From an uncultured Acidobacteriota bacterium (GTDB taxonomy: Bacteria > Acidobacteriota > Vicinamibacteria > Vicinamibacterales > UBA2999), in contig CADEDM010000023.1 in the NCBI GenBank assembly GCA_902826065.1, positions 1 through 40,636 of the forward strand: a DNA stretch of 40,636 nucleotides, in the 5' to 3' direction. Positions 1 through 40,636 of the stretch are shown piece by piece; the stretch's first letter is position 1; the number at the start of each line of letters is the position of its first letter. Made by a program: the position numbers and the translations under genes. A model generated the notes under the pieces. It saw only the letters and a program-made list of their open reading frames with translations. It had not been told where the DNA came from and did not search any database.

Positions 1-3
1 GCC

Positions 4-915
4 GTGGAACCCGCCGAGACGCGCGCCCACGAGGTCGAGCTCCGCCGGTTGCGTCACCGCTCGCGCGAGCGCGAGCGGGCCGGTGGCCTCGCGGCCGTGT
101 GGCGCCGGTTGATGCCATGGGTGACGTGGCGGCCCGAGTCACCCGATCCGCGCGTGCTGGGCGGCGCCGCCGTCGTCATCGCGGCGCTGGTCGCGATGGT
201 GTGGCGCAGCGACGCCCCGCCGGCCACGGCTGCGGATCGGCGCACGGTGACCCCGCGTGCGGTCGTGACCTCCCCGGATCGCGTGGAGACGGCGGCCAGC
301 GCGGCGGCCGCGCCGGCCGCTCGCGACGCGGCGACGGCCACGCCCGCCACGGCGCTCCCACCGGCGTTGGCACCGCCCCCGGCGACGTCGACGCTGTCGC
401 GTCCTGTCAGTCCGACGCGTCCGAGTGAGACGCCCACCCCTGTGGCGCCATCGCCTCCCCCCGCGGCCTCGCGCCCCGAGGTCGCGCCGGCGTCGGGAAC
501 CATCGTCGCGCCGCCGCCGTCCGCGTCCGCCAGTCCGGCGCCAGCCATCGAATCGCGCCGCCCGTCCGACACGGCCTCGAGCGCACCAGCGCCTCGGCCG
601 GCCGGCGGCCGCGCCACGCTCTACTCGGCCACGGACGCCAGCGTGACGCCGCCGGTGATGCGGCGTCAGCAATTGCCGTCGAACCTGCTCGAACCCACGG
701 CGGACGTGCCGGAAGACTGGCCGTTCCTCGAGATCGTCGTCGACGAACGCGGCGCCGTGGAAGCCGTGCGATTGCGGGCGAGGTCAGTGGCGCCAGGCCA
801 GACGATGTACCGGCACCGCATGCTGCTGGCCGCAGCGAAAGCATGGCAGTTCGAGCCGGCCACCAAGGACGGCCAGCCGGTGCGCTACCTGATGCGCGTG
901 CCGCTCGAGCCCTGA
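4..915 (+). CDS. TonB-like envelope protein, possibly 5'-partial
   Basis: Looks like a TonB-family energy-transducing or periplasm-spanning protein. A charged, Arg-rich cytoplasmic N-terminus (residues 1-50) precedes one membrane helix (about 51-67), a long Pro/Ala/Ser/Thr-rich spacer (about 70-205), and a C-terminal domain (about 205-303) ending in a TonB-like pattern: a V-DERGAVEAVRL strand, an AAAKAWQFEPATKDGQPV segment, then a final strand. That TonB_C pattern is typical of proteins that contact outer-membrane receptors. The GTG at position 4 is the first start visible, but the codon before it is open, so the true start may lie outside the window. A 45-50 residue basic cytoplasmic tail is longer than in classic TonB. 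Its stop overlaps the next start (TGATG). TonB-like architecture is seen; the partner is unknown. Confidence 0.65.
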   Translation: MEPAETRAHEVELRRLRHRSRERERAGGLAAVWRRLMPWVTWRPESPDPRVLGGAAVVIAALVAMVWRSDAPPATAADRRTVTPRAVVTSPDRVETAASAAAAPAARDAATATPATALPPALAPPPATSTLSRPVSPTRPSETPTPVAPSPPPAASRPEVAPASGTIVAPPPSASASPAPAIESRRPSDTASSAPAPRPAGGRATLYSATDASVTPPVMRRQQLPSNLLEPTADVPEDWPFLEIVVDERGAVEAVRLRARSVAPGQTMYRHRMLLAAAKAWQFEPATKDGQPVRYLMRVPLEP

Positions 916-1343
916 TGGCGGCACGGCCGCACTTCCTCGACGCCGTCGTCGCCTCGACCGCCCCGTTCACGCTGCGCCTGCGTCGCACCGGCGCGCCCCT
1001 GGCGCGGGCGCGGTTGGCGGGCTCGAGTACGGCCCGGCGTCGCGGCCTGCTGGGGCGGGAGGCCCTCGACACCGACGAAGGCCTCGTGATCGCGCCGACC
1101 CAGGGCATCCACACCTTCGGCATGCGCTTCGCGCTCGACGTCGTCTTCGTGGATCGCGCCGGCGTCGTCGTCCGGCTCGCGGCCGCCGTGCCGCCGCGGC
1201 GGATCCGCCTCGCCTGGAGGGCCTTTGCGGCTATCGAGATCGGCGCCGGCCGCGCCGCCGCCGCCGGTGTGGTTCCCGGGGACCGGCTGGACGCCGCCCC
1301 GCTCCCGCCCGACGCGCCCGGTTTCGGGCCGGCCGAAGTCTAG
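915..1343 (+). CDS. DUF192 family protein
   Basis: A 142-residue protein of the DUF192 family. Characteristic segments are visible: ARARLAGSSTARRRGLLGRE, then GLVIAPTQGIHTFGMRF, then LDVVFVDRAGVVV, matching the family core RxxGLMxR...WLxPxxxIHTFGMRFPIDVVFLD. The molecular role of the family is not established; it is often found next to secretion or pilus genes. The ATG at 915 overlaps the upstream stop by one base, so it is translationally coupled to the TonB-like gene. No convincing signal peptide is seen. It directly precedes the Tad locus but is separated from it by about 250 bp. Confidence 0.8.
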   Translation: MAARPHFLDAVVASTAPFTLRLRRTGAPLARARLAGSSTARRRGLLGREALDTDEGLVIAPTQGIHTFGMRFALDVVFVDRAGVVVRLAAAVPPRRIRLAWRAFAAIEIGAGRAAAAGVVPGDRLDAAPLPPDAPGFGPAEV

Positions 1344-1590
1344 CCCTCAGAGGACTTTTTTCCAGCCCTGCCACACTGTTGAGGTCCGTGTGCCGAATCG
1401 TGAATGACCGCCTCTCGATAGAGCGATAATGCGGTCCACGGCAGCTGCAGCCGATGCCGCTAACCTTCAGCGGCACGGGAAGTTCGCAAGTTGTGAGCGT
1501 GACCGCAGCGTCAGGAGGACCGCACGTGTGCAATCGGGACACCGTCGGTCGGAAGTCCGTAGTTTTCACCCGATTTTCTGGAGTGGTGAC
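1344..1590 (+). promoter_or_regulatory. Tad/Flp locus leader and probable promoter region
   Basis: A 247-bp non-coding stretch, the only sizeable gap before the Tad genes, so the locus promoter should lie here. A GATAAT hexamer at 1425-1430 resembles a -10 box, but no good -35 sits 16-18 bp upstream. A small hairpin (GCCGCT at 1456-1461 pairing with AGCGGC at 1469-1474) follows in the putative leader. A run of six T at 1356-1361 lies just after the DUF192 stop, but no stem sits directly in front of it, so I do not call a terminator. No known riboswitch is recognised. Confidence 0.35.
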
Positions 1591-1770
1591 ATGACCAACC
1601 TGCTTCGCCGTCTCGTGCGCGATGAGTCCGGCCAGGACATCATCGAGTACGCCCTGCTCGCCGCCGGCATCTCGGTGTTGATCATCCCGATCGCGAACCT
1701 GATTGGGCCGGCGCTGACGCGGGCCTACCAGACGATCAACAGCCAAGTCGGCCTCATCCCGGGCTCATAG
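1591..1770 (+). CDS. flp: Flp-type pilin (major pilin candidate)
   Basis: A 59-residue Flp/Fap prepilin, the structural subunit of a type IVc (Tad) pilus. The leader MTNLLRRLVRDESG ends in Gly14, followed by QDIIEYALL, which carries the conserved Glu at +5 and Tyr at +6 of the class III cleavage motif. A hydrophobic helix follows (about 20-42). Cleavage after Gly14 by the neighbouring prepilin peptidase is expected. The start at 1591 is chosen over an upstream in-frame ATG (1429) because GGAG at 1580-1583 is well spaced and the leader then has normal length. It is the first gene of the locus and lies 12 bp before a second pilin. Confidence 0.93.
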   Translation: MTNLLRRLVRDESGQDIIEYALLAAGISVLIIPIANLIGPALTRAYQTINSQVGLIPGS

Positions 1771-1782
1771 CCTCGTTCCTCG

Positions 1783-2010
1783 ATGCTAGTGACGAACGCG
1801 TGGCCGGCGATCGTTCGGGCGATCGCCACGCTCGTCGACGACGAACGCGGCCAGGATCTGATCGAGTACGCGCTGCTCACCTCGGCGGTGGGCGTCGCGG
1901 GCATCGCGACCTGGCCGATGATCGCCACCTCGATCGCCACGGCCTATCGCGCCCTCGACCAGAACACGCAGTCGCTCTGGCAGCCGCCGCCACCGGGCGG
2001 CGGGTCATGA
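1783..2010 (+). CDS. flp: Second Flp-type pilin with proline/glycine tail
   Basis: A second Flp prepilin of 75 residues. The cleavage motif is ERG followed by QDLIEYALL (Gly23/Gln24, Glu28 at +5, Tyr29 at +6), then a hydrophobic helix (about 29-57). It differs from the first pilin in a longer N-terminal leader and a C-terminal tail ending WQPPPPGGGS, unusual for Flp, which may give a distinct surface or tip role (inference). Its TGA overlaps the ATG of the peptidase gene (ATGA at 2007-2010), so the two are coupled. Confidence 0.9.
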   Translation: MLVTNAWPAIVRAIATLVDDERGQDLIEYALLTSAVGVAGIATWPMIATSIATAYRALDQNTQSLWQPPPPGGGS

Positions 2011-2519
2011 CCGTGTTCGACGCGGGTGCCGTCGTGCTCGCCACGGCCGCGTGCGTGACCGACATCAGCGCCGCGCGCATCCCGAATACCGTGACGCTGA
2101 CTGGCGTCATCGCCGGACTGGTGGCGCACGGCGCGTTGCCGCAGGGTCTGGGACTCGCCGCCAGTGCCTCCGGCGCGGTGGCTGGCCTTGCGGTGTTCCT
2201 CCCGTTTTTTGCGCTTGGAGGAATGGGAGGCGGCGACGTGAAGCTGATGGCAGCGCTCGGGGCGTGGCTGGGATGGCCGGCCATCCTCGCAACCGCGCTG
2301 GCGGTGGCCATCGCCGGCGGCGTGCTGGCGCTGATCGTGGCGCTGTCGCGCGGTTATCTCGGACAGGCGTTCGGCAACGTGTGGCGCCTGCTGCGGTTCT
2401 GGAGCGTCGCGGGCGTGCGACCGGAGCCGTCGCTCACCCTCGAACACGGACGCGGGCCGCGCCTGCCGTACGCGGTACCGATCCTGCTGGGTCTGCTGGT
2501 GACGCTATGGCGCCGATGA
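2007..2519 (+). CDS. cpaA: Prepilin peptidase, A24 family (CpaA/TadV)
   Basis: An aspartic membrane peptidase that removes the leader of Flp pilins and TadE-like pseudopilins at the inner membrane. The 170-residue length fits the short CpaA/TadV form, which lacks the methyltransferase domain of PilD. Both catalytic aspartates are visible: Asp19 in TDISAARIPN and Asp77 in the GGGDVKLM motif. Four to six hydrophobic segments are present. Its start overlaps the upstream pilin stop by four bases, and its stop lies within the start region of the TadE gene, a tight coupling of peptidase with its substrates. Confidence 0.93.
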   Translation: MTVFDAGAVVLATAACVTDISAARIPNTVTLTGVIAGLVAHGALPQGLGLAASASGAVAGLAVFLPFFALGGMGGGDVKLMAALGAWLGWPAILATALAVAIAGGVLALIVALSRGYLGQAFGNVWRLLRFWSVAGVRPEPSLTLEHGRGPRLPYAVPILLGLLVTLWRR

Positions 2520-2953
2520 CGATCGCCGCGCGATGGAAGAGCGAACGGGGCGCCGAGCTGATCGAGATGGCGGTCGCGCTGCCCCTGCTGCTGCTGATCG
2601 TGATGGGCGTCGTCGACTTCGGCTTCCTGTTCCAACGCTATCTGGTGCTGACGAACGCCGCGATCGAGGGGGCTCGTGTGGGCGTGCTGCCGGGCTATTC
2701 GCTCGGCGACGCGCAGAGCCGCGCCGTCGCCTACGCGCAAGCCGGTGGCGTTCCCGGTGTCGTCAACGCCGCGGCCACCGCGATCTCCCTTCCCGGCGGG
2801 GGCGGCAGCGGCTCGTGGCCCGGGATGCGCGTCGTCGTGACGCACACCTACCAGTATCAGTACATCGGCCCGATCGCCGGGCTGTTCGGTGGTTCCTTCA
2901 GTTCCGTCACGCTGACCGCGCAGTCCACCGTGCGACGGCAGCTGGGCTCGTAA
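2507..2953 (+). CDS. tadE: TadE-like pseudopilin
   Basis: A 148-residue minor pilin of the TadE family. The N-terminal motif ERG followed by AELIEMAVALPLLLL has Glu at +5 after the expected cleavage at Gly15, then a hydrophobic helix (about 21-42) and the DFGFLFQRY... segment typical of TadE. The remainder is periplasmic and includes a GGGGSG loop. Two starts are possible: ATG at 2507 or ATG at 2516; the latter overlaps the upstream TGA and would be translationally coupled. No separate TadF-like gene follows; the second TadE/F-type partner appears to be the TadG-like protein at 5266. Confidence 0.88.
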   Translation: MAPMTIAARWKSERGAELIEMAVALPLLLLIVMGVVDFGFLFQRYLVLTNAAIEGARVGVLPGYSLGDAQSRAVAYAQAGGVPGVVNAAATAISLPGGGGSGSWPGMRVVVTHTYQYQYIGPIAGLFGGSFSSVTLTAQSTVRRQLGS

Positions 2954-2978
2954 GTTCCGCGCCGAGGCACCCGCCAAC

Positions 2979-3836
2979 ATGTCGCGCAGTACCCGCACCC
3001 TTCTCGTATTCGCGTTGTCGCTGGTCGTCGCCGGCGCCTTCAGCGCCCTCGTCTTCCAGGCCGCCCGCCGCGCGCCGTCCTCGGCCGAGCCGACGACGAC
3101 ACCGGTCGCCGTCGCGACCCGCGCCCTGCCCATCGGCGCGAAAATCTCGGCGGGCGACGTCAAGCTCGTGGAATGGCCGCTGTCCAGTCCGATCGCGGGC
3201 GCCGTCACGTCGATCGACGCCGCGGTGAACCGCGGCCTGCTCGCCGCGGTCGTCGCCAACGAGCCGCTCACCTCGACGAAGCTCGCCGCGCTGGGCGCCG
3301 GCGCTGGCCTGCCGCCGATGATCACCGAGGGCATGCGGGCGATCTCGGTGAAGGTCGACGAAGTCGTCGGCGTGGCCGGCTTCGCCGTGCCGGGTGCGCA
3401 TGTCGACGTCGTCGTCAGCATCACCCAACGCGAGCAGAGCGTGGCCCGCGTCGTCGTCAGCAACGTCGAAGTGCTGGCCTCGGGCACCCGCACCGAGCAG
3501 GCGCGTGCGGATGCGACGTCGTCCGCGGATTCGGTCGTGACGCTGCTGGTCTCGCCGCCTGACGCCGAGCGCATCTCGCTGGCGTCGTCGGTGGGCCGCA
3601 TCACGCTGACCCTGCGCAATCCCCTCGACACCTCGGTGACCGACACCCGCGGCACGCCGGTGGCAGCGCTGCTCGGCGCGCCCGAACCGCCGCCGGCGGC
3701 GGCGCCGTCGCGCGCGCCGGTCCGGGTGGTGCGAGCGCCCGAGCCGGCGCCGGTCGTGGCTCCGCTTCCCCCGCCACCGCCATACACGGTCGAGACCATC
3801 CGCGCGGCCAAGCGCACGGCGGAGGTGGTCAAGTGA
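2979..3836 (+). CDS. cpaB: Flp pilus assembly protein CpaB/RcpC
   Basis: A periplasmic Tad component that works with the secretin, anchored by an N-terminal helix (about 8-28). A SAF-like domain is visible at about 43-105 (VAVATRALPIGAKISAGDVK...), followed by the RcpC/CpaB region with MRAISVKVDEVVGVAGFAVP and VDVVVS, the family hallmark. The last 60 residues are Pro/Ala-rich (about 222-262), then a short charged tail. At 285 residues it is of normal length. The GTG of the secretin gene overlaps its TGA (GTGA, 3833-3836). Confidence 0.92.
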   Translation: MSRSTRTLLVFALSLVVAGAFSALVFQAARRAPSSAEPTTTPVAVATRALPIGAKISAGDVKLVEWPLSSPIAGAVTSIDAAVNRGLLAAVVANEPLTSTKLAALGAGAGLPPMITEGMRAISVKVDEVVGVAGFAVPGAHVDVVVSITQREQSVARVVVSNVEVLASGTRTEQARADATSSADSVVTLLVSPPDAERISLASSVGRITLTLRNPLDTSVTDTRGTPVAALLGAPEPPPAAAPSRAPVRVVRAPEPAPVVAPLPPPPPYTVETIRAAKRTAEVVK

Positions 3837-5266
3837 ACCGCATCACCGTACGGGGTGCGGCGCTGGTCGGCGCCGTGGTGCTGGGGCTGGCGCCGCTCGG
3901 CGCGCAGACCGCGCCGCCCGGCGTCGTGCCGAACGAGATCCCCCAGCGGGTGCTGCTCACCGCCGGCCGTTCGACGGTGCTCACGACCGATTTCGACATC
4001 ACCCGCCTGGCGGTGACGAACCCCGCCGTCGCCGACGCGGTCGTGGTGAAGCCGCGCGAGGTGCTGGTCGACGGCAAGGGCTCGGGGACGGTGAGCCTGA
4101 TCGTGTGGGGCACCAGCGAGCGCAAGCACTACGACATCGTGGTCGACCCCGGCGTCACCAACCTGCAACAGAACTTCATGGCGCTCTTCCCCACCGAGGA
4201 CATCAACGTCGCCGTGACCGACGACGCCGTGATCCTGTCGGGCGCGGTGTCGAGCAACGACATCATGCTGCGCAGCGCCGAGCTCGCCCGCGCGGCGATG
4301 CCCAAGCACGCCGTGATCAACATGCTGCAGCTGCCCAGCGGCTCGCCCAGCAAGCAGGTGATGCTGCAGGTGCGCTTCGCCGAGGTCAACCGCAACGCGC
4401 TGCAGCAATCGGGCCTCACGCTCTTCTCGACGCGCGCCGACGCCACCGGCCGGGTCGGCACGCAGCAGTTCGCGGCGCCCGACTTCAACCGGCAGGGTGA
4501 CATCGACCTGCTGCAGTTCTCCGACTTCCTGAACATCTTCATGTTCAATCGCGACCAGGGCATCGGCGGCGTGTTGAAGGCGCTGCAGACACGCGGCTTC
4601 CTGCAGAGCCTGGCCGAGCCCAACCTGATCGCCTACAACGGCGAGGAGGCCAGCTTCCTCGCCGGCGGCGAAATCCCGATTCCGCTCGTCACGGGACTCG
4701 GTCAGGTCAACGTCCAGTACAAGGAGTTCGGCATCCGCCTCACGTTCCGCCCGACCATTGCCGGCGACGTGATCCGGTTGAAGCTCAAGCCCGAGGTCAG
4801 CACGCTCGACTTCACCAACGGCATCGTGCTCCAGGGCTTCCGCATTCCGGCGCTCAACACGCGGCGCGCCGAGACCGACGTGGAACTGCGCGACGGGCAG
4901 TCGTTCGCCATCGCCGGACTGCTCAACAACCTCACGCAGACGGATCGGCAGTCGGTGCCGCTCCTCAGCCGCCTGCCGATCATCGGCACGCTGTTCAAGA
5001 GCCGTTCGCTGCGCGCCGATCAGACCGAGCTCATGGTGCTGGTCACGCCGCGCCTCGTACGCGCGCTCGACCCCGACGAAGTGCCGGCGATGCCGGTGCG
5101 GCCAGGCGCCTTCCTGAATCCGTCCGACGACGAGAACAAGAGCGTGCCCGGCACCGAGCCCGACGAGACGACGACACCGGGGCTCGGCCCCACGCCGCCG
5201 CGACGACCGCCGCCGCCGGGCACGGTGAAGCCGCCCCGACCGCCAGGAGGCGGACCACCCCGCTGA
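3833..5266 (+). CDS. cpaC: Tad pilus secretin CpaC/RcpA
   Basis: The outer-membrane channel through which the Flp pilus leaves. After a signal peptide (about 1-24) come the pilus-type N-domain (about 40-115, with DITRLAVTNPAVADAVVV and a GSGTVSLIVWG strand), a BON domain (about 118-163, INVAVTDDAVILSGAVSS), and the secretin domain (about 170-410), which ends in the hallmark VPLLSRLPIIGTLFKS followed by ELMVLVTPRLV. The last 40 residues are rich in Pro and Gly. Start is GTG, coupled to cpaB; the stop overlaps the ATG of the next gene by one base (TGATG). Confidence 0.95.
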   Translation: MNRITVRGAALVGAVVLGLAPLGAQTAPPGVVPNEIPQRVLLTAGRSTVLTTDFDITRLAVTNPAVADAVVVKPREVLVDGKGSGTVSLIVWGTSERKHYDIVVDPGVTNLQQNFMALFPTEDINVAVTDDAVILSGAVSSNDIMLRSAELARAAMPKHAVINMLQLPSGSPSKQVMLQVRFAEVNRNALQQSGLTLFSTRADATGRVGTQQFAAPDFNRQGDIDLLQFSDFLNIFMFNRDQGIGGVLKALQTRGFLQSLAEPNLIAYNGEEASFLAGGEIPIPLVTGLGQVNVQYKEFGIRLTFRPTIAGDVIRLKLKPEVSTLDFTNGIVLQGFRIPALNTRRAETDVELRDGQSFAIAGLLNNLTQTDRQSVPLLSRLPIIGTLFKSRSLRADQTELMVLVTPRLVRALDPDEVPAMPVRPGAFLNPSDDENKSVPGTEPDETTTPGLGPTPPRRPPPPGTVKPPRPPGGGPPR

Positions 5267-6540
5267 TGTCCGCTCCGGCCGCATCCCCCCAGAGTGCCGG
5301 CCCGCGCCACCGCGGGAGGGGTGTGCCCGCGCGGCAGTGTGAGCGCGGCGCGATTCTGGTGCAGACCGCAGTGATGCTGGTTGGCCTCACGGCACTCAGC
5401 GCGTTCGTCGTTGACTATGGCGTGCTGTGGACGGCCCGCCGTCAGGCGCAGAACGCGGCCGACGCGGCGGCGATGGCGGCCGCGATGTCCCTGGCGTTCG
5501 ACGTCCCGGGCGATCAGGCGCGGGCGCGCACCAATGCCGCCACCGCCGTGGCCAACAACCCGGTGTGGGGCGCGGTCGTGCCCCTGGGGCCCGGCGACGT
5601 GACCTTCCCGGGCTGCCCGGCCGGGTCGATCGGCAGCGGCACGTGCGTGCGGGTCCAGGTGCAGCGCACCGCCGCCAACAACGCCGCGCTGCCGACGATC
5701 TTCGGGCCGCTGGTGGGTGTCAACGAGCAGGGCGTGCGGGCCACGGCCACGGCGCAGGTGCTCTACGGCGACGCGACCGACTGCGTGAAACCGCTGGCCC
5801 TGCCCGATCGGTGGGACGAGCTGCGCAACAACGTCGGGCCACCGACCTGGGAGATGAACGACACCTTCGAGCGCTACGCGCCGAATGGCACGCTGTTGTC
5901 GCCGCCGGTCGACTTCTACCAGCCGCCGACACCATTCCCAGGCCCGAACGGCACCGGCTTCTCGCGTGATGTCCACTACGCGCGGCAGTTCGAGATGCAC
6001 CCCTCGCCGAACCCGCTGGTCGACCTCGCCGGCGGCGAGCGCCTCGTCCCGCTGCAGATCGATGGCCCCGGGCCGGGCGCGTTCCTGAACACCTTCACGT
6101 CGTGCTCTCCGCGCGTGGTACGGCCCGGCGATCGCTTCGACGTCGAGTTGTCCAACGTCAACGGCGAGACCGGAGAGGCGCTCAGCGAGCTGATCGGCCG
6201 CGACCCCGGCGCGACGTGGAACACGTCGCTCTACGGCGGCCGCGGCGGCGTGTCCGGCGGGTGCATGGCCTCGGGCGCATGCTGCGCCTCCGGCACCTGC
6301 ACCGGGCTGAGTCCGCGCATCGTCGCCATGCCCGTCTACAATCCCGATCTCTGGGATCAGAACCCGCCGGACCGCGCCACCGCCGTCGTGACGCGGATTG
6401 TCGGGTTCTTCATCGAGCGCTACTCGCCGGCCAACAACGAGGTCATCGGCCGGTTGATGGTCTATCCGGCGCTGCCGCGAAGCTCGATGACGGCCAGTCC
6501 GTCGTCGTCGTTCGTGTCGAGCGTCACGCTGGTCAGGTAA
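5266..6540 (+). CDS. tadG: TadG-like protein with pilin-like N-terminus
   Basis: A 424-residue protein of the TadG/TadE-like class. The N-terminus has ERG followed by AILVQTAVMLVGL and one membrane helix (about 29-50), then DYGVLWTARRQAQNAADAAA, the typical TadG segment. The large extracytoplasmic part carries several Cys, including a Cys cluster around residues 330-346 (CMASGACCASGTC), which suggests disulfides. The pilin-like site has Gln at +5 instead of Glu, so processing by CpaA is uncertain. TadG proteins are thought to help anchor or cap the pilus. It sits between the secretin and the CpaE gene, as in other Tad loci. Confidence 0.85.
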   Translation: MSAPAASPQSAGPRHRGRGVPARQCERGAILVQTAVMLVGLTALSAFVVDYGVLWTARRQAQNAADAAAMAAAMSLAFDVPGDQARARTNAATAVANNPVWGAVVPLGPGDVTFPGCPAGSIGSGTCVRVQVQRTAANNAALPTIFGPLVGVNEQGVRATATAQVLYGDATDCVKPLALPDRWDELRNNVGPPTWEMNDTFERYAPNGTLLSPPVDFYQPPTPFPGPNGTGFSRDVHYARQFEMHPSPNPLVDLAGGERLVPLQIDGPGPGAFLNTFTSCSPRVVRPGDRFDVELSNVNGETGEALSELIGRDPGATWNTSLYGGRGGVSGGCMASGACCASGTCTGLSPRIVAMPVYNPDLWDQNPPDRATAVVTRIVGFFIERYSPANNEVIGRLMVYPALPRSSMTASPSSSFVSSVTLVR

Positions 6541-6546
6541 CTCCCC

Positions 6547-7692
6547 GTGCAGCCTACCGTCACACTCCTCGGCGCCATCGAACGCGATCTCGCCGGCGCC
6601 ATGCGCGATCGCGGCTTCATCGTGAGCGACAGCGACCTCAACGTCGCCATCGCCAGCCACGTCGCCGGCACCAAGGGCCCGGACGTCTTCGTCATCGACA
6701 TCCGCGCGCTGTCGGCGTTGCCGCGCGAGATCGTCAGCCTGCGGCGCCACTTCCCGCAGTCGGGCATCGTCATCATCGCCAAGGCGCTCGATCCCACCTC
6801 GATGCTCGACGCGATGCGGATGGGCGTCAGCGAGTGGGTCGCCGAACCGGTCGTGCTCGACGACCTCGAGACCGCAATCCGGCGGATGGCCCGCCCCACG
6901 CTGGGCGCGGTGGCCGGCCGCGCCATCGCGGTGCTCGGCGGCAAGGGCGGCGTCGGCTGCACCACCGTGGCGGTGAACCTGGCGACGGCGCTCCATCGCG
7001 CCACGCGTGAAGCGACGCTGTTCGTCGACCTGCATACGGCCCACGGCGACGCCTCGGTGTTCCTGGGCGTCGAACCGCGCTTCTCGGTGCTCGACGCGCT
7101 CGAGAACATCCACCGGCTCGACGCGAGCTACATGAAGGGCCTGGTCACGCCGACGAAGGCCGGCATCGACCTGCTGGCGGCGGCCAACCGCCCGCAGCAC
7201 GGCGCCATCGACGCCTTGCGCGTGCGCGCGCTGATCGAGTTCGTCACGACCACGTATCCGTGGGTGGTGCTCGACTGCGCCCGCACCGACGGCACCCTGA
7301 TGGACGCCCTCGATGCCACCACCACCGTGCTCGTCGTCGCGAACCAGGAGCTGGCGACCCTGCGCAGCGCCAGCCGGCTCGCCGCGAGCACGCGGCAGCG
7401 CTGTGGCGTGCAGCGGGTGAAGCTGGCGATCAACCGCTACGACACCGAATCGGAGATCGGCCGCAAGGACGTGGAGCGCGTGATGGGCGGCGCCATCGCC
7501 TACACGTTCCCCAGCGACTACCGGGCCTCGGTGGCGGCGATCAACAAGGGGGAGCCCCTGATCCTCCAGGACCACTCGCGGCTGGCGGGCGCCTTCGAAG
7601 ACGTGGCGCGCGACATCGCGGGTCTGGGGCCGGCCTCGCGCGACGCGGCGCGCAGTGGCGGCTTCTTCGCGCGGCTCGGGGGCCGCCGCTGA
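6547..7692 (+). CDS. cpaE: CpaE/TadZ: receiver-like plus MinD-like ATPase
   Basis: Localisation ATPase of the Tad machine. Residues 1-115 form a receiver-like domain: VFVIDIRAL places an Asp (51) near the phospho-acceptor position, but the usual acidic pair at the N-terminus is missing. Residues about 125-370 form a ParA/MinD-type ATPase with a deviant Walker [11 protein letters not shown] (131-140), and VVLDCAR as Walker B region. In TadZ proteins such domains place the secretion complex at the cell pole. Start is GTG at 6547, six bases after the tadG stop. The C-terminus ends in a short basic tail. Confidence 0.92.
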
Positions 7693-7706
7693 GCGGAGTA
7701 TCGACG

Positions 7707-9032
7707 ATGGCACTCAGAGCCGAACGGCCCGGCGCCGGCGTGGACGTCCGCCAGGCGCATTACCAGGAGACGAAGGAGCGCGTGCACCGCGCGCTGCTCA
7801 ACCGTCTGAACCTCGACCGGCTGACGCGCGTCGGCCGCGCCGAGGCGGAGCCCGAGATCCGCAGCCTCATCGTCTCGCTGCTCGACACCGAGACGCGCGC
7901 GGTGCCGCTGAGCCTGTTCGAGCGCGAAGCGCTGATCACCGACGTCCTCAACGAGCTGTTCGGTCTCGGCCCGCTCGAGACGCTGCTCGCCGATCCGTCG
8001 ATCTCGGACATCCTCGTCAATCGCTTCGACTCGGTCTACGTCGAGCGCGAGGGCCGCCTCGAGCCGTGCCCGCTCGTCTTCAAGGACAACCAGCACCTGC
8101 TGCGCATCATCGAGCGCATCGTCAGTTCGGTGGGCCGCCGCATCGACGAGTCGAGCCCGATGGTGGACGCCCGCCTCGCCGACGGCTCCCGCGTCAACGC
8201 CGTGATTCCGCCGCTGGCGCTCGACGGTCCCCTGCTCTCGATCCGCCGGTTCCGCACCGACCGCCTCGGCGCGCGCGACCTCGTGGATCGCACGACGCTG
8301 ACCGGCCCGATGATGGAGTTCCTGAGCGCCGCGGTGGCGGCCCGGCTCAACATCATCGTCTCGGGCGGCACCGGCGCCGGCAAGACCACGTTCCTCAACG
8401 CGCTGTCGAGTTTCATCTCGGAGCGCGAGCGCATCGTCACCATCGAGGACGCCGCCGAACTGATGCTCCGGCAGCGCCACGTGGTGCGTCTCGAGACCCG
8501 CCCGCCGAACATCGAGGGCAAGGGCGCCGTGCAGCAGCGACAGCTGGTCATCAACGCCCTGCGCATGCGGCCCGATCGCATCGTCGTCGGCGAGGTGCGC
8601 GGCGAGGAAGCCCTCGACATGCTGCAGGCCATGAATACCGGGCACGAGGGCAGCCTGACGACCATCCACGCCAACAGCCCGCGCGACGCGCTGTACCGGC
8701 TCGACACCATGGTGGCGATGGCCAACCTCAACATCCCCGAGAAGGCGATCCGCCAGCAGGTGGCGTCGGCCATCCATCTCGTGGTGCAGCTGTCGCGCTT
8801 CTCCGACGGCCACCGCCGGGTCACCGCCATCACGGAGATCACCGGCATGGAGCAGGGGGTGGTGACCATGCAGGACATCTTCCTGTTCGAGCGCCACGGC
8901 GTCACCGCCGACGGGCACGTCACCGGGATGTTCCGCGCGACCGGCATCCGGCCCAAGTGCGCCCAGGCGCTGTCGACGGCCGGCTTCATGATGGCCGCCG
9001 ACATGTTCGAGCACCGCGTCGCCATCGCCTGA
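7707..9032 (+). CDS. cpaF: Tad secretion ATPase CpaF/TadA
   Basis: Hexameric secretion ATPase that powers pilus assembly at the inner membrane. The 441 residues contain an N-terminal region ([20 protein letters not shown], typical of CpaF), the Walker [10 protein letters not shown] near residues 220-228, an Asp box region, Walker B-like [12 protein letters not shown] near 290, and the His box [14 protein letters not shown] near 311. The ATG at 7707 has GGAG at 7695-7698 with good spacing; the reading frame is open further upstream but without a sensible start. Followed after seven bases by tadB. Confidence 0.96.
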
Positions 9033-9039
9033 GGACGTC

Positions 9040-9990
9040 ATGACGCTCGCCGTAGTGACCTTTGCGCTGTCGATCGCCGTGATGATGGGCCTGTACTGGG
9101 CGCTCATCGTGCGGCCGGAGGATCAGCGGTCGCGCGAGATCGCGCGCCGCGTCCAGCGCGTCGATCCCAAGCGGGATGCCGTCAAGTCGGTGACCGCCGA
9201 GCTCTCGACCGCGTCGGTCATCGACGCCTTGCTCGCCAGCAACATGAGCCTGGCCAGGGGCGTGCAGACGTTCCTCGGCGAAGCCGGCCTGAGCTGGACC
9301 GCGAGCGGGCTGTTGGTGCGCACCCTGCTTGCCGCCGCGGCAGGCCTCGTGGTCGGCGTGGTCGTGACCGGCCGCCCCCTCGGCGCCGTGCTGGCACCGC
9401 TGGCGGCCGCGGTGCCGGCGCTGTACGCGCGGCGGCGGCGCTCCGAGCGTCTGCGCATGTTCGAGGAGCAGTTCCCCGAGGCCATCGACCTCATCGCCCG
9501 CTCGCTCCGCGCCGGTCACACGTTCACCACCGGCCTGGGCATCGCCGCCGACGAGGTGCCGCCACCGGTCGGCCTCGAGTTCCGCCGCGTCCACGACGAG
9601 CAGAACTTCGGCATGGCGATGCCCGACGCCCTGCGCGACATGGCGCGACGGGTCCCGGTACTCGACGCGCGGTTCTTCGTGACGGCCGTGCTCACCCAGC
9701 GCGAAGCCGGCGGCAACCTCGCCGAGGTGCTCGACAACCTGTCGAGCGTGATGCGCGATCGGTTCAAGGTGAAGCGGCAGATCCGCGTGGTCTCGGCCCA
9801 CGGCCGCATCACGGCGTGGGTCCTGACCATGCTGCCGCCGGCCCTGGCGGCCATCCTCTACACGGTGTCCCCGCAGTTCATGCGGGTGCTGGTCGACGAT
9901 CCGCTGGGCGTGCGGATGATCCTGTTCGCGGTGGGGATGCAGGTCCTCGGCACGATCATCATCTCGCGGCTCGTGACGGTGGAGTACTGA
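9040..9990 (+). CDS. tadB: TadB inner-membrane platform protein
   Basis: Type II secretion F-domain platform protein of the Tad system, 316 residues. An N-terminal helix (about 3-23), a second hydrophobic pair (about 90-128), then the conserved cytoplasmic T2SSF segment FEEQFPEAIDLIARSLRAGH (about 145-165) through REAGGNLAEVLDNLS, and two C-terminal membrane helices (about 257-275 and 290-312). Together with TadC it transmits CpaF motion to the growing pilus. GAGGA just before the ATG at 9040 serves as ribosome-binding site; the stop overlaps the tadC start (TGATG). Confidence 0.94.
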   Translation: MTLAVVTFALSIAVMMGLYWALIVRPEDQRSREIARRVQRVDPKRDAVKSVTAELSTASVIDALLASNMSLARGVQTFLGEAGLSWTASGLLVRTLLAAAAGLVVGVVVTGRPLGAVLAPLAAAVPALYARRRRSERLRMFEEQFPEAIDLIARSLRAGHTFTTGLGIAADEVPPPVGLEFRRVHDEQNFGMAMPDALRDMARRVPVLDARFFVTAVLTQREAGGNLAEVLDNLSSVMRDRFKVKRQIRVVSAHGRITAWVLTMLPPALAAILYTVSPQFMRVLVDDPLGVRMILFAVGMQVLGTIIISRLVTVEY

Positions 9991-10901
9991 TGGACCTGCT
10001 GCTGCTCATCGGCGTGTTCCTCGCCGTGGCCGTGGCGACCGGCACGGCCGCCTGGTATTTCACCGAGCCCGACCTGACGCGGCAGCGCCTGACCGCGGTC
10101 GTCGCCGGCACACTGCCGCTGCCGAACCGCCGTGAGTCGGTGCTGTCAGAGGCTCCCAGCCAGCTGGCGCGACGCGTGCGTTCGTTCGTCCCGAAGTCGC
10201 CGCAGAACATGAACCACATCCAGCGGATGATGGCCAGCGCCGGCTACCACGGCGAGTGGCCGGCCATCCTGTTCGCGGCGGTGCAGGTGGCGCTGCCGCT
10301 GGTGGTGTTCGTGACGGTGCTGGCGTGGCTGCGCACCGGCAACGGCGTGCTGTTCGGCGCCATCGGCGCCGCGATCAGCTATTACGTGCCGATTCTGTGG
10401 CTGGGCCGCCGCATCGACGACCGGCGGCGTGAGATTCGCAACGGCCTGCCGGATGCCACCGACCTGCTCATCGTGTGCCTGGAGGCCGGGTCGGGCATCG
10501 ATCAGTCGATTGCCCGCGTGGCCGAGGAACTGGAGATCGCCTACCCCGCGCTGGCGCGCGAACTCGAGCTCATCGGATCGGAGACACGCGCCGGCAAGGC
10601 CCGCATGGAGGCGTTCAAGAACTTCGCGGAGCGCACCAAGGTCGACGACGTGCGCTCGCTGGTCGCGATGCTGGTGCAGACCGACCGCTTCGGCACGAGC
10701 CTCGGTCAGGCGCTGCGCACCCACGCTGACTCGTCGCGCACCAAGCGGCGGCAGCGGGCCGAGGAGCGCGCCGCGAAGCTGGGCGTGAAGCTGCTGTTCC
10801 CGCTTGTGTTCTGTTTGTTCCCGGCGTTTTTCACCGTCGTGCTGGGCCCGGCGATGGTACAGATCTACCGGCAGTTCATTCAGGAGTTGGGCTCGAAGTA
10901 G
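9990..10901 (+). CDS. tadC: TadC inner-membrane platform protein
   Basis: Second T2SSF-type platform protein, 303 residues. N-terminal helix (about 2-23), a hydrophobic pair (about 90-130), the conserved block IRNGLPDATDLLIVCLEAG (about 148-166) and TDRFGTSLGQALRTHAD, then a C-terminal helix pair around KLLFPLVFCLFPAFFTVVLG. It is distinguished from TadB by this C-terminal pattern. The ATG at 9990 overlaps the tadB stop by one base, as expected for a stoichiometric partner. It ends the canonical Tad core; the next genes are accessory. Confidence 0.94.
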   Translation: MDLLLLIGVFLAVAVATGTAAWYFTEPDLTRQRLTAVVAGTLPLPNRRESVLSEAPSQLARRVRSFVPKSPQNMNHIQRMMASAGYHGEWPAILFAAVQVALPLVVFVTVLAWLRTGNGVLFGAIGAAISYYVPILWLGRRIDDRRREIRNGLPDATDLLIVCLEAGSGIDQSIARVAEELEIAYPALARELELIGSETRAGKARMEAFKNFAERTKVDDVRSLVAMLVQTDRFGTSLGQALRTHADSSRTKRRQRAEERAAKLGVKLLFPLVFCLFPAFFTVVLGPAMVQIYRQFIQELGSK

Positions 10902-10909
10902 TCGCCGCC

Positions 10910-11722
10910 ATGCAGGCACGGACCAACGCGGCGACAGGGAGGGATGAACGTGGAAACCTGGCAACTCATCATGTACGTGGTCGGCGCCATTCTCCTGCTC
11001 GCGTACTTGAAGCGGCGCAGCGATCGCCTCAGCCGGCACGAGTAACCCTGCTCGCCGCGACCCTGGCCGCGGCGGTCATGGGCGGTGCCTGCGCAGCCCG
11101 GGCGCCCGGCACCTGGGCCTCGCGGTTCATCGTCCCGGGCACGCCGGCCGTGGACCTGACGGCGCCGTCCGACGCGGACGCGCCGACGTGGACCGTGCCG
11201 GCAGCGCCCGTACCCGCGGCGCCAGTGGCGGCGCTGCGCGTGCCCGCCGCCGACACGCTCGAGGCCACAGCGCCCGTGTTGCGCGAGCGGCTGGCCATCC
11301 TGGCCCTGGCGCCGTCGCCTCGCGCCTACCTCGACGCCGCCGCAGCCTACCGCCTGTACGCCGTGCACGATCGCGCCTTCGATCTGATCCAGCAGGGCCT
11401 CGCGACCTTCCCGCACGATCCCGGCCTGCACGCGGCCGCCGCCGAGGCGTGGCGCGACTGGGGCTTGCCTGGCCGCGGGCTGCGCCATGCGCACCTGGCC
11501 GTCCGCTATGCGCCCGAATCGGCGGCCGCCCAGACGACGCTCGGGACCGTGCTGTGGGCTGTCGGCGCCGAGCGTGACGCCCTGCATGCGTTCGAGCGGG
11601 CGGCCGCCCTGGCGCCTGACGCCGACTACGCGCGCCACAATCGCTGCGTCGCCGCACGGGCCCTGGGCGCCGCCATGGTGGCGGGCTGTGCGCCGGCCGG
11701 GCGTGCGCCGGAGGGCCGATGA
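10910..11722 (+). CDS. TPR protein, TadD-like, start uncertain
   Basis: A protein with tetratricopeptide-like helices at about residues 120-250 (AYLDAAAAYRLYAVHDRAFD, then AAAEAWRDWGLPGRGLRHAH, then AAQTTLGTVLWAVGAERDAL), resembling the TadD lipoprotein class that helps assemble the secretin. A hydrophobic segment near residues 46-58 ends in GGACAARAPG, which could be a signal peptide or weak lipobox. The start is a problem: ATG 10910 gives a 45-residue basic leader overlapping the small ORF at 10950, while ATG 11078 removes the signal region. A non-ATG start near 11040-11050, coupled to the small ORF stop, would fit best but is unproven. Its stop overlaps the next ATG (ATGA). Confidence 0.6.
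   Translation: MQARTNAATGRDERGNLATHHVRGRRHSPARVLEAAQRSPQPARVTLLAATLAAAVMGGACAARAPGTWASRFIVPGTPAVDLTAPSDADAPTWTVPAAPVPAAPVAALRVPAADTLEATAPVLRERLAILALAPSPRAYLDAAAAYRLYAVHDRAFDLIQQGLATFPHDPGLHAAAAEAWRDWGLPGRGLRHAHLAVRYAPESAAAQTTLGTVLWAVGAERDALHAFERAAALAPDADYARHNRCVAARALGAAMVAGCAPAGRAPEGR
10950..11045 (+). CDS. Small single-pass membrane protein ORF (31 aa)
   Basis: A tiny ORF in the gap after tadC: METWQLIMYVVGAILLLAYL followed by KRRSDRLSRHE. A single hydrophobic helix (about 4-20) is followed by a strongly basic tail, the pattern of a small inner-membrane protein with its C-terminus in the cytoplasm. The GTG at 10950 has AGGGAGG at 10936-10942 with seven bases of spacing; an in-frame ATG at 10944 is also possible but too close to that site. 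It overlaps, in another frame, the 5' part of the TPR reading frame. Function unknown; location suggests a Tad accessory subunit (inference). Confidence 0.5.
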   Translation: METWQLIMYVVGAILLLAYLKRRSDRLSRHE

Positions 11723-13035
11723 CGCCCCCCGAGACCGTGGTACGCCGCCCCGAAGTGCCGCGAGCGCCGACCACGGTCGAAGAGACCGGTCTGTCGTTCG
11801 ATCTGCTGCAGCAACTCGTGCTGAAGACCTTGCACGTCAGAGGCGAGCAGAGCGCCGCAGCGCTGAGCCAACGGCTCGGCGTCGTGCACTCGGTGCTGGA
11901 GCCGGTGCTCCATCACATGAAGCAGTCGTACCTGTCGGAGGTGTGGGGCGGCGGCACGCTGGGCGGCCCCTCGTACGTCTACCGGGTGACGCAGGCCGGC
12001 CGTGAGCGCGCTCTCATGGCCCTGTCGCAGAGCCAGTACATCGGCACGGCGCCGGTGCCGTTCCCGCAGTACGCGCAGTACATGCACGACTACGCGCGCC
12101 TGGCGCCGCTGGTCGTCACGCGGACCACCGTCGAGCAGGCCTTCGCGCATCTCGTCCTCAGCCGGCGCGTCCTCGATCAGCTCGGGCCCGCGGTCAATGG
12201 CGGGCATTCGCTGTTCGTCTACGGCCCGCCGGGCAACGGCAAGACCGTGATTTCGCAGGCCATCGCGCACCTGCTCACCGGCGACGTCGCGATTCCGCAC
12301 GCCCTCGATTTCGATGGCCACCTGGTGCAGGTCTTCGATCCCGCCGTGCACGAACCCACCGGCGTCGGCGCGTCGGCCTCGCTCGACCTCGGCCAGGTCG
12401 ATGACGCCCGCTGGATCCGCTGCCGCCGTCCGCTCGTGACGGTCGGCGGCGAGCTGACGCTGTCGTCGCTCGAACTCGCCTACAGCCCGAACTCGCGGCT
12501 CTACCAGGCGCCGATCCAGCTCCTCGCCAACGGCGGCGTGCTGGTCATCGACGACTTCGGGCGGCAGCGCTGCTCGGTCGTCGATCTGCTGAATCGCTGG
12601 ATCACGCCGCTGGAGAGCCGCGTCGATTACCTGACGCTGCAGTCGGGGCAGAAGATGCCGGTGCCGTTCGTGGTGCTCGTGGTGTTCGCCACCAACATCG
12701 AGCCTGCCGACCTCGTCGACGAGGCCTTCCTGCGCCGCATCCACTACAAGGTCTACGCCGAGAACCCGACGACGGCCGACTTCAAGCGGATCTTCGAGCG
12801 CTGCTGCCGCGATCGCGGCCTCGGCTACGACGACGCCGCCGTGGATCGGCTCGTCAGCGACTACTTCAGGCGCCGCGGCATCGCGCTGCGCGGCTGCTAC
12901 CCCCGCGACTTGCTCGAGCATGCGCTGGCCATCGCCGACTACAAGGGCGAGCCGCGCACGCTGTCCTACGAGCGGCTGGTCGACGCCTGCGCCAGCTACT
13001 TCCTCGACGACCAGACCGGCGGAGCGCGCGCGTGA
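11719..13035 (+). CDS. AAA+ ATPase with N-terminal winged-helix-like region
   Basis: A 438-residue AAA+ ATPase. Residues about 25-100 look like a winged-helix DNA- or protein-binding fold (LLQQLVLKTLHVRGEQSAAA, then LSQRLGVVHSVLEPVLHHMK, then a YVYRVTQAGRERAL wing). The ATPase core has Walker A GPPGNGKT (about 169-176), Walker B VLVIDDFG (about 274-281) and sensor 1 VFATN (about 321-325). The segment DEAFLRRIHYKVY may supply the arginine finger. A C-terminal helical lid follows. It is coupled by ATGA and GTGA overlaps to the TPR gene before and the VWA gene after, recalling MoxR-type AAA+/VWA pairs. Likely an unfoldase or remodeller serving the Tad system (inference). Confidence 0.8.
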   Translation: MTPPETVVRRPEVPRAPTTVEETGLSFDLLQQLVLKTLHVRGEQSAAALSQRLGVVHSVLEPVLHHMKQSYLSEVWGGGTLGGPSYVYRVTQAGRERALMALSQSQYIGTAPVPFPQYAQYMHDYARLAPLVVTRTTVEQAFAHLVLSRRVLDQLGPAVNGGHSLFVYGPPGNGKTVISQAIAHLLTGDVAIPHALDFDGHLVQVFDPAVHEPTGVGASASLDLGQVDDARWIRCRRPLVTVGGELTLSSLELAYSPNSRLYQAPIQLLANGGVLVIDDFGRQRCSVVDLLNRWITPLESRVDYLTLQSGQKMPVPFVVLVVFATNIEPADLVDEAFLRRIHYKVYAENPTTADFKRIFERCCRDRGLGYDDAAVDRLVSDYFRRRGIALRGCYPRDLLEHALAIADYKGEPRTLSYERLVDACASYFLDDQTGGARA

Positions 13036-15002
13036 CACCGGTCTGCCGGTTCGCCTGCGCGGTGGCGCTGCTCCTGGCGGCCGTGCCGGCGCCCGTCGCG
13101 GCGGCGGCCCCTCCCACCGTGCGCATCACCTCCCCGCTGGGCCGCACCGGCGTGCCTGGCGTCATCCGCGTCGTCGCGCAAGTGACGACCGACGCCGACC
13201 GCGGCGTCGTGCCGGTGCACTTCTTCGTCGACGGTGTCTCGATCGGCGACGACACCGACGGTCCTCCCTACGTGGTCGAGTGGGAAGACGCGAATCCCTA
13301 CGAGCCGCGTGAGATCCGCGTCGACGTCGAGGACGGCGATGGCGGCGTGGTCAGTGATCGCGTGTCGCTGCCGGCGCTCGAGCTGCTCGAGGAGACCAGT
13401 GTCTCGTCGGTGCTCATCGAGGCCACCGTGGTCGACGAGCAGGGCCGCTACGTCTCCACGCTGGGCAAGGACGACTTCCACCTGCGCGAAGACGGCGTCG
13501 AGCACGCGCTCGACCTGGTGCAACTGCAGACGCTGCCCACGACCTTCACACTGCTCATCGACGCCAGCCAGAGCCTGCACCGGCGCATCGACATGGTGAA
13601 GGCGGCGGCGCGCCGGCTGGCGACCCGGTTGCGACCCGGGGACAAGGTGATCGTGGCGCCGTTCCGGACCACGGTGGAATCGACGACGGGCCCGACCGAC
13701 GACGCCGCTACCATCGGCGACGCCATCGCCGCCATCCGTGCCCGTGGCGGCACGGCGATCCTCGATGCGCTCGCCACGCTGCCCGAGCTCTTCAATCACG
13801 TCGAAGGCCGGCACGTCGTCGTGCTGCTGACCGACGGCTACGACGAGCAGAGCACCACGCCCTATGCCGAGGCGATGTCGGCGCTGCAGCGCCTGCAGGC
13901 GACGGTCTACGTGGTGGGCATCGGCGGCGTCGCCGGTATCTCGCTCAAGGGCGAGACGCTGCTGCGCAAGGTGGCGTCGCAGATGGGCGGCCGCGCCTTC
14001 TTCCCGATCCGCGAGGAGCAGTTGCCGGACGTGCATGCCGCGGTCGCCGCCGACGCCTACAACCGCTACATCATCAGCTACACGCCGGTGAAACAGGAGG
14101 CGGACGGCACGTTCCGGGCGATTGCGCTCACCACGCCGAAGCCGGAATATCGCGTCCGTGCCCGCGAGGGCTACTTCGCGCCGAAGCCGCCGCCGGTGAA
14201 GCCGACGCTGGAGTTCAGTGCCACCTACGCCGGCGGGCCGCGCTCGCTGGCCGCCGCCGACCTCGTGGTCGTCGAAGACGGCGTCGTCCAGCAGGTCGAG
14301 TCGTTCGAGGAAGCGGTGTCGCCGATCTCGATCGCCATGGTCGTCGACACCAGCGGCAGCATGCGCCGGGCGCTGCCAGCGGCCCAGGCGGCGGCCCGAT
14401 CGTTCGTGACGTCACTGCGGCCGACCGACCCGCTGTCGCTGGTGCGCTTCGCCGATCGCGTGGTCGTCGAGCACGAGTTCTCCGACAAGCGGGCGACGAC
14501 GCTCGAGGCCATCGACCGGCTGCAGGCCGTCGGCGGCACCGCGCTGTGGGACGCGCTGCACACCTCGATGCAGGCGCTGAAGCAACGCACCGGCCGGCGC
14601 GCCATCGTGCTGCTGTCGGATGGCCGCGACGAGAACAACCCCGGCACGGCTCCAGGCAGCGAGCATACGCTCGCCGAGGTGCTGGCCCTGGTGCGCGACA
14701 CCGACACGGTGGTCTATGCGATCGGGCTCGGCGCCAACGTCGACCGGCCGGCGCTCGAACACATCGCCGCGCTGTCTGGCGGCGCCGCGTCGTTCCCGGC
14801 CGACGTCGGCGAACTCGAAGGCGAGTACGGGCGCGTCGTCGAGGCGCTGCGACAGCGCTACGTCGTCGGCTACACCTCGACCAACACCAAACGCGACGGC
14901 GGCTGGCGGTCGGTGGTCATCGCCGCCAAAGCCGCCGGCGTCTCGATCCGCTCCGGCGGCGGCTACTTCGCGCCGCAGCGGGCCCTGCCGTTGCCGCAGT
15001 GA
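13032..15002 (+). CDS. Secreted protein with two tandem VWA domains
   Basis: A 656-residue protein: signal peptide (about 1-25), an Ig-like segment (about 28-110), then two VWA units. Unit 1 (about 170-380) has the MIDAS-like DASQS at residues 177-181; unit 2 (about 430-640) has a canonical DTSGS at 439-443. Each is preceded by a V-EDGV strand segment and followed by a YIISYTP or YVVGYTS strand and a GYFAP motif, so the protein looks internally duplicated. The arrangement matches the VWFA-related Acidobacterial class. GTG start overlaps the AAA+ stop (GTGA). VWA proteins in Tad loci have been linked to adhesion or surface display; its role here is inferred from position. Confidence 0.8.
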   Translation: MTPVCRFACAVALLLAAVPAPVAAAAPPTVRITSPLGRTGVPGVIRVVAQVTTDADRGVVPVHFFVDGVSIGDDTDGPPYVVEWEDANPYEPREIRVDVEDGDGGVVSDRVSLPALELLEETSVSSVLIEATVVDEQGRYVSTLGKDDFHLREDGVEHALDLVQLQTLPTTFTLLIDASQSLHRRIDMVKAAARRLATRLRPGDKVIVAPFRTTVESTTGPTDDAATIGDAIAAIRARGGTAILDALATLPELFNHVEGRHVVVLLTDGYDEQSTTPYAEAMSALQRLQATVYVVGIGGVAGISLKGETLLRKVASQMGGRAFFPIREEQLPDVHAAVAADAYNRYIISYTPVKQEADGTFRAIALTTPKPEYRVRAREGYFAPKPPPVKPTLEFSATYAGGPRSLAAADLVVVEDGVVQQVESFEEAVSPISIAMVVDTSGSMRRALPAAQAAARSFVTSLRPTDPLSLVRFADRVVVEHEFSDKRATTLEAIDRLQAVGGTALWDALHTSMQALKQRTGRRAIVLLSDGRDENNPGTAPGSEHTLAEVLALVRDTDTVVYAIGLGANVDRPALEHIAALSGGAASFPADVGELEGEYGRVVEALRQRYVVGYTSTNTKRDGGWRSVVIAAKAAGVSIRSGGGYFAPQRALPLPQ

Positions 15003-15018
15003 GCGGCGCCGGCCGCGG

Positions 15019-15570
15019 TCAGGGGCGGCTGTTCCTGACCAGCGTCAGGAACTCGGACCGGGTGCGCGCGTCGTCGTGGAACACGCCCAGCATGGCGCTC
15101 GTGACCGTGGTCGATGCCTGCTTCTCGACGCCGCGCATCGCCATGCAGAGGTGCGTGCCCTCGCAGACCACGGCGACGCCGAGCGGCTGCACCTGATCGC
15201 GAATCGTCTCGGCGATCTGGCTGGTCATCCGCTCCTGCAGTTGCAGCCGGCGCGCGAACATGTCGACGAGGCGTGGGATCTTGCTCAGCCCGATGACGCG
15301 GCCGTTGGGGATGTAGGCGACGTGGCAGGTCCCGAAGAACGGCAGCAGGTGGTGCTCACATAGACTGTAGAAGCCGATGTCACGCACGATCACCATCTCG
15401 TTGTAGTCGACCGAGAACAGGGCGCCGTTGACGATGTCTTCCACCTTCAGCCGATATCCGCTCGTGAGGTGCTCGAGCGATCGGGCGACGCGGCCAGGGG
15501 TCTTCAGCAGCCCTTCGCGCTGCGGGTCCTCGCCGAGTCCGATCAGCAGTTGCGCGATCAGATCCTGCAT
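15019..15570 (-). CDS. folE: GTP cyclohydrolase I (FolE)
   Basis: Catalyses GTP to 7,8-dihydroneopterin triphosphate, first step of folate (and tetrahydrobiopterin) synthesis. At 183 residues it has normal length. Seen: [20 protein letters not shown] at the start, [20 protein letters not shown] with Cys and His zinc/substrate ligands, and [17 protein letters not shown] with the second zinc Cys. The start at 15570 gives the usual MQDLI... N-terminus; the frame is open further upstream. A TACAAT hexamer lies six bases before the start, so the transcript could be leaderless. It is convergent with the VWA gene (16 bp apart) and its start codon shares bases with the divergent gene. Confidence 0.95.
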
Positions 15571-16321
15571 GACGGCATTGTACCTTCTGCTCTCCGTCGG
15601 CCTCGCCGTGCCGGCCGCGGCCGGAGCCGGCACCCGCCATGGAGACGCGCGGCAGGCGACCGAGGATCCCGAGGCCCTGTATCGCGATCGCGAACGGCCG
15701 GCCTCGGCCGCCGGCGCCGAGCGGATCTGGGCCGCCCGCCTGGCCGCGAATGCGCGGGACTTCGAGTCGGCCTGGAAGCTGGCGCGCATCCGCTACTGGC
15801 TCGGCACGAAGGGGCCGGGCACCGATGACACGCGCAAGGCCATTCTGGAGGCCGGCATCGTCGCGGCGCGCACGGCCGCGGCGCTCCGGCCCGACGCGCC
15901 CGAGGGCCACTTCTGGATGGCCGCCAACATGGGCGGCCTCGCCGAGGCGCACGGGCTGCGCCAGGGCATCCGGTATCGCGGACAGATCCGTGACGCGCTC
16001 GAGCAGGCGCGGCGGGTCCAGCCCGCGTATCTCGACGGCTCGCCCGACCGGGCGCTGGGCCGGTGGTACTTCAAGGTGCCGCGGCTCTTCGGCGGCGATC
16101 TCGACGCATCGGAGCGCCACCTGCGCGCGGCGCTCGCCTACAACCCGCGCAGCATCATCACGATGTTGTTCCTGGCCGAGACGCTCGACGGGCGCGGCAA
16201 GCGCGCGGAGGCGCGAGCGCTGCTGCAGACGCTGCTCGACACGGCGCCCGATCCGGAGTGGACGCCGGAAGACACGCGCTTCAAGGCGCAGGCCCGCACG
16301 CTGCTGGCGTCGATGCGCTGA
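15569..16321 (+). CDS. Secreted TPR-like protein of unknown role
   Basis: A 250-residue exported protein. The signal peptide is [20 protein letters not shown], followed by helical repeats: [40 protein letters not shown], a [11 protein letters not shown] segment, and [20 protein letters not shown] with [20 protein letters not shown]. These are TPR-like units for protein binding in the periplasm. The ATG at 15569 shares CATG with the folE start on the other strand; an alternative is TTG at 15578, which keeps the signal peptide. No ribosome-binding site is obvious. Ends 16 bp from the convergent dehydrogenase gene. Confidence 0.75.
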
Positions 16322-16337
16322 GCGCGCGAACGCCGCG

Positions 16338-17183
16338 TCAGGCGTAGGTGTAGAAGCCGCGGCCGCTCTTGCGACCGAGCTGGCCGGCCAGCACCATGCG
16401 CTTCAGCAGCGGCGGCGGCGCGAAGCGTGCCTCGCGGAACTCGTCGAACAGGATGTCGGCGATGAAGTAGGTGGTGTCGAGGCCGACGAAGTCGAGCAGC
16501 GTGAACGGTCCCATCGGGTAGCCGCAGCCCAGTTTCATCGCCGCGTCGATGTCCTCCACCGTGCCCAGGCCCTGTTCGAGGCAGCGGATGGCGTCGAGCA
16601 GGTACGGGATCAGCAGGCGGTTGACGATGAAGCCGCCGCGATCGGGCGCCGACACCGGCTCCTTCCCCATCGCCCGCGCCACGCCCAGCAGGGCGTCGTG
16701 TGTCGCGGCGCTGGTCGTCTGCGCGCGAATCACCTCCACCAGCTTCATCAGCGGCACGGGGTTGAAGAAGTGCAGGCCGCCGAAGCGGTCGGGACGCCTG
16801 GTCGTGGCCGCCAGCTCGGTCACGCAGAGCGACGACGTGTTGGTGGCGATCAGGCAGTCCGGGCCGACCACGGCTTCGACGCGGGCATAAGCGGTGCGCT
16901 TCGCCTCCACCTGCTCGACGATCGCCTCGATCACCAGGCCGCAGTCTCGCAGGTCGTCGTAGGACGTGGTGCCGGAGAGATTGGCGAGGATCCGCGCCTT
17001 CTCGTCGGCCGTCATCTTGCCCTTCTCGACGCCGCCGGCGAGGAACTTCTCGATGCGGGCGAGCCCGCGCGCGAGCGTGGCGTCATCGACCTCGAGGACG
17101 ACGGTGCGGAAGCCGGCCGCCGCCGACGCCTGCGCGATGCCCGCGCCCATGAGCCCACATCCCAGCACGCCGATCGTGGTCAT
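16338..17183 (-). CDS. 3-hydroxybutyryl-CoA dehydrogenase family protein
   Basis: NAD-dependent 3-hydroxyacyl-CoA dehydrogenase of the short, single-function type (281 residues), oxidising or forming 3-hydroxyacyl-CoA in butanoate or fatty-acid metabolism. The N-terminal Rossmann fold has GVLGCGLMGAGIAQ (residues 5-18). ANLSGTTSYDDL and VIEAIVEQVEAK follow, then IATNTSSLCVTELA and the active-site region RFGGLHFFNPVPLMKLVEVI with the catalytic His and Glu. The C-terminal domain starts with GGFIVNRLLIPYLLDAI and includes GYPMGPFTLLDFVGLDTTYF. No enoyl-CoA hydratase domain or thiolase gene is nearby, so the pathway cannot be told from context. Confidence 0.92.
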   Translation of the reverse strand: MTTIGVLGCGLMGAGIAQASAAAGFRTVVLEVDDATLARGLARIEKFLAGGVEKGKMTADEKARILANLSGTTSYDDLRDCGLVIEAIVEQVEAKRTAYARVEAVVGPDCLIATNTSSLCVTELAATTRRPDRFGGLHFFNPVPLMKLVEVIRAQTTSAATHDALLGVARAMGKEPVSAPDRGGFIVNRLLIPYLLDAIRCLEQGLGTVEDIDAAMKLGCGYPMGPFTLLDFVGLDTTYFIADILFDEFREARFAPPPLLKRMVLAGQLGRKSGRGFYTYA

Positions 17184-17476
17184 CGCAGCCGCGCCCCCAA
17201 ACGCCGGATGATATCAAACACGTGTCGACGCTCCGGCGACCGCGTTCGGGCGACGCGCGAGCGCGCGGTGCTGCGCACGGCTGCCGCACCCGGCGCGGCG
17301 CCGGAGTGAACCGGGGCGCACAGGTTGCCAGCCGCAGGTGACGTGGAGTGTCTGCCGGCTGCGATCCAGCCGGCCATTGGCGGCCGCGCCCGGGGAAATT
17401 CGGCTGAATATTCGCCGGATGCTGCCGATTGTCCTCTTGGCCCGCTTCTTGATACGTGGGCAGTCAGGACACGACG
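17184..17476. promoter_or_regulatory. Divergent intergenic region with sigma-54-like box
   Basis: A 293-bp gap between the divergent dehydrogenase and receiver-like genes. On the plus strand TGGCCCG at 17438-17444, four bases, then TTGAT at 17449-17453 resembles a sigma-54 promoter (consensus TGGCACG-N4-TTGCW). The -24 part matches well, but the critical GC of the -12 element is GA here, so the call is weak. Predicted transcription would start about 12-15 bases before the ATG at 17477, and AGGA at 17466-17469 is a fitting ribosome-binding site. The rest is GC-rich with no further recognisable element. Confidence 0.3.
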
Positions 17477-17851
17477 ATGTCAGCCAGAGCGCACAGCAGG
17501 CGGGACACAGCCCTTCGAGTGATGGTGGTCGGCGGCGGCCCCGGCGTTCTTCCGCGGGTCGAACCGATGTTGCCCGGGGGCGCGTACGACGTCGAGTTCG
17601 TCGCCATCGACCAGGAGCCGTACGGCTGCATCCTCGACGACGCGCCCGACCTCGTGGTCGTGTGCCTGAAGATCGAAGACGCCGCGTCGTTCCAGTTCCT
17701 CAGCATGCTGCAGATCGATCCGGCGACGCGTCAGTTGCCGGTGCTCACCTACACGACCGAGTCGGAAGGTCAGATGCTGCCGGGCGTGGACGATCCGGCG
17801 CCGCGGCGTCGCGCGTCCGGCCGCGCCGCGAGCCGGCTCGACCGGCACTGA
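17477..17851 (+). CDS. Degenerate receiver-domain protein
   Basis: A 124-residue stand-alone domain with the alternating strand/helix pattern of CheY-like receivers: LRVMVVGGGPGVL (strand 1), DLVVVCLKIEDAASFQFLSM (strand 3 and loop), QLPVLTYTTES (strand 4). The phospho-acceptor Asp is replaced by Cys63 (VVVCL), the acidic pair after strand 1 is GG, and no conserved Lys follows, so classical phosphorylation is unlikely. The last 20 residues are Arg/Ala-rich and probably disordered. ATG at 17477 is preferred over an upstream GTG at 17456 because of AGGA at 17466-17469. It lies just upstream of a PilZ-like gene, which suggests a shared signalling role (inference). Confidence 0.65.
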   Translation: MSARAHSRRDTALRVMVVGGGPGVLPRVEPMLPGGAYDVEFVAIDQEPYGCILDDAPDLVVVCLKIEDAASFQFLSMLQIDPATRQLPVLTYTTESEGQMLPGVDDPAPRRRASGRAASRLDRH

Positions 17852-17854
17852 TGC

Positions 17855-17860
17855 TATAGT
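17855..17860 (+). promoter_or_regulatory. -10-like TATAGT box before the PilZ gene
   Basis: TATAGT lies ten bases before the PilZ ATG at 17871, in a gap of only 19 bp and with no ribosome-binding site in front of the start. If it is active, the transcript would begin only a few bases before the ATG (near-leaderless). No convincing -35 box is present. Confidence 0.3.
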
Positions 17861-17870
17861 CGACGGCCGC

Positions 17871-18215
17871 ATGAGCGACGATCGCAAGCGTGCGCACGAG
17901 CGCCACGATCTGCACGACCCCGCGACGGGCGAGGTGAAGATCTATCACTCGATGGCGATCCGCCAGTTGAGCGGCGGAGGCGCGCTCATCGAGATCGGCG
18001 TGCCGCTGCAGCTCAACTCCCTGCACGACTTCCGTCTCACGCTGGGCGACCGGTCGGTGGTCGTGAAGGCTCGCGTCGTGCACTCGCACATCAGCACGGT
18101 GGCCTCACTGGGCGTCAGCTACCACACGGGCATCGAGTTCGTCGATCTCTCGGAGCCGGTCTCGCAGGCGCTGGTCTCGTTCATCGAGGCCCTGCGACAG
18201 CGGCAGACGCGCTAG
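17871..18215 (+). CDS. PilZ-like domain protein
   Basis: A 114-residue protein made of a single PilZ-like beta-barrel. The N-terminus KRAHERHDL contains the RxxxR c-di-GMP motif (Arg7 and Arg11). The second motif, usually [D/N]xSxxG, reads QLSGGG (32-37), so Ser and Gly are kept but the acidic or Asn residue is Gln. Barrel strands ALIEIGVPL, HDFRLTLGDRSVVVKARVVH and YHTGIEFVDLS follow, then a C-terminal helix (VSQALVSFIEALRQR). PilZ proteins bind c-di-GMP and act on motility, pili or exopolysaccharide; here binding is plausible but weakened. A Tad pilus and an HD-GYP protein elsewhere in the window give possible context. Confidence 0.8.
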   Translation: MSDDRKRAHERHDLHDPATGEVKIYHSMAIRQLSGGGALIEIGVPLQLNSLHDFRLTLGDRSVVVKARVVHSHISTVASLGVSYHTGIEFVDLSEPVSQALVSFIEALRQRQTR

Positions 18216-18225
18216 TACGCAGGAA

Positions 18226-18248
18226 CGGCCGGCGCTCGGCGCCGGCCG
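18226..18248. terminator. Perfect 10-bp GC-rich hairpin between convergent genes
   Basis: CGGCCGGCGC at 18226-18235 pairs perfectly with GCGCCGGCCG at 18239-18248 around a TCG loop, eleven bases after the PilZ stop and 44 bases from the stop of the convergent gene. An outer pair GAACGGC (18223-18229) and GCCGTTC (18257-18263) offers an alternative longer fold. There is no T-run, so it may be a Rho-assisted or bidirectional stop. Confidence 0.55.
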
Positions 18249-18292
18249 CAGTCGCTGCCGTTCGTTGTTCCAGGAGCCGTCGTCCGACGGCG

Positions 18293-19285
18293 TCAGCGCG
18301 CGGCCGGACGCCGCTGCTGTTCGCGCTGGTGCATCAGTTCGAGGGCATCGAAGAGCTGTGACGGCACCGCGAAACCGACCGCCACGGTCTTGCCTTCCCC
18401 GCCCAGCTGCAGTGAGTCGACCACGGAGCGCAGCTCCGGCTTGCTGTCGGCCTGAATCTTCACCATCGCCACGACGCCGCGCAGCATGTCGCGGAGGTTC
18501 TTCGCGGCCTCGTCGTCCTTCGCCTCGGCCTTGAACGTGCCGGTGATGCCGCCGTTCAGGTGGCCGGAGGCCGAGAACCACGACAGGGTGGGAATGCGCT
18601 GCTGCAGTTCGCCGGGCAGGTCGGCCGTCTGCGCCACGGCGTCGAACCGGCCCACGGCCCAGGCGTTCGCGGCGTCGAGCTCGCTCACGAGCCGCATCAA
18701 TTCGGTGTTGGAGAGCACGTTGCGGCCGGACCGCTTCGCGTCGATGGCGGCACGCACCCCGTCGGTGCTGCCCACGGCCACGACCCCCGGCTCGATGAAG
18801 CCCAGCGCCATCGACTCGTCGGCACCCTGGTGCGCGATGACACGCACGCCCTGGTAGTCACTGACCTCGGCCCCGTGCTCGCGGGCCAGGCCCTCGATAC
18901 GCACCTGGTCGAAGCGGCCGCGCGCCAGGACCAGCGGACGGTGGTCGCCGGCGGCGTCGAGCGACTTGGGCATCAGCGCCGCGACGACGGCATCGACGTC
19001 ACGCTCGACGTTCACGCCGGTCTTCTCTTCGAAGTCGTTCTGGTCGGGAGAGTCGGGATGGAGCTTGCGGAGGCGCTGGCGGAGGTCGGAGGCCATGACC
19101 TCCTGCACGTTGGCGTAGGCCACGGCTACGGCATCAGGGGGGACGAACGCGAGGTCGTCGGGGCCCGCCTGGCGGGTCAGGGCTACCGGCAGGCCGCCCA
19201 TATAGGACGCCACCAAGCCAGTCGTCAGGCCGCCAATCAGGATGGCGAAAGCCGTGAGCACGAAGTAACGGGTCTTCGCGGTCAT
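18293..19285 (-). CDS. Membrane-anchored protein of unknown function
   Basis: A 330-residue protein with one N-terminal membrane helix or uncleaved signal (YFVLTAFAILIGGLTTGLVA, residues 6-25). The rest is probably periplasmic: DDLAFVPPDAVAVAYANVQE opens the domain, then RPLVLARGRFDQVRIEGLAR, a GVVAVGSTDGVRAAID segment and a GGITGTFKAEAKDDEAAKNL stretch. This two-lobed pattern recalls bacterial proteins such as DUF3352 members, but I cannot assign a family with certainty. The C-terminus is basic (EQQRRPAAR). ATG 19285 is preceded on its strand by a purine-rich GAGGGGG. It lies 95 bp downstream of the ABC-transporter cluster and may be co-transcribed. Confidence 0.65.
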   Translation of the reverse strand: MTAKTRYFVLTAFAILIGGLTTGLVASYMGGLPVALTRQAGPDDLAFVPPDAVAVAYANVQEVMASDLRQRLRKLHPDSPDQNDFEEKTGVNVERDVDAVVAALMPKSLDAAGDHRPLVLARGRFDQVRIEGLAREHGAEVSDYQGVRVIAHQGADESMALGFIEPGVVAVGSTDGVRAAIDAKRSGRNVLSNTELMRLVSELDAANAWAVGRFDAVAQTADLPGELQQRIPTLSWFSASGHLNGGITGTFKAEAKDDEAAKNLRDMLRGVVAMVKIQADSKPELRSVVDSLQLGGEGKTVAVGFAVPSQLFDALELMHQREQQRRPAAR

Positions 19286-19380
19286 CGTGGGCAACCCCCT
19301 CATTCGATTATACGGATCGCCGTTACAAGAGGTTCGGGCGTTCGTCCCACCCCATCGCCTGGGGTCTGACGCGAGCCAAC

Positions 19381-20220
19381 CTACTGCTCCAGCACGTATT
19401 CCCGCCGTGACACGGTGCGCATCGCCAGCCACAGGAAGGCGACCAGCAGGACCGTGAGCCAGGCCAGTGCGGTCGGCACGGAGGGGACGTCCCGGAACAG
19501 CCCCTGGATGAGGCTGAGGGCGCTGTCGCTGGGCATCGCATGGGGCACCAGCGCCTGGAGGTGCCGGGCCACGGTGAACTGCCGCAGGTAGCCCGGCAGG
19601 GCCAGGACCACCGGCTCCCAGCCGAAGGCGAAGATCAGGCCGCCGACGAGCGGCCGCTTGAGGCGAGCCCCGACGAACGCGAAGACCGCCCCGTAGACGG
19701 CCAGCCCGGCCGCCAGGATGGCCAGGTCCAGCACGAGCGACCGGAACGTGCCCGGCACCTGGGCGAAGGGCACGGTCAGGAAGTAGGTGAGCATCACCGA
19801 CGGCAGCACCACCAGCCCGGTGCAGGCGAGGTAGGCCAGGTACTTCCCGAGCAGCACGGCGCCGCGCGGGATGGGCCGGGAGAACAGGTACGTGATGGTC
19901 TTGTCTTCGACTTCGTCGGCCATCAGCGAGGTGCCGTAGAAGAGGCCCAGCACCGGCACGATGAAGCGGACGTAGAGCAGCCAGATCATCACGCCGAAGA
20001 CGCTGCCGCCGGCAACGCGGGCGCCGTTCACCCGCAGGGCCGGGGCGCCGAACGCCTCGACGACGCGGAAGATGATGGCGAGCAGCACCGGTCCGCCCAC
20101 GACCAGGGCCATGAAGATGGTGCGGCGCGACCACAGCATCTCGCCGAACGAGACCTCGAAGACGCGCCGGGCGGCGGCCGTGGTGGAGAGCGCGGCGGGA
20201 CGCGGCGGGGTCGTCGTCAC
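19381..20220 (-). CDS. ABC-2 type transporter permease
   Basis: A 279-residue membrane protein with about six helices: TIFMALVVGGPVLLAIIFRV, GVMIWLLYVRFIVPVLGLFY, YLACTGLVVLPSVMLTYFLT, LVLDLAILAAGLAVYGAVFA, a shorter helix at GLIFAFGWEPVVLALPGYL, and ALAWLTVLLVAFLWLAM. The loop MADEVEDKTITYLFSRPIPR is the usual ABC-2 permease signature after the second helix. GTG start at 20220 overlaps the stop of the ATPase gene (GTGA), so the two are one transporter. Substrate unknown. Confidence 0.85.
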   Translation of the reverse strand: MTTTPPRPAALSTTAAARRVFEVSFGEMLWSRRTIFMALVVGGPVLLAIIFRVVEAFGAPALRVNGARVAGGSVFGVMIWLLYVRFIVPVLGLFYGTSLMADEVEDKTITYLFSRPIPRGAVLLGKYLAYLACTGLVVLPSVMLTYFLTVPFAQVPGTFRSLVLDLAILAAGLAVYGAVFAFVGARLKRPLVGGLIFAFGWEPVVLALPGYLRQFTVARHLQALVPHAMPSDSALSLIQGLFRDVPSVPTALAWLTVLLVAFLWLAMRTVSRREYVLEQ

Positions 20221-21155
20221 TGGCGCACCAGGTAGCTGAAGACGGCCTGCAGGTTGTCGTCGGGCGACGTGACCTCGGCGATGGCGCCGGCGTCACCAGA
20301 AGCGGCCAGCGACGTGATGCGCTGATAGAACGCGTCGGGCTGACGGGTCTCGACGACGAGCGCGCCATCCTCGAACGCCATTCGCGTCACCGCCGGGTCG
20401 TCGAGCAGTCGCGCGGCCAGGGCCCGCGGCTCGGCCGCCTTGACGTGCACGGTGTGGGGATGCGTGTCGATCAGGTCGCGGATCTGGTGGACGTTGCCTT
20501 CGGCCAGGATCCGCCCGTTGGTGATGAGCAGGATGTTCGAGGTCATGGCCTCGATCTCGTGCAGGATGTGGCTCGACACGATGACGTGGCGGCCGCGCTT
20601 CGCCCAGTCCTTCACCAGGCGGATCGTCTTGCGGCGCTGCAACGGATCCATGCCGGTGAGCGGCTCGTCGAGGATCAGGATGTCGGGGTCGTGCACGAGC
20701 GCCTGCGCCAGCTTCACGCGCTGCCGCATGCCCTTGCTGTAAGCGCCGATCTTCTTCTCGCCGGCCTCGGTGAGGTCGACGATCTCCAGCGCCCGGCGCG
20801 CGGCGGCGTCGGCCTCGGCGTCCGAGAACCCGTTGAGCGTGACGAGGGCGGCCACCCACTCGCGCCCGGTCATCCGCTCGTAGAAGGCATCCTGCTCCGG
20901 GCAGAAGCCGACGCGGGCATACGCCGAGGGGGTATCCCACAACGTCGTCCCCATGACGCGGATGGTGCCCTGGCTCGGCTTGAGCTGGCCGGTCATCAGC
21001 TTCATGAACGTCGACTTCCCCGCCCCGTTCGGGCCCAGCAGCCCGGTGATGCCGGGCGGAATCGAGACGGTGACGTCGTTCAGTCCGCTCACCTGCCCGT
21101 ACCACTTGGACAGGTGCTCCGCCTGCACGATCGGCGTCTGCGGCGTGGCCTCCAT
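20217..21155 (-). CDS. ABC transporter ATP-binding protein
   Basis: A 312-residue ATPase of the ABC-2 drug/polysaccharide/Gld-like class. Seen: Walker A LLGPNGAGKST, Q-loop region VGFCPEQDAFYERMTGREWV, signature YSKGMRQRVKLAQALVHDPD (degenerate LSGGQ), Walker B ILILDEPLTGMDP, and the H-loop SSHILHEIE. A C-terminal extension of about 85 residues (HTVHVKAAEPRALAARLLDD onwards) is typical of this subgroup. ATG 21155 overlaps the stop of the upstream permease gene by one base, so four transporter genes are tightly linked. Confidence 0.9.
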   Translation of the reverse strand: MEATPQTPIVQAEHLSKWYGQVSGLNDVTVSIPPGITGLLGPNGAGKSTFMKLMTGQLKPSQGTIRVMGTTLWDTPSAYARVGFCPEQDAFYERMTGREWVAALVTLNGFSDAEADAAARRALEIVDLTEAGEKKIGAYSKGMRQRVKLAQALVHDPDILILDEPLTGMDPLQRRKTIRLVKDWAKRGRHVIVSSHILHEIEAMTSNILLITNGRILAEGNVHQIRDLIDTHPHTVHVKAAEPRALAARLLDDPAVTRMAFEDGALVVETRQPDAFYQRITSLAASGDAGAIAEVTSPDDNLQAVFSYLVRQ

Positions 21156-21994
21156 CAGCTCACGATCTCCACCGCGCGCACGCGCCGTTCGAGCACGACC
21201 GCCGAGCCCACGATCAGGCCGATCACGACCAGCGCCGCGCCCCAGACCGGCAGGTCGTAGCGCAGCGGCAGGCGGAAGATGGCGTCACCCAGCACGTCGA
21301 GCGAGTCGCCCGGCGACAGCCACGCGAACGACGACTTCGTGGTGATGCCGCGCACCGCCTGGAACAGCGCACTCGTGAAGAAGATGAGGCCGGCGTACAT
21401 CACGGCCACGAAGCGGCTGCTCTTCGAGAGCGACGACAGCGCCAGCATCGTCATCGACGCCAGCACCACCTGCGCCAGCGAATACAGCGTGATCGCGGGA
21501 ATCAGATAGAGGTTGGCGCGAACGAAGCTGAAGTTCCCCGCGAAGCCCACCTGCACGAACAGCAGCAGGATCGCCGGCAGGAACGTGACGGCGAGGAGCA
21601 GCACGAACAGCACCGCCATCTTGCCGGCCACGTACTCCCAGCGCGACAGCGGCTTCGACAGATAGAGCTGCAGTGCATTGGCGCGGCGGTCGGCGGCGAT
21701 GAGGCCGGCGCCGACGAACACGGTGAAGAAGAACACGAACGCGGCCTGGGTCTCGAGGAAGGAGCGGAACGTCTCGGGCTTCAGCGCCAGCATCGACGCC
21801 TGCGGCACGTTGGCGGCGGCGTAGGCCTGCACGCTGCGGACGATGAAGGGGCCCCAGGCCATGAGCATCAGGCCGAGGTACTTGCGCTGCACGAGCACGT
21901 TGCGGATGCCGGCCTTCGCGATCACCTGCCAGCCGGCGCCGGTCTGGAACCGCTCGCCCTTGTAGCGCTGATAGCCCTGGTCGTGGATGGGCAT
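21155..21994 (-). CDS. ABC-2 type transporter permease
   Basis: A 279-residue permease with about six membrane helices, for example YLGLMLMAWGPFIVRSVQAY, FVFFFTVFVGAGLIAADRRA, VLFVLLLAVTFLPAILLLFV, LIPAITLYSLAQVVLASMTM and VWGAALVVIGLIVGSAVVLE. The N-terminus MPIHDQGYQRYKGER is a motif common to one permease type of this class. ADRRANALQLYLSKPLSRWE corresponds to the ABC-2 loop signature. It is three bases from the ATPase gene upstream and overlaps the ATPase gene downstream, so it could pair with either or form a four-subunit transporter. Confidence 0.86.
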   Translation of the reverse strand: MPIHDQGYQRYKGERFQTGAGWQVIAKAGIRNVLVQRKYLGLMLMAWGPFIVRSVQAYAAANVPQASMLALKPETFRSFLETQAAFVFFFTVFVGAGLIAADRRANALQLYLSKPLSRWEYVAGKMAVLFVLLLAVTFLPAILLLFVQVGFAGNFSFVRANLYLIPAITLYSLAQVVLASMTMLALSSLSKSSRFVAVMYAGLIFFTSALFQAVRGITTKSSFAWLSPGDSLDVLGDAIFRLPLRYDLPVWGAALVVIGLIVGSAVVLERRVRAVEIVS

Positions 21995-21997
21995 CGG

Positions 21998-22960
21998 CTA
22001 CTCCGCCCCGACCGCGCGCGCGAACGCGTCTTCGAGCGTGGGCACGCTCTGCCGCAGGTGGCGCACCTGCAGGCCGTGGGCCGCGGCGAGCTTGAAGATC
22101 GGCTCGGCGCCGGCCTCGCCCGGCACGAACACCCGCATCACGTCTTCTTCGCTGTCGTGCACGTCGTAGCCGGCGGCCGCCAGCAGTTCGGCCATCCGGT
22201 CGGCGCCGTCCTTGACCCGCAGTTCGAAGACGCGGCCCTGCGGCCCGCGCACGGCATCGAGCGCGCCCTGCGTGGCCACGGCGCCCTTGTCCATCACGAT
22301 CACGTGATCGCAGGTGAACTCGATGTCGGGCAGCAGGTGCGACGACACGATCAGGTTCACGCCCTTGTTGTGCGCGAGGTCGCGAATCAACTCGAGCATC
22401 TCGTCGCGGCCCTTCGGGTCCATGCCGTTGGTGGGCTCGTCGAGGAACAGCAGGTCGGGGTCGTGCACCAGGGCCTGGGCCAGCTTGATCCGCTGCTTCA
22501 TGCCGGTCGAGTAGGTCTCGACGTTGCGGTAGCGGGCTTCACCCAGGCCGACGTAGTACAGCACCTCGTGCGCGCGCTGCATGGCATCGGCCGGCGGCAG
22601 GCCGGCGAGTTGCCCGCAGTAGGCGACGAAGGCCACGGCCGACATGCCCGGGATGTGCGCGTCGGTCTCCGGCATGTAGCCGAGCCGGGCGCGAATCTCG
22701 AGGGCCGAGGTGGCGACGTCGAGCCCGAGCACGCGCATCGCCCCGGCGCTCGGCGTCACGAAGGCCAGCAAGGCCTTGAGCATCGTGCTCTTGCCGGCGC
22801 CGTTGGGCCCCAGCAGGCCGATCGCGCCACCGGGGAAGACCGCGGAGACGTCTCGCAGGGCGGCCTGCCGGCCGTAGATCACCGTCACCCCATGAAGCTC
22901 GACGACCGGAGCCACGGCGGCGGGCGGCGTGCCGTCGTGGGAAGGCGGGGGCGGCTGCAT
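21998..22960 (-). CDS. ABC transporter ATP-binding protein
   Basis: A 320-residue ATPase paralogous to the one at 20217. Seen: Walker A LLGPNGAGKSTMLKALLAF, Q-loop region LGYMPETDAHIPGMSAVAFV, degenerate signature YSTGMKQRIKLAQALVHDPD, Walker B LLFLDEPTNGMDP, H-loop SSHLLPDIE, and a C-terminal domain of about 90 residues (GRVFELRVKDGADRMAELLA onwards). The N-terminus has a proline-rich 20-residue extension before the nucleotide-binding fold. It is first in the four-gene transporter unit on the minus strand; a short 45-bp gap separates it from the HD gene upstream. Confidence 0.9.
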   Translation of the reverse strand: MQPPPPSHDGTPPAAVAPVVELHGVTVIYGRQAALRDVSAVFPGGAIGLLGPNGAGKSTMLKALLAFVTPSAGAMRVLGLDVATSALEIRARLGYMPETDAHIPGMSAVAFVAYCGQLAGLPPADAMQRAHEVLYYVGLGEARYRNVETYSTGMKQRIKLAQALVHDPDLLFLDEPTNGMDPKGRDEMLELIRDLAHNKGVNLIVSSHLLPDIEFTCDHVIVMDKGAVATQGALDAVRGPQGRVFELRVKDGADRMAELLAAAGYDVHDSEEDVMRVFVPGEAGAEPIFKLAAAHGLQVRHLRQSVPTLEDAFARAVGAE

Positions 22961-23005
22961 TCGCTGGTAGATACGAGGGCCGGCGTGGTGTCGTTCGCGG
23001 ACGGC

Positions 23006-23578
23006 CTACAGGCTGCCGCGCAGCCCCAGCGCGTCGGCCTCGCCGCGCAGGAAGGTGATGACGTTGGTGACGTGGGCGTCGAGGGGCAGGCCCATGAGCT
23101 CGGCCCCCTTCTTCAGGTGTTCGCGCGGCACGGCGCGGGCGAAGGCCTTGTCCTTCATCCGCTTGACGACCGACGACGCCTCCAGGTCGAGCACGCTCTT
23201 CGACGGCCGGACCAGCGACGCGGCGGTGACGAAGCCGGCCATCTCGTCGCAGGCCACCAGCGCCTTCTCGAGCGGCGTCTCCGGCTCGACGCCGGTGATC
23301 TCCCAGGCGTGGGATTGAATCGCCCGCATGACCCACTCGGGATAGCCCAGCGACCGCAGGTGCTCGCAGCCCTTGTTGGGGTGGTCTCCCAGCGTCGGAT
23401 ACCGCTCGTAGTCGAAGTCGTGCAGCAACGCCACGACGCCCCAGTCGTCCTCGTCGGCGCCGGCCAGCCGCGCGTAGCCACGCACCGCCGCTTCGACGGC
23501 CAGCGCGTGCTTGCGCAGGCTGTCGCTGGCGGTCCAGTCGGCGAGCAGCGTCCAGGCGGCCTGACGATCCAGTCCCAT
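23006..23578 (-). CDS. HD-domain hydrolase
   Basis: A 190-residue HD-superfamily protein, likely a metal-dependent phosphohydrolase. The metal-binding pattern is visible: LRKHALAVEAAV (first His), VALLHDFDYERYP (His-Asp pair), AIQSHAWEI (third His) and ALVACDEMAGFV (Asp). This compact form is widespread and usually annotated only as HD or HDIG family; the substrate is unknown. ATG at 23578 chosen; an open frame continues upstream without homology. It follows the Nudix gene with an 11-bp gap, so both probably share a transcript with tsaD. Confidence 0.85.
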   Translation of the reverse strand: MGLDRQAAWTLLADWTASDSLRKHALAVEAAVRGYARLAGADEDDWGVVALLHDFDYERYPTLGDHPNKGCEHLRSLGYPEWVMRAIQSHAWEITGVEPETPLEKALVACDEMAGFVTAASLVRPSKSVLDLEASSVVKRMKDKAFARAVPREHLKKGAELMGLPLDAHVTNVITFLRGEADALGLRGSL

Positions 23579-23589
23579 GGGCGACGATC

Positions 23590-24033
23590 CTACCTGCCTT
23601 CGGTCTCGCCCCGCAGCCGAAATGCGCGCGCGATCACCTCGACGGTGAAGGCGTTGACGCCCAGCGCCGCCACGTCGTCGTGCCGCACCCAGCGGACGTC
23701 CGCGGCATCGTCGCCAGCGCACAGGACACCCCCGGCCGGCGCGCAGAGGAAATCGACGATCACGAAGTGGTAGCGCACGCGGCCGGCATCGTCGCGGTGG
23801 ACACGGTCGAAGACCTCGACCAGCGGGCCGACCGTGACATCGAGACCGGTCTCCTCGCGCACCTCGCGGCGCACGCCGTCCTGCAGCGACTCACCCAGTT
23901 CGAGCTGTCCCCCCGGCAGCGACCACTCGCCCTGGCGTGGCGGCCACGCGCGCTTCACGAGCAGCACGCGGTCGCCGTCGAGCACCACGCCGCCGACGGC
24001 GGCCACCGGCGCGGCTGGATAGTCGCGGGCCAT
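23590..24033 (-). CDS. Nudix hydrolase
   Basis: A 147-residue Nudix enzyme that cleaves nucleoside diphosphates linked to another moiety. The Nudix box is complete: G-G-Q-L-E-L-G-E-S-L-Q-D-G-V-R-R-E-V-R-E-E-T-G-L-D, matching GX5EX7REUXEEXGU (about residues 40-64). The N-terminal strand PVAAVGGVVLDGDRVLLVKR and the segment GEWSLPGGQLELGE are typical of the NUDT1/ADP-ribose-like group, which does not fix the substrate. ATG 24033 overlaps the tsaD stop by one base, so the two are coupled. Confidence 0.9.
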   Translation of the reverse strand: MARDYPAAPVAAVGGVVLDGDRVLLVKRAWPPRQGEWSLPGGQLELGESLQDGVRREVREETGLDVTVGPLVEVFDRVHRDDAGRVRYHFVIVDFLCAPAGGVLCAGDDAADVRWVRHDDVAALGVNAFTVEVIARAFRLRGETEGR

Positions 24034-25091
24034 CAGCCGAGCGCCAGCGACGGCACTGCGTTGAGGCGATCGTCGGCCCGTTCGCCGCGGGCGAGTTGGC
24101 GCAGCCCCGCGGCAGCAATCATCGCGGCGTTGTCGGTGGCCAACGCGATCGGCGGCACGAACACCGGTAGACGGCGCGACTGCCCGCGCGCCGCGAGATC
24201 GGCGCGCAGCCGGCTGTTGGCCGAGACGCCGCCAGCGACGCCCACGGCCTTCGCGCCGACGGCGCGGGCGGCGTCGAACGTGCGCGAGAGCAGCGTCCGC
24301 ACGACGACGCGCTGGAAGCTGGCGCACAGGTCGGCGACTTCCGCCTCGGGCAACTGCGCCACGCCGAGCGCCGCCTGTCGCAGGCGCACGTGCCGAAGCA
24401 CGGCGGTCTTCAGGCCGCTGAAGCTGAAGTCGAAACTCGAGTCGCGCTCGCGGGCGTTGCGATCGGGGTGGGTGAGCCGGGTGACGGGCAGGTCCACGGC
24501 ATCGTCACGGCCGGCGGCTGCGAGCCGGTCGATCACCGGGCCACCCGGATAGCCGAGACCGAGCAGCTTCGCCACCTTGTCATACGCCTCGCCGGCAGCG
24601 TCGTCGCGGGTGCGTCCCATGAGGTGAGACCGACCCGCCGCCGGCACGTGGTAGAGGCTCGTATGGCCGCCCGAGACGACCAGCACGACCGCGGGTTCGG
24701 GGAGCGGGCCGTGCGCGAGCCAGAGCGACTCGACATGGCCGGCGATGTGGTGGACACCGACCAGCGGCAGGCCGCGAGCCCACGCCGCGGCCTTCGCGAA
24801 GCTCACGCCGACCAGCAGCGAGCCGACCAGCCCGGGCCCCTGGGTCACGGCCAGGCCGTCGATCCCCTCCCAGCCGAGACCCGCGTCGGCAAGCGCGCGC
24901 TCGACCACGCCACAGATGTCGCGCACGTGCTGGCGTGACGCGAGCTCCGGCACGACGCCGCCCCACTCGCGATGGATCGCGACCTGCGAGGCGACGATGT
25001 TCGACCGCAGCCGCCACGGCCCCTCACCCGGCCCCTCGACGACGGCGGCGGCCGTCTCGTCGCACGACGTCTCGATGCCCAGGATCCGCAC
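24033..25091 (-). CDS. tsaD: tRNA N6-threonylcarbamoyladenosine transferase TsaD
   Basis: Transfers the threonylcarbamoyl group to A37 of ANN-decoding tRNAs, with TsaB and TsaE (not in this window). The 352-residue protein starts with the family hallmark MRILGIETSCDETAAAVVEG and has the metal-binding VHHIAGHVES (His115 and His119), VLVVSGGHTSLYHV and GVAGGVSANSRLRADL, and ends with a TDNAAMIAAAGL motif. Length and motifs are complete, so an active enzyme is expected. It lies five bases from mtnA and overlaps the Nudix gene by one base. Confidence 0.96.
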   Translation of the reverse strand: MRILGIETSCDETAAAVVEGPGEGPWRLRSNIVASQVAIHREWGGVVPELASRQHVRDICGVVERALADAGLGWEGIDGLAVTQGPGLVGSLLVGVSFAKAAAWARGLPLVGVHHIAGHVESLWLAHGPLPEPAVVLVVSGGHTSLYHVPAAGRSHLMGRTRDDAAGEAYDKVAKLLGLGYPGGPVIDRLAAAGRDDAVDLPVTRLTHPDRNARERDSSFDFSFSGLKTAVLRHVRLRQAALGVAQLPEAEVADLCASFQRVVVRTLLSRTFDAARAVGAKAVGVAGGVSANSRLRADLAARGQSRRLPVFVPPIALATDNAAMIAAAGLRQLARGERADDRLNAVPSLALG

Positions 25092-25095
25092 GGGC

Positions 25096-26136
<1,041 letters not shown>

Positions 26137-26150
26137 GGGGTGATCTTAGT

Positions 26151-26280
26151 AGGGACCGGGGAACAGGGACCAGGGAACAGGGGCGACGGACGCGATCGTC
26201 GAGGCAGCCCGTGAGAGTTCAGGTCGGCGCGATCAGCGCCGACGCCGTCCCTGGTGCCCGTTCCCTGGTCCCTGTTCCCT
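26151..26280. repeat. Heptad-periodic inverted-repeat element
   Basis: Two arms made of 7-bp units flank a short spacer. Left arm 26151-26185 on the plus strand: AGGGACC, GGGGAAC, AGGGACC, AGGGAAC, AGGGGCG. Right arm, read on the minus strand from 26280 to 26246: AGGGAAC, AGGGACC, AGGGAAC, GGGCACC, AGGGACG. The inner 20 bases of the arms (26159-26178 and 26260-26279) are perfectly complementary. Within the spacer GTCGGCGC (26223-26230) pairs with GCGCCGAC (26236-26243), a nested 8-bp hairpin. The right arm reaches into the cdd stop codon (CTA at 26279-26281). Looks like a REP/MITE-like intergenic element; it has no coding capacity. Confidence 0.85.
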
Positions 26281-26677
26281 ACCCCTTCAAGAGTCGCCTG
26301 TCGAATGGCATCGGCAGCAATTCGGCGAGTTGGTGCCGTGCGGTCTCGCGTTCGAGGTTCGCCATCACGACTTCGATGTCGCCGCAGTACTCCCACAACA
26401 GCTGCCGGCACGGGCCGCACGGCGGCGTCGGCGCCGCCGTGTCGGCGACCACCACGATGCGCACGAAGCGATCGTGGCCGTCGGACAGCGCCTTGAACAG
26501 GGCCACGCGCTCGGCGCACATCGTCAGGCCATAGGTGGCGTTCTCGATGTTGCAGCCGGTCACGATGGCGCCGTCAGCACACTGGAGCGCCGCGCCGACG
26601 CGGAAGGTCGAGTATGACGCGCGGGCATGGGCGCGGGCGGCGCGGGCGGCGTCGACGAGCGCGTCAGAGGCGGCCAA
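26279..26677 (-). CDS. cdd: Cytidine deaminase
   Basis: Deaminates cytidine and deoxycytidine to uridine forms in pyrimidine salvage. A 132-residue homotetrameric-type enzyme: SYSTFRVGAALQCADG at the start, GCNIENATYGLTMCAERVAL with the first zinc Cys and catalytic Glu, and PTPPCGPCRQLLWEY with the other two zinc Cys. The C-terminus ends ELLPMPFDRRLLKG. Its ATG overlaps the end of the upstream purine nucleoside phosphorylase gene by 14 bp, so both are on one transcript. The stop codon is part of the heptad repeat arm. Confidence 0.95.
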   Translation of the reverse strand: MAASDALVDAARAARAHARASYSTFRVGAALQCADGAIVTGCNIENATYGLTMCAERVALFKALSDGHDRFVRIVVVADTAAPTPPCGPCRQLLWEYCGDIEVVMANLERETARHQLAELLPMPFDRRLLKG

Positions 26678-27485
26678 TGATGCCCTCCAGCAGCTGGATG
26701 AACTGTCCCCTGACTCGCGCCGCGACCGCCATGACCTCGTCGTGGTTCAGCGGCGCATCGACGACGCCGGCGGCGGGATTCGTGATGCATGAGACGCCCA
26801 GCACCTCGAGGCCCATCTGACGCGCGACGATGGCTTCGGGTGCCGTCGACATCCCCACGGCGTCGGCACCGAGCACGCGGAACGCCCGGATTTCGGCCGG
26901 CGTCTCGTAGCTGGGGCCATGGACGGCGACGTAGATGCCGTGCTCCAGCGGAATGCCGCTCGAGGCCCCGACTTCGGTCGCGAGCGCGCGGAGCCGTCGC
27001 GAGTACACCTCGGTCATGTCCGGGAAGCGCGCTCCCAGGGCCGGGTCACCCGGCCCGACCAGCGGATTGCTGCCCATCAGGTTGATGTGATCGTCGATCA
27101 GCATCAGCGCCCCGGTGGCGAAGCGTGTGTTGATCCCGCCGGCCGCGTTGGTGAGGATGACCCGGGGCACGTCGAGCGCGCCGACGACGCGCATCGCGAA
27201 CGTGACGTCGGTCAGCGGGTGCCCTTCGTAGAAATGCGCACGGCCGGACAGGGCCAGCACGCGCCGTCCGGCGACGGTGCCGAGCACCAGCAGGCCGGCA
27301 TGTCCGACGACCTTGGCGGCGGGCCAGTGCGGAATCGCGGCGTACGGCACGCGGATCGCGTCGGCCAGCGACTCCGCGAAGGCGCCCAGGCCGGAGCCGA
27401 GCACGATGGCGACATCGGCGCCGGCGACGCCGCGCGCCCGAAGGGCGTCGGCGGCCACGGCGATGCGATCGGTGTAGAGCGACAC
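26664..27485 (-). CDS. punA: Purine nucleoside phosphorylase (class I)
   Basis: Phosphorolysis of purine nucleosides to base and ribose 1-phosphate. A trimeric PNP/MTAP-family protein of 273 residues: IVLGSGLGAFAESL (phosphate-binding Ser), LSGRAHFYEGHPLTDVTFAM, VILTNAAGGINTRF, YVAVHGPSYETPAEIRAFRV with the base-binding Glu, GADAVGMSTAPEAIVARQMG and VLGVSCITNPAAG with the Asn expected for 6-oxopurines. These residues favour inosine/guanosine over methylthioadenosine. GTG 27485 is chosen because AGGAG lies five bases upstream; the frame is open far beyond it. Lies 17 bp after deoA. Confidence 0.92.
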   Translation of the reverse strand: MSLYTDRIAVAADALRARGVAGADVAIVLGSGLGAFAESLADAIRVPYAAIPHWPAAKVVGHAGLLVLGTVAGRRVLALSGRAHFYEGHPLTDVTFAMRVVGALDVPRVILTNAAGGINTRFATGALMLIDDHINLMGSNPLVGPGDPALGARFPDMTEVYSRRLRALATEVGASSGIPLEHGIYVAVHGPSYETPAEIRAFRVLGADAVGMSTAPEAIVARQMGLEVLGVSCITNPAAGVVDAPLNHDEVMAVAARVRGQFIQLLEGIIGRL

Positions 27486-27502
27486 GGCGTCTCCTCGGCG
27501 GG

Positions 27503-28828
27503 CTACGGCGTCGAGACGCCGCCCGAGGCGTCGACGTGGGCGCGAATGAGCGGCGTGGCGTCGACGACGCCACCGATGACCACGGCCGCCGCGACGACCG
27601 CACGTGCCGCGGCGATTCGGGCCGCGTCGGGGCCGTGCAGGTCGAGCAGCGGATCGCCGCGACGCACCGTCGATCCGACGGTGGCTCGCACCACGATGCC
27701 GGCGGCGTGGTCTACGGGGTCGCCCTTCTTCTCGCGGCCGGCGCCGAGCAGCACGGCGGCCTGGCCGACCAGGGCCGCGTCGATGTCCGACACGGTCCCG
27801 TCGGCGGCGGCAGACAGCGTCTCGACGACGGCGGACGCTGGCAACCGCGCCGGGTCGTCGATCACGGCGACGGCGCCCCCCTGCGCCGCGACCATGGCGC
27901 GGAAGCGATCGCGCCCGGCGCCCGTCCGGATGGCGTTGCGCAGTTGCCGCCGGGCGTCGTCGGCGCTCGTCGCCACGCCGGCCAGGCGCAGGACGCGGCC
28001 GCCAATCGTCTCGACGACCTCGACGAGGTCCGCCGGCCCCTGCCCTGCGAGCGTCTCCAGGCACTCGCGAATCTCGAGGGCGTTGCCAACCGCCCGCCCG
28101 AGCGGCCGATCCATCCCGGTCACCACCGCCTCGGTGGGCACGCCGCGTGCGCCGCCGATGGCCACGAGGGACTGGGCGAGCGCCAGGGCGTCGGAGCGCG
28201 TCTTCATGAAGGCGCCACGGCCGCATTTCACGTCGAGCACGAGCGCCTGGCTGCCCTCGGCGAGTTTCTTGCTCATGATCGACGCCGAGATGAGCGGGAT
28301 GCTCTCGACGGTCGCCGTCACGTCGCGCAGGGCGTAGAGCACCTTGTCGGCCGGCGCCACGTCGGCGGTCTGGCCGATCAGCGCACACCCGGCGGTTCGC
28401 AGCACCTCGAGGAACCGTGCCTCGTCGAGATCGACGCGGAATCCGGGTATGGACTCGAGCTTGTCGAGCGTGCCGCCGGTGTGGCCGAGACCACGCCCGG
28501 ACATCTTCGGCATGACCACGCCGCAGGCCGCGACGAGAGGGGCCAGCACGATCGACACCTTGTCGCCGACGCCGCCCGTGCTGTGCTTCCCCACCTTGGT
28601 CCCGGGCAGGGCCGACAGGTCGACGCGACGGCCCGACCGCACCATCGCGTCGGTGAGGGCGGCGGTCTCGTCGGGTGTCATGCCGCGCAGAACGATCGCC
28701 ATGAGCAGGGCCGACGTCTGGTAGTCGGCCCACGAGCCGTCCAGCACCCCGCGCACCATGGCGTCGATCGCCGCAACGGTGAGCACCTCGCCGTCCCGTT
28801 TCGCGCGGATGATGTCGACGGCGCGCAT
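27503..28828 (-). CDS. deoA: Thymidine/pyrimidine-nucleoside phosphorylase
   Basis: Splits thymidine, deoxyuridine or uridine into base and pentose 1-phosphate. A 441-residue protein with the family signature region KHSTGGVGDKVSIVLAPLVA and SGRGLGHTGGTLDKLESIPG near residues 80-125, plus LISASIMSKKLAEGSQALVL and DVKCGRGAFMKT. The C-terminal domain (about 330-441) has GDPVDHAAGIVVRATVGSTV. Whether it is a strict thymidine phosphorylase (DeoA) or the broader Pdp cannot be told from sequence alone. First gene of the salvage run, divergent from the HEAT-repeat gene. Confidence 0.93.
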   Translation of the reverse strand: MRAVDIIRAKRDGEVLTVAAIDAMVRGVLDGSWADYQTSALLMAIVLRGMTPDETAALTDAMVRSGRRVDLSALPGTKVGKHSTGGVGDKVSIVLAPLVAACGVVMPKMSGRGLGHTGGTLDKLESIPGFRVDLDEARFLEVLRTAGCALIGQTADVAPADKVLYALRDVTATVESIPLISASIMSKKLAEGSQALVLDVKCGRGAFMKTRSDALALAQSLVAIGGARGVPTEAVVTGMDRPLGRAVGNALEIRECLETLAGQGPADLVEVVETIGGRVLRLAGVATSADDARRQLRNAIRTGAGRDRFRAMVAAQGGAVAVIDDPARLPASAVVETLSAAADGTVSDIDAALVGQAAVLLGAGREKKGDPVDHAAGIVVRATVGSTVRRGDPLLDLHGPDAARIAAARAVVAAAVVIGGVVDATPLIRAHVDASGGVSTP

Positions 28829-28917
28829 GCGATCGGGGCGCAGTATAGCAGTCGGTTTGACGTCTATAATCTACCCGGGTCAGCGGCGCCCCCGGCCGGA
28901 CCCGACGTCCGGCCTCC
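28829..28917. promoter_or_regulatory. Divergent promoter region, deoA and HEAT-repeat gene
   Basis: The 89-bp gap is locally AT-richer than its surroundings. On the plus strand TATAAT at 28865-28870 is a perfect -10 hexamer about 48 bp before the ATG at 28918. On the minus strand TATACT (positions 28847-28842) is a likely -10 for deoA, 14 bases upstream of its start. Neither has a clear -35 at 16-18 bp. Confidence 0.45.
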
Positions 28918-31248
28918 ATGTCTCACGCGACCGAGCCGCTGTCGGCCGATACGACGAGCAAGCTCCTCGATCTCGCCCGCGGCTGCAAGGCCGCGGCCCG
29001 AGTGGTGTCGATGTACCCCGCGACCCACCCGGCGATCCAGGACGCGCTCAGCCGCGTCACCGCGGCCGGCGCGAAGGCCGTCACCGACGGCCCGTTCCTC
29101 ATCACCGTGATGCCCGACACCCTGCTCGTGGCCGGGCGGGCGCTGGCGCGGCCCGACACCGCGGTCTCGGAGCTGGCGGCGATGCTCCACGCCCACAGCG
29201 TCGGCGAGCTGAACATCACCGGCCGGCTCGAGGCACCGGCATGGCACGCCTTCCTCGTGCTCATCGCGCAGACCCCGGCCGACATCCGCGATGAGGGCGG
29301 CATCAGCCGCGCGTGGGAGGCGGCCGGAGGCGGCCCGCTCGAGGTCCGCCAGATCGATTACGGCGAGGTGCTGCGCGAACGCGCGGGGCAGGAGAACTCC
29401 GACTGGGAGAACATCCTCACCGCCTACCTCCAGGGCGAGCAGACCGACCTCGACGACTCGATGCTCTCGACGCTGCTCGAGATCGCCAACGAGCCGTCGC
29501 GGCTGGCGTCGTTCGTCGACGGGCTGGTCGAGCGCACCGAGCACGACGGCCTCTTCCAGACCAAGCAGAAGGCGCAACTGGCCAAGCTGCTGCAGGCGCT
29601 GGCGGCGTTCATCACGCGGTCCGATCCCGGCCAGCTCGATCGCGTGCTGCGCAATCTCGCGAATGCGGTGGCGCGGATGTCGCCCGACATGCTGCTGTCG
29701 CTGCTCGAGGAACCGCAGCCCACCGGCGAGGACGGCCAGCCGGAAGGCATCGACCTGGGCTCGGAGCTGCGCGAGCGCGTCGACGAGTCGATCGTCGCCA
29801 AGTTCGTGGCGGCGTCGGTGGCGCGCGATCGGGCCGCCACCGCACGCCTGGCCCAGGCGTTCCAGGCGCTGGTGCCTGATCACTCGCAGCACGACCGCGT
29901 GCTCGAACTCGCCGGCGCAGCGGCACAGGCCGGCCCGATGGGCCGCGAGCCGAACTTCTCGGACCTGTGGCGCCAGGCGGCGGACATCCTGTCGTCGTAC
30001 ACCGACGAGAAGTTCATCTCCGAGGACTACGCCCGCGACCTCAGCCAGGCGCGCGTCATCGCCGTGGAGATGGACCGGATCGGCGACGACCCGCCCGAGC
30101 GCGTCGCCGCGTGGGTGGCGACGGTGTCCGACGAGCAGGTGCGCCGGCTCGACCAGCAGGTGCTGGGCGACCTCATCGTCGTGGAATCGCGGCCCGACGA
30201 GTGGCGCAAGGTGCTGGGCCTGGCCTCGAGCCGCATCGAGCAGCTCGTGCTGGTCGGCGATCTGGCGCCGGCGCAGGACCTGCTCGACACCGTCCTGCAC
30301 GTCTCGCGCGATCAGGCGTCGCCCTTCGCCGGCGCGGCGCGCGAGGGTGTGAACGCGCTGGCATCGGGCGAGGTGATGACGCACGTGCTGCTGTTCATCC
30401 GCCAGGCCGAGGACGCCGAGCTGCCGCGCGTCACCCGCTTGTGCCTGTCGCTCGGGAAATCGGTGGTCGGACGCCTGGTCGATGCCCTGCTCGCCGAGGA
30501 CGGCGCGCGCACGATCCGACGCCTGCGCGAAGTGCTCATGTCGTTCGGCTCGGCGGCGCGCGCCCGCGTCGCTGAGCTGTGCGCGTCGCCGAACCCCTCG
30601 GTGCGCCGCACCGCCGTGGAGCTGGTCCGCGCCGTCGGCGGCGGCGAGACGCTGTCGTTGCTGCTGAAGCTGCTCGACGACGAGGAAGTCACGGTGCAAC
30701 GCGACGCGCTGCGCGCCATCGTGCAGATGGGCACCGACGAGGCCTTCACCGCCCTGCGCGACGCCCTCACCTCGGGCCCGCCGCGCACGCGCGACATGAT
30801 TACCGGCGCCCTCGGCACGCTGCGCGACGAACGCGCGGCGCCGCTCTTCGCCTTCATCGTGCGACAGGGACTCGGGCGCGGTCGCACCGAGAAGGTGTAT
30901 CTGAGCGCCGTCGACGCGCTGGGCGCCCTGCGGGTGTCGGACGAGCTGACGATCGGCACGCTCCGCGAGGCCACCGGCCGCGGCGACTGGTGGAATCCGT
31001 TTCAAGCCCGCCGCCTGCGCACCGCCGCCGTGAAGGCCTTGCGCATGATCGGATCGCCGGAGGCCTGGAGCGTGCTGGAGGCCGTCGCGGCGTCCGGCCC
31101 GTACGGCGCGAAGACCGCCGCGCAGGCCGCCCTGAGCGGTGCCCGCCGGCCCGGTCCGACCCCGCCCGAGACCAGCCCCCCCTCTGACCCGGAACCCGGC
31201 AGCGATGCCGCGGTGGCCGAGGTCGAGTCTCCGAGGAGTGACGCGTGA
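28918..31248 (+). CDS. HEAT-repeat protein with YPxxHP N-terminal domain
   Basis: A 776-residue, probably cytoplasmic scaffold protein. Residues about 15-125 form a domain with SMYPATHPAIQDALSRV, FLITVMPDTLLVAGRAL and VGELNITGRLEAPAWHAFLV. A long helical middle part follows (about 150-530), then HEAT-like repeats (about 540-740): VAELCASPNPSVRRTAVELV, LLKLLDDEEVTVQRDALRAI and DELTIGTLREATGRGDWWN among them. The last 35 residues are Pro/Ser/acidic. The N-terminal domain resembles that of the next gene, to which it is joined by a GTGA overlap. No signal peptide or membrane helix is seen. Function unknown; HEAT solenoids bind proteins. Confidence 0.8.
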   Translation: MSHATEPLSADTTSKLLDLARGCKAAARVVSMYPATHPAIQDALSRVTAAGAKAVTDGPFLITVMPDTLLVAGRALARPDTAVSELAAMLHAHSVGELNITGRLEAPAWHAFLVLIAQTPADIRDEGGISRAWEAAGGGPLEVRQIDYGEVLRERAGQENSDWENILTAYLQGEQTDLDDSMLSTLLEIANEPSRLASFVDGLVERTEHDGLFQTKQKAQLAKLLQALAAFITRSDPGQLDRVLRNLANAVARMSPDMLLSLLEEPQPTGEDGQPEGIDLGSELRERVDESIVAKFVAASVARDRAATARLAQAFQALVPDHSQHDRVLELAGAAAQAGPMGREPNFSDLWRQAADILSSYTDEKFISEDYARDLSQARVIAVEMDRIGDDPPERVAAWVATVSDEQVRRLDQQVLGDLIVVESRPDEWRKVLGLASSRIEQLVLVGDLAPAQDLLDTVLHVSRDQASPFAGAAREGVNALASGEVMTHVLLFIRQAEDAELPRVTRLCLSLGKSVVGRLVDALLAEDGARTIRRLREVLMSFGSAARARVAELCASPNPSVRRTAVELVRAVGGGETLSLLLKLLDDEEVTVQRDALRAIVQMGTDEAFTALRDALTSGPPRTRDMITGALGTLRDERAAPLFAFIVRQGLGRGRTEKVYLSAVDALGALRVSDELTIGTLREATGRGDWWNPFQARRLRTAAVKALRMIGSPEAWSVLEAVAASGPYGAKTAAQAALSGARRPGPTPPETSPPSDPEPGSDAAVAEVESPRSDA

Positions 31249-32636
31249 GCGACGCCGCCCGGCAACTCCGGCAGGCCGACGAGTTCGTCCGACGACTCAC
31301 GGCCGCCGTCCGTGCCAACCAGTTGTATGCGCCGTCGCATCCGCTCGCCGGACGCGCTCTCAAGGCGCTCGCCGAGTCGGCCGGGCAGATGCTGGCCGAC
31401 GAGGTGAACCTGAACATCGGGTTCATCGAGAACGAGATCGTGGTCGGCGAGATCCCGCTCGTGCACGCCGGCGACGCCTTCGTCGAGCTGCTGCGGCGCG
31501 TGCGCCAGGTGGGCATCGAGCGCATCACGTTCGATCGCGGCGTCTCCCCGGAAGAGCTCGGCGTGCTGGTCGAGACGCTGGCGCACCCCGAGCGCGCCGG
31601 CATCACCGCGGCCGGCCAGATCCCGGACCCGCTGGCCGTGGTCGGCACGCTCACCAAGGTGCGCGTCGGCCGGCTCTCGCTCGACGAGCGCGTCGAGTCC
31701 TCCGCCGCCGACGTCGCGACCATCCGACGCCTCTACACCGACGGCGTGTCGATCGCCGGCGCGCTGTGGGAGATGACGCAGAAGGAAGGGATGCCCGATC
31801 CCAACCAGGCCAAGCAGCTCGTGGACTCGCTGGCCCAGGCCGTGGCGCAGAACCGCACCGCGCTCATGGCCCTCACCGCGCTCAAGGACTACGACAACTA
31901 CACGTTCACGCACATGGTGAACGTGTCGATCCTGGTGATGGCGCAGGCGCGCAGCCTCGGCATCGACGGCGCGCTCCTGCGCGAGTTCGGCCTCGCCGCG
32001 CTGATGCACGACATCGGCAAGGTCCGCACGCCGCTCGACATCCTCACCAAGCCCGATCGCCTCACCGAGTCGGAGTTCGCGATCATGCGGATGCACGTCG
32101 TCGACGGCGCCGAGATCCTGCGCCGGACGCCGGAGATCCCGGCGCTGGCGCCGGTGGTCGCGTTCGAGCACCACCTGCGCATCGACGGATCGGGCTATCC
32201 GATGGGCGTGAAGCGGTCGTCACTGAATCTCGGCACGATGCTGTGCAGCATCTCGGACGTCTACGACGCCATGCGCTCGCAGCGGGCCTACCAGGGCGCG
32301 CACGCCACCGACCGCATCCTCGCGGTGCTGCAGAAGAGCGACGGCCTGCACTTCGACCAGCACCTGGTGCGCCGGTTCTCGCAGCTCATGGGCCTCTACC
32401 CGCCCGGCAACATGGTGCGTCTCGACACCGGCCATGTGGGCGTGGTCATTCGCACCTTCGCGCCCGACCCGCGGCGTCCGCGCGTGCGCGTCATCATCGA
32501 CACGGCCGGCACCAAGATGGCACGGCCCTTCGACGTGAACCTCTGGGACGTCGACAGCGAGACGCCCGGGCCCCGCACCATCGTCGCCCCCGTCGACCCG
32601 AAGGACTTCGGCATCGACCCCCTCACCTACCTGTGA
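31245..32636 (+). CDS. HD-GYP domain protein
   Basis: A 463-residue protein likely to act on cyclic di-GMP or a related cyclic dinucleotide. Residues about 1-130 share a pattern with the upstream protein (NQLYAPSHPLAGRALKAL, LNIGFIENEIVVGEIPL, RITFDRGVSPEELGVLVETL). The HD-GYP domain spans about 200-385: FTHMVNVSILVMAQ, LMHDIGKVRTPLDIL (His255-Asp256), MRMHVVDGAEIL, EHHLRIDGSGYPMG (309-320) and ISDVYDAMRSQRAY. The usual HHE is HHL, so one Glu of the motif is missing. A C-terminal beta-rich region follows. GTG start; both ends are coupled by GTGA overlaps. Confidence 0.88.
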   Translation: MSDAARQLRQADEFVRRLTAAVRANQLYAPSHPLAGRALKALAESAGQMLADEVNLNIGFIENEIVVGEIPLVHAGDAFVELLRRVRQVGIERITFDRGVSPEELGVLVETLAHPERAGITAAGQIPDPLAVVGTLTKVRVGRLSLDERVESSAADVATIRRLYTDGVSIAGALWEMTQKEGMPDPNQAKQLVDSLAQAVAQNRTALMALTALKDYDNYTFTHMVNVSILVMAQARSLGIDGALLREFGLAALMHDIGKVRTPLDILTKPDRLTESEFAIMRMHVVDGAEILRRTPEIPALAPVVAFEHHLRIDGSGYPMGVKRSSLNLGTMLCSISDVYDAMRSQRAYQGAHATDRILAVLQKSDGLHFDQHLVRRFSQLMGLYPPGNMVRLDTGHVGVVIRTFAPDPRRPRVRVIIDTAGTKMARPFDVNLWDVDSETPGPRTIVAPVDPKDFGIDPLTYL

Positions 32637-34303
32637 CGACCCGCTCGATGCGCGTCGCGTTGCTGCCGGTGGCCGTGACGGCCCTGGCGTCGCTGGTGCT
32701 GGCGCATGCGGCGCCGGGAGCGTCGCAGCCCGGTCCCGCCGCGAGCGGCCCGTCGCTGCTCGTCATCGTGGTCGTCGATCAGATGCGGGCCGACTACCTG
32801 ACCCGCTTCGACGCTCGCTTCACCGGCGGCTTCCGCCGCCTGCTCGACGACGGCGCCGTCTTCGACAACGCCTACTACCCGTACCTGAACACGGTGACGT
32901 GCGCCGGCCACGCGACGATCGGCACCGGGGCGCTGCCGAAGAGCCATGGCGCCATCCTCAACCAGTGGTACGACCGCGCGCTGGGCCGGCCGCGGACCTG
33001 CACCGAGGACCTGTCGGCCACGACGTTCACCTACGGCACGTCCGACACCGGCCGTGGCCATAGCGCCGCGGCCTTGCGGGTGCCGACGCTCGGCGAGCGG
33101 CTGCGCGCACGTTCGCCCGAATCACGGGTCCTGACCTTCTCGATGAAGGCGCGCTCGGCCCTGATGCTCGCCGGCCGCCAGGCCACCGCGGCAACGTGGC
33201 TCGGCGATCACGGGTTCGAGACGTCGTCGGCGCTGGGCGGGCTGCGCCCCGAGATCTCCAGGGCGCTCTTCGCCTCGCCGATGCAGGCCGCGCACGACGA
33301 GGTCTGGGAACGGCTGATGCCGGTGGACACCTACACCGGCATCGACGACGGCATCGGCGAGCGGCCCGATCCTGGCTGGACGCGCGTCTTTCCGCATCCC
33401 CTCGCCGGCACGGCGCCCGGGCACTTCCACAACCTGTGGGAGGAGAGCCCGTACTCCGACGCCTACCTGGGCGAGCTGGCGTCCACGGCCATCCGCGACT
33501 TCCAGCTCGGACAGCGTGGCGTGGTCGATCTGCTCGGCGTCAGTTTCTCGGCCACCGATCTCGTGGGCCACTCCTTCGGGCCGGAGAGCCACGAACTGCA
33601 GGACACGCTGCTGCGTCTCGACCGCGCGCTCGGGGCCCTCCTGGCGACACTCGACCGCGTCGTCGGCCGCGATCGCTACGTGCTCGGGCTGTCGGCCGAC
33701 CACGGCGTGGCGAAGATCCCCGAGGCGGAACGGGCGGCCGGCCGGCCGGGAGGACGGGTGCCGCTCGGCCTCGTCCGCAGCACGGTCGAACAGGCGCTGT
33801 CGGGACTCGGGCCCGGGCCGCACGTGGCGCGCGCCGAGTACACGCAGGTCTACCTGACACCGGAGACGGCGGCGAAGGCCACAGCGGAGACACTCGCTCC
33901 CGCGATCGCCGCGCTGAAGGCCATGCCCGGACTGCAGGCCGCAGTCTGGAACCGGACTCTCGACGGGCCAGTGGACGGCGTCGCGCCGGACGTCCTGAAC
34001 GCCATCCGCGGCAGCTACGACCGCGAGCGGAGCGGCGACATCTCGATCGTGCCGGCGCCGTACTGGTTCCTGGTCCTCGGCTCGCGTCCCGACGGCGGCG
34101 ATGGCACGACGCACGGCTCGGCCAACGAGTACGACCAGCACGTGCCGCTGGTCTTCCTCGGCCGGCCCTTCACGGCGGGACACTACGCCGCGCGCGTCTC
34201 CCCCGCAGACCTGGCCCCCACGCTCGCCAGCACCATCGCTCTGCCGATGCCGGGCATCGAGGGTCGGGCCGTGCCGCTGACGCCGGCCCGCGGCCCGCAG
34301 TAG
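32633..34303 (+). CDS. Secreted alkaline phosphatase/phosphodiesterase family
   Basis: A 556-residue exported metal-dependent hydrolase of the alkaline phosphatase superfamily. Signal peptide about 5-33 (MRVALLPVAVTALASLVLAH), then VIVVVDQMRADYLTRF (metal ligand Asp), NTVTCAGHATIGTGALPKSH with Thr89 as expected nucleophile, SFSATDLVGHSFGPES and LGLSADHGVAKIPE (metal ligands), and a C-terminal GSANEYDQHVPLVFLG with the last His. This matches the nucleotide pyrophosphatase/PafA-like group; the substrate (phosphomonoester or diester) cannot be told. GTG 32633 overlaps the HD-GYP stop; ATG 32648 is an alternative start. Confidence 0.88.
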   Translation: MTTRSMRVALLPVAVTALASLVLAHAAPGASQPGPAASGPSLLVIVVVDQMRADYLTRFDARFTGGFRRLLDDGAVFDNAYYPYLNTVTCAGHATIGTGALPKSHGAILNQWYDRALGRPRTCTEDLSATTFTYGTSDTGRGHSAAALRVPTLGERLRARSPESRVLTFSMKARSALMLAGRQATAATWLGDHGFETSSALGGLRPEISRALFASPMQAAHDEVWERLMPVDTYTGIDDGIGERPDPGWTRVFPHPLAGTAPGHFHNLWEESPYSDAYLGELASTAIRDFQLGQRGVVDLLGVSFSATDLVGHSFGPESHELQDTLLRLDRALGALLATLDRVVGRDRYVLGLSADHGVAKIPEAERAAGRPGGRVPLGLVRSTVEQALSGLGPGPHVARAEYTQVYLTPETAAKATAETLAPAIAALKAMPGLQAAVWNRTLDGPVDGVAPDVLNAIRGSYDRERSGDISIVPAPYWFLVLGSRPDGGDGTTHGSANEYDQHVPLVFLGRPFTAGHYAARVSPADLAPTLASTIALPMPGIEGRAVPLTPARGPQ

Positions 34304-34341
34304 ACTCACAGGGCCTGCCCCCGTTTTCCGAGGACCCGTCC

Positions 34342-35919
<1,578 letters not shown>

Positions 35920-35928
35920 GAGGCGACC

Positions 35929-36585
35929 ATGCGCCACGCTCTCCTGATCGCCGCGGTCCTCGTGTTCGCTCCTGTCCCGGCCCTCGCGCAGTTCCAGCCG
36001 AGTACGCCGCCCGCCTATCCCGACGGCCTCGACATCCGCCCCGTGGTGTCCGTCGGCACGACCTGGTTCACCGCGGCCGACACGTTCGACGCCGTGCTCG
36101 GCAGTGACCGCGGGCAGGACTGGGGCGGCGGCGTCAACGTCACCCAGGGACCGGCCTTCCTGGAACTCACGGCGCGACGCTTCTCGAAGTCGGGCACGCG
36201 CGTGTTCGTCACCGACACGAAAGACGTCTTTCCGCTCGACATCCCCGTCGACGTCTCGACGACCACGTTCGAGGCCGCGGCCGGCTGGCGGTTCCGTCCG
36301 CTGTTCGGACGCCTGCGTCCGTACGTCGGCGCAGGCTACACGCGCCTGCAGTACGAGGAGACGGCCGACTTCGCCGGCGACGGCGACGACGTGAAAGAGG
36401 GCTTCAACGGCTTCCACGTCCTCGGCGGCGTCGAGGTGCGAGTCACGCGGTGGATCGGGCTGGCCGGCGACGTGGTGTGGACGTCGGTCGCAGATGCGAT
36501 CGGCCAGGCGGGCGCATCCAAGGCGTTCGGCGAGGACAATCTTGGCGGCACGAGCCTCCGCCTCAAGCTCGTCATCGGCCGCTGA
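35929..36585 (+). CDS. Outer-membrane beta-barrel protein
   Basis: A 218-residue exported protein. Signal peptide MRHALLIAAVLVFAPVPALA with AQF following, then alternating amphipathic strands: LDIRPVVSVGTTWFTAADTF, GGVNVTQGPAFLELTARRF, TTFEAAAGWRFRPLFGRLRP, YVGAGYTRLQYEE, FHVLGGVEVRVTRWIGLAGD and a final TSLRLKLVIGR. About eight strands fit a small OmpA/OmpW-type barrel. TAGGAGG just before the ATG is a strong ribosome-binding site. Lies 9 bp after the protease gene. Specific function unknown. Confidence 0.8.
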   Translation: MRHALLIAAVLVFAPVPALAQFQPSTPPAYPDGLDIRPVVSVGTTWFTAADTFDAVLGSDRGQDWGGGVNVTQGPAFLELTARRFSKSGTRVFVTDTKDVFPLDIPVDVSTTTFEAAAGWRFRPLFGRLRPYVGAGYTRLQYEETADFAGDGDDVKEGFNGFHVLGGVEVRVTRWIGLAGDVVWTSVADAIGQAGASKAFGEDNLGGTSLRLKLVIGR

Positions 36586-36892
36586 CGGCTTCGTCCGCCG
36601 CGTGCTGGCAGTGGTGGCCCGCGTCCCGCCCGGGCGTGTCACGACCTACGGCGACGTCGCCGTACTGGCCGGCCGGCCCGGAGCGGCCCGCGCGGTCGGC
36701 AACATCATGGCCCGCTCGGGACGTCCCGGGCTTCCCTACCATCGCGTGATCGCCGCCGGCGGCGCCCTGGGCGGCTACAGCGACCTGGCGCTCAAGCGCG
36801 CGCTGCTGGCGGCCGAGGGCCTGGTGGTCGGGCGCGCCCGCGTCCGTCACTTCGCCGACGTCCGCTGGCCCGGCCCGAAACCCCGCCGCTGA
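36494..36892 (+). CDS. Alkyltransferase-like (MGMT-family) protein without Cys
   Basis: A DNA-binding protein of the O6-alkylguanine transferase fold. The conserved region starts at DGFVRRVLAVVARVPPGRVT, continues TYGDVAVLAGRPGAARAVGN, and has PYHRVIAAGGALGGYSDLAL where true MGMT has PCHRV. The active-site Cys is replaced by Tyr; alkyltransferase-like (ATL) proteins have Trp here and bind alkylated bases to flag them for nucleotide excision repair. Start uncertain: ATG 36494 overlaps the barrel gene by 92 bp, TTG 36542 by 44 bp, and GTG 36602 lies after the barrel stop but would cut the first helix of the fold. Confidence 0.8.
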   Translation: MRSARRAHPRRSARTILAARASASSSSSAADGFVRRVLAVVARVPPGRVTTYGDVAVLAGRPGAARAVGNIMARSGRPGLPYHRVIAAGGALGGYSDLALKRALLAAEGLVVGRARVRHFADVRWPGPKPRR

Positions 36893-36973
36893 CGCGCTAC
36901 GCGCATTCCCTCGCCGCTGCACAGTCCCGCCTGAACCAAGCTCGTCCTTGACTGAATATTTTCAAGGCGGAGC

Positions 36974-37003
36974 CTGACGATCGGGACGAACGCCCTTTAC
37001 ACT
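36974..37003 (+). promoter_or_regulatory. Putative sigma-70-type promoter of the receptor gene
   Basis: CTGACG at 36974-36979 and TACACT at 36998-37003, 18 bp apart, lie in the 178-bp gap before the receptor gene; transcription would begin about 60 bp before the ATG at 37071. An additional TTGACT at 36948-36953 has no fitting -10 partner. The stretch 36948-36966 is strikingly AT-rich for this genome, as promoters often are. Confidence 0.4.
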
Positions 37004-37070
37004 GGGTTGGACCGCTCGTTTTGATTGTCCGTCGCCGATGCCCGGTGCGGATTTGGTGAGGAAACCGACT

Positions 37071-39857
37071 ATGCCTCGACGGCTCCCAGTGTGCCTTGCG
37101 GTGGCGTTCGCCACCCTGCTCGCCGCGCGCGCCATCGCTCAACCCGCCCAGACCGGCACGCTCGCCGGCGAGGTCTCCGACGCCAGTGGCGGTGTCCTGC
37201 CCGGCGTCACCGTCACCGCGACCAGCCAGGAACGCGGCGTCGTCCGCACGGCGGTCACCGACGAGAACGGCCGGTTCGTGTTCCCGGCGACGACCATCGG
37301 GAACTACCGCATCGAAGCCAACCTGTCCGGCTTCGCGCCGGTGATCCTCACCGACAACCTGGTCGAGACGGAGAAGACCACCAGCGTCACGGTGCAGCTC
37401 AAGGTCGGCGGACTGACCGACTCGGTGACGGTCACCGGCGAGACGCCGATCGTCGACATCACCACCGCCACGGCCAACATCCGCATGCGGCGCGAAGAGT
37501 TCGAGCGCCTGCCGGTCGGCCGGAGCTACCAGTCGCTCAGCGCGATGACGCCCGGCGTCGTCGGCGGCACCGTCACCAACAACAGCAACGTCAATGCGCT
37601 GGGCTCGCCCCAGGGCGGCAACCTTTTCATCGTCGACTCGGTCGACACCACCGACCCGACCACCGGCACGTTCGGCACCAACCTGAACTTCGAGGCGGTG
37701 CAGGAAGTCTCGATCTCGACCTCGGCCACCTCGGTGGAATACGGCCGCGCCCAGGGCGCCATCGTCAACGTGATCACGAAGAGCGGCACCAACCGCTACG
37801 AGGGTTCGGCCAAGTACATCGTCGTCAACGACGACTGGGACGCGCAGAACTCGACCAAGAACGAGATCACCGGCGCGTCGCTCGAACGCGTGAAATTCGA
37901 CCAGGTCAACCCGGTCTACACCTTCACCGGCGGCGGCCCGCTGTGGAAGGACCGGGCCTGGTTCTTCGGCGCCTACGAGTACTCGAAGAACACGACGCCG
38001 CGGCGCCAGACCGGCGGCCAGATCGCCGAGGACTACCAGCAGACGACCAAGAACAAGTTCGTCAACGTCCGCGGCACCGTGCAGCTCGCCCCCGGGCACC
38101 AGGCCTGGGTGAAGTACTACCGCTCGCCCACCGACGGCTTCATCACCGACTACTGGGGCACGGCGCAGCCGGCCGGTGAGCTCGAGGCGCTGACGTCGCA
38201 GAACCAGTCGAGCGACTCGTGGGCCGGGCAGTGGAACGGCGTGTTCGCCGGCAACCTGGCCGTGGAAGCCGCGTTCGGCACGTATTCCTCGACGATCGAC
38301 GTGACGACCTACCAGGCGGGTCGCGGCGGCAACGCCCCGATTCTCAACCAGGCCGACAATCGCAACTACAACGGTGCCACGTTCGATGGCTACGTCGAGC
38401 GGCCCCGCAAGCAGGCCAACATCGCCGCGACCTACTTCTTCAACCTGGGATCGCGCAGCCACAACGTCAAGACCGGGGTCGATTTCCAGACCGTGGAGTC
38501 GGGCTCGCTCTTCAACTACCCGGAGAGCCGCCGCTTCATCGCGCTGTCGTACAACCAGGCGACCGGCGCCATCGTGCCGTCGTTCCGCCGCGACTACCAG
38601 TCGGGCGACTCGACGTCGACGGGCCGGAACATCGCGTTCTACCTGCGCGACAAGTTCGACGTCACGACCCGGCTGTTCGTCGAGGCCGGCTTCCGCCTCG
38701 AGAAACAGACCGGCGAGAGCGACCTCGGCGCCGATACCGTCGACACCTTCAAGATCGCGCCGCGGCTGTCGGCCAGCTATGACATCTCTGGCGACGGCAA
38801 GACGATTGTGAATGGCAGCTACGGCCGCTTCTACACCGGCGTCATCCAGAGTTTCTCGGACGGCTTCGCCAACGTGCCCCAGCAGCAGAACTACGACAAC
38901 TACGTCTGGAACGGCAGCGACTACGTCTTCCAGAACAGCATCCGCATCGGCGGTAACTCGTTCCGGCCCAACCCCGATCTCGACCCGTCGTACCTCGACG
39001 AGTTCTCGGTCGGCTTCCAGCGCCAGATCGGCCGCAGCTTCGCCGCCGGCCTCCGCGTCGTCGCGCGCACGTGGGGCGACCTGATCGACGACATCCAGAC
39101 GTTCAACGCCGACGGCTCGGTCAAGCGCGAGGTCGTGAACTACGACGTCGCCGAACGCTCCTACCGCGGCGTCATCGCCACCGTCGAGAAGCGCTTCTCG
39201 TCGAACTGGAACGCGGCCGCGAGCTACACCTTCTCACGCACCGAGGGCAACCACTTCGAGCCGACGTTCACGACCCTGGGCGACTACATCGACGCCCAGT
39301 GCCGCACCACGCTCGACACCTCGATCGGCAGCGGCGGCGTCATCCCCTGCCTCGAGGTCCAGAACGGCGCCAACAAGACCGGCCGGCCGATCTACGACCG
39401 TCCGCACAACTTCAAGTTCTACGGCGGCTACGTCCGGCCGATCGGGCCGATCACGCTGTCGGCGTCGGGCTTGGGCGAGGCGGTGTCGAAGCGCCGTTAC
39501 GAGAAGCAGCGCTCGCTGAACGTGCTGCTGCCGGGCACGACGTCGAACTCGGGCGCCACGGCCACTTACTTCTACAACGAGCGCGGCGCCGATCAGCTCG
39601 ACGGCATGGAGATCTACGTCGACGGCTCGCTGGAACTGACCTGGCGGGCGCCGGGCAGCACCCAGATCGGCATCAAGGGCGAGGCGTTCAACCTCACCAG
39701 CCGTGAGGGCAAGACGCAGTCGAACAACACCGCGTTCTGCGGCATCACCACCAGCACCGACTGCGCCAACGCCGTGAACAACTACGGCAAGGCCACGGCG
39801 CGGGGCTCGTTCCAGCAGCCGCGCCGGTTCCGCATCTCCATGATCTTCCGCTTCTAG
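37071..39857 (+). CDS. Oar-like TonB-dependent outer-membrane receptor
   Basis: A 928-residue TonB-dependent receptor. Signal peptide MPRRLPVCLAVAFATLLAAR ending at AIAQ, then a carboxypeptidase-regulatory-like domain (about 28-110: GTLAGEVSDASGGVLPGVTV, TDENGRFVFPATTIGNYRIE), a plug domain (about 120-260: ITKSGTNRYEGS at its end) and a long beta-barrel ending in FRISMIFRF with the C-terminal Phe needed for assembly. This order defines the Oar/SusC-like receptors common in Acidobacteriota. ATG 37071 is chosen over ATG 37038 for the GAGGA at 37058-37062 and the intact signal peptide. No SusD-like partner gene follows, so the ligand is unknown. Confidence 0.93.
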   Translation: MPRRLPVCLAVAFATLLAARAIAQPAQTGTLAGEVSDASGGVLPGVTVTATSQERGVVRTAVTDENGRFVFPATTIGNYRIEANLSGFAPVILTDNLVETEKTTSVTVQLKVGGLTDSVTVTGETPIVDITTATANIRMRREEFERLPVGRSYQSLSAMTPGVVGGTVTNNSNVNALGSPQGGNLFIVDSVDTTDPTTGTFGTNLNFEAVQEVSISTSATSVEYGRAQGAIVNVITKSGTNRYEGSAKYIVVNDDWDAQNSTKNEITGASLERVKFDQVNPVYTFTGGGPLWKDRAWFFGAYEYSKNTTPRRQTGGQIAEDYQQTTKNKFVNVRGTVQLAPGHQAWVKYYRSPTDGFITDYWGTAQPAGELEALTSQNQSSDSWAGQWNGVFAGNLAVEAAFGTYSSTIDVTTYQAGRGGNAPILNQADNRNYNGATFDGYVERPRKQANIAATYFFNLGSRSHNVKTGVDFQTVESGSLFNYPESRRFIALSYNQATGAIVPSFRRDYQSGDSTSTGRNIAFYLRDKFDVTTRLFVEAGFRLEKQTGESDLGADTVDTFKIAPRLSASYDISGDGKTIVNGSYGRFYTGVIQSFSDGFANVPQQQNYDNYVWNGSDYVFQNSIRIGGNSFRPNPDLDPSYLDEFSVGFQRQIGRSFAAGLRVVARTWGDLIDDIQTFNADGSVKREVVNYDVAERSYRGVIATVEKRFSSNWNAAASYTFSRTEGNHFEPTFTTLGDYIDAQCRTTLDTSIGSGGVIPCLEVQNGANKTGRPIYDRPHNFKFYGGYVRPIGPITLSASGLGEAVSKRRYEKQRSLNVLLPGTTSNSGATATYFYNERGADQLDGMEIYVDGSLELTWRAPGSTQIGIKGEAFNLTSREGKTQSNNTAFCGITTSTDCANAVNNYGKATARGSFQQPRRFRISMIFRF

Positions 39858-39913
39858 GCGTTGTTTGCCGGGCTGGGGCTGGCGAGAGTCAGGCCCTGGC
39901 GCGACTCACGTGA

Positions 39914-39942
39914 GAAGGGCCGGGCGAATCGCCCGGCCCTTC
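39914..39942. terminator. Perfect 13-bp hairpin terminator
   Basis: GAAGGGCCGGGCG at 39914-39926 pairs perfectly with CGCCCGGCCCTTC at 39930-39942 around an AAT loop, 57 bp after the receptor stop and 51 bp from the convergent RNase gene stop. The plus strand continues GTGGTTTCTG, a weak U-tract. Placed between convergent genes it probably ends both transcripts. Confidence 0.8.
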
Positions 39943-39992
39943 GTGGTTTCTGAGTCCCCTGGTGACCAGTCCCAGGCCCCGTCGATTGGCGG

Positions 39993-40636
39993 CTAACCGC
40001 CGATCGACATCACGTCGAACTGCTCGTGGTGCAACTGGATGTCGGGCTTGACGATGACGTCCTTGCCCAGCATCTGCTTCAGGTCGCGCAGCACGCCGCG
40101 CTCCTCGTCCTTCAGCGCGCGGGCGATGTCGGGGTTGACGCGCAACAGCACGCCCAGCCCGGCCAGGTCCGGGCCCACCTTCTTCACCTCGGTCAGGATC
40201 TCGTAGCAGACCGTCGAGCTCGACTTGATGGTGCCGGTGCCCGAGCAGTACGGGCACGGCTCCGTCAGCGTGCGCTCGAGGCTCTGCTTGACGCGCTTGC
40301 GCGTGACGATGACCAGGCCGAAGTCCGAGACCTGCAGCGCCTTCGACGGCGAGCGGTCGCGCCTGAGCTCGTGCTCCACCGCCTGGAAGACCTTCTGGCG
40401 GTTCTTCTTCTCTTCCATGTCGATGAAGTCGAGCACGATGATGCCGCCCAGGTCGCGCAGCCGCATCTGGCGCACGATCTCCTTCGACGCCTCGAGGTTG
40501 GTCTTGATGATCGTGTCCTCGAGCCGGCCGGTGGACTTCTTGCCCACGTAGCGGCCGGTGTTGACGTCGATCGCCACCAGGGCCTCGGTCTGGTTGATGA
40601 CGATCGAGCCGCCCGACTTCAGCCACACCTTGCTCT
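39993..40636 (-). CDS. rng: Ribonuclease G/E family, C-terminal part (5'-partial)
   Basis: The end of an RNase E/G endonuclease that processes 5S/16S rRNA precursors and degrades mRNA. Visible are VWLKSGGSIVINQTEALVAI, DVNTGRYVGKK with the catalytic metal-binding Asp, GGIIVLDFIDMEEKKNRQKV with the second Asp, and CPYCSGTG, the zinc-link Cys pair of the family. The frame is open past the window end (codons for Ser-Lys before the Val-Trp), so the N-terminal S1 domain lies outside. After the zinc-link only about 90 residues follow, so it lacks the long scaffold tail of E. coli RNase E and resembles RNase G. Confidence 0.94.
   Translation of the reverse strand, partial: SKVWLKSGGSIVINQTEALVAIDVNTGRYVGKKSTGRLEDTIIKTNLEASKEIVRQMRLRDLGGIIVLDFIDMEEKKNRQKVFQAVEHELRRDRSPSKALQVSDFGLVIVTRKRVKQSLERTLTEPCPYCSGTGTIKSSSTVCYEILTEVKKVGPDLAGLGVLLRVNPDIARALKDEERGVLRDLKQMLGKDVIVKPDIQLHHEQFDVMSIGG

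Follow-up and report, generated by a model that had tools for sequence, protein, structure and literature searches.

An undescribed winged-helix AAA+ ATPase carried by one type of Tad pilus locus in several phyla, and a secreted double-VWA protein recruited beside it in one lineage

Here we describe a winged-helix AAA+ ATPase encoded directly behind the Tad pilus genes of an uncultured Acidobacteriota bacterium, together with the secreted double-VWA protein whose gene follows it. The protein, consistently present in one type of Tad locus across several phyla, is an undescribed ATPase of what would be a ring-forming type, and no description of a Tad-locus ATPase of this kind was found in the open-access texts searched. 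As a whole, we hold it to be slightly better than an even call that this is a dedicated cytoplasmic AAA+ remodelling ATPase of one Tad subtype, beside which a secreted VWA protein has been recruited.

The Tad locus and the genes behind it

The window, meaning the whole stretch of 40,636 nucleotides that was analysed, is contig G000:C23 of a 5.6 Mb genome in 416 contigs. Profile matches place a complete Tad locus at positions 843-11722, upstream of the ATPase gene, with CpaF, TadB, TadC, a secretin, Flp and a prepilin peptidase occurring together; all of the genes described below lie on the forward strand unless stated otherwise. At the head of the locus is a DUF192 (COG1430) protein (843-1343, 63.9 bits), followed by a Flp pilin (1594-1770; PF04964, 34.5 bits against a cut-off of 32.2) and a second Flp-like pilin, read from its sequence and without a Pfam match (1783-2010; DERGQDLIEYALL). 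The prepilin peptidase (Peptidase_A24, TadV/CpaA; 2007-2519), TadE (2534-2953), RcpC/CpaB (2979-3836), the secretin CpaC/RcpA (3833-5266) and a CpaE/TadZ-like ParA/MinD ATPase (6547-7692) were each identified by profile match, with a TadG/TadE-like pseudopilin (5266-6540; PF13400 Tad, 30.2 bits) between the last two. The CpaF/TadA motor ATPase (7704-9032; T2SSE, 206.8 bits), TadB (9040-9990; T2SSF, 74.6 bits), TadC (9990-10901; T2SSF, 73.4 bits) and a TPR protein in a TadD-like position (10910-11722) complete the locus. Of 52 Tad loci, 27 also have DUF192 close to the ATPase, compared with 0 of 77 non-Tad loci.

The core genes stand in the same order as in the Caulobacter cpa Tad machine, namely Flp, prepilin peptidase, TadE/G, CpaB, CpaC, CpaE, CpaF, TadB and TadC (PMC13170226; CpaF motor, PMC12019362). 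In the in situ model of the Caulobacter Tad machine, CpaF and CpaE are the sole cytoplasmic ATPases (PMC13170226). Compared with that machine, the winged-helix AAA+ ATPase of the window is an addition, which counts against reading it as a dedicated Tad ATPase.

Between TadC and the TPR protein lies a 33-residue microprotein with a single transmembrane segment (10944-11045; MNVETWQLIMYVVGAILLLAYLKRRSDRLSRHE). It was found in 8 other distinct loci, and nearly all differences between the window and its nearest relatives fall at third codon positions. Because this conserved microprotein overlaps the first 45 TPR codons in another frame, it is uncertain that the TPR protein starts at 10910.

The gene for the 438-residue ATPase (11719-13035), defined by its reading frame, alignment and model, shares 4 bp with the TPR gene (ATGA, 11719-11722), and the gene for the 656-residue double-VWA protein (13032-15002) shares 4 bp with the ATPase gene (GTGA, 13032-13035), both as read from the DNA. 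A preliminary description made from the DNA letters had placed such a pair, joined by 4-bp overlaps, behind a Tad core; the reading frames, the overlaps and the complete Tad locus confirm this. After the VWA gene, on the opposite strand, is a gene that we take from its sequence to be folE-like (15019-15789).

The family and fold of the ATPase

The ATPase has an N-terminal winged helix (approximately residues 20-104) and a conserved linker, Y107-x-G-x-x-P112-V. Walker A, Walker B, sensor 1 and arginine finger candidates, by which AAA+ proteins are recognized, are all present: Walker A is GPPGNGKT (169-176), Walker B is VIDDFGRQ (276-283), sensor 1 is N326, and there are arginines at R339/R340 and a sensor-2 PRD at 395-397. 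G169, K175, D278, D279, N326 and R339 are invariant across 131 ATPase homologues. With the Walker A lysine, both Walker B aspartates, the sensor-1 asparagine and R339 kept throughout, the protein should, as predicted from these residues, be an active ATPase.

An AlphaFold2 model made from an alignment of 56 sequences was confident (mean pLDDT 91.9, pTM 0.88). It shows the winged helix (27-90) and the linker, followed by an AAA+ core, into which a beta-rich stretch is inserted ahead of Walker B, and a helical lid. The winged helix is made of helices 27-41, 46-53 and 57-69 and a hairpin at 73-90, which bears out the winged-helix-like N-terminus first suggested for this protein. The best solved fold match is an uncharacterised Pyrococcus protein (8p49, Q8U0N8; Z 17.6 over 290 residues) and the next neighbour is Lon (Z 16). 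ComM, sigma-54 activators, RuvB and NorQ are tied at Z 13.5-14.5, with NorQ at Z 13.5 over 218 residues. As modelled, the ATPase fits no single known AAA+ clade.

Curated families gave a similar picture. None in Pfam, NCBIfam or PADLOC claims the ATPase, and the Pfam matches are weak and mostly P-loop-sized; membership of a well-characterised family, which the preliminary description had named as the outcome that would speak against it, was therefore not found in these collections. The matches to AAA_5 (22.7 bits, cut-off 22.0) and bpMoxR (17.0 bits, cut-off 27) cover little besides the P-loop, and no AAA_3 match was listed in the family profile search. These profiles do not support membership of the MoxR AAA+ family, as the MoxR-type matches span the P-loop region and not the whole domain. 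The anti-phage ATPase IetA was also considered and set aside (NF042959, 30.2 bits against a cut-off of 510, P-loop only; PADLOC IetA, 34 bits).

The N-terminal winged helix could indicate a transcription regulator of the Tad operon, in which the winged helix would sit on DNA and the AAA+ domain would sense a nucleotide or a partner, and the fold neighbours of the ATPase include sigma-54 activators and RuvB. However, neither the recognition helix (57-69), with a mean of 1.7 Lys/Arg versus 1.8 Asp/Glu, nor the winged helix as a whole is basic, and the latter is slightly acidic overall, which argues for protein contact. The GAFTGA loop is absent in all 131 ATPase sequences, by which a sigma-54 activator (bEBP) was rejected, and the gene lies near the end of a long co-directional operon. 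We consider a regulator of this kind quite unlikely.

Distribution of the ATPase among Tad loci and phyla

In a sample of 59 Vicinamibacterales-type genomes (the source genome and its relatives), the ATPase is present in 25, as 27 genes, 2 of them truncated by a contig end. Each of the 27 follows TadC or, where the contig is cut, what is left of TadB-TadC, and the proposal that the ATPase is a Tad accessory is upheld by every case in the order. CpaF homologues in these genomes split into a high-identity group, found at 27 loci in 24 genomes, with at least 64% identity, and a remainder with at most 56%. The ATPase is present in 24/24 genomes with CpaF of the high-identity group and in 1/35 genomes without it, where the contig begins inside TadB (Fisher p about 1e-15, a value that ignores relatedness). 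Eleven genomes hold only other CpaF subtypes, and the ATPase was found in none of them. In G017 and G043, two genomes with a pair of Tad loci of this subtype, there is one ATPase for each locus. The exception is G031:C227, where CpaF is 70% identical and there is no ATPase within 1.7 kb after TadC; a repeat-rich secreted protein fills that place, and the other Tad locus of the same genome has the ATPase.

A single-sequence scan of genome contigs for ATPase relatives gave no matches, and an alignment scan confirmed at least 574. The best 80 of these 574 were read, and family-wide linkage fractions are therefore biased towards close relatives. All-against-all clustering of neighbour genes put the Tad genes in one cluster and was of limited use, and HMM matches took the place of GC-frame gene calls, which could not be relied on in some high-GC loci.

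The association recurs beyond the Acidobacteriota. In Gemmatimonadota, the phylum of locus L174, 7 of 81 genomes contain a homologue, and six of these seven ATPases end a Tad operon with the order CpaB/CpaC-TadG-CpaE-CpaF-TadB-TadC, as in the window. The ATPase also follows TadC in L162, from a MAG labelled Kuenenia, and in L172. Among Chloroflexales, all 5 loci, which form one clade (support 100), have the ATPase immediately before a CpaF homologue (539-558 bits), and neither TadB nor TadC was found near these five ATPase-CpaF pairs. The presence of the ATPase with CpaF alone points to CpaF as the common partner. Other Chloroflexota have it after tig-clpP-clpX, a proteostasis context (9 loci, with at least clpX seen in each), and Myxococcota homologues lie beside metabolic genes; homologues in Myxococcota, most Chloroflexota, Nitrospirota and Geobacteraceae are away from Tad.

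We also placed 131 ATPase sequences in a tree, made by a quick method with SH-aLRT support only and from a sample biased towards close relatives, of which 49 are Tad-linked, 5 CpaF-linked, 63 unlinked and 14 undecidable. The Tad label changes five times on this tree, with at least four changes forced by starred branches, compared with a mean of 37.5 when shuffled; linkage to Tad has therefore arisen or disappeared on several occasions, and there is one large Tad clade. Since about half of the sampled family is away from Tad, its core biochemical activity is not Tad-specific. Of the coupling to Tad first proposed, the role of the ATPase as a Tad accessory stands, but the family is wider than Tad.

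CpaF is the sole Tad gene common to the Acidobacteriota and Gemmatimonadota loci and the Chloroflexales pair, which would suit an auxiliary retraction motor or switch, acting as a second ATPase to take apart or reset CpaF or the filament. However, the ATPase has no PilT/VirB11-type domain; no PF00437 (T2SSE) match was found in it, and CpaF is a separate gene. We consider such a motor improbable.

The double-VWA protein and the role of the ATPase

The VWA protein is composed of a hydrophobic signal, an Ig-like Big_7 domain (28-87) and two TIGR03436/VWA domains (approximately 122-384 and 405-646), with both MIDAS motifs present (D177-A-S-Q-S and D439-T-S-G-S). TIGR03436 matches it in two stretches (272.2 bits, cut-off 81.25), in line with the two VWA domains originally read. 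The genome has 17 TIGR03436 matches above cut-off, 2 in this protein and 15 further, and the protein is therefore a member of a large family in this organism. It belongs with the TIGR03436 acidobacterial VWFA proteins, and differs by its two copies in one protein and its fixed place in the Tad operon.

The N-terminus is hydrophobic and signal-like across 12 orthologues, clearly so in most, while in L086 and L089 the N-terminal hydrophobic peak is not above the rest of the protein. The predicted signal peptide rests on this conservation. By inspection, the 12 N-termini appear Sec-like, and no pilin-like N-terminus or prepilin peptidase site was seen in them. The model of the protein, made from 3 sequences, was moderate (pLDDT 76, pTM 0.48), so its fold matches confirm the VWA domains only; they are VWA proteins, among them matrix proteins and the Streptococcus sanguinis PilB minor pilin (7ba2). 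VWA proteins at the pilus tip have precedents in Caulobacter CpaL, S. sanguinis PilB and PilY1 (PMC12607857). Like these, the window encodes an exported, MIDAS-bearing VWA protein with a type IV-like pilus; unlike them, this protein carries its Ig domain and pair of VWA domains behind a Sec-type signal, and neither a pilin-like domain nor a prepilin site was seen in it. It is probably an adhesin, located at the cell surface or associated with the pilus.

Double-VWA orthologues occur in 12 of the 59 genomes, all within one ATPase subclade, of which one member, L065, is without the gene. In 12/12 genomes the gene is beside the ATPase and the pair is beside Tad, and not mostly away from Tad genes, as a test set by the preliminary description had allowed for. 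With 4 duplicate loci set aside, 48 distinct Tad-linked ATPase loci were counted besides the window. The double-VWA gene was seen at 11 of these 48, a count in which some contigs end soon after the ATPase. As these 11 belong to a single subclade, the ATPase goes with Tad without the VWA protein, and the double-VWA gene is a later, lineage-specific addition, recruited into the operon in one Vicinamibacterales lineage. As first suggested, the two proteins are still predicted to be separated by the membrane, but the idea that they form one module is not supported.

MoxR-type AAA+/VWA pairs include RavA-ViaA, NorQ-NorD and GvpN-VWA. The window resembles them in that its AAA+ gene adjoins a VWA gene and NorQ is among the fold neighbours of the ATPase. 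In a pair of this type, the ATPase would act on the VWA protein, for example on its precursor ahead of export, so that Tad could display it at the surface. The two genes overlap or are closely spaced in most of the lineage, the double-VWA gene never occurs apart from the ATPase in the 12 genomes, and a second ATPase lineage (L079, L080) has a TIGR03436-like gene with a single VWA domain 3 kb further downstream. However, spacing widens to 265 bp in L087 and 1747 bp in L090, no double-VWA gene was seen at 37 of the 48 other Tad-linked loci (again with some contigs ending early), and no MoxR model extends far past the P-loop. The cytoplasmic VWA partner of MoxR-type pairs was not found here: the N-terminus of the VWA protein is of a conserved secretion type, and most Tad-linked ATPases show no VWA neighbour. 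The extra N-terminal winged helix is a further difference. A MoxR/VWA pair was rejected as the main reading on the secretion of the VWA protein and the absence of its gene at most ATPase loci, and we regard it as very unlikely; the VWA protein is probably not the partner of the ATPase.

The nearest published parallel found is in archaeal type IV pilus loci, which encode a GvpN-like (MoxR-GvpN) ATPase and an ArnB-type VWA protein (PMC4858521). There, too, AAA+ and VWA genes are tied to a type IV filament locus, but in the window the AAA+ family is a different one and the VWA protein is a secreted TIGR03436 member.

That the ATPase is a housekeeping or proteostasis AAA+ protein, merely adjacent to Tad in some lineages, would agree with its broad family, unlinked in Myxococcota and many Chloroflexota, and with the nine tig-clpP-clpX neighbourhoods, but it is highly improbable given that Vicinamibacterales genomes without this Tad subtype lack the ATPase (with the one cut-contig exception), that two genomes with two Tad loci have one ATPase for each, and that Tad linkage recurs in several lineages of the tree.

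The ATPase is kept with the Tad core with or without the VWA protein, once per locus, and with CpaF alone in one clade. The simplest reading is an AAA+ remodeller or regulator of the cytoplasmic Tad machinery. Under this dedicated-ATPase reading, the protein most likely assembles into a ring at the cytoplasmic side of the Tad machine, where it would work with the CpaF motor and the TadB/TadC platform, CpaF being the likeliest target. It may assemble, recycle or switch the motor complex, or handle a Tad client. The winged helix would serve protein contact and not DNA binding, and the VWA protein would be a secreted TIGR03436-type protein rather than the cytoplasmic partner of a MoxR-type pair.

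An AAA+ gene adjoining a VWA gene may thus not be a MoxR-type pair, and such neighbours should be read with caution. Tad systems normally have one bifunctional motor. A more specific and unlikely, though not negligible, prospect is that this third, dedicated cytoplasmic ATPase remodels or resets CpaF, which would make it a separate disassembly or switching enzyme and its loci an undescribed class of Tad system. For Tad pili, which extend and retract with a single motor ATPase, the ATPase described here is a concrete candidate for motor control.

Genes recurring beside the Tad-linked ATPase

A DUF192 (COG1430) gene is a recurrent immediate 5' or 3' neighbour of the Tad-linked wHTH-AAA+ ATPase in Acidobacteriota and Gemmatimonadota, and was found at 27 of 52 Tad loci versus 0 of 77 non-Tad loci. 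It is present in the window (843-1343, + strand), the Gemmatimonadota locus L174 (9283-9642), L172 (9589-9984), L100 (10714-11088) and further loci. The window also encodes a conserved 33-aa microprotein with a single TM segment between TadC and TPR (10944-11045, + strand). This microprotein occurs in 8 other distinct loci, all from the ATPase clade that bears the VWA protein; between close relatives, substitutions in its gene are biased towards synonymous ones.

Genes downstream of the ATPase or TadC

In an ATPase clade without the VWA protein, 9 loci (L100 and its relatives) carry a 514-aa AAA_22 (ExeA/GspA-like) ATPase gene 3' of the wHTH-AAA+ ATPase (L100:11102-12643). L079 and L080 represent a second, deep lineage of the Tad-linked ATPase. 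Here the ATPase is followed by an SLT lytic transglycosylase, an unknown protein and a TIGR03436-like protein with one VWA domain (L079:6335-9239; L080:10858-13653). The Tad locus at L195:5022-6695 has a close CpaF but no ATPase; after TadC comes a large secreted protein whose repeats, judged by eye, are SdrD/Cna-like.

ATPase homologues in Chloroflexota

In Chloroflexota, tig-clpP-clpX precedes an ATPase homologue on the same strand in L109, L121, L126, L129, L138, L146, L148, L149 and L175. The L175 contig is labelled Pleurocapsa minor, probably through a binning error: its ATPase falls with those of Anaerolineae and lies in the same clp neighbourhood as theirs.

At the Chloroflexales loci L110, L114, L125, L128 and L168, a CpaF homologue lies directly downstream of the ATPase homologue, with no TadB or TadC nearby. 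The position of tig-clpP-clpX 5' of the Chloroflexota homologue suggests that it has a proteostasis-related activity.
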